Part shown: in pieces, positions 1 to 41,498 of the stretch | Position numbering within the stretch: position 1 is the stretch's first letter | How the letters are laid out: every line of letters begins with the position of its first letter | Virus record (IMG/VR): IMGVR_UViG_3300020391_000002 | Location: 1-41,498 of that record | Direction: 5' to 3' (one strand) | Length of the DNA: 41,498 nucleotides | From: a virus | Notes under the pieces: generated by a model | What the model saw: the letters and a program-made list of their open reading frames with translations, nothing else | Told to the model about the DNA's origin: nothing | The model's database searches: none | Translations under genes and position numbers: made by a program

Positions 1-31
1 TCTGATCCTTCAAAAGCGTTAGAAAATGGCT
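1..31. repeat. Terminal direct repeat, left copy (circular closure)
   Basis: These 31 bases are identical to the last 31 bases of the window. A single minus-strand reading frame continues through the join when the two copies are merged. This is what an assembler leaves when a circular or circularly permuted genome is cut open. A true short physical terminal repeat is possible but less likely, because the cut falls inside a gene. Confidence 0.93.
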
Positions 32-863
32 TTGCAATCCCTAGAAAATCATTATCTTGTCCTACAAAAGCATCTGACAAAATTTTTGTAACCTGCAATG
101 CTTCTTGATCTGCAAGCACAAAACTATTGCTTAAACCCTTGCTAAAACCTCGTATTTCGCTTTCTCCTGCACTTCCTTGATCATTTAATGCTTTCGCATT
201 TCCGAACACTTCATCGTCTGAAAACGCCCCAGAATTGTTGAACACTTTTTCTGGGTTAAATGATGGTAAATCAGATGCAACAAAATTATTTGAAAGTATT
301 TTGCCAAAAGGGAAAGATGGTTCATCTAAGACTGTTGCGGCGTTATTTAAAACTTTTTGCGGAACAATTATTTCATCATCAGTAAAACCTACAGAATTAG
401 AGAACGTTTTACCTGATCCCAAGGATGGAGAATCTAAAACAATAGCTGAGTTTGAAAAAGCAAGTCCAAATCCAAAGGAAGGTTCATCATCAAATGAGAT
501 TGTATTAGAAAGCACTTTTCCAAAAGGAAACGCAGGCTCGTCTGCAATGGAGGTTGAGTTTGCAAAACTTTTGACAAAACCTAATGATGGTTCATCAACA
601 AGCGCGGCGGCATTGGAAAGCGATTTTCCTGATCCTAATACTAAGTTTTGAGATACACTTAGCGCATCTGAAAATTCTTTTACAATTAAAAATTGACCAG
701 TTGCAAAACTGGCGATCATCGCTTTGCTGATGGGTGTTGCGAAAAGAGTTAAATCCGTTATGGATTGTCGTAATGATTTATCCGTGACTGATTTTTGTAA
801 GGATTTGTCAACTTCATCCTTGTTTAAAGATTTACTAATTACATTTAACTTTATGAAACTCAA
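1..863 (-). CDS. 18-residue tandem-repeat structural protein, N-terminal part (continues across the circular join)
   Basis: The frame opens just after a stop at 866-864 and runs off the left edge of the window. Through the 31-base overlap it continues into 41467-41092, giving about 412 residues in all. The likely start is TTG at 863-861, overlapping the TGA of the upstream gene; the first ATG in frame is only at 719. After about 80 non-repeat residues comes a tandem array with a strict 18-residue period. Each unit is like KVLSNTISFDDEPSFGFG: Lys, hydrophobic, Ser-Asn/Asp, then an Asp/Glu-rich turn and a Pro-Ser-Phe-Gly segment. About 14-16 units are present, the last ones degenerate. The regular period suggests an extended beta-structured fibre or appendage. 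It lies between a BppU-like protein and tail-fibre genes, so it is probably a virion surface component. I do not recognise the family. Confidence 0.85.
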   Translation of the reverse strand, partial: MSFIKLNVISKSLNKDEVDKSLQKSVTDKSLRQSITDLTLFATPISKAMIASFATGQFLIVKEFSDALSVSQNLVLGSGKSLSNAAALVDEPSLGFVKSFANSTSIADEPAFPFGKVLSNTISFDDEPSFGFGLAFSNSAIVLDSPSLGSGKTFSNSVGFTDDEIIVPQKVLNNAATVLDEPSFPFGKILSNNFVASDLPSFNPEKVFNNSGAFSDDEVFGNAKALNDQGSAGESEIRGFSKGLSNSFVLADQEALQVTKILSDAFVGQDNDFLGIAKPFSNAFEGS

Positions 864-1192
864 CTAAAATCATCTCGAATTACTAAATCGACAACTTCGA
901 AGACAGTTTCCACTGTACCATCAGAAAATTGAACATTTACTTCTCCTTCATAACTGCCTGCATCAATACTTGCCAAATTATTACCGACAGAAAATATTAA
1001 TTTGCCATCTTGCAAATCTGTCCCTGTGTTGGCCGCTGTCAAAGTGAATAAAGTTGTATCTGATCCTCTTGCTCTTACTTTTAACGTTGAAGTGCCTCCA
1101 GAACAATCAACCGCCGCACCTGAGTCAGCGCGGGTTAAGTTTACCTGTATCTGTGGACCAGTATCGCCTTGAACAAGAAATAGTGTGGTCAT
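860..1192 (-). CDS. BppU N-terminal-like small structural protein
   Basis: The product is 110 residues of beta-rich, Ig-like composition. It starts with a short segment (FLVQGDTGPQIQVNLT) typical of the N-terminal domain of lactococcal baseplate upper proteins (BppU_N) and related fibre-anchor domains. It ends with the pattern AGSYEGEVNVQFSDGTVETV, which is a common final strand pair of that fold. The ATG at 1192 follows an AAGGC ribosome site. Its stop overlaps the probable TTG start of the repeat protein downstream, so the two are likely translationally coupled. The likely role is attaching or spacing a surface fibre. The family assignment is by pattern only. Confidence 0.6.
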   Translation of the reverse strand: MTTLFLVQGDTGPQIQVNLTRADSGAAVDCSGGTSTLKVRARGSDTTLFTLTAANTGTDLQDGKLIFSVGNNLASIDAGSYEGEVNVQFSDGTVETVFEVVDLVIRDDFS

Positions 1193-1202
1193 GGCTCATG
1201 CC

Positions 1203-1523
1203 TTATGATTTTTTCTTCGGAGTTGCTTTCTTTTTTGCTGTGGCTTTCTTTTTTGGTTTTTGAACGTAAGCTTCATTGACCTCTGGGGTGCTTGGGTCAT
1301 CTGCAACATAATGACCTTTCTCATTCCTTGCTCTTTCCATTCCCGTTGTGTCTTGAACTTTACACTCCATCGCCCAACCATTCTCTTCGAATACCGACAT
1401 TAAATCTTCTTTCCACGCGGCATCTGCTGTGACAATACTACCCGCTTCATAAAGTTTTGTTGTCAGCCCTTGTGCATCGTTAGTTGCAGGCTTGGGGACG
1501 ATAATTTTGTATGTTTTGCTCAT
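1203..1523 (-). CDS. Small protein with lysine-rich C-terminal tail
   Basis: The product is 106 residues of unknown function. The N-terminal ~85 residues are ordinary soluble sequence; the last ~18 are a Lys/Ala/Pro tail (KPKKKATAKKKATPKKKS) resembling histone-H1-type basic tails. The start is ATG 1523 with AAGGAT upstream. The gene lies directly after an intrinsic terminator that follows the capsid-proximal gene, so it is probably made at a lower level than capsid. The head-gene position suggests an accessory virion protein, and the basic tail could contact packaged DNA or an acidic partner. That role is inference. Confidence 0.72.
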   Translation of the reverse strand: MSKTYKIIVPKPATNDAQGLTTKLYEAGSIVTADAAWKEDLMSVFEENGWAMECKVQDTTGMERARNEKGHYVADDPSTPEVNEAYVQKPKKKATAKKKATPKKKS

Positions 1524-1533
1524 AATGAATCCT

Positions 1534-1563
1534 TAAATAAAGGGGGCTTCTAAAGAAACCCCC
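1534..1563 (-). terminator. Intrinsic terminator after the capsid / accessory gene pair
   Basis: Read on the minus strand, bases 1563-1542 form a nine-pair stem, GGGGGTTTC paired with GAAGCCCCC with one G-U wobble, around a TTTA loop. A TTTATTT run follows at 1541-1535. It lies between the stop of the 1572-2030 gene and the start of the 1203-1523 gene, so it should reduce transcription past the capsid genes. Partial read-through is expected, because the genes beyond are late structural genes with no clear promoter of their own. Confidence 0.82.
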
Positions 1564-1571
1564 ATTTATCG

Positions 1572-2030
1572 TTATGCTAGGTTGTAAGTTGAAGCACCGC
1601 CTGCATGTCTTGGATGTCCTTTTATGCAAGTCAATGACATTGGTGTACCAGTGCTGTGATTGCCAGTTCTGACAATATCAACCCTGATAAACTGTTTGCC
1701 ACCTACATATCCGATTCCAGACACTTGTGGTGTTTCAGCGTTATCATCAAGAGTCAACCAAGTTCCGTCTGAAGCAATGCTTGCATCCGTTACATCCAAT
1801 TGACTTGTTACAGCAGTCAAAGAGCCGCTTGTGTCACCATGGAATAATTTGAATTCATACTTCAAAGAACTTCCTAAAGTGTCACCTTCTGCACCAGAAT
1901 TACACATTACAAAAGCGCCCTCAAAACCTTGTAAATCGATTTCAGAGCCAGTTGTAGTTGTAGCATTTCCAGACGCAACGACAGCCGCAGTCATGCTGAC
2001 AGGAGTTAAATTATTACCTAAATCTCTCAT
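1572..2030 (-). CDS. Capsid-proximal accessory protein (possible decoration protein)
   Basis: This 152-residue protein lies immediately downstream of the major capsid gene, behind a very strong ribosome site (AAGGAGGAC, then ATG 2030). The sequence is Thr/Ser/Gly-rich and beta-like, with no membrane segment or signal. A stretch near residues 110-150 (GKQFIRVDIVRTGNH) resembles proteins that follow HK97-type capsid genes in many siphoviruses. The position, the strong translation signal and the terminator right after it fit a protein made in capsid-like amounts, such as a head decoration protein. I cannot name the family; an unrelated head-completion role is also possible. Confidence 0.75.
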   Translation of the reverse strand: MRDLGNNLTPVSMTAAVVASGNATTTTGSEIDLQGFEGAFVMCNSGAEGDTLGSSLKYEFKLFHGDTSGSLTAVTSQLDVTDASIASDGTWLTLDDNAETPQVSGIGYVGGKQFIRVDIVRTGNHSTGTPMSLTCIKGHPRHAGGASTYNLA

Positions 2031-2043
2031 CTTTTAGTCCTCC

Positions 2044-3258
2044 TTACGCTGAGACTTTTTGTTTAACGATAGCCTCTGGCAAAATTACCTGACCACCAAC
2101 TCTACGTCTTGCAACATATCGAATGTTTCCAGTTGTTGCTTGAGTAAATGGGTCACGTAAAACTGCAAGAGAAACGCGGTCAACGATCATGTATCCTCTT
2201 CGGAAATCACCAAAGGCAACAGGGAAATTACCTGCCCCTACGTTTGGCATATCAGTCGCTTGAATGTACGGGTGTCCTAAAACAGTCGTCATTGGTCCAC
2301 CAGTTAGCATCATGCCTGCTTGGAAAACATATTGTCCCGCTGTATCTTTTAACTTTCGGATTGCCGCTAATGTGCTCCTGTTAAAAACAAAAGTCGCATT
2401 CGCAGAATACTCAGCTTTTACGCTGTGAACCAAAGTGATAAGACCATCGCCTGTCAAAGCAGTTCCGTTGCCAGATACTACTTCCGAAACATCAGAGTTT
2501 GTCATGAATCCTTCGGGCTTACCTACCGCGTTTCCAGATACAAATGCCGCACCCTCTGCTTTCGCAAACTGCTCGGCAAATTCTGATTGCATTTCCGCTT
2601 CAAGATCAAATACTGAATCTTCTAGGTCTTGCTCAGAAATATCGACCAACGCATAATATTCATGTGCAGGTATCTCTTCCAAGCCAACTTGATATCCAGT
2701 TGTCTCTGATCTTGTTCCTGATTCAGCAACCCACTGCGCCGCAAAAGTACCAGTTCTTTTTGGCATCTGTATTGAACGCTGTGCTGTTTGTCTGATTCTT
2801 GCAATTGATCTGATTGGCGATATTTCAGTGATATCTTTAATCAACTCTCTAACATACTCAGGAGGTGCAAGATACCCGCCAGTTGAATCATTAGAAACAG
2901 TCAATGCTTTCTTTTCATCAGGGCTTAGTCCTTCAATTCCTTTTCTACAATAAGCGTCAAATGCTGATATGCCTTCATCAATTTGCTTTGTTGAAAATCC
3001 AGAGTTCGGCCTACGCATCGCGACCTCAACTCTATCCATCTGCTCCAAAAGAGCATCTTGGCTTTTCTGAGACTGAACCATTCTTTGATTGATGTCTTCA
3101 TAGCTATCCATCTTTGCTTCGATAGCGGCTAATTTAGCATCAAGCGCTGAATCTTCCTGTCCTTTAGCCATCTTGTCCAATTTTTCGTCATAGCTTTTTT
3201 TGAACTCCTCAAAAGCTGAACCCATCTCGGACACTAAAGTTTTAATATCTTCACTCAT
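2044..3258 (-). CDS. HK97-type major capsid protein
   Basis: The product is 404 residues, the usual length for an HK97-fold capsid precursor. Residues 1-~85 are charged and predicted coiled coil (delta/scaffold domain), rich in Glu, Lys and Gln. The capsid body begins around residue 95-115. Recognisable HK97 patterns include GGYLAPPEYVRELI (about residues 128-141), where the N-arm begins, and AEGAAFVSGNAVGKPEGF (about 235-252). The C-terminal end contains GDFRRGYMIVDR, the usual last strand of the A-domain/P-domain region. The ATG at 3258 has GAGG upstream and follows the protease gene by three bases. The delta domain is presumably removed by the adjacent protease during head maturation. Confidence 0.95.
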   Translation of the reverse strand: MSEDIKTLVSEMGSAFEEFKKSYDEKLDKMAKGQEDSALDAKLAAIEAKMDSYEDINQRMVQSQKSQDALLEQMDRVEVAMRRPNSGFSTKQIDEGISAFDAYCRKGIEGLSPDEKKALTVSNDSTGGYLAPPEYVRELIKDITEISPIRSIARIRQTAQRSIQMPKRTGTFAAQWVAESGTRSETTGYQVGLEEIPAHEYYALVDISEQDLEDSVFDLEAEMQSEFAEQFAKAEGAAFVSGNAVGKPEGFMTNSDVSEVVSGNGTALTGDGLITLVHSVKAEYSANATFVFNRSTLAAIRKLKDTAGQYVFQAGMMLTGGPMTTVLGHPYIQATDMPNVGAGNFPVAFGDFRRGYMIVDRVSLAVLRDPFTQATTGNIRYVARRRVGGQVILPEAIVKQKVSA

Positions 3259-3261
3259 TGA

Positions 3262-4158
3262 TTAATCCTCTTTAAGTGATTTAAGTTTTTGGGTTAGTTG
3301 TTTGACAGCATCAACCTCAAAACACTTTTCTATTTCTGCATCACGCAGACAAAAAGCATCTTGCACTGCTTTGGCGGCTATCTTTGCCTCTGAACGAGAT
3401 AAACTAAAAGCATCACGCAGTCCATTCTCCCATTCTCTGATTGAAACGTCTTGACCTTTAACTTTCCGAATCTTGGCTCGCGGATTCATAGGAAACGTGA
3501 CCACAGATATTTCCATCAATTCTACTTCTTTAATCATTCTTCTTCGTGTCTTTGGATCGTAATGTGCGCCTTTTGCGCTTGTCTTAAATCCAATTGATAG
3601 GCCATCTAGTGCGCCCATCTTCATCAATTCATAAGTTTCTCGACCTGCCTGTGTACCCATCGCAAGCCGTCCTTTAACTTTTAATCCTTTTTGATCCTCT
3701 TCGATAGACTCAAAAACACCGATTGGCATATCAGTCTTATGCTGATATAAAAGCTTGACTCCTTTCGGTCCTGTTTTCTTGATACTCTTTTGAAAAGCAC
3801 CTGCCTGAATAACGTCATTCCCTAAATCAACATTCCCAAAAATTGATCCATATCCTTCAAAGGAGCCTTTATCATCCTCTTCATGTCCTGCCTTGATCTC
3901 TGCCGCAACCTGAAGAAACTCACGATTTTTTTTATCGTCTTCATCTTCTTCATCCTCGTGATAGCCTGCTTCCTCTGTCGGCTCTTGCTCGGCCATATCT
4001 TTTGCCATTTCTAAGATGACAGAGTTTTCTGTTTCTCTGATGTTAAGAACGTGCTTGTTATCTTCGGTTTCTAATTGCTGACTGAGAGCGTCAACACATG
4101 CGAGAATATCGTTATCCTCGATCTTTCTGGCTGTATAATCATCCATACGCTTTACCAT
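3262..4158 (-). CDS. HK97-type prohead protease with acidic N-terminal extension
   Basis: The product is 298 residues. The serine-protease domain occupies about residues 95-230. It shows GSFEGYGSIFGNVDLGNDVI at its start, the catalytic His in LLYQHKTDMPIGVF, and the catalytic Ser in ALDGLSIGFK. The VTFPMNPRAKI stretch near residue 222 is typical of the family. The first ~90 residues are an extra, strongly acidic region (HEDEEDEDDKK) not part of the usual protease; the C-terminal ~65 residues are helical. ATG 4158 lacks a good ribosome site; ATG 4146 is an alternative. The protease should cleave the capsid delta domain and itself inside the prohead. It lies directly before the capsid gene as in HK97. 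Confidence 0.92.
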   Translation of the reverse strand: MVKRMDDYTARKIEDNDILACVDALSQQLETEDNKHVLNIRETENSVILEMAKDMAEQEPTEEAGYHEDEEDEDDKKNREFLQVAAEIKAGHEEDDKGSFEGYGSIFGNVDLGNDVIQAGAFQKSIKKTGPKGVKLLYQHKTDMPIGVFESIEEDQKGLKVKGRLAMGTQAGRETYELMKMGALDGLSIGFKTSAKGAHYDPKTRRRMIKEVELMEISVVTFPMNPRAKIRKVKGQDVSIREWENGLRDAFSLSRSEAKIAAKAVQDAFCLRDAEIEKCFEVDAVKQLTQKLKSLKED

Positions 4159-4250
4159 TGTTAAGTTATCGTAATCGTCTGATTACTACAAAACAGGCAT
4201 CTGCATTGAGATACTTTATATTTATATGGATATTATCACAACTTTTTTTG

Positions 4251-4315
4251 ATTGACACCCTTTTGAAGTGATCCGTTTCGACCAAAGGTGGATCAATCCT
4301 CTTCGGAATGTCAAT
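4251..4315 (+). ncRNA. Highly structured intergenic element, possible small RNA or cis-element
   Basis: Nested inverted repeats stack into one long hairpin. ATTGACA (4251-4257) pairs with TGTCAAT (4309-4315). TTTTGAAG (4261-4268) pairs with CTTCGGAA (4301-4308). TGATCC (4269-4274) pairs with GGATCA (4290-4295). Small bulges are CCC (4258-4260) and ATCCT (4296-4300). The middle stem needs two T-G wobbles, so it forms in plus-strand RNA but has C-A mismatches in minus-strand RNA. A possible plus promoter lies just upstream: TTGAGA at 4206, a 17-base spacer, and GATATT at 4229. It sits in the 208-base gap between the small cassette and the protease gene. No matching RNA family is known to me. 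Confidence 0.4.
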
Positions 4316-4366
4316 GAAAGAACACGGTCAATAAATTATCTGATAACTTATAGTTTGTTTTCAAGT

Positions 4367-4684
4367 TTATTGTTGCAAATCAACATCTTTTACTTTGTTA
4401 CCAAAAAACTTTTTTGTCTTTTCTTTTTTTGGAGGCTCGTCTAAAACAAATTTGGCTTCCTCAAATTTTTTATCAATTTTTTTCAAGATTGATTCACGCA
4501 TCAACTCCACATAATCAGCATAATTATCGGGAAAATATCGAGCCATCAATGTCACAATTTGCTCGGTTTTGTTTAAGCCCATGTTTTTGTGAACATCATT
4601 CATCATTTTCCAAGCTTTACCGCCCACATGAACATAAACAGTTCCAGACTTCTTTTGTCTCCAACCATCACTTTTTGACATCAT
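4367..4684 (-). CDS. Hypothetical protein, last gene of the small control cassette
   Basis: The product is 105 residues of unknown function, with ATG 4684 (or ATG 4681) behind a strong AAAGGAG site. It overlaps the upstream gene by 17 bases. Residues 12-60 contain a pattern (VGGKAWKMMNDVHKNMGLNKTEQIVTLM) that could be a short ribbon-helix-helix-like or helical DNA-contact segment. The C-terminal third is Lys-rich (EEAKFVLDEPPKKEKTKKFF). It is not a recognised head protein although it lies inside the head module. With its two upstream neighbours it forms a three-gene unit driven by the promoter near 5.28 kb. Confidence 0.75.
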   Translation of the reverse strand: MMSKSDGWRQKKSGTVYVHVGGKAWKMMNDVHKNMGLNKTEQIVTLMARYFPDNYADYVELMRESILKKIDKKFEEAKFVLDEPPKKEKTKKFFGNKVKDVDLQQ

Positions 4685-4979
4685 TTAACTCCTTTGCTTT
4701 TTGAAACTCATCTCTGCCCTCTTCAGGGGACAAATCTTTGATCTCAGGCTTTTGCCATATTTGTTTGCAATTTGCATCATCAACTTGCATCTGCGAATAA
4801 GCTTGCCTATAACCTTCATCATACATTTCTGACATATTTGATTTATGCTCAATGCCTTTTTCGCAATCTAAAATGCCCTGCATAAAGTCATCATCCAAAC
4901 GAGATTCATTAGGGTGCATTTTGCCACTGGAAATAAATTTATACGGCATCATGAATCTTTGCTCCTGTTCAATGTTCAT
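4668..4979 (-). CDS. Hypothetical protein, middle gene of the small control cassette
   Basis: The product is 103 residues, hydrophilic and acidic, with no membrane segment and no recognised domain. ATG 4979 has AAGGAAC upstream and overlaps the preceding stop as ATGA; the 3' end overlaps the next gene by 17 bases. The overlaps show tight coupling of the three minus-strand genes. Residues 27-70 (LDDDFMQGILDCEKGIEHKS) hint at helices. It may act in the early or accessory phase, because its promoter region is shared with an operator-like palindrome. Function unknown. Confidence 0.75.
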   Translation of the reverse strand: MNIEQEQRFMMPYKFISSGKMHPNESRLDDDFMQGILDCEKGIEHKSNMSEMYDEGYRQAYSQMQVDDANCKQIWQKPEIKDLSPEEGRDEFQKAKELNDVKK

Positions 4980-5230
4980 TTTAAGTTCCTTAATATTTGT
5001 GTTGATAATGATGAGAAATTTATGACTCTTCGATTAGGCATGATATAAAAAAATTCTTTCGTTCCCTCTAAAGAGCATGTTGAAAATAAACAATACCCTG
5101 ATTCAAAATCTGTTTTAAGCCATATCTGAAAAGAATCCGACTCACCAACAGGTGATTCTGAGTCAATCAATATATCGCCCACTTGTAACTGATCAAATGC
5201 GGTAACAGGGTTTTTAGTTTTAAGTTTCAT
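4976..5230 (-). CDS. Hypothetical protein, first gene of the small control cassette
   Basis: The product is 84 residues from ATG 5230 (GGAG about ten bases upstream), or 90 from ATG 5248. I prefer 5230 because the predicted transcript start lies near 5260, which would leave only a 12-base leader for 5248. The sequence has a small beta-barrel-like pattern (FDQLQVGDILIDSESPVGES, residues 12-31) similar to short SH3-like or tudor-like phage proteins, but I cannot assign a family. It is the promoter-proximal gene of the cassette inserted between head genes. Confidence 0.7.
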   Translation of the reverse strand: MKLKTKNPVTAFDQLQVGDILIDSESPVGESDSFQIWLKTDFESGYCLFSTCSLEGTKEFFYIMPNRRVINFSSLSTQILRNLK

Positions 5231-5266
5231 TTTATATGCTCTCTCCATTAAAGTTTCCGAATGTAT

Positions 5267-5296
5267 AGCATACCAGACATTAAACCATAAGTCAAA
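5267..5296 (-). promoter_or_regulatory. Minus-strand promoter of the small cassette
   Basis: On the minus strand there is TTGACT at 5296-5291, an 18-base spacer and TATGCT at 5272-5267, a good sigma70-type promoter. Transcription would start near 5260 and serve the three small genes at 5230-4367. The -35 box directly abuts the 13-base palindrome at 5297-5309, so a protein bound there could block or recruit polymerase. Confidence 0.7.
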
Positions 5297-5309
5297 CCCA
5301 AATTGGGTA
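5297..5309. promoter_or_regulatory. Operator-like palindrome ACCCAAATTGGGT
   Basis: This is a perfect 6+1+6 base dyad beside the -35 box of the minus promoter and about 20 bases upstream of the plus promoter region for the 53-residue gene. The same dyad, with only the central base changed, occurs at 13588-13600 in the main divergent control region. The best candidate binders are the Cro-like protein at 13319-13534 and the XRE protein at 17875-18078. Confidence 0.65.
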
Positions 5310-5329
5310 ATTAAAATGTAAAATGAAGT

Positions 5330-5360
5330 TGATTTTTTGTTTATGTATAGTATTATATAC
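5330..5360 (+). promoter_or_regulatory. Plus-strand promoter region with GTATA-N6-TATAC dyad
   Basis: A TTGATT box at 5330-5335 is followed by TATTAT at 5351-5356. The spacer is only 15 bases, so the exact boxes are uncertain. The dyad GTATA-GTATTA-TATAC spans 5345-5360. The same dyad geometry overlaps the -10 boxes at 16058-16073 and 16572-16587. It lies 24 bases before the ATG of the 53-residue gene, with an AAAGGAG ribosome site in between. Confidence 0.55.
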
Positions 5361-5383
5361 TTATAAAACGAAAGGAGAAAAAA

Positions 5384-5545
5384 ATGAAAAAGCCAAAAAT
5401 AAGTAAAAACCTTTTTGAAAGTTGGAGCACTTCAGACCTTAAAAATCATTTAAAATATCTAGAAAACAAATTGCCAACGAACCACACGATTACATCAGCA
5501 ATTTTTATCGAAGAAGTTTTAGAAGAAAGATTTTTAAAAAATTAA
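5384..5545 (+). CDS. Small 53-residue plus-strand protein inside the head module
   Basis: An ATG at 5384 follows a strong AAAGGAG site (5371-5377) and a promoter-like region, and the frame runs 53 codons to TAA at 5543. The protein begins MKKPKISKNLFESWSTSDLK and is highly charged and helical, with no recognised domain. It is the only plus-strand gene in the roughly 13 kb late minus-strand block before 13.6 kb. The promoter carries the same dyad as early-region promoters, so it is probably an early or independently expressed accessory gene. It ends six bases before the stop of the Mu-F-type gene, tail to tail. Confidence 0.72.
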   Translation: MKKPKISKNLFESWSTSDLKNHLKYLENKLPTNHTITSAIFIEEVLEERFLKN

Positions 5546-5551
5546 AAATAA

Positions 5552-6379
5552 TTAAGAATCAACAGAATCCTCAACATCTGTATAAACAATTACACATCTG
5601 CAATTGATTACATTCGCAGGACCGCCCTTCGGATCGCCAACAAAATCCATTTCACGACCCCCTACTTTAAAAGATTCGCTCATCGATATTTTTGTCCCAC
5701 TGACCTCTGCATGGGCTGTTCGGGTTCTTGCATCATTTGTTGCAACCCACTCTTTCACCATTGCGACCCCGTAACTGTCGCCAACGGTCTCATGATAATT
5801 ATGATGAGCAAAACCCGTCGCGGAGTGCGTTTCCGTTCTCGCAATCAAAGCGGCTCTGTTTTTATTTATTCTTCTAAATTTCTTTCTAAGCTCCCTTGCA
5901 ATTTCTGGAACAGAAAGATCCTGCAACCTTAACCGTTCGATTTCTCGAAGAATTAAAATCCCTTGATTCCTTGAAATATTCGTAAATAAAACTTCTCTTT
6001 GCAAAAAGTAAGCGGCGACCACTTCTTCAAATTCTATTGATCTTCCGAAATCAAATGGCTCTTCTTGCTTCTGATCAATTCGATTATAGGCCTCATCATT
6101 ATAATCATAAATAGCTTTAAATATTCTTTTTAACTGTGCCTTAATTAGTGACTCTAATTCAATGTTGATGAGTTGGACAACATTACCACTACTCATCGCA
6201 GAATCTTGGTTAATAGTTCTTGAAATAATGTTTACATTTTTATTAAAACTTGTTTCGATTTTTCTTTGAAATCCACGAGCAAGATTATCGCGCAGTCTTG
6301 CCTGCTGTTTTGCATATTTTCTGGCGTTAATTCTACCCTGCCGAAATCCGACAATTTGTTTGGTTGCTTGAATTGCCAT
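5552..6379 (-). CDS. Minor head protein, phage Mu gpF / SPP1 gp7 type
   Basis: The product is 275 residues. The C-terminal ~110 residues match the Phage_Mu_F head morphogenesis domain: RTETHSATGFAHHNYHETVG, then EWVATNDARTRTAHAEVSGT, and the closing NCRCVIVY with a Cys pair. The N-terminal half is helical and Arg/Gln-rich. The ATG at 6379 touches the portal TAA, has no ribosome site of its own, and is probably translated by coupling. Proteins of this family sit inside the procapsid near the portal and help assembly or DNA delivery. The position right after the portal is the standard one. Confidence 0.9.
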   Translation of the reverse strand: MAIQATKQIVGFRQGRINARKYAKQQARLRDNLARGFQRKIETSFNKNVNIISRTINQDSAMSSGNVVQLINIELESLIKAQLKRIFKAIYDYNDEAYNRIDQKQEEPFDFGRSIEFEEVVAAYFLQREVLFTNISRNQGILILREIERLRLQDLSVPEIARELRKKFRRINKNRAALIARTETHSATGFAHHNYHETVGDSYGVAMVKEWVATNDARTRTAHAEVSGTKISMSESFKVGGREMDFVGDPKGGPANVINCRCVIVYTDVEDSVDS

Positions 6380-8593
6380 TTATTTTTTTGTACTTTTTGG
6401 ATGTCCTTTTGGTAACAAGTCTGTATCAAATGCCGCCCCTTGGAATCTTCCTGTTCTCAAGCTATACAAAAGAGCGTTAACTCTGGCAAATGCCCACTGA
6501 TCAGGTCCAGTAACGTTTGGACGGACCGATTGAGGATTGTTGTAATAGGCTCCTATGCCTCGGCGAAAGGATGCGGCGAGCATTCGAAAAGTAGCTCTTT
6601 TTGTAGGTTGATCACCGTACTTTTCATTATGATCATCCACTTTATTTCTAAGACCTGTTTTAATCTTTTCACTCATAATAAATTTTGAGGGGTCTTTCTG
6701 CTTTAGTTCTTCGCCGACTGCTTCCTCATATTCAGCATGTGTTCGACAGGGCATGTAAATCATCGTCCCGTCTTCATCGTGAGAATGAAATCCAACACAA
6801 CCTATTTCTTGTGCTCTTTCTAGTGCCTCGTCAGAGGTTGTAAAAACATCTCTTCGTAACTGATACTTTTCCTCATCGACCTTTCCCTCTAACTCTTTAA
6901 TGACAGAGAGAACCGCATCTTTCATTCCTTGTTCGCCAATCTTAGGATTAATCACGCCCCATTTCATTTGTGCGACAATTCCCGCAATATTTGACAGAGT
7001 AGGCTTCAAATCGGGATCAGTAAATTGATCGCCATCTCCCAAATGTCTCGCGGCCCATGCTTCCCTTTCTTTGATCCAATCTAAAACAGTAGGGGTTTGT
7101 GATCCTTCTCTTGCTTTTTCCCAAAGCCTGAATGCTTCCGTACCTCGTATATTACCACCCGCTCTCCAAATCTTCCTTCCGTTTGCTGTCATATCATCGG
7201 CTAAGTTCTTAGAAAAATTAAAATCGAATTGTGGATATTCACTGTTTCTTAAGGATATTTTTTTATCGTCACCGCGATTTGGGAAATCAGTTTGCTTTGA
7301 ATCATAAAACTTTATGTCCTCCTCATCGTCCATCTGTAAAGGTTGATCAGGGCTTTCCTCGTTCAATGCAAATAGACTTGCGTTAACTAATAAGCCATCT
7401 GCGCCTTCTACTGAATCGAGTCCAAGACGTTCTCTCGCTTCGTTTCTGGTCATGATTCCTTCCCGTACTGCACCAATCACATTTTCATATATTCGCTTTC
7501 GTCTTTCCGATAACGCAGGAATCTCATTTGTATCAAATAAAAATTCAAGTCCTTCTTTGAACTGAGGCATTAACCATTCATTGATATCCGATTGCACTTT
7601 AATCAGCATCGGTATGATTGTTTCCTCATACAAAGCTAATCTTGCCTCTGCAACATTCGCATATGTTTGAGCATCAGGAACTCCCACTAATTGAGAAGGA
7701 ACACCAAAGCACATCGCAATATCTGTGGCGCTCATGTGCTTGAGATTTATGAAGTCCATATCTTTTGGTGACAAGCCCATTTCTTTCCAGTCAAAATCAC
7801 CCTCTAACAATAATGGTCTGCCTGCATTTTGAGAACCCGTAAAACGATTATTCAAGTCCGTTAAAAGTTGTTGTCTTTGACTATCTGTAAGATTCACTGC
7901 AAATCCTTCATCATCTTTTGGTTTGAATATCACTGCACCCGATGGTCTTGCCCCATTATTCAAAAGATTGATGTTGTGCTTGCTACTTAGATTGTGCTGA
8001 TCAACCTCGACAGCCGCCGCATTGAGGGGTGACATCCCATAATAATCATCGAGTGGATTCCATAACTTTATTTGTTTAAGATCAGAGAACCCATTTTCTT
8101 GATCCACATCATAAGTATCAGATACTCTACCATTTAGCATGTATTCATAACGATCAGGGAAAGCACCACCATTTCCTTTGATATTTATTCGATCGGGTCT
8201 TAACAAATGCAACTCTTTCGGTAAATTACCCATTCCTTCGATTCGCAAGACATAAGAGTTTCCAGATAATAGTAAAAACCCAAAGAGCGAGTTCATAAAC
8301 TCGGAATAACTTTGGAGCGGGTTTGGCCTGCTGATTAGCGAAACGGCAGGATGTGATTCTAAGTTATCTCCGTCTGCATTTAGGATTCGAAAGGGAACAC
8401 TCGCCGCACCCTTAGATATTTCATTGACACATCGATAAACTATAGCGTTCTTCATATAGCCTTCGGATGCTAAATCATCGTAAGTCATTGTTTTTGAAGG
8501 CATTGCATTCACCCCAAAATATCCAACCATTGATGAATTTTTCGTTTCTAACTTGTTTCTGTTCCTTCTTAAAAATCTGTCAAATATTGCCAT
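6380..8593 (-). CDS. HK97-type portal protein with extra C-terminal modules
   Basis: The product is 737 residues from ATG 8593, chosen over ATG 8608 because GGAG lies nine bases upstream and the ATG overlaps the terminase stop as TGATG. Residues ~25-410 are an HK97-family portal, with IVYRCVNEISKGAASVPFRI near 50 and the SATDIAMCFGVPSQLVGVPD region near 290. That is already full portal length. The remaining ~320 residues are additional. One part has GCVGFHSHDEDGTMIYMPCR (~600-620). The end has RRGIGAYYNN, WAFARVNALLYSLRTGRFQG and DLLPKGHPKS. Similar C-terminal blocks occur on other phage head proteins, but their role is unknown to me. Confidence 0.9.
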   Translation of the reverse strand: MAIFDRFLRRNRNKLETKNSSMVGYFGVNAMPSKTMTYDDLASEGYMKNAIVYRCVNEISKGAASVPFRILNADGDNLESHPAVSLISRPNPLQSYSEFMNSLFGFLLLSGNSYVLRIEGMGNLPKELHLLRPDRINIKGNGGAFPDRYEYMLNGRVSDTYDVDQENGFSDLKQIKLWNPLDDYYGMSPLNAAAVEVDQHNLSSKHNINLLNNGARPSGAVIFKPKDDEGFAVNLTDSQRQQLLTDLNNRFTGSQNAGRPLLLEGDFDWKEMGLSPKDMDFINLKHMSATDIAMCFGVPSQLVGVPDAQTYANVAEARLALYEETIIPMLIKVQSDINEWLMPQFKEGLEFLFDTNEIPALSERRKRIYENVIGAVREGIMTRNEARERLGLDSVEGADGLLVNASLFALNEESPDQPLQMDDEEDIKFYDSKQTDFPNRGDDKKISLRNSEYPQFDFNFSKNLADDMTANGRKIWRAGGNIRGTEAFRLWEKAREGSQTPTVLDWIKEREAWAARHLGDGDQFTDPDLKPTLSNIAGIVAQMKWGVINPKIGEQGMKDAVLSVIKELEGKVDEEKYQLRRDVFTTSDEALERAQEIGCVGFHSHDEDGTMIYMPCRTHAEYEEAVGEELKQKDPSKFIMSEKIKTGLRNKVDDHNEKYGDQPTKRATFRMLAASFRRGIGAYYNNPQSVRPNVTGPDQWAFARVNALLYSLRTGRFQGAAFDTDLLPKGHPKSTKK

Positions 8594-9891
8594 CACGAAA
8601 TTCTCCAAGACACATCGCCACGCGATTTGCTTAATTCAGTTAATCCCCAAACCAACGCATCAAGTCGGTCAGGAGATGGTTTGGATTCGCCTGTGTATGT
8701 ACACATTTGACTTTCAAGTTCTGGAAAAACTCCCAGATGGTGAACCTTGCCTTGCTCATATAAGGCTGAGATCGGCTCTGCTCTAAGCATCTTGCCACGG
8801 CTTGCATGGACTGCTCTATATTTTACCGTCGAATCAATACTCTTTAATAAACGCTCCACCAAATCTCCACCGTTGTTGATCTCAGCAACAATCAGGTTGG
8901 CTGAATATTTATGGTATAGATCAATCGCCAACCGACCCCAACTATCAGGGGTATACTTCCCCGACTTATCATCTAGTAAATAATACTTATTATTCAGGTC
9001 TTTTGCCACTACTACGATTCCTGTTTCATCAGAGTTGGCATTTGATGTCACAGCAGGATCGATCCCCACGCATATTTTTGAAAATTCAACATTTGTTAAC
9101 TTGGGCAGTCTTGCATCATTGATCATGCGATTATTCCACAGGGCACCATCGATATCTTCGATAATTTCAGCATAAAGTTCTTGTCTGCCCAGATTCGTTC
9201 CTTCATATCTTTCACGTAACATTGCCAAAGTGGACTCAGCCAAATTATCAGCATTCTCAAATGTATTTCCTTTGGTTATATAAACATCCTCTCGTTTTGA
9301 AAGAGTTATCAAAAGTTGCGTTGGTTTTGGAGTTGTGGTGATTATACACTTTGGATTCTTTCCTAATCTTAAAGAGAACATTAATTGATCAAAAGCTTCT
9401 GGATATCTCCAAGCCGCTAACTCGTCACACCAAGCACGATGAAACTGCGGTCCTCTAAGCCTATCAGGTTCGGTCGCCGAAAACCCAATGATTTTTGATC
9501 CATTAAATAATCTTATCTCAGACGCTGAAGAATTATATCCCTGACCGCGACCTTGCAGTAAGCAATCTTTCGGAAGCAATTTGAGGATACCACTAACACC
9601 ACCAAATGCGACTCGACGGAGATCACCGAACGTTGGAGTTACGACCGCAACTTGCACTTCTGGATTTCTCAACGCATATAAAATCGTGTCGTATGCACCA
9701 GTCAGAGTTTTTCCCCAACCACGCCCTGCCTGAATCATCCAAATATGCCAATCGCCCAAAGGAGTGATTTGAGCGTTTCGCGCTTTGTCCAACCATTTAG
9801 TGTATAAAATCGCTGTCTCTTTGTGACCTTGATTCCGCAAGTTCGTCCAATTGCTCCATAACTCTGCGGAAGGATTCTGGGTTGTTAACAT
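8593..9891 (-). CDS. Terminase large subunit (packaging ATPase / nuclease)
   Basis: The product is 432 residues from ATG 9891, which has AAAGGTG upstream; the longer frame from 9927 lacks a ribosome site. The ATPase domain shows Walker A AGRGWGKT (residues 55-62), Walker B WCDEL (~154-158) and coupling motif TTTP (~185-188). The RNase-H-like nuclease domain shows VGIDPA (~275-280), AEINNGGD and the final SPDRLDALVWGLTEL. All key acidic residues are present. It packages DNA through the portal with the small subunit, whose gene overlaps it upstream. The type resembles Terminase_6C-containing enzymes. I cannot infer headful or cos packaging from this alone. Confidence 0.95.
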   Translation of the reverse strand: MLTTQNPSAELWSNWTNLRNQGHKETAILYTKWLDKARNAQITPLGDWHIWMIQAGRGWGKTLTGAYDTILYALRNPEVQVAVVTPTFGDLRRVAFGGVSGILKLLPKDCLLQGRGQGYNSSASEIRLFNGSKIIGFSATEPDRLRGPQFHRAWCDELAAWRYPEAFDQLMFSLRLGKNPKCIITTTPKPTQLLITLSKREDVYITKGNTFENADNLAESTLAMLRERYEGTNLGRQELYAEIIEDIDGALWNNRMINDARLPKLTNVEFSKICVGIDPAVTSNANSDETGIVVVAKDLNNKYYLLDDKSGKYTPDSWGRLAIDLYHKYSANLIVAEINNGGDLVERLLKSIDSTVKYRAVHASRGKMLRAEPISALYEQGKVHHLGVFPELESQMCTYTGESKPSPDRLDALVWGLTELSKSRGDVSWRIS

Positions 9892-10357
9892 CTGCTGACA
9901 CCTTTGTGATTTCTTGCGCTTCCCCAAGCGCTAACTTTCCAAGCTTCTGCGCGTTTTGCGCGATATGTGACGCATCTCTTAATTCTGAAATAGTAAGCAA
10001 TCCTAGTTGGGTTTTATTTTGCTCTGCAACCTGAGATGCCTGTAATTTTTTACCAACGCTATTTAAAAGAGCCTGTGCTATCCGTATAGCAGTATCATCA
10101 AGTTTTTTGGAATCATTAATAATTCTTAAAACACGATCATCATCTAACGCCTGTTGAATCTCTGATTGAATTTTGTTTTTTTGCGATTGCCAATTTTCCT
10201 CTGAAGAATATCTAAATAATGTGGCACGAGAAACATCATACTTTTTGTGCAATTTATCGATGGTTAAAAAAACCCTTGACCCAGTTTCGCCGACCGAACC
10301 GTGGACAAATTCATCTCTAATTTTTATTTTAAGTTCTTCTGTTAGTTTGTTAGACAT
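9797..10357 (-). CDS. Terminase small subunit (probable)
   Basis: The product is 186 residues. Residues ~5-55 form a helix-turn-helix-like region (IDKLHKKYDVSRATLFRYSS) followed by long charged helices, the usual layout of a DNA-recognising small terminase. It lies directly before and overlaps the large subunit gene by 95 bases in another frame, the classic arrangement. The ATG at 10357 lies 24 bases after the methyltransferase stop read in the other direction of the map. It should bind the packaging site and load the large subunit. Sequence conservation in this family is low, so the call rests on position and architecture. Confidence 0.8.
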   Translation of the reverse strand: MSNKLTEELKIKIRDEFVHGSVGETGSRVFLTIDKLHKKYDVSRATLFRYSSEENWQSQKNKIQSEIQQALDDDRVLRIINDSKKLDDTAIRIAQALLNSVGKKLQASQVAEQNKTQLGLLTISELRDASHIAQNAQKLGKLALGEAQEITKVSADVNNPESFRRVMEQLDELAESRSQRDSDFIH

Positions 10358-10380
10358 ATCTTCACCGTTATCAAAAAATA

Positions 10381-11601
10381 TTATTTTATCTGAATTTCAT
10401 TAAATGTTTGAGACGTATCTTTTAAAATAGCGTCTCTCCCTGTGAATTCCTGCCACCGCCTTACGATAACATCACAATAAGATTCATCCAATTCTATCAT
10501 TCTGCAATGCCTGTTAGTTTTCTCAGAGGCAATAAGAGTACTACCCGATCCACCAAAAATATCCAAAACTATATCGCTTCCCTTCGTATTGTTTGTGATC
10601 TGATATTCAAGAAGATCAACAGGCTTCATCGTCGGATGCACGTCATTTCTATTGGGCCGATTAAAATCAAGTACCGTTACTTGAGTGCGATCTGATGCCC
10701 AAAGATGCGCCGATCCGTCTTTCCAACCATAAAGGCAGGGCTCATGCTTCCAATGATAATCTTGTCTTCCCATCACCATAGAGTTTTTATTCCAAATCAA
10801 ACACTGTCTTACCTTCCACCCCGCATCTTTCACAGCACCTCTGAATGCATAACTTTCCGTATCCGCATGCCAAATATAAAAAACGGCACCCTCTTTCATT
10901 ACCAGATCTGCTGAAATAAACGAATCTTTTAAAAATAATCTAAAATTTTCATCATTCATATTGTCATTTTCTATTTTCATCCTGTCTTTTGTTTTACCAA
11001 CATAATCGACGTTGTATGGAGGGTCTGTTATTAATTGATCAGCTAACTCACCATCCATCAACTTTTCAATATCTCTTAACAGGGTCGCGTCCCCACAAAT
11101 TAATCTGTGATTTCCTAACACCCAAATATCACCCTTCTTTGTTTTTGCCTCTTTTATCAATTCAGGAACGTAGTCTGGGTCAATTAATCCTTCCTCTTCG
11201 AAATCACCAAGAATACCTAGATCTGCAAGTTCTCTTTCATCGAAACCTGTCAAATCAAGATCATAATCCTCGCCCAATAAATCTGATATTTCTATGTTTA
11301 ACAATTCGTAATTCCAATCTGCAGATTCACCACTTTTGTTATCCATTATTCTATAAGCTCTCGATTGGGCATCTGTTAAATTTTTAGCAATAACGCAAGG
11401 AACCTCAAGTAACCCCAATGCCTTTGCCGCCTTTAACCTAGTATGACCAACAACTACTTCATAATTAGAATCAAGTACCAAAGGTTGCTGAAAACCAAAC
11501 TCTTTTATAGAACGCAATACATCACTCACTGCCTGATCGTTTATTCTTGGATTATTTTTGTAAGGCACGATTTCATTTATATCAATAACTTCAATTTCCA
11601 T
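10381..11601 (-). CDS. DNA methyltransferase with N-terminal ParB-like domain
   Basis: The product is 406 residues. Residues 1-~110 are a ParB/Srx-type domain (INEIVPYKNNPRIND, then VVVGHTRLKAAKALGL). From ~155 on it is an amino-methyltransferase of the beta order: catalytic TDPPYNVDY at 192-200 precedes the SAM-binding IFGGSGSTLIASE at 348-360, with HPTMKPVDL between. It should methylate adenine N6 or cytosine N4 in a short site that cannot be read from sequence. No partner restriction enzyme is evident, so it is probably an orphan phage enzyme protecting its DNA or marking it. ATG 11601 has AAGGGA upstream. Confidence 0.93.
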   Translation of the reverse strand: MEIEVIDINEIVPYKNNPRINDQAVSDVLRSIKEFGFQQPLVLDSNYEVVVGHTRLKAAKALGLLEVPCVIAKNLTDAQSRAYRIMDNKSGESADWNYELLNIEISDLLGEDYDLDLTGFDERELADLGILGDFEEEGLIDPDYVPELIKEAKTKKGDIWVLGNHRLICGDATLLRDIEKLMDGELADQLITDPPYNVDYVGKTKDRMKIENDNMNDENFRLFLKDSFISADLVMKEGAVFYIWHADTESYAFRGAVKDAGWKVRQCLIWNKNSMVMGRQDYHWKHEPCLYGWKDGSAHLWASDRTQVTVLDFNRPNRNDVHPTMKPVDLLEYQITNNTKGSDIVLDIFGGSGSTLIASEKTNRHCRMIELDESYCDVIVRRWQEFTGRDAILKDTSQTFNEIQIK

Positions 11602-11611
11602 TTATTTTCCC

Positions 11612-11929
11612 TTATTTAACTTGTCTTAAACTAACTTCTTTCGATCTTTCTGTCTCCCAAGATGCCTCCGCTAACCGTAATCTTTTCTTTGCCATCTCTG
11701 ATTTGATTGAATATTTTTGAACGTCTAAATATCGTCTCTCCCAATCATCGTGTGTTTTAAGCAATACATCAGCCATAACACCTGACACTTTGTTTTCCAT
11801 GTGCGCTTTCTTAATTGCCGCTTCCCATGCTTTAAAACTTGCTTCGTGTTCATGGTATATGTGTAGAGTGCTTTCAAATATTTTCAAGCAGTCACTCCAT
11901 GTTTCTATGCATTGATCAAGCCTTGACAT
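11612..11929 (-). CDS. Hypothetical helical protein
   Basis: The product is 105 residues, almost entirely helical and coiled-coil-like, rich in Lys, Glu and Trp (EASFKAWEAAIKKAHMENK, residues ~30-48). No recognised domain, signal or membrane segment. ATG 11929 has GAGGTC upstream and overlaps the preceding nuclease gene by 14 bases, so it is probably translated with it. The position between a nuclease and a methyltransferase suggests a DNA-metabolism accessory role, but this is only context. Confidence 0.8.
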   Translation of the reverse strand: MSRLDQCIETWSDCLKIFESTLHIYHEHEASFKAWEAAIKKAHMENKVSGVMADVLLKTHDDWERRYLDVQKYSIKSEMAKKRLRLAEASWETERSKEVSLRQVK

Positions 11930-12260
11930 ATTGACCTCGGTTTATCAGCATTTTAATATCGTCAATGGTATCGGTGCATACTTGATGGGTTGCATATCTC
12001 AAAACGCTCCATCCTTGTAATACAGCATGATTGTACTTTTCCATATCTTTTATATATCCGCTTCCTCGTGTGTGTCTGCCGTTTGAAAATACACCGCCTT
12101 CGATCTCAATGGCTATTTTTTGATCTAATGGCTGATTGCCAATTGCAAAATCGAAGCGCCATTTTCTTTGATTGTAAAATTGGTATTCACGGCGAAAGGG
12201 AATGTTTGCTTCCATCAATAACAACGCAAGTGCTTGTTCACCTTTGTATTTCAAAGTCAT
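11916..12260 (-). CDS. Vsr / DUF559-like endonuclease
   Basis: The product is 114 residues with the compact PD-(D/E)XK layout of Vsr- or DUF559-type endonucleases. It has an early Glu (KYKGEQALALLL), then FDFAIG with the catalytic Asp around residue 37, and IAIEIEGG with the ExE pair around residue 50. Next come GRHTRGSGYIKDMEKYNHA and GWSVLRYATHQV. The start ATG overlaps the upstream stop as ATGA. Small phage enzymes of this type often act as Holliday-junction resolvases or branched-DNA nucleases; the exact activity cannot be fixed here. It sits in the replication cluster, which fits resolving replication intermediates. Confidence 0.82.
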   Translation of the reverse strand: MTLKYKGEQALALLLMEANIPFRREYQFYNQRKWRFDFAIGNQPLDQKIAIEIEGGVFSNGRHTRGSGYIKDMEKYNHAVLQGWSVLRYATHQVCTDTIDDIKMLINRGQYVKA

Positions 12261-12712
12261 GCCATATCCAATTGCTGTTTTAATTTTTCTAAATTGGAAA
12301 CGTTCCGTTGTCTTTGTTCTTTGACTTGCTTTTCTGATAGATATTTTGGCTCGTACAATTGGTGATAGCTTGCCTGTCGTTTGACCTGCCTTTTCAGTCC
12401 TAATATCGCATCGATGTCAGGAAACAAAAAATTGTCTGATCCATTTTGTCTCTGCTCATGTACCAAATCAAACAATTCATTAATTTCTTGTCGTTTCATA
12501 ATACAGATAAACTTGCCATATTCCCTTCGAGCAAGCGCAATGCTTTTTTCATCAGGATACACTGCAAGCATTTTTGAAATGCCAAACGTATTTTGAAGGC
12601 GCAGGAAAAAATAGGCGATTGAGTCTTTTTCTCTTGCGCTAAATGTTGGTTGCTTTGTCGTAGTCGTAGAAACTTGACGCATAAGTTGATCGATCGCTTT
12701 GTCTTTTTGCAT
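12257..12712 (-). CDS. Replication-cluster protein of unknown function (possible helicase-loader-like)
   Basis: The product is 151 residues from ATG 12712, chosen over GTG 12721 because GGAG lies eight bases upstream. It is helical and very Gln/Arg/Lys-rich, with FPDIDAILGLKRQVKRQ near residue 100. Position right after an O-like initiator, with a 74-base overlap, matches the O-P order of lambdoid phages, in which P loads host helicase. I see no AAA+ motifs, so DnaC-type loading is unlikely. A P-like or primosomal role is only a positional inference. Confidence 0.75.
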   Translation of the reverse strand: MQKDKAIDQLMRQVSTTTTKQPTFSAREKDSIAYFFLRLQNTFGISKMLAVYPDEKSIALARREYGKFICIMKRQEINELFDLVHEQRQNGSDNFLFPDIDAILGLKRQVKRQASYHQLYEPKYLSEKQVKEQRQRNVSNLEKLKQQLDMA

Positions 12713-13319
12713 CTTTTTCACTCCATTCTTTATGATTTGATTCCCAATAAAGTAATGCTTTTTTCCAACTCTTCATTTTCACCTTTCCTACCATCCATCC
12801 TTTTGATTCATGATAGTTAAAAAATTTATCAACATCTGACTTCAACTGCTTTTCTTCTTTAAAAATAGTCAACTCGTCAATTGTCGGTTTATTAAATCTT
12901 GTAATATTAACTCTTGTAGTATTCTGGTCCGTATTTTTAGGGATAGGGTAATGATCCATATTTTTATGGATACCCCCACCCGATTTTTCTACCCTATCCA
13001 CATTATTATGGATAGGTTGTTCGATAATCTCAAGATATCTTTTGCTGATGTTTTTTGTCCCTTCCACAAACTCAATTGTTACTTTTAGATATCCAAGCTT
13101 TTCCAACGTGGAGACTAATTCACTAATTGTTTTTTTATGTAATTTGTAAAGGTTTGCAAAATAATTATTGGTAGCCCAACAACGACCATCTTTGTTACAA
13201 AGCGCCGTGATCTCTGCGTACAATAACTTAGCATTTGGTCTTAAACGCTCGTCATATCTGACATTTGCAGGTAATACTGCATAATAACTTGGCTTTTCCA
13301 TTTGCCCATTTTGGGTCAT
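12639..13319 (-). CDS. O-like replication initiator with winged helix
   Basis: The product is 226 residues. Residues ~10-100 are a winged-helix HTH_36-like domain of phage replication initiators: YYAVLPANVRYDERLRPNAK, LLYAEITALCNKDGRCWATN, NYFANLYKLHKKTISELVST, LEKLGYLKV. A Lys/Asp-rich C-terminal part follows. Its own coding sequence contains iteron-like repeats (12926-13016), as lambda O contains the origin. ATG 13319 overlaps the stop of the Cro-like gene as TAATG and has no strong ribosome site, so coupling is likely. It probably binds the origin and recruits host replication proteins, since no phage polymerase is present. Confidence 0.82.
   Translation of the reverse strand: MTQNGQMEKPSYYAVLPANVRYDERLRPNAKLLYAEITALCNKDGRCWATNNYFANLYKLHKKTISELVSTLEKLGYLKVTIEFVEGTKNISKRYLEIIEQPIHNNVDRVEKSGGGIHKNMDHYPIPKNTDQNTTRVNITRFNKPTIDELTIFKEEKQLKSDVDKFFNYHESKGWMVGKVKMKSWKKALLYWESNHKEWSEKDAKRQSDRSTYASSFYDYDKATNI
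12926..13016 (-). repeat. Iteron-like repeats, candidate replication origin
   Basis: Inside the O-like gene there are three imperfect direct copies of TATCC(A/C)TAA(A/T)AATryGGA(T/C), read on the minus strand at about 13016-12993, 12974-12954 and 12948-12926. Each copy is itself a dyad (for example ATCCATA-TTTT-TATGGAT). Spacings are about 39 and 28 bases. They encode the short repeats PIHNNVD, GIHKNMD and PIPKNTD. An AT-rich stretch lies just beyond (12890-12920). Lambda carries its iterons in the same place, inside gene O. Confidence 0.55.
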
Positions 13320-13534
13320 TATGATGTTTCAGTCAAGTAAAAATCATCAGGTCTTACGATTCCATCGGTCGCAAGGTTGATCAAACGCATATCTTCTGGC
13401 CTTGGTATTCTTGACCCATTACACCATTTGACGAGTGCAAATCTTGAGAAAGTCGCACCGTGATCTTCTTTTGCTTTAAGTAAAAAATCGCGTTGAGTAA
13501 GATTATTTTTTTTCAGATAATCGGATAATTTCAT
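13319..13534 (-). CDS. Cro-like helix-turn-helix regulator
   Basis: The product is 71 residues. It has the fold order of Cro/CI-type HTH proteins: MKLSDYLKKNNLTQRDFLLK, then FSRFALVKWCNGSRIPRPED, ending with a short beta hairpin region (GIVRPDDFYLTET). This is the length and pattern of a Cro-like dimer. ATG 13534 has GGGAG seven bases upstream. It is the first gene of the leftward unit, facing the early plus-strand genes across a control region with a 13-base palindrome. It is the best candidate to bind ACCCAANTTGGGT and control both directions. Confidence 0.85.
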   Translation of the reverse strand: MKLSDYLKKNNLTQRDFLLKAKEDHGATFSRFALVKWCNGSRIPRPEDMRLINLATDGIVRPDDFYLTETS

Positions 13535-13642
13535 AAATAACTCCCAAGAAATACTTTAAATTTTATCACATTTTATGTTGCAAAGATACCCAAGTTGGGT
13601 TTTAATGATGATTCAAATGACAGAAAAGAGGTGCTTGAAAAA
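13535..13642. promoter_or_regulatory. Divergent early/late control region
   Basis: An AT-rich region separates the leftward Cro-like gene and the rightward nuclease gene. It contains the perfect dyad ACCCAAGTTGGGT at 13588-13600, the partner of the one at 5297-5309. On the minus strand TTGCAA (13582-13577) can serve as a -35 box, but no clean -10 is obvious; promoter boxes on the plus strand are also unclear. A third, imperfect copy (GCCCATTTTGGGT, 13304-13316) overlaps the start of the O-like gene. Confidence 0.6.
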
Positions 13643-14422
13643 ATGAAAACATTTGAAAAACATAACGTCACTCATCTGAGTGCAAGTTCCATAAATGAGT
13701 ATATTGCCAATCCTGCAAAATGGATTCTTCGCGTATCTGGGTACAAAGATATTTTTGGAAATCCTGCGATGTGGAGAGGAAGCGCAACCGACAATGCAAT
13801 TTGTAAAGCATTACAAAATGAAGACTTTACTCTTCAAGATGCAATTCGTTCATCAGTGGAAGATTATGATAGTTTTTGGAGTAAATCCGTTTCTCATGCA
13901 GAAATAGATTTGCAGAAAGTAGAAGCAGAAAAATCATCATTAGCGAAATATGTTCAGACTGCTTTCGAGTATTATCGTGATCGTCCATACCGACCTATTG
14001 AGATACAGAAAAAAATATCACTGAACATCGATCCAAAGTATCCAGAAATAATTGGATATATTGATTTTCTTTATGAAGAGGTTGTTTGCGATATGAAGAC
14101 GGTGGCGAGGCTACCTAGTGAAACACCCGAATCAGTCAATCGGCAGTTAAGTATTTATGCCTATGCAGAAAAAAAGCCTGCGATTGTTGATTATGTGCAT
14201 TGTACTAAAACATCGTCTCAAGTCGTAAGTCGAGAAATCAATGACTTAGATCATCATTTTAAAGTAGTTAATCAAGCAGTTTCATCAATGGAAAAGATTC
14301 TTAGCTTTTCTGATGATATTCAAGAAATAGCTTTTTTGATGGTTCCGAACCTTGATGATTGGCGATGGAGCGAATTAGAAAAACAGGCGGCAAAAAAACT
14401 TTGGTCATATTTAGGGAGTTAA
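13643..14422 (+). CDS. RecB/Cas4-like PD-(D/E)XK nuclease (phage exonuclease)
   Basis: The product is 259 residues from ATG 13643, behind AGAGGTG; the longer TTG start at 13595 would run through the operator and is unlikely. N-terminal HLSASSINEYIANPAKWIL is the entry motif of this family. The active site reads PIEIQKK (Glu ~120), GYIDFLY (Asp 141) and CDMKT (Asp 150, Lys 152), followed by RQLSIYAYAE (motif QxxxY). The Cys cluster of Cas4 is absent. It lies directly before a probable annealing protein, so the pair likely does two-component recombination: resection of ends, then strand annealing. Confidence 0.87.
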   Translation: MKTFEKHNVTHLSASSINEYIANPAKWILRVSGYKDIFGNPAMWRGSATDNAICKALQNEDFTLQDAIRSSVEDYDSFWSKSVSHAEIDLQKVEAEKSSLAKYVQTAFEYYRDRPYRPIEIQKKISLNIDPKYPEIIGYIDFLYEEVVCDMKTVARLPSETPESVNRQLSIYAYAEKKPAIVDYVHCTKTSSQVVSREINDLDHHFKVVNQAVSSMEKILSFSDDIQEIAFLMVPNLDDWRWSELEKQAAKKLWSYLGS

Positions 14423-14425
14423 ACA

Positions 14426-14887
14426 ATGGAAAGATTAGACAGATGTCTAAAAAAGATCGGGGAGTTACCAAACGAGTCACCCCACAAAGTTAACATAAAA
14501 GGAAAATGGTACACAACGGTCGCAACTCGACTTGAAATTTTTAGACAGGTATTTGGTACAGAAGGCAAAATCACACAAAAACTTGTTACCGCAGATTTAG
14601 AAAGGGTGGTGATGAAAGCAAATGTGTTTGTGTATCAAAACGATCGATGGGAAAAAGTCGCGGATGGGTTTGCGGAAGAGTTCAGAGAAGCAAGTCCTGT
14701 GAATCGAAATTCAGCAGTTGAGAATTGTTCTACGTCTTGCATCGGTCGTGCGCTTGCTAATTTAGGATTGCACGGATCAGAATTTGCATCTGCGTTTGAG
14801 GTACAAAATGCGATCGAAAGAAAGCCCTCCGCACCCAAATCCAATCAGTTCACCAAGCAATCAATACCAAAAGACTTTTTAAGTTAA
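14426..14887 (+). CDS. Probable single-strand annealing / ssDNA-binding recombination protein
   Basis: The product is 153 residues. The middle carries NRNSAVENCSTSCIGRALAN followed by LGLHGSEFASAFEVQNAIE, a pattern seen in phage ERF/Rad52-like and related ssDNA-binding proteins (the TS-IGRALA-LG motif). The C-terminal ~25 residues are a flexible tail. ATG 14426 follows AGGGAG and lies three bases after the nuclease stop, so they form an operon. It would coat or anneal single-stranded ends made by the nuclease. The exact family within the annealing proteins is uncertain. Confidence 0.72.
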   Translation: MERLDRCLKKIGELPNESPHKVNIKGKWYTTVATRLEIFRQVFGTEGKITQKLVTADLERVVMKANVFVYQNDRWEKVADGFAEEFREASPVNRNSAVENCSTSCIGRALANLGLHGSEFASAFEVQNAIERKPSAPKSNQFTKQSIPKDFLS

Positions 14888-14897
14888 GGAGATCAAT

Positions 14898-15143
14898 GTG
14901 AATATTGAAAGACAATTGAAAGTGTATAAAGAAGGCACTCAAAAACGTGAGATTCTTGATTATTTAAAAACAGGTAAAAGTTTAAATCGTGGAATCGCGC
15001 AATATGAACTTTTAATCTGTGAAGCCCCTGCTCGTATTTCTGAAATGAGAAAAGATGGATATGACATAGTTACAAAAAGGGTTGAGTATGTAAAAAAAAA
15101 TAAGAAAAAAAAGCAGGTGGCAATTTGGAGTCTAAAGAAATGA
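14898..15143 (+). CDS. Small helix-turn-helix protein (HTH_39-like)
   Basis: The product is 81 residues starting with GTG 14898 after a strong AAGGAG. The pattern REILDYLKTGKSLNRGIAQY followed by ICEAPARISEMRKDGYDI matches the phage winged-helix family of which HTH_39 is typical, where it ends in IVTKRVEY and a Lys-rich stretch (KKNKKKKQ). It may act as a DNA-binding accessory in recombination or early control. Its stop overlaps the next ATG. Confidence 0.75.
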   Translation: MNIERQLKVYKEGTQKREILDYLKTGKSLNRGIAQYELLICEAPARISEMRKDGYDIVTKRVEYVKKNKKKKQVAIWSLKK

Positions 15144-15331
15144 ATACAGCAAAAAAAGCGATTACATTTTTTGACAACAAGCCTTGCTATGAAGAGGCAA
15201 AAAAATTGATCAAATCTCATAAATTATTTGAATGCGAAACAGATGGTTTTACGTACGATGGATTTGTTCAGGAAAATAATCACGATGGATATTTTTATGT
15301 CGTAAAAAAGAGGATTCAACATGGAAAGTAA
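15140..15331 (+). CDS. Hypothetical early protein
   Basis: The product is 63 residues from ATG 15140, which overlaps the previous stop as ATGA and has GGAG nine bases upstream. A TTG start at 15125 is less likely. The sequence is mixed and charged (KKAITFFDNKPCYEEAKKLI, then a Gly/Asp-containing beta pattern) with no recognised domain. Its 3' end overlaps the SSB-like gene by 11 bases. Function unknown, within the recombination operon. Confidence 0.72.
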   Translation: MNTAKKAITFFDNKPCYEEAKKLIKSHKLFECETDGFTYDGFVQENNHDGYFYVVKKRIQHGK

Positions 15332-15659
15332 AAATTTAAAAGGTGCTTTGTTTGCAGATTCAGATGCAAGCATTTTAAGAAAGGGGACCATTACAATCGA
15401 TGGTCAGTTAAAATACGTTTCTTTGATCAAGGCAAAAACGCAACAAGGTGAGGATATTTTAGAAGTATCCGTATCAGCAGGTAGAATTTTTATTAATAAG
15501 CCTGAAGAAAAATCGACACCAACTTATCCCGACTTATCTGGTAAAATTAACGTAGATGGTAAAAAATATAGGTTTGGTGGATGGAAAAATGTAAGCCGAG
15601 AGGGGGTTGATTATATCGGCGTGGAAATGCAAAATGTAGAGGAAGAGATTCCTTTTTAG
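15321..15659 (+). CDS. SSB-like protein with acidic EEEIPF tail
   Basis: The product is 112 residues. The body is beta-rich, with two similar halves (GTITIDGQLKYVSLIKAK and GKINVDGKKYRFGGWKNVS), resembling small OB-fold or DUF736-like proteins. It ends in EEEIPF, strikingly like the DDDIPF tip through which bacterial SSB recruits partner enzymes. With the upstream nuclease and annealing protein this suggests a phage single-strand DNA-binding role. ATG 15321 is preceded by AGAGGATT. No standard SSB motif is evident in the body, so the role is inferred mainly from the tail and the neighbours. Confidence 0.7.
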   Translation: MESKNLKGALFADSDASILRKGTITIDGQLKYVSLIKAKTQQGEDILEVSVSAGRIFINKPEEKSTPTYPDLSGKINVDGKKYRFGGWKNVSREGVDYIGVEMQNVEEEIPF

Positions 15660-15688
15660 AATCACATACCCCCCAAGTGTGTTATCTT

Positions 15689-15720
15689 GCCCCTTCAGTT
15701 TACTGTTAGGGGCTTTTTTT
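15689..15720 (+). terminator. Intrinsic terminator ending exactly at the HNH gene start
   Basis: GCCCCT (15689-15694) pairs with AGGGGC (15708-15713), and an inner CAG/CTG stem surrounds a TTTA loop. Seven T residues follow (15714-15720). The ATG of the HNH gene starts at the next base, so the gene has to be reached by read-through or otherwise expressed. The stem's AGGGGC also contains the only ribosome-site-like sequence for that ATG. Confidence 0.85.
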
Positions 15721-16020
15721 ATGAAAGAAAAAAGAATACAAAGCAGAAAGCATCTGGAATTTGTTTGTTCATTAGACTGCTGTATCAAGGACATTTCTTG
15801 TCAAGGACCTATTCAAGCACATCATCTATTAAAGCCGTGGATAGGTTCACGAGGCATGGGAATGAGAGCAGACGATCGTAACGCAATACCCCTGTGCTTT
15901 TATCACCACGCACAATTACATACGAAATACGGCAACGAGGAGCGTTTTTTTGAGCGTTATTTTAGAAGCCCTGACTATGGTCGTAAACTTGCGGCATCTT
16001 TATGGAAAAAAAATAATTAA
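15721..16020 (+). CDS. HNH-type endonuclease
   Basis: The product is 99 residues from ATG 15721. The motif set is QAHHLLKPWIG (His 34-35), DDRNAIPLC (Asn 54), then CFYHHAQLHTKYG (His 62-63 and 67), the spacing of a compact HNH fold. Five Cys residues (16, 20, 21, 27, 59) could hold a zinc. Similar small phage HNH proteins cut branched or specific DNA, sometimes in packaging, but this one lies in the early region, away from the terminase, so recombination or host-DNA attack fits better. The start lies immediately after the T-run of a terminator whose stem carries the ribosome site, an unusual arrangement. Confidence 0.85.
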   Translation: MKEKRIQSRKHLEFVCSLDCCIKDISCQGPIQAHHLLKPWIGSRGMGMRADDRNAIPLCFYHHAQLHTKYGNEERFFERYFRSPDYGRKLAASLWKKNN

Positions 16021-16037
16021 ATTTTTCTTCAAATGTG

Positions 16038-16073
16038 TTGACTTTAATTAATTGAACGTATATTATTCTATAC
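16038..16073 (+). promoter_or_regulatory. Promoter with GTATA-N6-TATAC dyad
   Basis: TTGACT at 16038-16043, a 17-base spacer and TATTAT at 16061-16066 make a near-consensus sigma70 promoter. The dyad GTATA-TTATTC-TATAC (16058-16073) overlaps the -10 box, so a bound protein would block polymerase. It serves the gene at 16100. Confidence 0.75.
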
Positions 16074-16099
16074 ATAAATAAACAAAGTAGATAAAACAA

Positions 16100-16534
16100 A
16101 TGAGATTAACATTAAAAAAAGTAAATGAAATGATTCAGCAGATCGAATCTGGATGGGAGTTAGTGAAAGGAAATGGTTATTTTTATTGGACTCATCCCAC
16201 AGATTCACCTTTAGATAATGGTTCAGTACACGTTTACAAACTTAGTGACTATACACTGGAACAATGGGTTGCAGAGTTTATCGATTTCATCAATGGAGAG
16301 AAAGAGACTAATCTCAAATATCGATTCTGGGGTTGGTCAGTGAGCGTGGATGGGTCAAGTGCAGGTTCGTCTTTTGACAGAAATGGACCCTTCAGCTTTC
16401 AGAGTATGATGAAAACATTTTCGAATTCAAAAATTGTGGAATATATGGTTTTTGTCCCTTTGATTAAAAAAGGAACAAAAGATGCTTACTTGGATTACGC
16501 TCAAAATATCAAAGTAAAAACTAAAAAAAATTAA
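16100..16534 (+). CDS. Hypothetical early protein, monocistronic
   Basis: The product is 144 residues, rich in aromatic residues (GYFYWTHPTDSPLDNGSVH, RFWGWSVSVDG), so probably a compact soluble beta/alpha domain. I do not recognise it. It has its own strong promoter at 16038 and the next gene has another, so each is separately controlled. ATG 16100 lacks a clear ribosome site (AAGTAG at most). Early-region position and separate control suggest a host-takeover or anti-defence protein, but nothing in the sequence shows it. Confidence 0.78.
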   Translation: MRLTLKKVNEMIQQIESGWELVKGNGYFYWTHPTDSPLDNGSVHVYKLSDYTLEQWVAEFIDFINGEKETNLKYRFWGWSVSVDGSSAGSSFDRNGPFSFQSMMKTFSNSKIVEYMVFVPLIKKGTKDAYLDYAQNIKVKTKKN

Positions 16535-16552
16535 AAATTTAATGATAATTTG

Positions 16553-16587
16553 TTGACTTTGATCTTTAAATGTATATAATACTATAC
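16553..16587 (+). promoter_or_regulatory. Promoter with GTATA-N6-TATAC dyad
   Basis: TTGACT at 16553-16558, a 16-base spacer and a perfect TATAAT at 16575-16580. The dyad GTATA-TAATAC-TATAC (16572-16587) overlaps the -10 box, as at 16058. It drives the gene at 16620 and probably those that follow. The two promoters share the TTGACTTT and GTATA...CTATACATAA blocks. Confidence 0.8.
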
Positions 16588-16619
16588 ATAACTTAACAAA
16601 AACAACAAAGGACATAACA

Positions 16620-16865
16620 ATGGTAAAGCGAATGAGAGAAAAAAGTGAGATCAGAATTGTAAAACATAAGGGTGGAGTCGCACACGTCTTATTTTGGGAA
16701 GGTCGGGCAAGACCTTGGCAGATAACAGTTTGTCCTGATGGTTGGGAGGGTGGCAAATCAAGAATGGTTTCCCTTAAAACCGAGGAAGCGGTGAAAGATA
16801 GACTTGAGAGAAGCGCAGAATGGACTCAAAAAAAGGTTGCACAAGTAACAAGAAATTGGAAATAA
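16620..16865 (+). CDS. Hypothetical early protein
   Basis: The product is 81 residues, basic, with a Trp-rich core (VLFWEGRARPWQITVCPDGW) and a charged helical C-terminus. No known domain. ATG 16620 follows AAAGGA at a normal distance and a strong dyad-containing promoter. The basic charge and short length would suit a nucleic-acid-binding or inhibitor protein, but this is a guess. The stop lies about 24 bases before the next ATG. Confidence 0.74.
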   Translation: MVKRMREKSEIRIVKHKGGVAHVLFWEGRARPWQITVCPDGWEGGKSRMVSLKTEEAVKDRLERSAEWTQKKVAQVTRNWK

Positions 16866-16888
16866 ATTTTAATCAACTAAAGGAAAAA

Positions 16889-17119
16889 ATGATGAATGGT
16901 AATAACAAGTTAGTACACATCTTAGCCAGAGATACACAGAAGATTATCGATGAAAAAATCAAGGATGGTGTGCCTGAGATTATTAACAGAGAATGGAAGC
17001 CTTACTTACAAAACAATAGAAAAGTGACTCTTGCAAGAGCATACAAGATTATGGACAGAGTATTTGATCTAGGCGCTTGGGAGTTCAAAGTAGTAAATCC
17101 GACTGACGAGATCAGATAG
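16889..17119 (+). CDS. Hypothetical early protein
   Basis: The product is 76 residues from ATG 16889 (or ATG 16892), behind AAAGG; the longer frame from 16820 lies inside the upstream gene. Contains ARDTQKIIDEKIKDGVPEII and KVTLARAYKIMDRVFDLGAW, helical and charged. No recognised domain. Followed by a 16-base perfect palindrome. Function unknown. Confidence 0.7.
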   Translation: MMNGNNKLVHILARDTQKIIDEKIKDGVPEIINREWKPYLQNNRKVTLARAYKIMDRVFDLGAWEFKVVNPTDEIR

Positions 17120-17131
17120 TTACTGATCGAA

Positions 17132-17147
17132 ACACCCCAAGGGGTGT
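17132..17147. repeat. Perfect 16-base palindrome ACACCCCAAGGGGTGT
   Basis: A fully symmetric dyad between two early genes. No T-run follows on either strand, so it is not an intrinsic terminator. It could be a protein-binding site or an RNA hairpin that protects or paces the early transcript. The similar CCAAG...CTTGG pair (17138-17153) allows a competing hairpin. Confidence 0.5.
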
Positions 17148-17172
17148 CTTGGAAAACTAACGGAGATCACAA

Positions 17173-17472
17173 ATGAACAAAGCAGATTTTGAAGTTTGCA
17201 ATTTAGTGAATCAAACGAGACTCATTTACATAAATGAACCGTTGAGGATTGATGAAGTGATTCATTTTATAAAAGGATACCCAAAACCAGTATGGCTCTC
17301 AAAGCGCTCTGTTTTAGTTTACAGTGACGATGGACGCGATCTTGATGGAAACTCCATGCCAATAAATTTGGCCGCTACGGGCATTTTAAAGGACTATGAT
17401 TCGGAAGCGGGAATCGTCCAAGGAAACGCTTTGATTCTGATCGATGATGCAATATGGGATTGGCTTCGATAA
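17173..17472 (+). CDS. Hypothetical early protein
   Basis: The product is 99 residues, mixed alpha/beta and acidic (YSDDGRDLDGNSMPINLAAT), ending with hydrophobic residues and DWLR. No recognised domain or membrane segment. ATG 17173 has CGGAGATC upstream. It is separated from the previous gene by the palindrome at 17132. Function unknown. Confidence 0.75.
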   Translation: MNKADFEVCNLVNQTRLIYINEPLRIDEVIHFIKGYPKPVWLSKRSVLVYSDDGRDLDGNSMPINLAATGILKDYDSEAGIVQGNALILIDDAIWDWLR

Positions 17473-17473
17473 T

Positions 17474-17504
17474 TTGAGTTTTTTGCTCAAAATGTATAAG
17501 ATAC
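17474..17504 (+). promoter_or_regulatory. Weak promoter candidate with GTATA half-dyad
   Basis: TTGAGT at 17474-17479 and TATAAG at 17495-17500, spaced 15 bases, lie before the gene at 17522. A GTATA-AGATAC arrangement (17494-17504) echoes the three longer dyads. The overlapping stem TTTGAG/CTCAAA (17473-17491) could instead be a hairpin. Low confidence. Confidence 0.3.
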
Positions 17505-17521
17505 TAACCAGAGGGATTGAT

Positions 17522-17716
17522 ATGTTAAATTATAATGAACAGCAAATACACGATGATTGCATGTTAAGTTCGCTTAAACACAATTATGTTGAATTTGTTG
17601 CAGAATATGGCTTTGCAGAAGCCGACAGAAAACTTGAAAGATTGTTTGACAATACTTGGAGAAGAAACAGAGAGATTGTTTGGCAGTGGTATGATCAGGA
17701 ATATCTTGATGATTGA
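17522..17716 (+). CDS. Hypothetical small early protein
   Basis: The product is 64 residues from ATG 17522, behind GAGGGA; the longer frame from 17444 overlaps the previous gene and has no ribosome site. The sequence is helical with a Trp-rich segment (NTWRRNREIVWQWYDQEYLD). No domain recognised. Its 3' end overlaps the next small gene by eight bases. Confidence 0.7.
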   Translation: MLNYNEQQIHDDCMLSSLKHNYVEFVAEYGFAEADRKLERLFDNTWRRNREIVWQWYDQEYLDD

Positions 17717-17849
17717 TGATGTCACTTTTTTTCTGGGTAGTATTCAAGACGAATATGATGCTGATCTTTTACAATTACCAATTTTAGCAGTCAAAGAATT
17801 ACTTTCAGATGAGCATTTGCAAAAATTAGAGGTCATCCTCGAAAAATAA
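17709..17849 (+). CDS. Hypothetical 46-residue early protein
   Basis: From ATG 17709, 46 acidic residues (MIDDVTFFLGSIQDEYDADL and so on), overlapping the previous stop, which implies coupling. Very Leu/Glu-rich, likely two short helices. No known family. A longer frame starting at 17586 lies wholly inside the previous gene and is not preferred. Confidence 0.6.
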   Translation: MIDDVTFFLGSIQDEYDADLLQLPILAVKELLSDEHLQKLEVILEK

Positions 17850-17874
17850 ACTGACAAAAGTCTAAGGATAAAAA

Positions 17875-18078
17875 ATGGATTTCGATGGAAATACTCTCAG
17901 ATCAATGAGAGAAAGCGCAGGCGTAACACAAGCAGAAGTTGCCGCATATCTTGGATACTTTACTAATGGTGTTCCAAATAGATCGGCAGTATCAAACATG
18001 GAAAACGGGCATCAGCCAATAAATAAAAGATTATCATTAGCGTTGACTAACTATTTCAAAGATAAAGGATTTGATTGA
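17875..18078 (+). CDS. XRE-family helix-turn-helix regulator
   Basis: The product is 67 residues, just one HTH domain: LRSMRESAGVTQAEVAAYLG, then RSAVSNMENGHQPINKRLSL. This is the classical XRE recognition pattern (T-Q-x-E-V-A ... S-x-x-E-N-G). No C-terminal dimer or protease domain, so it is not a full CI repressor. ATG 17875 has AAGGAT upstream. It is the late part of the early operon and may bind the GTATA-N6-TATAC or ACCCAANTTGGGT sites to shut early promoters off. Confidence 0.85.
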   Translation: MDFDGNTLRSMRESAGVTQAEVAAYLGYFTNGVPNRSAVSNMENGHQPINKRLSLALTNYFKDKGFD

Positions 18079-18275
18079 TGATTATTTATAGTCCAGTAAA
18101 CGAGTTTTCTGCTTATCAAGGCGATGAAGATTTTTATTGCGATCAGTGCGACTGCTCAAAAAGCATCGGTGAAGATGAGCATGGCTTTCAGTTTCTCTAT
18201 TGCAAAAAATGTCGAGAAGCAGAAGAGGAACTTTGGATGAGTCATTGGACAGATACTAAGCCCAAATCTTCTTAG
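18078..18275 (+). CDS. Zinc-ribbon-like small protein
   Basis: The product is 65 residues, with ATG 18078 overlapping the preceding stop. It contains CDQCDC (~22-27) and a second pair, CKKC, about 20 residues on, the spacing of a Cys4 zinc ribbon. An acidic helix (REAEEELW) follows. It is the last early gene, and its 3' end overlaps the converging nuclease gene by 20 bases. The likely role is binding nucleic acid or a host protein; no firm family. Confidence 0.72.
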   Translation: MIIYSPVNEFSAYQGDEDFYCDQCDCSKSIGEDEHGFQFLYCKKCREAEEELWMSHWTDTKPKSS

Positions 18276-18621
18276 TCCCGCCGTGATATTCTACCGCATG
18301 TCCTTCTTCAATCAGTAAAAAACAGATGTCAGTGCCTTCAGGGGTAAATATTGTGCCCAAAATACGCCCATATTTGTCTCTGCCGTGCGATACAAGTTTT
18401 ATAGTACCTTTACATACCTCTTTCAAACGTCTCTTAGCGGCTAATCCTAGCGCCTTCTCATCGATGTTTCTTGTTCGGCTTTCTGGGGTATCGATACCTG
18501 CCAATCTAATTCTCTGGTTATGGAGCCAACAATCAAACCCTAAGTCGATATCAATGTCTATCGTGTCTCCATCTACAATTTTTTTTACTTTGCAATTCGT
18601 GTATTCGTATTTGTATGACAT
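18256..18621 (-). CDS. Staphylococcal-nuclease-type (thermonuclease) endonuclease
   Basis: The product is 121 residues covering a full SNase domain. The catalytic set is intact: VDGDTIDID (Ca-binding Asp around 17-21), RLAGIDTPE (Arg 39, Asp 44, Glu 47) and GRDKYGRILG (Arg 86). No signal peptide, so it acts inside the cell or virion. ATG 18621 follows GAGGC. It is the last gene of the late minus-strand series and converges with the early block, overlapping by 20 bases. It could degrade host DNA or RNA or act on DNA ends. Intracellular phage SNase homologues are known, roles mostly untested. Confidence 0.9.
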   Translation of the reverse strand: MSYKYEYTNCKVKKIVDGDTIDIDIDLGFDCWLHNQRIRLAGIDTPESRTRNIDEKALGLAAKRRLKEVCKGTIKLVSHGRDKYGRILGTIFTPEGTDICFLLIEEGHAVEYHGGTKKIWA

Positions 18622-18839
18622 CTTTTTGCCTCACTCTTATATTTAATATTGAGCCCTGCAAGAGTGCATAAGCGATTTTTTTCACTTAAACCGTCCTCTG
18701 AAAGTTTTAATCTGCCATTTGTATAAATAACAAATCCATCCTCAATTGATTCTTTTATCAAATCAAGATCAATTTCATCGTTTGCCATTACTGCAAGCAA
18801 CCCACCTAATCGATAAGATTGAGTCTTAGACAAACTCAT
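18585..18839 (-). CDS. Hypothetical protein between lysozyme and nuclease genes
   Basis: The product is 84 residues from ATG 18839; a GTG start at 18851 is possible. Begins MSLSKTQSYRLGGLLAVMAN and continues DEIDLDLIKESIEDGFVIYT, a small alpha/beta protein with no membrane segment or known domain. It overlaps the lysozyme end and the nuclease start. It may be a control or accessory protein of the lysis region, by position only. Confidence 0.72.
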   Translation of the reverse strand: MSLSKTQSYRLGGLLAVMANDEIDLDLIKESIEDGFVIYTNGRLKLSEDGLSEKNRLCTLAGLNIKYKSEAKRCHTNTNTRIAK

Positions 18840-19257
18840 TTGTATATTCACCAGTTTGAATCATAGAACACAACCGCTTCGCTCTAATTCCAACTTGATT
18901 AAACCATCGGCTATCAGCAAATTGTTTTGATGCTTCTCGCCAGTTTTGCTCCGACATTGCTTGGAGTGCTTTTTTAAATCCTCTTAATTTTGTCGCACCC
19001 AAGTTAAACGAAATATCTATCATGGCATTTTTTCTGACCTCATCTAAATCATCAAACCAATCAAATTCTGTCGATAGTTCTCGTGTAACCCTCCGAATGT
19101 CATTGTCTAATAAATATTCAATCTCATCTTCAGACAATCCTATGCCACCGTCTTTCGCAATATTCCTTCCAACACCAATTGTCTCATATCCTGAGGAACA
19201 CAAATAAACATGACTTCGAACCCCTTCATGTAATTTTAACATTTTTCTAAGAGTCAT
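18826..19257 (-). CDS. T4-type lysozyme (GH24 endolysin) with E11-C20-T26 triad
   Basis: The product is 143 residues, the usual GH24 length, aligning from end to end with T4 lysozyme. LKLHEGVRSHVYLC gives Glu 11, the general acid, and Cys 20 in place of T4 Asp 20; YETIGVGRNI gives Thr 26. The C-terminal half contains AMIDISFNLGA and SRWFNQVGIRAKR, as in T4. Cys at this place is a known variant of the catalytic triad (E-8-D/C-5-T). There is no signal peptide, so it needs a holin. The start overlaps the holin-like stop as ATGA. It cuts peptidoglycan glycan strands to lyse the host. Confidence 0.93.
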   Translation of the reverse strand: MTLRKMLKLHEGVRSHVYLCSSGYETIGVGRNIAKDGGIGLSEDEIEYLLDNDIRRVTRELSTEFDWFDDLDEVRKNAMIDISFNLGATKLRGFKKALQAMSEQNWREASKQFADSRWFNQVGIRAKRLCSMIQTGEYTNEFV

Positions 19258-19448
19258 TTCGATGCTCCCACATAACCACCAATGACACCGATAAGACCTG
19301 TAATTGACATTTTCATTAATGTTATAACCGATTCATGAGGCGGTCTGTTTTCCTCAAGAGCAACTATGTAATCACCAACAATAACAACAAGCAATAAAAT
19401 CAATACGCCTGCGGTGATCATAAAAATAATTGAATCTCTAATCTTCAT
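19254..19448 (-). CDS. Small holin-like membrane protein
   Basis: The product is 64 residues from ATG 19448 behind AGAGGT; the longer frame from 19463 lacks a ribosome site. Two hydrophobic segments: about residues 8-28 (IIFMITAGVLILLLVVIVGD) and 45-60 (MSITGLIGVIGGYVGAS), joined by a short charged loop. Two transmembrane segments, charged N-terminus and direct coupling to lysozyme are the marks of a class II holin. It would form the membrane lesion that releases the lysozyme. The other membrane proteins next to it could be the holin or antiholin instead. Confidence 0.78.
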   Translation of the reverse strand: MKIRDSIIFMITAGVLILLLVVIVGDYIVALEENRPPHESVITLMKMSITGLIGVIGGYVGASK

Positions 19449-19584
19449 CAGGAACCTCTGCAACAGGATTGGAATCTATTCCAAAAAACCACATCAAAAA
19501 AAATAATCCACCTAAAATTAAAAATAATAAGATAACATGAATCCAAGATGTCTCCGCACCATTGTAGTCTTGAAGCCATCCCAC
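19438..19584 (-). CDS. 48-residue single-membrane-segment protein, GTG start
   Basis: A frame starting at GTG 19584, behind AAAAGGA, encodes 48 residues with one membrane segment (VILLFLILGGLFFLMWFF, ~17-34) and an acidic tail (DSNPVAEVPDED). Its stop overlaps the start of the holin-like gene by eleven bases, so it is part of the lysis series. N-terminus out / C-terminus in cannot be decided. It could be an antiholin or pinholin-like control protein. No recognised family. Confidence 0.68.
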   Translation of the reverse strand: MGWLQDYNGAETSWIHVILLFLILGGLFFLMWFFGIDSNPVAEVPDED

Positions 19585-19609
19585 AATTTTTTCCTTTTAA
19601 ATCAATGAT

Positions 19610-19972
19610 TTATTTGCCTTTTGTTTTGGAGACAATTCCTTCAAATGCTCCCCCGCCAAAATAGAATCCAATAATCGTTAAACAAATCCAATTTATTTTG
19701 AAAGTTTCCACGATATCTTGTACTGCATCAATATCACGACCCATAAAGTAAAGAATTAAAACCATTACGTAAGAACCAACAAACGTGAACGCAAAGATCA
19801 AAGCCAGATATCTTTGTGCAATTTTGAACGGAGAATAGCTTGTCAACAAGTCTGTTTTTGCTTTTGTCTTCGCTTCAATTGCTTCTGTTTCACTTGTATG
19901 GAAAGAATCAATCAGATCCATTCCTTTACTGACAACATCGCTGTTGCCCAATATATTACCTAATATACTCAT
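19610..19972 (-). CDS. Holin-like membrane protein (GTA holin family-like)
   Basis: The product is 120 residues from ATG 19972, which overlaps the upstream stop as ATGA. An N-terminal soluble helical part (LIDSFHTSETEAIEAKTKAK) precedes at least two strong membrane segments, YLALIFAFTFVGSYVMVLIL (~62-81) and ICLTIIGFYFGGGAFEG (~100-116). This resembles the three-segment holins of gene transfer agents (GTA_holin_3TM). It probably forms membrane holes for lysis; the number of true holins among the four membrane proteins in this block is unclear. Confidence 0.72.
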   Translation of the reverse strand: MSILGNILGNSDVVSKGMDLIDSFHTSETEAIEAKTKAKTDLLTSYSPFKIAQRYLALIFAFTFVGSYVMVLILYFMGRDIDAVQDIVETFKINWICLTIIGFYFGGGAFEGIVSKTKGK

Positions 19973-20289
19973 TTTTTCGCCATATACGCCGTAGCGCCAA
20001 AGTAGAGGCCAACAATTGAGGCCTGTGAAAGAAACAGCATGTCCGATAGACTTGCCAATGTTGAAAGCCTTGCTTCTGGAATAAATGGAAACAACGGCAA
20101 AATTGCATAAATACACATGGACACCATAGCAACCCAAGCCATTCTTCGTTGAGTATCTGCTTTTTCTTCAGTCAATTCTTGCTGAAGCATTTCATGATGC
20201 TTTGATATCTCTGCATCACTGACAGTTCCATCGCCATCTAAATCAAATTCTGCATATTTCGATTTTGGCTCTAATTTCTTTGGTGTCAT
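19969..20289 (-). CDS. EF-hand-containing membrane protein
   Basis: The product is 106 residues from ATG 20289. Residues 16-27 form a complete canonical EF-hand loop, DLDGDGTVSDAE (D16, D18, D20, E27 as ligands), followed by a helix. Two membrane segments follow: ~52-70 and ~82-100 (SQASIVGLYFGATAYMA). Soluble calcium loop plus two membrane spans suggests a calcium-sensitive membrane protein. It overlaps the holin-like gene downstream, so a part in timing or gating lysis is possible. Established family unknown to me. Confidence 0.75.
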   Translation of the reverse strand: MTPKKLEPKSKYAEFDLDGDGTVSDAEISKHHEMLQQELTEEKADTQRRMAWVAMVSMCIYAILPLFPFIPEARLSTLASLSDMLFLSQASIVGLYFGATAYMAKK

Positions 20290-20311
20290 AATTTTTGTTC
20301 CACGTAGAACA

Positions 20312-20530
20312 TTACAAATCGATTTCAGCATATATATCCCAATATGCGTCTACCTTTTGACCATTTTCATCTGTAAATCTTTGCATTGCAAGCCAAACCT
20401 TGCTAACTGTGTTATCTGATTTTTTTGCGGTTTTAAGATTTGCCAATGCCTCATTTGCGTTTGGAGCGCCTTGCACAGTCTCTTCAACAACTTCTGATCC
20501 ATCTTTTTTGGTGAAGCCTACTTGTATCAT
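20312..20530 (-). CDS. Small conserved-looking tail-lysis junction protein
   Basis: The product is 72 residues from ATG 20530, behind GGAGAA; the longer frame from 20578 is inside the tail gene. Contains GFTKKDGSEVVEETVQGAPN and QRFTDENGQKVDAYWDIYAE, a small soluble domain without membrane segment. It overlaps the tail tip gene end by four bases. Role unknown; between tail and lysis genes. Confidence 0.75.
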   Translation of the reverse strand: MIQVGFTKKDGSEVVEETVQGAPNANEALANLKTAKKSDNTVSKVWLAMQRFTDENGQKVDAYWDIYAEIDL

Positions 20531-23500
20531 GATATGTTCTCCAAAGTCCCAAAAATTTGATTGATATCTAATGAGCAACTTGATTGAAGGTTTGTGCGTT
20601 TTGATTGAATTTTAAATTCTGTGGCGGTTGTTGTAGTTCCAAAAGTTCCCTTATAAGGAAAAAATATACTCTGCCTTCCCAGTGTATCGTCTGGATCAGG
20701 CGGGGTAATTTGAAAATAAATTTGATCAACAAGAGTAACCGTAAAAGTACCTGATGAAGTAAATTTAGAATCGCTATAAAAAACAGAATCACTCGCAGAA
20801 AATACGATGCCTGATGCTTCAATTCCAATAAATGTTCTATTAGTAGCCGCATCATAAAATACATCACGAATGTTTGCGGGTTCATTTGTTCCGCTTGCAT
20901 TATTAGTTGTTGCAACACCGCCACTGATATCCACAACATTCAAGACATTTCCTGCTATTTCAATTATTTGAGTAAAACTTGTGCTGTTATCAACGGCGGC
21001 AACTGACCCAACACTTACCGCATTCACGCCTTTGCTTTTTTTCATACATCTTACGGAAATAAAAGTCTTTGCATTTGGTGTGTCTTGACCTTCATTTGCA
21101 ATTCTAAATACAATGGTTGAATCAATTTTTTGTCGTTTTGCGATCCCATTCGTAGGCGCAGGAATAGAAAAAGTGAAATGGTCTGTGAATGAAGTGCTTA
21201 CGCTTGTGCTGACTGATCTCATCAACGGATAAACTTCGGACACATCACCCGTAATTAGATTTGATGCCAATGATCCTGCTGTAACCGTTCCAAGGTTTGC
21301 GCTGATTGCGGCGAGGTTATTGACTGAAATATCAGTGTTTGCAACTTTGAGCATTTTACCCTGCACTTCACTTGTGTAAGAGGATGCTGTGCCATAAACA
21401 TTTATCGATCTCAACCTTATGTACTGAATCGTGTCAAATGCCAACCCATGAGCAACGCCCAAAATAATTGTTTTTTTCTTACCAACGTCTCCTATGTAAG
21501 TGCCAATCAACGTGCTACTGGATGGCGTAAATCCTGATGTGGTGCTGACGTGTACCTCTACAGCGCGAAGGTTTACATTTGATGGATTTGTCCATTCAAC
21601 TTCGATCATTAACGGTTTATCTGTGGTGGCACTTATACTTGTCGGAGCATCAGGACCAGAATCAGGTTGAGTAACTGTGACATTCATTTGAGTTGTCAAA
21701 TCACTGTAAACATTATCTTTTGTGAAATGCCTTAACTTTATGTTGTAAGTCTCACCGACCGTGACATTCGAGATACTGGCTTCTGTTTGTCCTTTTGTCG
21801 CAACTGCCGCTGTTTGATAAGTGGAATCTCCACTCAGCTTGTACTGGACTTCTGTACCTAATACCTTGGGATCATTTGCATTTGTCCAAGGCACTTTGAT
21901 ATTTATTTTTGTTGTCGGACCTTCCTGTCCCTTTACTTGCGATGGTGTTCCGTTTGTGGGAATAGGACAGGTAGGGACACCGATAACTGGATCAGCGCTG
22001 TTATCTTGAGGAGTTTGATATGCACCAAAAGTAAAAATAGATGGTGAAGTCTCTCGCAAAGATAATTCAACGCCTGCATAGACAGTGCCATCATTATCAA
22101 AAAATCCAAGAGACATCTCTTCAATCTTAAATAATTTGTTGGTAAACCCAAGACGCTCATTGGTCACGTTGATATGGTCATTTGGTTGCGCTTTTAAAAA
22201 TTCAGTTGTTGTTGTTAGGTTGATGGTTGTTGTTTGCCTTTGATCTAAAAGAGAAATTTTTTGCAACCTTTGAGCCATGGTCTGAGATGTGGTCATTGGA
22301 AAACGCATCTCAAGCGTCTTTTTAAAATGTTGTTTGGCAGCGGCGTTTGCATTTGCACCATCAGGCGTATCTTCTGTTAACATTGTTGCATCTTCAAAAA
22401 GCGGCGTTTCTGAAACGTTGAAATTATTTCCTGAATCCACAAAAACTGATTTGACAGAATTGAATAATTCTCCACTTGCTGATTTTGTTGATACTTGCGG
22501 AGTGCCAAGAACTTTTTCATCTGTCACAATTAAACTGGCCGTTTGCGTTGCTCCTGCAAAAAAATTGAACTGGCCGTTTGTGTAAGTCAAATTTCCTGCA
22601 CATGCAGATGAAATGGCTTGTATAACCCCGCCCCCTGCTGAACTAAAATTGAAAAAACCATTTGATGTATAGGTGGTTTCTGTAACACCGTCTGTGGTTA
22701 AATTTGCATCACAAATATTTGCGGCATGACAAAAACTTCCAACATCTGATCCATTTGTTGCGCCATCATTTATTTCTGCATCAAGAGCCTTTAGGCCATA
22801 TGTGGTATCGGAAATAAAATCTCTTACCTGCAAAGCAGGGTTTGATCTTTGTAAATCGCTATTTGCTAATGCATTTGTTCTTGGATCAAAAACATTTTTG
22901 CCTTTTACTAAGAAAAACAATTCAGGCAGGGAAGGCATCTTTTCAGGATCATAAACAAACTCCATATAAAAATATGCACAACCGAGAAGCTTGCATGTGG
23001 TTGGATATCGCGATGAATTCTCTTGAGTTGCTAAACCATCAACTGCGGTTTGATCACCTTTGTGAAAAGTAAATCGTATTAGAGCGCCAGAGCCAAAGTT
23101 GCTGTCATTATCTGTATTTGTAAAATCAGAATTTGTCGCAGTGAAAACTGTTTCATTGTGTAAGGTTGCACTGGATGTTGTAAGTTCTTTGTTATTAACA
23201 AATACTTTAGTAAATCCCTCAATTTCATGCCCTGCAACGACAACCGCCATTGAGAGAACAGCATTATTATTTCCACGGCTGTCCATTTTTACAATAGTGC
23301 CGCCAACTCTTGCAAGTCCATAAACAATTTGTCTTGGGACAGCGATTCCTGTCGTAGCAACTTTTTTTCCTAAATTGTCCGCTGAAGCCTCAATTCCTTT
23401 ATTTGTCAACTGACCAATTCCACCCGCAACTAAAGTGCCGACAAACGCATAGAGCATTTTAGCTTTTATACCTTCAATTAAAGCCAATCCCATTGCCCCA

Positions 23501-23577
23501 AGACCTACATTGACTAATACAATTGAAAGCCCGACCGTTACAGCAGTTATTACTGCCGCTTTGATTACTTTAGCCAT
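20527..23577 (-). CDS. Tail tip / host-specificity protein, J-like, with fibronectin III region
   Basis: The product is 1,016 residues. A hydrophobic N-terminal region (~5-60) resembles the membrane-like start of gpI/gpJ-type tail tip proteins. A J-like body follows (VYGLARVGGTIVKM near 90, the region before the hub domains). Around 580-760 there are fibronectin-III repeats: KINIKVPWTNANDPKVLGTE and MIEVEWTNPSNVNLRAVEVH. A C-terminal beta-rich part closes the protein. It should form the tip of the tail that contacts the host and the inner membrane. ATG 23577 overlaps the preceding stop. The gene order tape measure - distal tail - hub - NlpC - J is lambda-like. Confidence 0.87.
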   Translation of the reverse strand: MAKVIKAAVITAVTVGLSIVLVNVGLGAMGLALIEGIKAKMLYAFVGTLVAGGIGQLTNKGIEASADNLGKKVATTGIAVPRQIVYGLARVGGTIVKMDSRGNNNAVLSMAVVVAGHEIEGFTKVFVNNKELTTSSATLHNETVFTATNSDFTNTDNDSNFGSGALIRFTFHKGDQTAVDGLATQENSSRYPTTCKLLGCAYFYMEFVYDPEKMPSLPELFFLVKGKNVFDPRTNALANSDLQRSNPALQVRDFISDTTYGLKALDAEINDGATNGSDVGSFCHAANICDANLTTDGVTETTYTSNGFFNFSSAGGGVIQAISSACAGNLTYTNGQFNFFAGATQTASLIVTDEKVLGTPQVSTKSASGELFNSVKSVFVDSGNNFNVSETPLFEDATMLTEDTPDGANANAAAKQHFKKTLEMRFPMTTSQTMAQRLQKISLLDQRQTTTINLTTTTEFLKAQPNDHINVTNERLGFTNKLFKIEEMSLGFFDNDGTVYAGVELSLRETSPSIFTFGAYQTPQDNSADPVIGVPTCPIPTNGTPSQVKGQEGPTTKINIKVPWTNANDPKVLGTEVQYKLSGDSTYQTAAVATKGQTEASISNVTVGETYNIKLRHFTKDNVYSDLTTQMNVTVTQPDSGPDAPTSISATTDKPLMIEVEWTNPSNVNLRAVEVHVSTTSGFTPSSSTLIGTYIGDVGKKKTIILGVAHGLAFDTIQYIRLRSINVYGTASSYTSEVQGKMLKVANTDISVNNLAAISANLGTVTAGSLASNLITGDVSEVYPLMRSVSTSVSTSFTDHFTFSIPAPTNGIAKRQKIDSTIVFRIANEGQDTPNAKTFISVRCMKKSKGVNAVSVGSVAAVDNSTSFTQIIEIAGNVLNVVDISGGVATTNNASGTNEPANIRDVFYDAATNRTFIGIEASGIVFSASDSVFYSDSKFTSSGTFTVTLVDQIYFQITPPDPDDTLGRQSIFFPYKGTFGTTTTATEFKIQSKRTNLQSSCSLDINQIFGTLENIS

Positions 23578-23989
23578 TTATTCGAAAAACCTTGATTGCT
23601 TTTGCTATTTTATTGTATCCGTAACCTTCCGATGCAGGAGAAACAATCGCATATCCATCACAAACACCAGTTATGTTTTTACCTTTTGAATCAAAAACAC
23701 AAATATCACCTTTTTGAATTTGATCTTTTGGCACTTCCATCAAGCCTTTTTCTTTTGTGCCTTTTATCATGCTGTTCAACAGGGTTTCTCCGTATTCTTT
23801 TATCGTTTTAACGGCGGTTCTCTTGTTTTCCCAATGAAGGTATTCAGGAATAAGTTTTTGCCCTGAAATCGCCTTACATGCAGAATTTGCGAAAATGACG
23901 CAATCCCATCGTCCCCATCTAAATTTACGATCTTTGTTTTCACATAGAAATCTGTGAAACCTTTTTTCCCAATCATCTAATTTTTGCAT
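23570..23989 (-). CDS. NlpC/P60-like tail tip peptidase (DUF6950 type)
   Basis: The product is 139 residues. It begins with RKFRWGRWDCVIFANSACK, in which Cys ~34 is the predicted nucleophile of the DUF6950/NlpC-P60-like group. The His part of the triad is not obvious; CDGYAIVSPASEGYGY near 110 takes the place of the usual His strand, so activity is uncertain. The family is usual just before the gpJ-like protein, where it cleaves cell-wall peptides during DNA injection. Both ends overlap their neighbours by a few bases. Confidence 0.8.
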   Translation of the reverse strand: MQKLDDWEKRFHRFLCENKDRKFRWGRWDCVIFANSACKAISGQKLIPEYLHWENKRTAVKTIKEYGETLLNSMIKGTKEKGLMEVPKDQIQKGDICVFDSKGKNITGVCDGYAIVSPASEGYGYNKIAKAIKVFRING

Positions 23990-24642
23990 TATCTTTTATC
24001 GATAGTGGCAGATTCGTTTAACCTGTTACCAGATACACCCGTGCCAAATGCACCGCCTCCGCTGAATGTTCTCGATCCCCAACTAATTTCTGTGTCTTGT
24101 AATTTGTCCACGGCATCAAAACCTGTATCCGTTGTGCTTGGGTTCAATGCAACCTGTGATTCCTTTGTATAACGGAAATTTGATGGCCTATCTAAATCAA
24201 TCAGCCTGTTTTCCGTTGTCAAAGTGATTGAGATACCTGCCTGTGTATTATCTTGTATTTGACTTGAAATCATACGCCCTTTATACAAAGTCATAAAACC
24301 TTCAACGTGATCTGTGCCTGCCGAGATAAAAGCCATCAGCATTGTGATGTTTCTATTTTGCAGATTTTCATTTAGCGCATATCCAAGCACTGTTGGATTC
24401 ATTCCTGATAAATTAAATGTAACACCTGAACTTTTTAGATCATTGGAATCTTCAATATCTGATATTGCAAGCAAAGTGCCTGCACCTGTGTAAGTTTCAG
24501 AATTAATTGTCAAATCACCAAGTCCAGAATGGAGTCGTATGGTAGATGTATCAAATTCAGCCTTGATGGCATAAACCATATGTTGATTATCTTCGATAAG
24601 TCGTAACGCTGATCTTGCATCAATCCCTGCTCTGGTAGCCAT
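23989..24642 (-). CDS. Tail hub / baseplate protein (DUF2163-like)
   Basis: The product is 217 residues. Start MATRAGIDARSALRLIEDNQ, then YAIKAEFDTSTIRLHSGLGD with an ETYTGAGTLLAISDIEDSND pattern, matching the N-terminal part of DUF2163-type tail proteins of GTAs and related phages. Beta-rich throughout, no signal or membrane segment. Position between the distal tail protein and the NlpC-like peptidase fits the hub that joins tube to tip. ATG overlaps the previous stop as TGATG. Confidence 0.8.
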   Translation of the reverse strand: MATRAGIDARSALRLIEDNQHMVYAIKAEFDTSTIRLHSGLGDLTINSETYTGAGTLLAISDIEDSNDLKSSGVTFNLSGMNPTVLGYALNENLQNRNITMLMAFISAGTDHVEGFMTLYKGRMISSQIQDNTQAGISITLTTENRLIDLDRPSNFRYTKESQVALNPSTTDTGFDAVDKLQDTEISWGSRTFSGGGAFGTGVSGNRLNESATIDKR

Positions 24643-25523
24643 CAGATCACCTCAGTAAAACCAAAACTTATCCGATATAATGAAACGTTATTTGCCTGCC
24701 ATTCAACGGTGTTATCATCAAGCCTGAAAAGCCCCCTATTTTGAGCACTTGAAAATCCAATATGAGAATCATCAGCTAAATCTAATCTTAAATTGGGTTG
24801 TATTGGCACAGAATATTTATCTTCACTCACTTCATCAGTAATTACCGCATCGGCAGTCGCTATGACAAGCTGTTTTATATTTCCATCAGAATCTTGAATA
24901 CTCAGATAATCTCCTTGCAAAACACTGCCTTGATTTGTGCCTACAGCTTTCATTGATAATGCGGTTGATCCTTTTACATTTTGACGGACCTTACAACTTG
25001 CAGTGCTTGCTTCATTGACTAACACTGCATCCACCCTTATCTCTGTATTACTTGTAAACGTAGTGACTTTAAAAGTTCCATTGTTTTCAGAATTCACTGC
25101 TCCTGAAATAGTTACAAAATCATTTACAACTAAACCATCAAATATTGCAGAAGAAGATGTCACGACAGAATTCGTATTTGCAAAAGTAAGGGTCGCACTA
25201 TTTACATTGCTTCCAGAATCAACTCTTATGTCGGTATTAAAATGAGTGTGAGCATATGTACCTCTTGGCGTAAAAGCATCAGGATCGCCAAACTTGAAGT
25301 AATTTTTTGTCCCTTCAAGATTTGCTAGGAAAGACTGCCATTGCACCACATCTGATCGTTTCATCGGTGCAACAGATATTTGACCAGACCAATAATTGTA
25401 ATCATATTCTTGAGATCGGTACTTTCCTGAGAATGGAGCAATACTTGTTCCAATAGTTTTGGTCAAATTAAACGTTGATGAAATGATGCCTGCGTTTGTA
25501 GGTATTGTGATTATCTTAGGCAT
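24642..25523 (-). CDS. Distal tail protein-like
   Basis: The product is 293 residues. The N-terminal portion (SGKYRSQEYDYNYWSGQISV, then QWQSFLANLEGTKNYFKFGD) resembles phage distal tail / DUF2460-like proteins that cap the tail tube. A beta-rich insert follows with NVNSATLTFANTNSVVTSSS and GLVVNDFVTISGAVNSENNG. The C-terminal end (SLYRISFGFTEVI) is characteristic: an RxxFxxxE ending. The start overlaps the tape measure stop by eight bases. It likely starts or closes tail tube polymerisation. Confidence 0.8.
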   Translation of the reverse strand: MPKIITIPTNAGIISSTFNLTKTIGTSIAPFSGKYRSQEYDYNYWSGQISVAPMKRSDVVQWQSFLANLEGTKNYFKFGDPDAFTPRGTYAHTHFNTDIRVDSGSNVNSATLTFANTNSVVTSSSAIFDGLVVNDFVTISGAVNSENNGTFKVTTFTSNTEIRVDAVLVNEASTASCKVRQNVKGSTALSMKAVGTNQGSVLQGDYLSIQDSDGNIKQLVIATADAVITDEVSEDKYSVPIQPNLRLDLADDSHIGFSSAQNRGLFRLDDNTVEWQANNVSLYRISFGFTEVI

Positions 25524-27702
25524 TTAATAATCCTCTTCTAAATGACCCACCTCTGCGTGTTGCTTCAAGAACGCTTGCTTTACTTACTTCTGCGATCTGC
25601 GGCAACATCTTAGTTATTTCTGTTCTTACAGTCGGAACAACTCCCGTGCTGAAATTAAGATTTTGATTTATTACAATACCACCCCCACCACCGAGAGCGT
25701 TTTTGGTATTCATATTATTTAATACTTTGCCGCCCGTGTTTGGAATAATTAACTCAGGTCCACGTTCTCCAACTATCATTGGACGATTTGGTTGATAAGT
25801 TCCGCCTTTTGCATTTAAAACGGGTAAATCATCAAACCCTTCCACGTCAAAGCCTCCACTTCCGAAAATAGACTTTAGAATTGGATTGATTACAGCGAGT
25901 TGTAAAAATATAGATATTATTTGAGATACTAAATTTTGTGCAAAATTTTTGAAAGAATCCAATGCACTTTTACCTTCTAATAGAGCATTTACGAAATCTA
26001 CACCAAAAGCATTGACAGACTGAGCCACAGCTTCTGCCATCTTGTCACCCAATGTTTGTTGAACTTCTTCAGCCCCTTCTTTGATTTCTTTTAGATTATC
26101 TCTAAGTTCTCGAATTTTCTGATTAGCTTCATCCGTAGTGAAATCCTCACCAAAAATAAATTTAAGAATATCAAGATTGTTAGTATCAACTAAGGTTTGG
26201 AGTTGATTGATTTCATCTTGCAATTCCGCAACTGGATCAACCGTGCTTTCCACCAATTTTTTCAAATCTCCAAACGCTTCTTTATTATTCTTTAAATCAA
26301 TATCCTCTTGCATTTCTTTCAAAATTGATTTCAGTCTTTCTTGTTGCGTTGGGTCTAACTCATCGAGCGCTGTATTTTGATCCTTGATTAGTTCATTCAA
26401 TTTCTCTTGAGGTGTTGCTGATTTTTCAATTAATTTTAGTAATCGATCTCGCGCTTCAATTACTTCAATAGTTGGTCCTGTATCTTCATCCTCCTTTTCT
26501 TCTTCTGTAGGTTTTTCTGCTTCTCTCGCTCTTAGTCGTGCATCTGTTAAGGCATGAAGCGATAAGATTTGAGAATCAATTTGTTCCGCCTCTTCTTTTA
26601 AGTCTCTTCTAGCTTTTTTAGCATCTTTTAAATCTTTTCCCCGTAATCCTGATAAACTTTCATTCAGAATTTCTTGTATTTCGACACGTCTATTAGCTAG
26701 GGTTTCAAATTCGCTTGCCATCGCCTCCTCAACGCCGAGGGCATCTTTTGCATCTTCTGCTCGTAATCTGCCCATTCGACCGAGGGTGCTTACATCTCCT
26801 GATTCGATTCCCTCCGCAGTTAAAGCATTGGCTACAGATTCAGGTAAGTCTTCAAGTTGCTCTTGCTGTCGTCCTGCTTGGATTGCATCATTTGTCGCAT
26901 TCACAAATTCTCGCATCGAGGCCGCGACATTTTTTAACATATCGCCAAGACCACCTTCAAATATAGTATTTTGCAGTCCTTTAAAAGCGATTTCTAAATT
27001 TGATATTTCTGTGGAAAGCAATTGCATACGCTCCCCCATAATACCGCCAAACCTCTTCTCCAGTCCGCTAATCAAGGCTTGCATGATGATATCAGCACCT
27101 TCTGATGTCTTTCCTAATTCAGAAAGTTCCAATCGAGTTTTGCTAATCTCATCTTCTAATATCTTAAATACTGGGATACCTTGAGTTGCAATTTGCTCAA
27201 GTTCCACTAACCCAAGACCACCACCTGCGGCCCTTTGCGTGATTCGAACCATTGCGTTAAAAGCTTCTAACGGATTCAATGCTAATGATGCGGCATCACC
27301 GAAGGCAGTCATCATTCGATTATTAGGTTCTATGCCGTTGGATTTAAGAGCAATAAATGCTTTCGTGACATCTTCAAGTTGAAATGGAGTTGTTTCTGCA
27401 AAGACACGAATTTCATTGAAAAACTCAGCGCCTTGCGCTTCACCGCCTGCAAGTTTATTAAGAGATATTCGGAGGGCTTCGAATTGATCACCCGTGTCAG
27501 CGATACCTTTACCAACACGGAAAGCCGCAAAAGCGGCTGTGGTTGTTGCGATTATCGGGCCGAGTCTTTTGAGAGCCGCACCTAATCCGCCAACACCCTT
27601 TGTTGTATTTTGCGTTTGAGTTTTTGTCCTATCTAAAGCGGTCTCTAGTTGCTTAGTATCTGCTTTAATTCGGACCAGTAGTTCATCAACCGTTGTTGCC
27701 AT
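25516..27702 (-). CDS. Tail tape measure protein
   Basis: The product is 728 residues. The N-terminal third contains the TIGR02675-type tape measure domain: ALRISLNKLAGGEAQGAEFF, AETTPFQLEDVTKAFIALKS, GLGLVELEQIATQGIPVFKI. The middle is long charged coiled coil. Near 580-630 is a hydrophobic part (LVSQIISIFLQLAVINPIL), as in many tape measures. It sets tail length and passes into the cell envelope during injection. ATG overlaps the chaperone stop as TGATG. The length would fit a tail on the order of 100 nm (by the usual ~1.5 angstrom per residue rule). Confidence 0.94.
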   Translation of the reverse strand: MATTVDELLVRIKADTKQLETALDRTKTQTQNTTKGVGGLGAALKRLGPIIATTTAAFAAFRVGKGIADTGDQFEALRISLNKLAGGEAQGAEFFNEIRVFAETTPFQLEDVTKAFIALKSNGIEPNNRMMTAFGDAASLALNPLEAFNAMVRITQRAAGGGLGLVELEQIATQGIPVFKILEDEISKTRLELSELGKTSEGADIIMQALISGLEKRFGGIMGERMQLLSTEISNLEIAFKGLQNTIFEGGLGDMLKNVAASMREFVNATNDAIQAGRQQEQLEDLPESVANALTAEGIESGDVSTLGRMGRLRAEDAKDALGVEEAMASEFETLANRRVEIQEILNESLSGLRGKDLKDAKKARRDLKEEAEQIDSQILSLHALTDARLRAREAEKPTEEEKEDEDTGPTIEVIEARDRLLKLIEKSATPQEKLNELIKDQNTALDELDPTQQERLKSILKEMQEDIDLKNNKEAFGDLKKLVESTVDPVAELQDEINQLQTLVDTNNLDILKFIFGEDFTTDEANQKIRELRDNLKEIKEGAEEVQQTLGDKMAEAVAQSVNAFGVDFVNALLEGKSALDSFKNFAQNLVSQIISIFLQLAVINPILKSIFGSGGFDVEGFDDLPVLNAKGGTYQPNRPMIVGERGPELIIPNTGGKVLNNMNTKNALGGGGGIVINQNLNFSTGVVPTVRTEITKMLPQIAEVSKASVLEATRRGGSFRRGLLNA

Positions 27703-27914
27703 CAGTCAGGATATAACTCCATCAGTTCTTTCAATCTATCCTGATCCATTGGAGCCTCTTTTTCTACTGCATGAAACTCTTTAAATCCAGAGATAGCCGA
27801 GTAAATTTCCAACGGTGACAACTCCCAAAATTCACTCGGCTGTATTCCAATCATGCCAACACAAATTGAAAACAACCTACGCCAATCAATCGGCTCTAGG
27901 CTGTCACCGCTTCC
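27702..27914 (-). CDS. Tail assembly chaperone, T-like frameshift extension
   Basis: A 70-residue frame reached by a -1 shift from the 28243 gene. It reads GSGDSLEPIDWRRLFSICVG, then IGIQPSEFWELSPLEIYSAI and so on to ELYPD. The IGIQPSEFWELSPLEIYSAI pattern is typical of phage TAC proteins (Phage_TAC families) encoded before the tape measure. No start codon with a ribosome site is present at its beginning, so it is most simply made as a G-T fusion of about 180 residues. The stop TGA overlaps the tape measure ATG. The extension should recruit tail tube protein to the tape measure during assembly. Confidence 0.85.
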   Translation of the reverse strand, partial: GSGDSLEPIDWRRLFSICVGMIGIQPSEFWELSPLEIYSAISGFKEFHAVEKEAPMDQDRLKELMELYPD

Positions 27915-28243
27915 TTTTTTCCGTCCGATTCCTCTGAATCATCATTTAATGTCGCAACTAAAAGATTAGCAACTGCGGCACTACAATTGATTAATCCTGT
28001 TGATTGTATGATTTTGTTGACATCTTTCACTTGAAAGTTATTGCCACCACCTCGCAACGCATACAACAAAATCACCGACATTTCTTTCATGCGAATATCC
28101 GCGTCAGATATTCTCTGCGTAATTTTTAAAATCCCATTATCAAGTTCTTCTTCAATCTTAATTATAGAATCTACAGTTAAACGACACTGATAATCAGTGC
28201 CGCCTAAATTAATTGTTATTTGTCCCCTGAGTGGGTTCGTCAT
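27896..28243 (-). CDS. Tail assembly chaperone, G-like (GTA gp10 family)
   Basis: The product is 115 residues from ATG 28243, behind GGAGAA; the longer start at 28279 lies inside the previous gene. The sequence GQITINLGGTDYQCRLTVDS and the following IKIEEELDNG match the GTA_gp10 / Phage_TAC_11 family. C-terminus is acidic (NDDSEESDGKKEAVTA). A fraction of ribosomes should shift at 27914 to add the T-like extension. It binds the tape measure and keeps it ready for tube assembly, in the cytoplasm and not in the virion. The arrangement is that of lambda G and GT. Confidence 0.88.
   Translation of the reverse strand: MTNPLRGQITINLGGTDYQCRLTVDSIIKIEEELDNGILKITQRISDADIRMKEMSVILLYALRGGGNNFQVKDVNKIIQSTGLINCSAAVANLLVATLNDDSEESDGKKEAVTA
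27914..27920 (-). other. Programmed -1 ribosomal frameshift site A AAA AAG
   Basis: On the minus strand the zero-frame codons GGA AAA AAG form the slippery heptamer A_AAA_AAG. A one-base backward slip enters exactly the open TAC frame. An SD-like GAGGAA lies eight bases upstream (27934-27929), the stimulator arrangement known from dnaX. The zero frame stops at 27898-27896, six codons further on. Confidence 0.85.
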
Positions 28244-28466
28244 CTGACTTCTCCTTTTTAGGTTTGCTTGCCGTTGCAAGATTCACTCTCCAAACACCGT
28301 CCCTTTCATCGTAAATCGATGATTCGACAGCACATTTTTTACCATCCACCTCTAGTGATCCAGTGACGGTCAATTTTTTTGAACCTGAAAAGATCAAATC
28401 ATTCTTGTAAATGATGCCTTTTTCCGTTCCTTTTTCATGCTTGATATCGACTTCTTTGACTGTCAT
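28209..28466 (-). CDS. Small tail-region protein of unknown function
   Basis: The product is 85 residues: a beta-like middle (LTVTGSLEVDGKKCAVESSI) and an acidic, disordered C-terminus (KKEKSDDEPTQGTNNN). ATG 28466 has AGAGGTGAGTC upstream. It overlaps the tail chaperone start by 35 bases. It lies between tail tube and chaperone, where small accessory tail proteins are common. No family recognised. Confidence 0.75.
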   Translation of the reverse strand: MTVKEVDIKHEKGTEKGIIYKNDLIFSGSKKLTVTGSLEVDGKKCAVESSIYDERDGVWRVNLATASKPKKEKSDDEPTQGTNNN

Positions 28467-28476
28467 GACTCACCTC

Positions 28477-28878
28477 TTATGAGAATGTGATTGCACCGCT
28501 TGATTCAAGTGTTAAGGAATAAGTTACTTCTCCATTAAACTCACCTGCAAACTCTAATGATGCGATCATGAATGATCCTGCATAGGTTCCCAAATCGGGG
28601 ACTACTAAATTATAACTTTTGAAGTCACCATTTGCTAATGAACCTCTAACTAACTGGATTGCCGCATCATCAACAAAAACACCTGATCCACTGATAGTCA
28701 TTGAACTTGTTCCTGCGGTTGCTAGAAGTGTCCTAGCATTCGCGCTGTCTTTGTTTGTAATATCAACTGGCTCATCGTTTATAGAAATCGAAGTAGATCG
28801 CAATCCTCCGATGGTTGTAAACGTTGACCCCGAAGTATTTATTTTAACTAATAAATCTTTTCCTTTTTGTGCCGCCAT
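28477..28878 (-). CDS. Major tail tube protein
   Basis: The product is 133 residues. Start MAAQKGKDLLVKINTSGS and VDITNKDSANARTLLATAGT are the signature of the TP901-1-type / Phage_tail_2 (TIGR02126) tail tube family. The C-terminus, EVTYSLTLESSGAITFS, is the usual final strand pair. ATG 28878 follows TAGGAG. It polymerises into the tail tube around the tape measure. The order connector, tube, chaperone, tape measure is standard. Confidence 0.93.
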   Translation of the reverse strand: MAAQKGKDLLVKINTSGSTFTTIGGLRSTSISINDEPVDITNKDSANARTLLATAGTSSMTISGSGVFVDDAAIQLVRGSLANGDFKSYNLVVPDLGTYAGSFMIASLEFAGEFNGEVTYSLTLESSGAITFS

Positions 28879-28899
28879 GTTAAATATCTCCTAAATGGA

Positions 28900-29301
28900 T
28901 TAACCTAATAATATTGCCCTGAATCGCATGATTCCGTGCCTCGTAATCCCATCTGGGTCGCGTACAAGATCAGAAAACTCAAATCTTAGGTTTATTAGAT
29001 TAGTTCCTGATACTGTCAGACTGCTATCATGCAACAAAGTATGAATTCTGTCCATTATTTCCTTCGCTTCTTTACTCCCTCGATATCGACTCCAAATGTC
29101 CATTTCAACGGTTACCTCCGAACCTGTCGCATCTTTGGTGCTAAAATCGCTTGCCTGATCTTCACCAATTTGGACATAAGGATATCCCGTGTTTTCTGGC
29201 ACGTCATCGAAAACACTTGCCCCTAATGTGGATGTTAAATTCGAATCATTATTCAAGGCGGCATATATCGTGCTTTGTAATCCAAACTGAAAAATTGTCA
29301 T
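28900..29301 (-). CDS. Tail terminator / completion protein (DUF3168-like)
   Basis: The product is 133 residues. The pattern FQFGLQSTIYAALNNDSNLT followed by YPYVQIGEDQASDFSTKDAT is the typical start of DUF3168 proteins, with VEMDIWSRYRGSKEAKEIMD in the middle. These proteins cap the tail at the head side. ATG overlaps the previous stop (ATGA). Good match by pattern and position. Confidence 0.9.
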   Translation of the reverse strand: MTIFQFGLQSTIYAALNNDSNLTSTLGASVFDDVPENTGYPYVQIGEDQASDFSTKDATGSEVTVEMDIWSRYRGSKEAKEIMDRIHTLLHDSSLTVSGTNLINLRFEFSDLVRDPDGITRHGIMRFRAILLG

Positions 29302-29732
29302 GAAATCAATCCGTTAGTTCTGAATATTTGTAATATTTTTTTTCTGCTTTTTATGAGTGCGGGTCGCATAAAAGGACGTTTTCCCATCGTTGCTGTACCA
29401 AATTCTAAATGCTTACTGTATTTAGCGGCTGATCTTACTTCACCAACCATAACGAGAGGCGATTTTTTTACAGTCGCAGATATATTACTGGCTAAAAATC
29501 CTGTATCGCTTGCAGGTGGTTGATCTTTAGCAGATGCTCTGTGATCTCTGCGCGGTCGATATTTTTTATACAAGACTCCCGTTGGGTTTCCTTGCAAAAT
29601 TGATTTTACGGCGTGATTTCTGACTTCATCGGCTGATCTTTGCAAAGATACAAAAACCTTTTCTTTCGCAATCTTTTTTTTTGCATCTAAGCGCTTTTGA
29701 AAAGTATTCAGATTAACAAATTCCACAGTCAT
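29298..29732 (-). CDS. HK97 gp10-like head-tail / tail completion protein
   Basis: The product is 144 residues, strongly basic. The C-terminal pattern AAKYSKHLEFGTATMGKRPF and MRPALIKSRKKI is the hallmark of HK97-gp10-like proteins (the EFGT and RPFMRPA motifs). It joins head to tail or completes the tail. The start overlaps the head-closure gene as ATGA, the end overlaps the terminator gene. Confidence 0.9.
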   Translation of the reverse strand: MTVEFVNLNTFQKRLDAKKKIAKEKVFVSLQRSADEVRNHAVKSILQGNPTGVLYKKYRPRRDHRASAKDQPPASDTGFLASNISATVKKSPLVMVGEVRSAAKYSKHLEFGTATMGKRPFMRPALIKSRKKILQIFRTNGLIS

Positions 29733-30067
29733 ACCGCAACACCCTCTTTTGCTCGAATCACAAGATATTTTTTTCTTTCGTCTAAATTAATAACCGAATC
29801 AATATTAAATATCTTATTATCAAAACTTAATCGATTGCGAGTATCAACACCAGTCAAAAAACGCATTGTAAAGCGATATAAGCCTCTTTCGTCCACTACC
29901 CCTTGGTCAAACTTAACCTGTGCGGATAATTGCTCTACATGCGCGAAAACCGTCTTATAATTTGACCAAGCAACAGCACGTCCTCCCCCTGCATCTGTGG
30001 TGGATGTCACTTGCTGAATGATTACTTTGTGGCGCATTGCGCCAATAGACGCACCATGTTTTGCCAT
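29729..30067 (-). CDS. Head-tail joining (stopper) protein, SPP1 gp16-like
   Basis: The product is 112 residues. MRHKVIIQQVTSTTDAGGGR is the typical start of phage head-tail adaptor (Phage_H_T_join) proteins; the end reads IDSVINLDERKKYLVIRAKE. Beta-barrel composition. The overlap with both neighbours is minimal (TAATG, ATGA). It closes the connector after DNA packaging. Confidence 0.9.
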   Translation of the reverse strand: MAKHGASIGAMRHKVIIQQVTSTTDAGGGRAVAWSNYKTVFAHVEQLSAQVKFDQGVVDERGLYRFTMRFLTGVDTRNRLSFDNKIFNIDSVINLDERKKYLVIRAKEGVAV

Positions 30068-30729
30068 TATCCCAAACTCAGGAGAGTTGAACTTCCAAGG
30101 CCACCATATATAACATAAGGCTTATACAATTTTTGAATCATCGGTGGCATGGCTCTTGTTTGCAAATAGTCTTTCATGTCACCTCTTTGATCATACATAT
30201 AAGCAACGTGCATCAACATGCCTATTTTTAAGGGCTCTGGAACTGAAGACATCGTGGAATAACCAACTTTGTAAATTATCTTGATTGCATTTGCTACCCG
30301 TAGAGCAACAGGGAAAGTTTCGCCTGTTCTCAAAACAAGTCTCGCAGGCTCACGACTATTATCCACATAGTATTTTGTATTGGCAAAAAGAGTTGCGTTG
30401 TCTGCATCGTCAAATGTATGAACACTTGTTACGCTCTGAACAGGTGCTCTTGAAAGGGTAATATAATTTTTGTAGTAATTCAGATAAGGGCCAGTTCTTG
30501 TTCCTTCAAATAAAGGATCATCTCGATCATCTATCGCATCCAAAAACATCGTTAACGTTTGAGTGACGATGGCGCGGTTGGTAAATTCTTCACAAAATTG
30601 CCGCGCAGTTTTTCCCATCATCAACAAAATGTCGAGATCGTCATCATCTTGTACTCGGCAGTAAGTCTTAATATCAGCCGCAGTGAGAGGCTCGATTGTT
30701 GGTGGCGTTGTAACTGTGACTCCTGCCAT
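30067..30729 (-). CDS. Head-tail connector (gp6 / phiE125 gp8-like adaptor)
   Basis: The product is 220 residues. The N-terminal helical segment, LTAADIKTYCRVQDDDDLDI, then FCEEFTNRAIVTQTLTMFLD, matches the family of phiE125 gp8 and HK97 gp6-like adaptors. The following beta region has YITLSRAPVQSVTSV and the C-terminus has helices (IGMLMHVAYMYDQRGD). It forms the ring beneath the portal. ATG 30729 starts the connector block. Confidence 0.9.
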   Translation of the reverse strand: MAGVTVTTPPTIEPLTAADIKTYCRVQDDDDLDILLMMGKTARQFCEEFTNRAIVTQTLTMFLDAIDDRDDPLFEGTRTGPYLNYYKNYITLSRAPVQSVTSVHTFDDADNATLFANTKYYVDNSREPARLVLRTGETFPVALRVANAIKIIYKVGYSTMSSVPEPLKIGMLMHVAYMYDQRGDMKDYLQTRAMPPMIQKLYKPYVIYGGLGSSTLLSLG

Positions 30730-30740
30730 ACCGCATCCTT

Positions 30741-31079
30741 TTAATGTTCTGTAGCATCACCCGTATCAAAATTAGTGATTGATGCCAATTCATCATCAGG
30801 TAACAAATCAATCAGCCTTTTTCTATTTGATTCGATTGCCGCCTGCACATCACCAAATTTTAATTGCAACGCTGTCATATCTGATTGCAAGTTGCGCAAA
30901 TGATTAATCACTAAAACAGCATCAGCAGATAAATGTTCAACCGCCCATTCTTTTTGTTCACCTTTGTCATTATCAACAAACGTGAAAGTTTGCTTTTGCT
31001 CTTGAGGATTTACTGCTTCCCCATTTTTTTTAATTGCAATTGCATCTGTCATGGTTGCTTTTTCTTCTATCGTACTCAT
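30741..31079 (-). CDS. DUF6447-like small protein upstream of connectors
   Basis: The product is 112 residues. The centre, EWAVEHLSADAVLVINHLRN, followed by a helical stretch (MTALQLKFGDVQAAIESNRK), resembles small DUF6447-like proteins of marine phages: a beta segment then a helix pair. No membrane segment. ATG 31079 has AGAGGC upstream. A promoter is not obvious in the 46-base gap before it. Function unknown. Confidence 0.75.
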   Translation of the reverse strand: MSTIEEKATMTDAIAIKKNGEAVNPQEQKQTFTFVDNDKGEQKEWAVEHLSADAVLVINHLRNLQSDMTALQLKFGDVQAAIESNRKRLIDLLPDDELASITNFDTGDATEH

Positions 31080-31125
31080 AGCTTTTGCCTCTTTGGTTAA
31101 AGTTCAAATGAACTGAGTTATCATA

Positions 31126-31323
31126 TCAAGTGTATTTAGCAACGGCAAGGCAAGCCAATATGAACGGATAAACCGCCCACATCATTCTTTCTAAGCGCTC
31201 AAATCTAGCACTTCCCTCATCTAACCTTTGCTGAATATTTGCGTATCTAATCGCACACTCTTTCTCGTGTGCGGAAAGTTTGTCATCGTTAATTATTACT
31301 TCTGGCTTTGCCTTTTTCTTCAT
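31126..31323 (-). CDS. XhlA-like membrane-anchored helical protein
   Basis: The product is 65 residues: a Lys-rich start, a charged helix (KECAIRYANIQQRLDEGSAR) and a C-terminal membrane segment (MWAVYPFILACLAVAKYT, ~47-64). This is the layout of XhlA-type proteins, which help holin-mediated lysis, and of other small membrane anchors. It overlaps the upstream gene as ATGA. The assignment is architectural only. Confidence 0.68.
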   Translation of the reverse strand: MKKKAKPEVIINDDKLSAHEKECAIRYANIQQRLDEGSARFERLERMMWAVYPFILACLAVAKYT

Positions 31324-31580
31324 GGTGCTAATCCTTGATCATCTTCTTCAACAGGTAATGGAACAACGTTCAATCTTGTGACCTTTACTTCTGCATCAAC
31401 CCATTCTGGCCTGCAAAAAATTGACCCTTCTTGAAAGCCTTGAAAATATTTTCTTTCTCTGGTCATTTCCTGTGCAATCCACTCGCAGTGTTGCGGATTA
31501 TTAAAATAAGTCTTTTTCTCTGGATCAATCGCCCCTGATTCTGTAATTACTACAAGTGCGATGACCAACTTCAGATTCAT
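31320..31580 (-). CDS. Small exported protein of unknown function
   Basis: The product is 86 residues. A short hydrophobic start (MNLKLVIALVVITESGA) looks like a signal peptide. The mature part has two Cys (HCEWIAQEM near 32 and SIFCRPEWVD near 56), probably for a periplasmic disulfide. There is no lipobox, so it is not a classical outer-membrane spanin. It overlaps both neighbours, forming a three-gene envelope unit with them. Confidence 0.7.
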   Translation of the reverse strand: MNLKLVIALVVITESGAIDPEKKTYFNNPQHCEWIAQEMTRERKYFQGFQEGSIFCRPEWVDAEVKVTRLNVVPLPVEEDDQGLAP

Positions 31581-31879
31581 CGCCTTTCTTTCAACATTAT
31601 CTCAATAAGAGTTCCCAACTTTTCGTCAGTCGCTTTGCTGATTTCCGTTTGTTGTGCTAATCCATCAGCGATTGTTTGAATGGCTTGCTCATTCAACTTT
31701 GTACGAACAGAATTGTCTGTCGTTGTAGTTTCTAATTTTTCAACAACCTTTGATACTTTTGCTACTTCCTCATCAGTCGCCTGTGCTTGCGCTTGCATTG
31801 TGCCCCAAGCGATAGCCGCAGGAATAATGGCCGCTACCAAAGGAACCGCCCAAGATGGGACTTTGATTGATTCACTCAT
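31577..31879 (-). CDS. Membrane-anchored coiled-coil protein (inner-membrane spanin-like)
   Basis: The product is 100 residues: one N-terminal membrane segment (VPSWAVPLVAAIIPAAIAWG, ~7-26) and then a periplasmic-type coiled coil (EVAKVSKVVEKLETTTTDNS and on). This is the layout of inner-membrane spanins. ATG 31879 has a strong AAAAGGAG. The stop overlaps the exported protein's start as ATGA. The pair might span the envelope and help final lysis, but the partner lacks a lipobox. Confidence 0.7.
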   Translation of the reverse strand: MSESIKVPSWAVPLVAAIIPAAIAWGTMQAQAQATDEEVAKVSKVVEKLETTTTDNSVRTKLNEQAIQTIADGLAQQTEISKATDEKLGTLIEIMLKERR

Positions 31880-31907
31880 AAAATTCTCCTTTTAAATCAA
31901 TAACTTA

Positions 31908-32240
31908 TTACCAAGGAACACCAGTTTTTGAAGCTGGCGTTTTTGATTCTGTTATTTGAGCCGCTATGCTCGCTTCGATTGCATCTACATCAATGTCTTC
32001 TGATGCTTTGACCCAAGAAATGCAATCATCTTCCGTAAGTTTGGACCAAGTTATATAATCGCTTTTTGATGAGTCTGGTGTAAAACTTGCTGTGCCATAA
32101 GATGATCCAAAATGGTCAACTGCACTATCACCTTCACCTACCGTTTCTACATCTTCAGCTCTCCAATGAACCACCGTCACCCCATTTGCAGGTGAGGCTG
32201 TTTTCCTCTCCAATTCAACTACCTTCCACGTAACTGCCAT
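31908..32240 (-). CDS. Small fibre-associated protein (DUF7936-like)
   Basis: The product is 110 residues, beta-rich and acidic, beginning MAVTWKVVELERKTASPANG and containing VHWRAEDVETVGEGDSAVDH. It resembles small proteins that follow tail fibre genes in marine phages (DUF7936-type), of unknown role. ATG 32240 has GGAGGAG, the strongest ribosome site in this stretch. It follows the S74 fibre by three bases, so it could be a fibre-assembly helper or virion part. Confidence 0.72.
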   Translation of the reverse strand: MAVTWKVVELERKTASPANGVTVVHWRAEDVETVGEGDSAVDHFGSSYGTASFTPDSSKSDYITWSKLTEDDCISWVKASEDIDVDAIEASIAAQITESKTPASKTGVPW

Positions 32241-32243
32241 GAT

Positions 32244-35200
32244 TTACTCCTCCAGTTTTTTAACACGTTTTCTAAGCTCCTGTATCTCTTTTAAAAGCAA
32301 AGGAACCATCTTTGAATAATCGATACCCATCATCTCTCCATCTTCTTGAGGAACGCTTACAGCGTTTGGACAGGTATGTATTACCTCCTGTGCGATCATA
32401 CCATAATCTTCATGCTTGCCATCACTTTTCCAATCAAATTGTCTTACGAGCAATGAATCGATGGCTGTACCGCTATCATCTGCATCTTCAATATTTTCTT
32501 TTAACCTTGCATCTGAGGATGTGTTATATGCGGTTGCACTACCAGTAACAGTAATAGAACCAACAATAGGTGAGCCACCTGTATTTACAAACTCCATAGC
32601 TGTACCGCTACTATGTCTTATTACTTCAATAGTGGTTGAACTTACGTTACTGGCAAAAGTTGCTCTCCCATCGTTGCGGAGAGTTATAGCATTGTCTGTA
32701 TCAGCTACTGCGCTAGTGCCTACGAGAAAATCACCGCCAGATGTCAGCCTAGCAGACTCACTGCCGTTAGCAAAAAACCGTAGTGTTCCGCTTGAACTAT
32801 TTGTATCTAGATCTAATGAATAACCGCCACCCGCTTTAATTATCATTCCACGATCAGTAGATAATATTGTTCTGTTAGCAGTTCCATGATCAACTCTAAA
32901 ATCACGACCTGTATCAGTAAACACATTTAATAATGACGCGGGAACTTGTGTGCCAATACCCAATCCCGTTGATGTCAGGCGCATTTTTTCACTACCTGCG
33001 CCTACCTCAAATGTCAGCGCAGAAGGTCCATTGAGAAATAACATTCCACTGCTTGATTGAACTCTCTGATTAGCGGCAGTTGTTAATCCAGTTGCGGCAT
33101 TTACCGTCCCACTGAAATGAGCGTCTTTAAACTTTGCGGCAGTTAATCCCAAATCAATAGCGGCATTATTTGCCGTGCCGTTTGAATTTGCGGGAACTAT
33201 GGCATTAGTAGCACTTGAAAATTGAATATTTACATTACCTTGACCAATTTGTATTTCATTACCAAAATAAGCAACACTACCTTTTAGGTTTGAATCTTTC
33301 CTAAACTCAACTAAGTTTCCGTCCCCAGTAAGACGATTTACATTTAAAGCAACATTATTATCTCTTACAAAAGAACCTGATCCATTGCTTTGAAATCTAA
33401 TGCCTGCGGAAGTATCGTTATCTGCTGTTTTGCCGATTAATAGGTTGCCGTTTGACAAAAGCACCATTCTCTCTCCACCACCGTTACCACCTTGGAAAGT
33501 GTCAAATGCTAAATTTCCATGTCCAGTCCCTGTTACTTCTCCTCTAATTCCTGATACTTTACCTGAATTAAAATTAGTGGCAGTTGATAAAAATGTTATA
33601 CCAGTTGAGGCTTCACCAAATGAAAGAGATGTTACTGGTGAGACTCCAATACCAACATTTACACCACTAGCAAAACTTGCAGTACCATCAGTCTTGAGAA
33701 AGAAATCCGATGTGCGAGTACCACCGCCAAAGCCCATTCCAAATGAAGATACTGAGATGTTGCCTTTTTGAACAGTGTCTTGATAAAATCTAGCTATATC
33801 TCCGGCAGTGTTCAATCTATTTAATTCAATAGGATTATCGGAGGCGGTTGTGACGCGAACCTGATCGTTAGACATTAAGGCAATGCCTGCTGTAGCTAAA
33901 GATGTGGCAGTCTTACCCACAAGCAAGTTACCACTTTTATCGAATCTGCCTCGCTCTATGAGAGTATTTGCCCCACCATTTTGATTTGTGTAAAAACTTA
34001 AAAACCCTGCGCCATTGTTTCCTGCTTCATCTGTGCCGCCTTTAATTCCTGCCCTTGTAGTCCTTATGTAATTGCTTCCATCGTAATAATGATCAGAAAA
34101 AGTAATGATAGAGCCTTTTTCATTTGTATCTGCTTCTATAGGATTAAAAAGATCAAAAGAGGATTCTGCAATTTGCACAGTGCCAGATGTATGTCCACCG
34201 TTATGAGAAATTTGTAGTTTTGTTACGGGCGATGAGGTTCCAATACCAACGTTGCCGTTATCAAGTATTGTTAATGAAGCGCTTCCATTAGTAGCTAGTG
34301 TAAGTGATGTATCATTGACCGCAGTAATAAATTGATTAGGATTTCCTATGGTAATTTTATCTGTACTATTTAATTGAATACCACCAGATAAATATGAAGT
34401 TCCAGCAACATGTAATTTATATGTTGGATTAGTAGTGCCAATACCAACGCGGCCTGATGAGTCTATGCGGAGTCGCTCATTTTCACCGCCAGTCATAAAC
34501 TGTAGTACAGCAGAACCACCAAGCCCTGATCTAATATAATTAGATATAGATCCAGAAGATGTTCTTAATTCAATTTCAGAAACACCGCCAATAGAATCTA
34601 TTAAAAGTGTTTGATTACCAGAAGAGCTGCTTATATTAAGCCCCGTAGCTGTAATAGCACCACTAAAAACTGATGAGCCGTCATGCGATATCCTCAATCT
34701 TTCAGTTGGAGTTGTTCCATTGCTTGAAGTAGAGAAGAACATATCCGTATCACCTGCTCCCGGACTATTTGTTCTTACTACGCCTATTTTTGCAGATAAT
34801 CCAGATGAGGCCATTTGGAAGTCAATATCAAATCCACTATTATTGCCACCTGCTGAATTTTCTAGTTTTAAGGCGTGAGCTACTCCTGATTGATTTTTTT
34901 GAATATGAACAATGGAATCAGGCGCAGTGGTAGCTCCAACCATAAGTGAGCCGTTGGGAATGTTGACTTGCTGTAAATGGTTTATTGATAATGATTCGAC
35001 CATATCAGCACCGCTTTGTGGCTGAGAATATAAAGATAATCCTCCTCCAAAATTACCGCTACCTGCTGTTTTTTTACCAAATATTGCACCAGTTCTTATT
35101 TCTAAGTTTGAACCGCTAAACCACCTTTGAGCAAAAGTTATTCCGTTTCCAAGAGAACCTGCACTATCTCCACCTTCTCTAACAATTCGTAAACCATTTG

Positions 35201-38200
35201 TTCCGTCTGCTAAACTTGCAGTTCCGGATGTTGTGTAGTCTCCGCCTGTAGCACTTACGCTACCTGAGAATGTGGCGTTCTGAGAGGAGTCAAGTGTTAA
35301 TGCTGTGGTTAGTGTAGCTGTAGATTGAGCGGCAGTCTTGAAGACTAAATCACCACCTGCGTTATTATCTCTTATTGCTGATAACTCTGCGCCTCCTGCT
35401 GTGGCAGTTCCAGATGTTGAGTTTACAAATCTGAATGATGAAGATGTTGATTGATCTGAACTGTTATTACGGATTTGAATTAATGTGGTATCTCCCCCTG
35501 CGTTTGTTGACATTGTTTCAAGCTTTGCACTTGGGGATGTGGTTCCAACACCTACTCTTCCTGATGAGTCTATGCGCATACGCTCTAAACCGTTTTGATA
35601 TAACGCGACAGGATGATTAGTGCTAGACCCTATGCGAATATCAGTATCTTGAACTGTTTGAATAAAGGCTTTTGTACTTTCGCTACCTGATTTTACTTGA
35701 AAATTTGTATGAGCTGATCCTTTGACAGTCAAGGTACTGTCGGGATCAGTTTCTCCAATACCAACGTTGCCAGATGAATTTACTGCAAAATAACTACTTG
35801 CACCTCGCAGTATTTCGAACATATCAGTAGTAGTGTTGCCTTGTGCAAGAGACCAAGCTGTACCTTGACCTTGTCGTTGCATTTGAACACTCGCAGCTCC
35901 AGCCGATGATGGAAATATTTGAACTGTTCCTGTTGATAATATATTTCCTGCCGCATGAAGAGATGCTTGAGGATTAGTGGTTCCAATACCTAATCCTGTA
36001 TTATTGATTCGTACTTGTTCCACATTACTAGCTCTAAAAAATAAAGAATCTCCAGCTGCACCAACTCCAACATGAGCATCACTGGTTGTTGAACTATCTG
36101 AGAAAGTTATAAAAGCGTTTGCGGCATCCGATCTTTTGAAAGATGAAACAATAGAAGTACCAGACGTTTCTACCGAAAGCCGTCTTGCGGGCGACGTGGT
36201 TCCCAGACCAATGTTGCCTGCGCTAGTAATACGCATACGCTCTGTAGGAGAGCTAGCACCGTCTGCAGTTGTCCAGAATTGCAGATTAGTTGGCATATCA
36301 TTATTGCCTGGAGTGCCGTCTACAAAACTAATAACAAAAGCACCGTCTAAAAACTGATCTCCATCATTTCCACGAAATGCTATATAACCTAATTGATCGC
36401 CTGCTTGTACAATTGTGTTACCATTTACAGTTGTGCTTCTTGTATGCTCAAAAGCCAATCCTGTAGAGCCTGAATTATTACTTTGCCGAGATAAAGTCAA
36501 ATTTCCAGTAAAATGTCCTGTACCATTTACATTGAGTTTATCTCCATAGGAAGAAGTAGTGCCTACAAGAAGATTGCCAGAACTATCAATACGCATATAC
36601 TCAGAAGAGCCTGTTTCGTTTCTAAAGGTATGCGTTTCACTATCTAAATTTGAAACTTGATTATTAGTTCCAATCTCAAGATAGCCATCTGTGTTACTAA
36701 GGCGTATACGAGAAGCACTTGTACTACTTTCGTGTACGTGCAATCGCTCTGCGGGCGATGTAGTTCCCAGACCAAGGTTGCCGCCATTTATATATGAATT
36801 ACCCAGAGCACTAAGTAAAACATTAATATTATTATTTCCATCAAATAATGAAAGTTGTCCGTCACCACCCCCTGATAAATGAAATTTTGCTTTTCTTACA
36901 TCGTTTGAGTTACTAAAGTGGGCAATGTCTGTGCTTGTTGTAGCAGTTGCTAAAACCTCTAATGGTGCTGAGGGCGATGTGGTTCCTATACCAAGTCGCG
37001 AGGAAGAACTATCAAAAAACAAGCCTTGATTTCCCGAACCATCATAAAAGCTAATGTCACCGTTGTTAGCAAATTGTGCTGTCAAAATAGTATTAGTGCC
37101 GTTATAGCGTTTTAGAAATATATCGCCATGGCTTGTTCCATTTTGACTTGTTAGATTTAAATCTCCACCATTACTATCTATGAATCCTTTTTGATTAGTC
37201 GCATCTGAATCTTGCAGTGTAATTCTTGCAAAACCAGTATTAGCTACAGTAAGCCCTGTGCTTGTAACGCTACCTGTAAATTCTGCTTTACCGTTTATAT
37301 CTAAAGCTAGCCCTGTACCCGCGTGATCTATTTGTAGCCCTGTGAATGGACAATTAATGTCAGTTATGTTAATTCTAGCCAATCCATTTGAAAGCGCATC
37401 ATTGCGAGGGCTTTCTATTAAGAATGCTTGCTCCCCAGCACCCATGCCTCCAATTTCAAGCTTTGCACTTGGGGATGCGGTTCCAACACCTACTCGGCCT
37501 GATGAGTCTATTCTCATGCGTTCACTACCGCCAGTGCTGAAACCAAGGACATTTGAACTAGCTCTAAACATACCTGTATCAGTATCATTAATAAACTGGT
37601 AGCTAGGACTGCTTGCTGAACCATCACCGATGCGTGTAAGTCCAGTAATTATTGCGTTGCCGCCAACGTGTAATTTTTGCGTTGGGTTTCCTATGTTTAT
37701 TCCTGCGTTGCCTGATGAGTTTATAGTAAGAACTGTTAGTGAATCAGTTTTATTTTCTACTTGAAAATTTCCGTTTGCTAAACTATTAAGTCTGTATCTT
37801 TTACCACTAGTATGTGTCAGATCAAATTCACAATTATTATTAATAGTTCCAATAGTTAATCCATCTGCACTCAAAGAAGTGGTTCCGATTCCAACGCGAC
37901 CAGAACTATTAATACGCATACGCTCTGTAGGTGCTGAAGATGCGGCTGATGTTCCAAAGCGTAATGTGTGATCATTTGAAGTGCTTTCAGCGACTGCAGT
38001 AATAAAAGTACCTCGAGTAGTAGTATTTGTACCAGAAAGCCATAATTGAACACCAGTGTTTGCTGTTCCTACAGGATTTACAAAACTTGCAATTTTTACA
38101 GTATTACCAGAAGAAGGTTCAGATACTGTAAGACGTTCTGTTGGAGATGTGGTTCCAATACCCAATCCTGTGCTGTTAATAATAGCTCTATTTGTTCCAC

Positions 38201-40616
38201 TTGTTTGAAATAATATTGCGTCAGTTCCTGAAGAAACTGCATTGATTCTATTGTGAGCAAGTTCTAAATAATTGGTTGAATTATATGAGGCTCTTATTGT
38301 ATTGACATCTGCTCCTCCGCTAGATACTTCAAGTTTAGTTGAGGGCGCAGTGGTAGCTCCGACCATAAGGGAGCCGTTGGGAATGTTGACTTTGTTAGAT
38401 TGGATTGTCATTTCAGGGGAACCGCCTGTTGAGACAAACTGGAGGGTATTACTTGTATTATCAAGTTTTATTTGACCTACTGATTCAGAAGAATCATCTC
38501 CAAAAAATATACCAGCAAACCCAGTTGCAGGAGCATTTATTGATATGACTGTCCCTGCACTGTTATTGTTTTGAAATAATGCTACAGTCCTTGCATTCAC
38601 AGAAGAAAGACCCGTTGTTCCTCCTCTTACTACATCAAGCTTTGCACTTGGCGCAGTGGTAGCTCCAACCATAAGTGAGCCGTTGGGGATGTTGACGTTT
38701 TGTGATCCTGTAAGATGTAATACTTGAGTTCCACCAGTTGTAAAATTTAGGTTATTAGCTCCTTGACTGTACATTCCAGTGTCAGTGTCATCGTCAAAGG
38801 AAAAAGTTGGATTATTTGCGCTACTTACAATAGCCCTAAGCCTTGCTCCTTTGCCTCCTAAGTTAGCTTGTAAAACATTTGTTGAAGTGCCAAATTCTGC
38901 AATGTTAAATTCTGTAGCACTTACTGAGCCTGTCACGCTTATGCCTGTGGAGGTGGTTTGGAGTTTTACATTATTATCAAATCGTAGAACTACTTGAGCG
39001 TTAGGAACACACTCAATAAAATTTTCGCCTGTATCAGACTGTATGCGCAGTTGGTTTGCTTGAATGTTTAAATTACCAGTTCCTGCATCTTTAATATAAC
39101 TGTTATTTCCATCATGATAAATCTGTAAGTCTTGTGAATTACCAAATCGTATTGCATTATTATCAGGAATATTTACATCTGTAAATTGAGAAATAGCGGA
39201 GGCTACTACGCCCCCTGTCACGCTTATGCCTGTGGAGGTTGTCTCTAATTTTAAGTTGCCACTATGATGAAGTGTTGTATTGCCATCTGCTGTCGCAGTT
39301 AAAGAGCTTTGCCCTGCTTTAGCTTGTATATATAGAATCCCCGAAAAGCTTGATGATCCTTGTATAATATTGCTTGAACCATCGTGATATAGTTGTAAAT
39401 CGTTTCCATCACCAAGTCTAAATAATCGATTATCACCTAATGATAAATTTCCCTGTACGGACGTATTCATTTGCAGAATTAAAAGTCCAGAAAAACCTTC
39501 TCCAATTTGGATGTTGCCATTTGAAGTTACTCCTTCTAATGCTCGTTGACCTCCAAAATAAATACGATTATTGCCACCAGAGAAATTTAGTCCTCCACCA
39601 CTTCCGTTGATGAATAATGCTTGAGTTGAAGTGCTATTTACAGTCAATGATCCGAAAGTGCCTGATCCCGTTGATGAGATACCTGCGTTGGCAGTAAACA
39701 CACCGCTATCATTAATGGTTGCTTTTGTTGATCCATCAACTCTGAATTGTATTGCTGAACTATTTACTGCTCCGTCTTCATCAACACCAATTCTGAGATT
39801 TGCTCCGTTTGTTTGAAGAGTAGAAGTTCCAGAGTTATCAGTTAAATTTATGCCTGCACCTGCATCTGTAGAGGTAAAGGTTGCTACAGTATTTGTTGTT
39901 CCTGAGTTTGCACTGATTTCACCACTGGAAATAGCTCCGCTTAGATGTAAGTTTTTGAATCTTGCTCCACTCACGCCCAAATCAGTTGTTCCATCATTTG
40001 ATGCATTTGTGCCTACATTAAATGGTATTATGGATTTCACATTATCATCAAATCTAACACCAACATCTGATGTTCCTATTACCATATCACTAAACTTAGA
40101 ATTAATTTGACCTATGACCGATCCATCTTTTCTAAATTCAGCTACTGCCCCATCACTATTTCTTCTATTTAATCTCAGCGCATAAGTTCCATCTGACGTT
40201 GAGTCCACTCTTACACCTAACTCAACTCCATCCGTTGCGATATTTGACGAAGTTTTATTGACAAGCAAGTTGCCAGATGCATCAACTCGTACACGCTCAC
40301 TTCCATTATTAAAAAATCGTAGTGCGCCTGCTCCATTGTTTTTGAATATTCCATCAGTTGATGAAGTTGCAATTTGCATTGAGTTATCGGATGCAACAAA
40401 ATTTACAGCAACCCCTGTATCAGAACTTGTAAATGTCGCGACAGTATCCGTTGTACCAGAATTGACACTCAAGGTTCCAGTAGAAATTGTGAGAGCACCC
40501 GTTAAAGTGCCCCCACCAACTTCAAGTTTGTCGGTATTGAGATTGGTAAAGTTAGCATCAACCTCATTATTAGTAAGAGGTGAACCTTTACCACTACGAG
40601 TGACAATAGTAGCCAT
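32244..40616 (-). CDS. Giant tail fibre with C-terminal peptidase S74 chaperone domain
   Basis: The product is 2,790 residues, about a fifth of the genome. Most of it is beta-rich repeat: about fourteen copies of a [G/N]-x-V/I-GIGTTSP-xxx-L-x-V unit, such as SGRVGIGTTSPSAKL. NIPNGSLMVGATTAP occurs three times, and its DNA is nearly identical over 47 bases (34921-34967, 38344-38390, 38650-38696). The last ~90 residues are an intramolecular chaperone (S74): SDARLKENIE with the self-cleaving Ser near 2701, YGMIAQEV and a coiled-coil end. It folds the fibre trimer and is then cut off. This is the main candidate for host recognition. ATG 40616 follows AAGAG. Confidence 0.93.
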   Translation of the reverse strand: MATIVTRSGKGSPLTNNEVDANFTNLNTDKLEVGGGTLTGALTISTGTLSVNSGTTDTVATFTSSDTGVAVNFVASDNSMQIATSSTDGIFKNNGAGALRFFNNGSERVRVDASGNLLVNKTSSNIATDGVELGVRVDSTSDGTYALRLNRRNSDGAVAEFRKDGSVIGQINSKFSDMVIGTSDVGVRFDDNVKSIIPFNVGTNASNDGTTDLGVSGARFKNLHLSGAISSGEISANSGTTNTVATFTSTDAGAGINLTDNSGTSTLQTNGANLRIGVDEDGAVNSSAIQFRVDGSTKATINDSGVFTANAGISSTGSGTFGSLTVNSTSTQALFINGSGGGLNFSGGNNRIYFGGQRALEGVTSNGNIQIGEGFSGLLILQMNTSVQGNLSLGDNRLFRLGDGNDLQLYHDGSSNIIQGSSSFSGILYIQAKAGQSSLTATADGNTTLHHSGNLKLETTSTGISVTGGVVASAISQFTDVNIPDNNAIRFGNSQDLQIYHDGNNSYIKDAGTGNLNIQANQLRIQSDTGENFIECVPNAQVVLRFDNNVKLQTTSTGISVTGSVSATEFNIAEFGTSTNVLQANLGGKGARLRAIVSSANNPTFSFDDDTDTGMYSQGANNLNFTTGGTQVLHLTGSQNVNIPNGSLMVGATTAPSAKLDVVRGGTTGLSSVNARTVALFQNNNSAGTVISINAPATGFAGIFFGDDSSESVGQIKLDNTSNTLQFVSTGGSPEMTIQSNKVNIPNGSLMVGATTAPSTKLEVSSGGADVNTIRASYNSTNYLELAHNRINAVSSGTDAILFQTSGTNRAIINSTGLGIGTTSPTERLTVSEPSSGNTVKIASFVNPVGTANTGVQLWLSGTNTTTRGTFITAVAESTSNDHTLRFGTSAASSAPTERMRINSSGRVGIGTTSLSADGLTIGTINNNCEFDLTHTSGKRYRLNSLANGNFQVENKTDSLTVLTINSSGNAGINIGNPTQKLHVGGNAIITGLTRIGDGSASSPSYQFINDTDTGMFRASSNVLGFSTGGSERMRIDSSGRVGVGTASPSAKLEIGGMGAGEQAFLIESPRNDALSNGLARINITDINCPFTGLQIDHAGTGLALDINGKAEFTGSVTSTGLTVANTGFARITLQDSDATNQKGFIDSNGGDLNLTSQNGTSHGDIFLKRYNGTNTILTAQFANNGDISFYDGSGNQGLFFDSSSSRLGIGTTSPSAPLEVLATATTSTDIAHFSNSNDVRKAKFHLSGGGDGQLSLFDGNNNINVLLSALGNSYINGGNLGLGTTSPAERLHVHESSTSASRIRLSNTDGYLEIGTNNQVSNLDSETHTFRNETGSSEYMRIDSSGNLLVGTTSSYGDKLNVNGTGHFTGNLTLSRQSNNSGSTGLAFEHTRSTTVNGNTIVQAGDQLGYIAFRGNDGDQFLDGAFVISFVDGTPGNNDMPTNLQFWTTADGASSPTERMRITSAGNIGLGTTSPARRLSVETSGTSIVSSFKRSDAANAFITFSDSSTTSDAHVGVGAAGDSLFFRASNVEQVRINNTGLGIGTTNPQASLHAAGNILSTGTVQIFPSSAGAASVQMQRQGQGTAWSLAQGNTTTDMFEILRGASSYFAVNSSGNVGIGETDPDSTLTVKGSAHTNFQVKSGSESTKAFIQTVQDTDIRIGSSTNHPVALYQNGLERMRIDSSGRVGVGTTSPSAKLETMSTNAGGDTTLIQIRNNSSDQSTSSSFRFVNSTSGTATAGGAELSAIRDNNAGGDLVFKTAAQSTATLTTALTLDSSQNATFSGSVSATGGDYTTSGTASLADGTNGLRIVREGGDSAGSLGNGITFAQRWFSGSNLEIRTGAIFGKKTAGSGNFGGGLSLYSQPQSGADMVESLSINHLQQVNIPNGSLMVGATTAPDSIVHIQKNQSGVAHALKLENSAGGNNSGFDIDFQMASSGLSAKIGVVRTNSPGAGDTDMFFSTSSNGTTPTERLRISHDGSSVFSGAITATGLNISSSSGNQTLLIDSIGGVSEIELRTSSGSISNYIRSGLGGSAVLQFMTGGENERLRIDSSGRVGIGTTNPTYKLHVAGTSYLSGGIQLNSTDKITIGNPNQFITAVNDTSLTLATNGSASLTILDNGNVGIGTSSPVTKLQISHNGGHTSGTVQIAESSFDLFNPIEADTNEKGSIITFSDHYYDGSNYIRTTRAGIKGGTDEAGNNGAGFLSFYTNQNGGANTLIERGRFDKSGNLLVGKTATSLATAGIALMSNDQVRVTTASDNPIELNRLNTAGDIARFYQDTVQKGNISVSSFGMGFGGGTRTSDFFLKTDGTASFASGVNVGIGVSPVTSLSFGEASTGITFLSTATNFNSGKVSGIRGEVTGTGHGNLAFDTFQGGNGGGERMVLLSNGNLLIGKTADNDTSAGIRFQSNGSGSFVRDNNVALNVNRLTGDGNLVEFRKDSNLKGSVAYFGNEIQIGQGNVNIQFSSATNAIVPANSNGTANNAAIDLGLTAAKFKDAHFSGTVNAATGLTTAANQRVQSSSGMLFLNGPSALTFEVGAGSEKMRLTSTGLGIGTQVPASLLNVFTDTGRDFRVDHGTANRTILSTDRGMIIKAGGGYSLDLDTNSSSGTLRFFANGSESARLTSGGDFLVGTSAVADTDNAITLRNDGRATFASNVSSTTIEVIRHSSGTAMEFVNTGGSPIVGSITVTGSATAYNTSSDARLKENIEDADDSGTAIDSLLVRQFDWKSDGKHEDYGMIAQEVIHTCPNAVSVPQEDGEMMGIDYSKMVPLLLKEIQELRKRVKKLEE

Positions 40617-40626
40617 TTGCTAACTC

Positions 40627-41079
40627 TTATGATGCTGTAAGTGTAATAGTCCAAGTTACAGACATTGTATCGTCTGATGCTTTATTTACTACTGGGAAAA
40701 CTGTACGACAAAGCATGTCACCACCACTGCTTGCATTGAAGATCCCTGCCTCTGTAACCGCGCCAGTACCTTCTCCTGCTTCAAAAGATGAAACATAAAC
40801 AACAGTATTAGTTGATGGCGTTGAGCTGTCAAGGGCTTCTCTTGAGCCTAGAATCGATACCAAATCGGTTTGACCTGCCGCCGCCGCAGTTGTACCTGAT
40901 CCAAGAGCCATGTGAGACATTACATTTTTGGATGTGCCTGTCATACGAGAACAAATGAACGTCAAACCAACGGTAACGATCAAATTCTTCTCATTCCTTT
41001 TTTCTTTAATTTTTCCAAACTTGTCCCGTAAAACTATCTCTAGTTCTCCATAAAGTTTGATGTTTGTTTGCTTGTTCAT
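40627..41079 (-). CDS. Small structural protein of the fibre module
   Basis: The product is 150 residues. A conserved-looking start (KLYGELEIVLRDKFGKIKEK) and a middle pattern, ICSRMTGTSKNVMSHMALGS, are seen in small virion proteins of marine tailed phages. The rest is Thr/Ser/Gly-rich beta sequence (VTWTITLTAS at the end). ATG 41079 follows AAGGT. It sits between the 18-residue-repeat protein and the giant fibre, so it may be an adaptor between fibre parts. Function inferred from position. Confidence 0.78.
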   Translation of the reverse strand: MNKQTNIKLYGELEIVLRDKFGKIKEKRNEKNLIVTVGLTFICSRMTGTSKNVMSHMALGSGTTAAAAGQTDLVSILGSREALDSSTPSTNTVVYVSSFEAGEGTGAVTEAGIFNASSGGDMLCRTVFPVVNKASDDTMSVTWTITLTAS

Positions 41080-41091
41080 ATTTATACCTTA

Positions 41092-41467
41092 TCAAAAAGT
41101 GAAACTTGTTCCAACATAATCCTCTGCAAAATAATCAAAAGCGCAGTAACCTTGACTCCTGCCAACTCCTGCATCACTCAGCCCAATACCGTTGTTTTGG
41201 ACAGTTCCGAAACCAATAGTATCATTATCTGCCAAAACTGAGAAATTAGAAACAGTTTTTATGAAAGTAAAAGTTGAATCATCTCCTGCTATACCGTCAG
41301 CATCATCTGTAACAAAAGCAGTGTCAGCTAAAAAGATATCTCTTGCAAATTGTGGCACATCAGAAAAGTTTGCCGAATCGCTCACAACTTTTGTCAACGG
41401 CAAGTCTTGTGCATCTGTAAATGCCGCGCTGTTTGCAAAAACCTTTCCAACAAGCAACGTGTCATTA
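41092..41467 (-). CDS. 18-residue tandem-repeat structural protein, C-terminal part
   Basis: This is the continuation of the gene at 1-863 across the circular join. Bases 41468-41498 are the duplicated overlap. Repeat units continue (KVFANSAAFTDAQDLPLT, KVVSDSANFSDVPQFARD) and become degenerate. The end is a non-repeat tail of about 30 residues (GYCAFDYFAEDYVGTSFTF), aromatic-rich, possibly a foot or tip domain. The internal ATG at 41457 is just the first Met in the truncated right half and is not a gene start. Confidence 0.85.
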
Positions 41468-41498
41468 TCTGATCCTTCAAAAGCGTTAGAAAATGGCT
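41468..41498. repeat. Terminal direct repeat, right copy (circular closure)
   Basis: Exact copy of bases 1-31. Removing one copy leaves 41,467 unique bases and joins the two halves of the 18-residue-repeat protein in frame. Confidence 0.93.

Follow-up and report, generated by a model that had tools for sequence, protein, structure and literature searches.

A repeat gene across the contig ends

The window (the whole stretch of 41,498 nucleotides analysed here) begins and ends with exactly the same 31 bp, which gives a circle of 41,467 bp. When the ends are joined, one open frame runs on the minus strand from a TTG at 863, across the join, to 41092, and encodes a protein of 412 aa. The first part of this gene (1..863, minus strand) encodes residues 1-287 and the second part (41092..41498, minus strand) leads to the stop codon, positions 41468-41498 being a repetition of 1-31. 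The same frame had been proposed in the initial annotation of the window, and it is recovered in another contig, L003, where both window pieces map to one contiguous gene and overlap by exactly 31 bp. The L003 copy, also of 412 aa, is about 95% identical (94% at the nucleotide level) and spans the join in frame, without any indel. As L003 carries the gene uninterrupted with exactly the 31-base overlap, the join is considered genuine.

The TTG start is supported by its TTGA overlap with the stop codon of the upstream gene (860..863, minus strand), since equivalent junctions (TTGA, GTGA, ATGA or TAATG) are kept in relatives, and the two genes are separated by one of two spacings in 128 of 131 loci. 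Such an overlap may reflect translational coupling of the two genes.

The 412-aa protein is periodic over most of its length. Its autocorrelation, compared with 500 shuffles, gives z = 13.7 at lag 18, 11.1 at lag 36 and 11.4 at lag 54, so that the 18-residue period previously noticed is real. The period had been described as strict and gap-free, and this holds for 15 gapless units spanning residues 62-331 (residues 62-287 at 1..680 and residues 288-331 at 41338..41467, both on the minus strand), but not for what follows, namely an enlarged 26-residue unit with the motif TDDADG (residues 332-357, 41260..41337, minus strand, containing FVTDDADGIAGDDSTF), two further units (residues 358-393) and a non-repetitive end of about 20 residues. 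A conserved C-terminal end, SDAGVGRSQGYCAFDYFAEDYVGTSFTF (residues 385-412, 41095..41178, minus strand), is proposed below to act as a dock. At the other extremity, the initial annotation had missed a set of 9-residue repeats (residues 8-52, VISKSLNKD/EVDKSLQKS/VTDKSLRQS/ITDLTLFAT..., 708..842, minus strand), for which autocorrelation of the first 60 residues gives z = 6.2 at lag 9; this N-terminal period is also found in L010, L013 and L033. The 9-mers are half the length of the main unit, read VxDKSLxxS in the window and IAFKKAVAx in relatives, and differ in number among relatives.

Three other genes on the same strand accompany the repeat gene. Upstream lies a small BppU-like gene (860..1192, minus strand), the proposed anchor, which matches phrog_1084 at E 1.9e-6 over residues 14-100 of 110; no solved structure was matched by its product, the likeness being to the phrog_1084 profile. 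Downstream lies a small gene of the phrog_5417 family (40627..41079, minus strand; 150 aa, E 4e-29 over 135 residues), the proposed connector between arm and fibre. It is followed by a gene for a 2,790-aa fibre (32244..40616, minus strand), the proposed payload, which starts with IVTRSGKGSPLTNNEVDANFTNLN and has a peptidase-S74-like C-terminal end. The repeat protein had been placed between the BppU-like protein and the S74 fibre; it does follow the former and lie near the latter, but the small phrog_5417 gene, which had been overlooked, stands between repeat protein and fibre.

Elsewhere in the window, near the terminase gene, 10381-11601 (minus strand) encodes a protein matching ParB-like and DNA methyltransferase PHROG families (phrog_498, E 4e-163). 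The major capsid protein (2044-3258, minus strand) has its nearest counterpart among named phages in Rhizobium phage RHph_X2_25 (48% identity over 99%). This likeness weakly hints at an alphaproteobacterial host.

Units and C-terminal end of the repeat family

A scan of IMG/VR with the repeat protein gives 58 loci. Homologues with other repeat numbers, which had been anticipated, are indeed found in metagenomic relatives, with 3 to 31 units, and the family proteins of the loci of two scans measure 116-694 aa. Of the 76 non-redundant proteins that could be tested, 72 have 18 as their strongest period in the range 7-30, three have 20 and one has 19. Taken over 382 units, the profile reads K-x-phi-[SA]-[DN]-S-x-x-phi-[ST]-[DE]-x-x-x-phi-x-phi-G, position 1 being Lys in 77% of the units. 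The Pro-Ser-Phe-Gly step initially considered typical of the unit is present in about six window units but is not part of this family consensus. The units are rich in Ser, Asp and Ala. Their hydrophobic positions 3, 9 and 15 define a 6-residue sub-period, and bulky residues are mostly found at odd positions and small ones at even positions, an alternation that would fit an extended beta chain with one face made of small residues.

The repeats are old, as had been suggested, because the gene is under purifying selection (dN/dS of 0.14 against L003 and 0.26 against L001) and the units of the window gene are at most 69% alike in DNA. When relatives are aligned, internal indels mostly correspond to whole units (54, 18, one 20-residue unit, and 74 = 54 + 20). 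Changes in unit number are read here from these aligned internal indels, differences in total length modulo 18 being uninformative since the N-terminal 9-mers and the enlarged units vary too.

The C-terminal end, D-x-G-S-L-R-S-Q-G-Y-C-x-F-[TD]-Y-F-A-E-D-Y-V-G, can be aligned in all 80 non-redundant members, and in 79 of the 80 the last Gly is followed by 5-6 residues closing in Phe, a final Thr or Ser being ignored. This terminal Phe is superficially like an outer-membrane beta-barrel signal, the residue at -2 being unfit in most members. The TDDxDG unit is present in 68 of the 80 non-redundant relatives; there is one per protein, of the form TDDxDGxAxxDDQ, mostly about 72-77 residues before the C-terminus, and its DxDG suggests a metal site. 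Four loci (L041:5767-7809, L044:5719-6549, L047 and L051) repeat the end motif internally (SFDYFAEDYIY, YDFFAQEYVN, NYFAEDYVEPGY), these additional copies being located inside or ahead of the repeat array, as if one arm could carry more than one dock.

The initial annotation knew of no named family with this unit, and our searches are in agreement with this. No Pfam family is matched by the window and L003 proteins at E up to 1, and PHROG gives only weak matches for the window protein, to phrog_5070 and phrog_7964, both of unknown function, and none to phrog_384. The RTX nonapeptide GGxGxDxhx is absent from the unit consensus. Sequence and profile searches of the PDB with the repeat protein give chance-level matches only (designed helical repeats, silk, and a tail protein at E 9.9). 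No named phage is matched by tblastn with the repeat proteins, a failure to which low-complexity filtering probably contributed; relatives are obtained instead with the C-terminus or the small phrog_5417 protein as bait. A scan of prokaryote genomes with the C-terminal profile finds no relative, the proteomics of AchV4 identifies no clear homologue of the arm, and the open-access literature holds no description of the 18-residue repeat.

The four-gene cassette and its variants

In the loci obtained with the repeat protein as bait, the BppU-like, repeat, phrog_5417 and fibre genes follow each other on one strand, the exceptions being contigs that end earlier, and the fibre N-terminus reads IVTRxGKGxPLTxxExDxNFxNLN. 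As this first set had been chosen by the repeat protein itself, the order was retested with the small protein as bait. An 18-residue repeat protein of 3-31 units is then found directly upstream, preceded by the BppU-like gene, in 77 of 77 loci, and these loci, drawn from the best 80 of at least 590 confirmed relatives (77 fetched), are those closest to the window. The fibre N-terminus is found downstream in 71 of the 71 loci with sufficient sequence, a constant association with a fibre gene, as expected of a side tail-fibre attachment module. Both counts apply to the window-near part of the small-protein family.

The cassette is found in many aquatic phages and is portable. In five examined loci it is located after the J-like tail hub gene, which is where side-fibre genes sit in lambda-like phages. 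In the window, as in L134, L105, L118 and L038, its place is after the major head gene, and in L154 after a portal gene; in the window, it has the capsid gene on one side and the neck genes on the other.

The small phrog_5417 protein family has similarities to Gp80 and Phage_tail_fib, the Gp80 one being seen, below the cut-off, in 13 of 20 members. It also matches the baseplate hub of the archaeal virus HFTV1 at E 2e-7, hinting at a phrog_5417-like domain common to bacterial and archaeal tailed viruses. The match to the hub (PDB 9h4p) covers residues 403-509, with a weaker one at 517-566, possibly in tandem. The HFTV1 baseplate hub carries the tail fibres of that virus at its N-terminus, and not in the region matched here.

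Several named phages have the arm fused to an anchor of another kind. In JWX gp22 (Achromobacter), BcepGomr gp17 (Burkholderia) and their counterparts in Simon, ART and AMA2, two N-terminal domains are followed by a short arm and by the shared C-terminal end. The gene for this fused tail-tip protein is followed by a phrog_5417 gene, then by the fibre, and in the records that cover its other side it comes immediately after the gene of the tape measure. The arm is diverged, its period being close to 20 residues in JWX and AMA2 and only weak in BcepGomr and ART. The BcepGomr and JWX proteins belong to phrog_384 ('virion structural protein'), whose C-termini align with those of our family (hhalign 97.3%, E 2.5e-11). 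The window protein is alike to phrog_384 in its C-terminal region, its end motif and the phrog_5417 and fibre genes that follow, whereas it has neither of the two N-terminal domains of the JWX type, whose short arm has a period nearer 20. It uses instead a separate BppU-like gene, while phrog_384 members match their profile full-length.

In the T4-like Synechococcus phage BUCT-ZZ01, the gene after gp6 (UTS51997) codes for a baseplate wedge domain, matched by phrog_17744 at E 8e-44 and, above the cut-off, by Pfam Baseplate_wedge; this domain is followed by an arm of eight exact 18-residue units (KPRSDTQGLSDDKDYYFT, z = 19.4), then by DYFAENYLV. A phrog_5417 gene is present elsewhere in this genome, near a fibre with a GKGAPLT-like N-terminus. 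BUCT-ZZ01 thus shares with the window the 18-residue units, the end and the small gene, but it differs by its contractile tail, by the fusion of the arm to the wedge domain and by fibre genes located elsewhere in the genome. Finally, the cassette with separate genes is also found in CF418P1 (Achromobacter) and phiA008 (Aeromonas).

Armless homologues of the tail-tip or wedge proteins are found in Iggy, PAJU2, RC1, 733R5, phi297, Mosig, vB_OspM_OC, Melnitz-3 and pf16, and the small phrog_5417 gene was not found anywhere in the genomes of these nine control phages. Among phages reached through the anchor domains, the small gene is therefore present in 8 of 8 with an arm and in 0 of 9 without, where the 8 include several phages of one genus, hence fewer independent events, and phiAxp-1, in which the small gene is present and the extension is diverged, is not counted. 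Within this set, arm and small gene go together.

The relation between small gene and end motif is less regular. The tail-tip protein of the Pseudomonas phage Iggy (gp28, L069:4004-4831) ends in YFAEDYVE, without repeats and without the small gene in the genome; this end is left unexplained by the docking model. A strict rule, by which any YFAEDYVG end would bind the small protein, was given up because of Iggy gp28. In phiAxp-1 and phiA008, the small gene is kept and the C-termini deviate. In view of Iggy gp28, of the internal copies in L041 and L044 and of these deviations, the docking partner of the end motif is given here as a proposal.

A proposed arm holding a receptor-binding fibre

The 412-aa protein is likely to act, in a long-tailed phage, as the arm of a portable fibre cassette made of four genes, a reading based on gene content and sequence comparison. 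The BppU-like protein, replaced elsewhere by a fused tail-tip or baseplate-wedge domain, would anchor the arm on the virion at one end. The tandem 18-residue units, probably beta-structured and multimeric, would span outward, and their number would set the length of the arm and thereby its reach. The conserved end, D-x-G-S-L-R-S-Q-G-Y-C-x-F-x-Y-F-A-E-D-Y-V-G-x4-F, would dock the phrog_5417 protein, through which the receptor-binding fibre would be held. Presence of the arm in the virion and its physical contacts with these partners are predicted accordingly by the model, and gene order and co-occurrence are what point to fibre attachment through the module.

Going further, the unit could represent a new multimeric beta-rod fold serving as an interchangeable, length-adjustable boom, the gain or loss of whole units changing its reach and anchors and fibres being exchanged independently. 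We regard this extension as tentative, and as clearly less probable than the arm itself.

The same working principle would apply if the arm were mounted on the capsid or the collar, as a head or neck fibre. The location of the cassette after head or portal genes, and in the window between capsid and neck genes, would fit such a mounting. However, in other loci this cassette comes after the J-like tail hub gene, its fused versions are tail-tip and baseplate-wedge proteins, and the attachment site need not follow from the position of the cassette genes. A head or neck mounting thus seems unlikely to us.

Slightly less likely still is a stand-alone monomeric solenoid, or an adhesin fibre touching the host by itself, such as a beta-helix with 18 residues per coil; a self-standing solenoid or fibre was also the structure first suggested for the protein. 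In a three-sided left-handed beta-helix one coil is 18 residues, and the 6-residue sub-period of positions 3, 9 and 15 would suit it. Short strands exactly 18 residues apart are also seen in the AlphaFold2 monomer of the L003 protein (21 sequences), but at low confidence (pLDDT 36.9, pTM 0.18); a monomer of six units, modelled with a gapless 24-row alignment, reaches pLDDT 46.3 and pTM 0.30, and Foldseek finds nothing in the PDB at E below 1 with this six-unit model. This low confidence and the lack of a Foldseek match leave a simple monomeric solenoid unsupported. Furthermore, neither the window protein nor that of L003 is matched, at E up to 1, by the hexapeptide profile PF00132, and the register [LIV]-[GAED]-x2-[STAV]-x does not fit the units, which have the right length but mostly a Lys at position 1 where a hexapeptide helix wants a small, inward residue. 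Moreover, a dedicated fibre gene is present downstream in every locus with room for it. An arm linking this downstream fibre, rather than a self-standing one, is favoured by the gene cassette, by the end motif common to the family and by the fusions with baseplate proteins.

A disordered, fast-varying linker, or an assembly factor missing from the mature particle, is the least probable reading, since the low AlphaFold confidence, the Ser/Asp/Ala-rich composition and the wide range of lengths which it would explain are countered by the register fixed in nearly all testable proteins, the bulky/small alternation and the purifying selection, which argue for an ordered repeat, and by the fusion to a baseplate wedge domain, which favours a structural part.

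The linking arm can be compared with known systems. The triple beta-spiral shafts of adenovirus and reovirus fibres are likewise made of short repeats of fixed length, with hydrophobic residues at regular intervals, and act as spacers whose length varies, but no sequence match was found in the PDB, and the arm unit is 18 residues long, with set places for Lys and Asp/Glu. The lactococcal-type BppU module also has a small BppU-like protein beside adhesion genes, but only the gene upstream of the arm resembles it (phrog_1084); to our knowledge, that system includes no repeat arm, no phrog_5417 protein and no S74 fibre.

In Alishewanella phage LSH1, gp34-36 are an Ig-like protein, a small fibril protein and a payload with a poorly predicted beta-helical stretch (PMC13243795). 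In that paper the small protein is matched to 8JOU of podophage GP4, a fibril joining adhesin to collar (PMC13243795). The Gp80 similarity of the phrog_5417 members described above concerns this same family. Compared by description, the LSH1 module has a similar three-gene layout, and it differs from the window cassette by the lyase-like N-terminal domain of its payload. The repeat arm could be a possible cause of the low-confidence spacer beside the LSH1 fibre module (PMC13243795).

Fibre-attachment modules and repetitive spacers are of already known kinds. What appears to be new is this family of repeats, together with the motif at its end and its combination with at least three anchors. Whether repeat number governs fibre reach is testable in the isolates BUCT-ZZ01, CF418P1, phiA008 and JWX. 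The hosts within reach of a phage depend on the attachment of its fibres, and for uncultured aquatic phages the way in which these are mounted is mostly unknown. In viromes where BLAST fails and monomer models are uninformative, the repeat and the end motif can serve annotators as marks of the cassette, with which arm, connector and fibre are found together.

Follow-up and report, generated by a model that had tools for sequence, protein, structure and literature searches.

A 53-residue antisense gene between the MuF and head protease genes of an uncultured phage, and the dyad promoter it appears to share with early-region genes

Genes of the MuF–protease interval

The DNA analysed here, a 41,498-base virus record to which all positions refer (hereafter the window), belongs to a tailed phage known solely from metagenome contigs. 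Its minus-strand genes include those for terminase, portal, MuF, S78 protease and the major head protein (PHROGs/Pfam), a content from which we take minus-strand transcription to be late; the plus strand at 13.6–18.3 kb codes, among others, for a PD-(D/E)XK exonuclease, a single-strand-DNA-binding protein and a small XRE regulator. A DNA search of phage records gave no match to the window, and a scan of genome contigs with the protease alignment returned 65 loci at 33–51% identity, too distant to name a host. The record begins and ends with the same 31 bp (1–31 and 41468–41498), a perfect direct repeat that suggests a complete circular or terminally redundant assembly.

A first-pass annotation had described a cassette between the Mu-F and protease genes. 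It does lie between MuF (Phage_Mu_F by Pfam, 5552–6379, minus strand), short at 275 aa, and the protease (Peptidase_S78 by Pfam, 3262–4158, minus strand), and the interval holds the three minus-strand ORFs reported earlier (4367–4684, 4668–4979 and 4976–5248) together with one plus-strand ORF (5384–5545). The first gene of the facing minus-strand operon, which has no family match at cut-off, is best read as 4976–5230; the ORF extends to 5248, and the earlier right edge of 5230 is favoured because a relative's gene begins at the corresponding MKL. It is followed by a second gene (4668–4979) and by the most conserved gene of the cassette (4367–4684), which encodes a predicted ribbon-helix-helix (RHH) regulator. 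The cassette is the lowest-GC 1.35 kb of the genome (32.1% against 38.8%, a value as low in 1 of 803 windows).

The plus-strand ORF is, as first described, a lone frame of 53 residues, set in the gap 5249–5551 between two minus-strand genes. It starts with ATG, has a GC content of 26.5%, encodes MKKPKISKNLFESWSTSDLKNHLKYLENKLPTNHTITSAIFIEEVLEERFLKN and is preceded by AAGGAG at 5372–5377, in keeping with the strong ribosome site claimed for it. The ORF and MuF have their stops 6 bp apart, and within the slot the plus strand carries no further gene after it; directly behind it there is no terminator, the nearest plus-strand terminator-like site being a weak one at 6279, inside MuF. Rfam gave no structured-RNA match over 4100–6400.

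The AlphaFold model of the product (pLDDT 90) predicts a three-helix protein, with helices at residues 9–12, 16–27 and 33–52. PHROGs and PADLOC gave nothing for this protein and Pfam nothing at cut-off, which leaves the exclusion, anti-defence or control role raised in the first-pass annotation a guess. A Foldseek search with the model, against the viral library and the PDB, gave no match with E of 0.001 or less. Among the VIA-align matches listed, most were ribosomal chains, which we take to be uL29, with a best Z of 7.0 (r.m.s.d. 1.3 over 47), although Z values below about 13 often arise between helical bundles, and ribosomal structures are over-represented. A Pfam search that admitted matches with E as high as 10, within the limits of the HMMER filters, gave no ribosomal family. 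We do not claim a ribosomal function. Matches to Ish1, RepB_C and Mst1_SARAH (Pfam) were below cut-off or unconvincing, those to DNA polymerase beta-clamps (E of 0.09) were not believed, and those to Erwinia and Salmonella phage proteins (E of 0.3–0.6), which in the single record inspected fell within a gene of 1371 bp, were rejected.

Promoters, dyads and candidate regulators

A σ70-like promoter (TTGATT-16-TATTAT, plus strand, 5329–5356) precedes the 53-aa gene and overlaps the dyad GTATA-N6-TATAC, GTATAGTATTATATAC, at 5345–5360, such that the −10 element lies within this putative operator. The dyad-type promoter proposed earlier holds up in its dyad: against 300 dinucleotide shuffles, exact copies number three in 41.5 kb (5345, 16058 and 16572), with a shuffle mean of 0.027 and a maximum of 1. 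The promoter consensus alone is within chance: the region has 11 promoter-like sites, where shuffles gave 9.3 and, in a second comparison, 14.3. The other two copies occupy the promoters of early-region plus-strand genes, one at 16058–16073 before the gene at 16100–16534 (phrog_9154) and one at 16572–16587 before the gene at 16620–16865, which has no PHROGs or Pfam match. With the promoter–operator recurring before two early-region genes, the gene does not look to be regulated alone, and the earlier account of a self-contained cassette is not supported in that form.

The same architecture extends to relatives. In the close group seven promoters were compared: three from the window, two from L004 and a single one from L009 and from L010. 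Every one combines a −35 starting with TTG, a −10-like centre and GTATA-N6-TATAC. The dyad also precedes an early-region gene in G002, and two long exact forms of the module are confined in IMG/VR to this phage group. As a point against our reading of it (below), the dyad occurs in G006 too and, within an ORF, in G005. Further afield, the antisense promoter of L012 (TTGACA-17-TATTAT within TGTTTA-N6-TAAACA) keeps the geometry with changed letters, and G008 pairs an early dyad, TGTTTATTATAACAAACA, with a related cassette promoter. L066, L069 and L070 all carry antisense genes; the one promoter inspected among them, that of L066, is without such a dyad. Another shared sequence, TGTTTACTACAGGAAACA, was rejected as an operator: it is common to several relatives, but lies in a coding frame in all four loci read.

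The facing operon has a σ70-like promoter of its own (TTGACT-17-TATGCT, minus strand, 5267–5295), whose −35 adjoins a second dyad, ACCCAA-N-TTGGGT, at 5296–5308. This sequence occurs exactly twice in the window and never in 300 shuffles; the other copy (13588–13600) lies between the early operon and the gene for a 71-aa Cro-like HTH protein (13319–13534, minus strand; HTH_3 only below cut-off). By inspection, a TTGGGT half-site is similarly placed upstream of Cro-like homologs at six more loci (L171–L176, with L177 an exception), and this points to the Cro-like protein as a candidate binder. The minus-strand leader folds better than shuffles (z of −2.9), as the dyads may explain.

For the GTATA dyad, the favoured candidate is the 67-aa XRE regulator of Cro size (17875–18078, plus strand; Pfam and homologs). 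It has homologs in seven of 20 records, including G004, G005 and G008, although many relatives are fragmentary and absence from them means little. The homologs share an N-(R/K)-S-x-(I/V) stretch at the place where we expect the recognition helix. One further contig with the XRE gene (L195) has no dyad in its 8.4 kb, and the L066 record gave neither an XRE nor an RHH match.

The product of 4367–4684 is predicted to be an RHH regulator from its sequence pattern and from a weak AlphaFold model (pLDDT 70, Foldseek E above 1); among the VIA-align matches listed for it, with Z at most 4.9, most were RHH proteins such as NikR, CopG, ParD, MazE and Arc. It might bind the GTATA dyad itself and control both divergent promoters, making the cassette a closed circuit of the self-regulated moron or immI-like kind. 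Homologs of this protein are indeed found in six of the 20 records, always in cassettes, its family is confined in IMG/VR to such cassettes (seven loci plus L023), and its gene is present in eight of the ten cassettes showing a dyad of the TGTWT/GTATA type; the structural matches, weak as the model is, point the same way. A closed circuit is nevertheless unlikely, since two genes at a distance of 11 kb are preceded by this same dyad, and L013 and L025 have dyad promoters with no RHH gene in the gap. G008 has the XRE gene, the early dyad and the related cassette promoter, with no RHH match in its 27 kb, leading us to favour XRE for the GTATA dyad and to keep RHH as a rival. The RHH-like gene lies on the antisense strand in L015 (1010–1324) and L018 (2929–3243); this regulator therefore changes strand.

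Gene exchange among close and distant relatives

Three contigs represent close relatives: L004/L005, L010 (record G002) and L009 (record G003). By the calls of a hand-made, untrained gene caller, L004/L005 has two antisense genes, each with a dyad promoter: first an 83-aa gene, which also has a terminator-like hairpin, and then the 53-aa gene (91% identical residues). L010 and L009 carry only the 83-aa gene, which is unrelated to the 53-aa gene, behind a similar promoter. Wherever the 83-aa gene was found (L004, L009 and L010), a terminator-like GC-rich hairpin with a T run follows it. The flanking MuF, portal and protease genes are 86–98% identical while the 53-aa gene is present (window and L004) or replaced (L010 and L009). 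The window and L010 are similar through 5260–5389, a stretch that takes in the start codon as well as the promoter and the ribosome site; beyond it they diverge, and similarity returns at 5544. Judged from these boundaries, the gene is exchanged behind a kept promoter, and different phages would therefore carry different helpers.

Nor does the frame appear broken between kept flanks, the outcome that the first-pass annotation had regarded as telling against it: it is intact in the one close relative with the gene, and cleanly replaced, not decayed, in the two without it. In L004 its pN is 0.050 and its pS 0.188, which gives a dN/dS of 0.24 on just 12 differences, compared with 0.13–0.19 for the 83-aa gene and 0.06–0.09 for the last minus-strand gene; L023 has a distant homolog of 49 aa, 38% identical, in the same place and orientation. 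It is hardly credible, in view of these data, that the ORF is spurious, a frame left open by chance in AT-rich intergenic DNA. The window does contain 177 ORFs of 50 aa or more, relatives are few and the dN/dS value rests on its dozen differences. Against this stand the intact L004 homolog with a similar ribosome site, the L023 homolog, the promoter dyad and the exact replacement by another gene in L010. We therefore rejected a chance ORF on the homologs, the ribosome site and the swap pattern, and the ORF appears to be a genuine accessory gene.

The same evidence bears on whether the transcript outweighs the peptide, running on into MuF and portal as antisense RNA and delaying head-gene expression. 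The close-set stops of the 53-aa and MuF genes, with nothing but the weak site at 6279 beyond, would allow such read-through. The peptide is conserved, however, and the hairpin after the 83-aa gene in L004, L009 and L010 would stop such a transcript, so that we regard an antisense RNA device as very improbable.

The broader picture of a divergent cassette with its own putative promoters, variable among relatives, is consistent with these comparisons. What has to be given up is the idea of 4.3–5.55 kb as an all-or-none unit. The four close genomes all retain the RHH gene together with its immediate predecessor, whereas the leading gene of the facing operon and the antisense gene or genes have each been exchanged, gained or lost separately. 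That leading gene has similar tandem copies in L005 (4531–4785 and 4782–5066), a single copy in the window and no match in L009 or L010.

To reach wider relatives, IMG/VR was searched with the protease, and 80 loci were retained; with a MuF search added, 58 loci span MuF to protease. This number excludes the window's own piece and second copies of the L005, L009 and L010 contigs (L001, L004, L006 and L007), loci without a MuF or protease match, and L005, which ends before the protease. In the MuF–protease gaps (61.4 kb), 34 antisense ORFs with ATG and a Shine–Dalgarno sequence were counted, again with the hand-made caller, against 14 in 418.4 kb outside; the densities of 0.55 and 0.033 per kb represent an enrichment of about 16 times, which does not amount to 58 independent observations because many of the loci are related. 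At least one antisense ORF lies in the gap at 16 of the 58 loci and none at 42. The 31 cassette proteins scanned gave few family matches, among them YuA Gp49, DUF7694 and DUF3846 with one member each, and none in PADLOC; the antisense genes of these relatives thus look diverse.

Promoter sharing was assessed by aligning one antisense cassette promoter to the early region of the same phage, in five phages, with 200 shuffles. The real alignment beat every shuffle in four of them (the window, G002, G004 and G008); in G005, seven of 200 shuffles were as good, though antisense genes and an XRE homolog are present there. An early-type promoter on the antisense strand is therefore not peculiar to the window. 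The MuF–protease junction is best read as a swappable accessory slot.

Comparison with known systems and interpretation

Of the marks of a moron, the 53-aa gene has variable presence with kept flanks, a predicted promoter of its own and deviating GC; it has no terminator of its own. The nearest parallel in position is found in Pseudomonas Mu-like phages, in which anti-CRISPR genes, under a promoter of their own and accompanied by an HTH regulator, are described as lying between the head protease/scaffold and a Mu G homolog (PMC4704812). Like the acr-aca1 locus of the P. aeruginosa JBD30/DMS3 group, as presented there, the slot has varying accessory genes beside the head protease, a conserved promoter for them and a small DNA-binding regulator within the locus. 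In contrast to acr-aca1, the accessory gene here is antisense to the late genes and its promoter module also drives distant genes; the regulator, predicted to be RHH-like, is in the divergent operon and not immediately downstream of the accessory genes; and the present locus is not known to act against CRISPR.

This address, akin to that of the acr locus (PMC4704812), together with the exceptionally low GC of the cassette and the ACCCAA-N-TTGGGT dyad it has in common with the Cro-like regulatory region, could be taken to mean that the cassette is expressed from a prophage and that its products exclude or counter other phages. Such a lysogeny or defence moron seems distinctly unlikely. The subset of window proteins scanned contained no integrase, the 53-aa protein matched nothing in PADLOC, PHROGs or, at cut-off, Pfam, and its promoter is one shared with early-region genes, not a prophage-specific one.

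Arc and Mnt, of the immI region of phage P22, are RHH repressors. The immI region is described as a variable part of the late operon that is largely not read from the late message (PMC8022706). The P22 genes (mnt-arc-ant and sieA) differ in being located between genes 16 and 9, and the window cassette genes, all of 105 aa or less, included no match to the antirepressor gene ant. A regulatory parallel comes from the archaeal virus SIRV2, many of whose early, presumably anti-defence genes are reported under one repeated regulatory sequence; in SIRV2 and its relatives small early genes share a strong promoter embedded in this conserved sequence, which in SMV2 contains inverted repeats (PMC11065993). 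The SIRV2 promoters are of the archaeal TATA/BRE type, however, and the genes are mostly near the genome termini, not inside a structural module. In the PeSL cassettes of T4-like phages an early promoter with a stem-loop is described as mediating gene shuffling (PMC4503421); here, by contrast, the kept element comprises promoter, dyad and ribosome site, and a terminator is found only behind the 83-aa gene. The SAS of Cluster K mycobacteriophages are repeats before many different small non-structural genes, with inverted repeats in the ESAS (PMC3203893), but SAS lie at the ribosome site and in the non-structural half, and the element here is a promoter operator that is also found inside the head module. 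The locus combines features of the acr locus, P22 immI and the SIRV2 regulon and has the full definition of none; in the open-licence literature searched we recognised no precedent for an antisense accessory slot between MuF and protease, which is a weak negative.

Taken together, we consider it reasonably probable that the slot gene is a member of an early regulon, transcribed in opposition to the late message and repressed by way of its dyad, probably by the small XRE protein. Host RNA polymerase would fire the 53-aa gene early from the σ70 promoter with its −10 in GTATA-N6-TATAC, and the same module would also serve the two early-region genes (16100 and 16620). The dyad would then be bound by a repressor of the phage, for which the 67-aa XRE protein, encoded in the early region downstream of both genes, is the likeliest candidate and the RHH protein a less likely one. 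Binding would shut the GTATA promoters either ahead of head-gene transcription on the other strand or during it, and genes would be exchanged behind the kept promoter and ribosome site. The ORF, the recurrent dyads, the swap boundaries, the antisense enrichment and the promoter sharing in other lineages are read directly from the DNA, and early timing, repression and the identity of the binding protein are what we infer. The 53-aa protein is probably the product of an early helper gene, perhaps concerned with host takeover or anti-defence, of which the latter is plausible.

Phage accessory genes that beat host defences usually resemble nothing known. With more doubt than belief, we further propose that the dyad promoter marks a phage-wide regulon of early anti-defence or host-takeover genes, that the MuF–protease junction is its docking slot, head-on to the late genes, and that the same design, with diverged operators, exists in several uncultured phage lineages. 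Such recurrence would make the operator usable as a bait for finding anti-defence genes in metagenomes. A repeated operator–promoter before unrelated small genes would then allow discovery by regulation instead of similarity, as described for archaeal viruses (PMC11065993), to which the present locus would add a physical docking site inside the head genes. The opposite-strand arrangement could keep accessory genes out of the late transcript.

MuF in several relatives has a C-terminal extension with HExxH (L009, 2298–3992; L022, 2024–3688; L034, 1668–3257; L062, 84–1970; L078, 3796–5493), in the forms HEYGHH, HEFGHQ, HEFGHA and HEFAHH, and a small same-strand gene follows the extended MuF in L009, L022, L034 and L078. 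These may be a metallopeptidase-type MuF polymorphic toxin and its immunity gene (compare PMC5576092). MuF of the window is without the HExxH extension, and we ruled out the 53-aa gene as an immunity gene of this kind, as it lies on the opposite strand and the window MuF is short. The portal gene (6380–8608) contains a DUF3721 stretch in its C-terminal part (residues 576–642), and DUF3721 in relatives is found just before the protease or at its N-terminus; it seems to be a domain that moves between head genes. Elsewhere in the window, a ParB-like domain is fused to a DNA methyltransferase near the terminase gene (10381–11601), and a 2790-codon ORF with many diverged internal repeats (32244–40616) perhaps encodes a tail protein.
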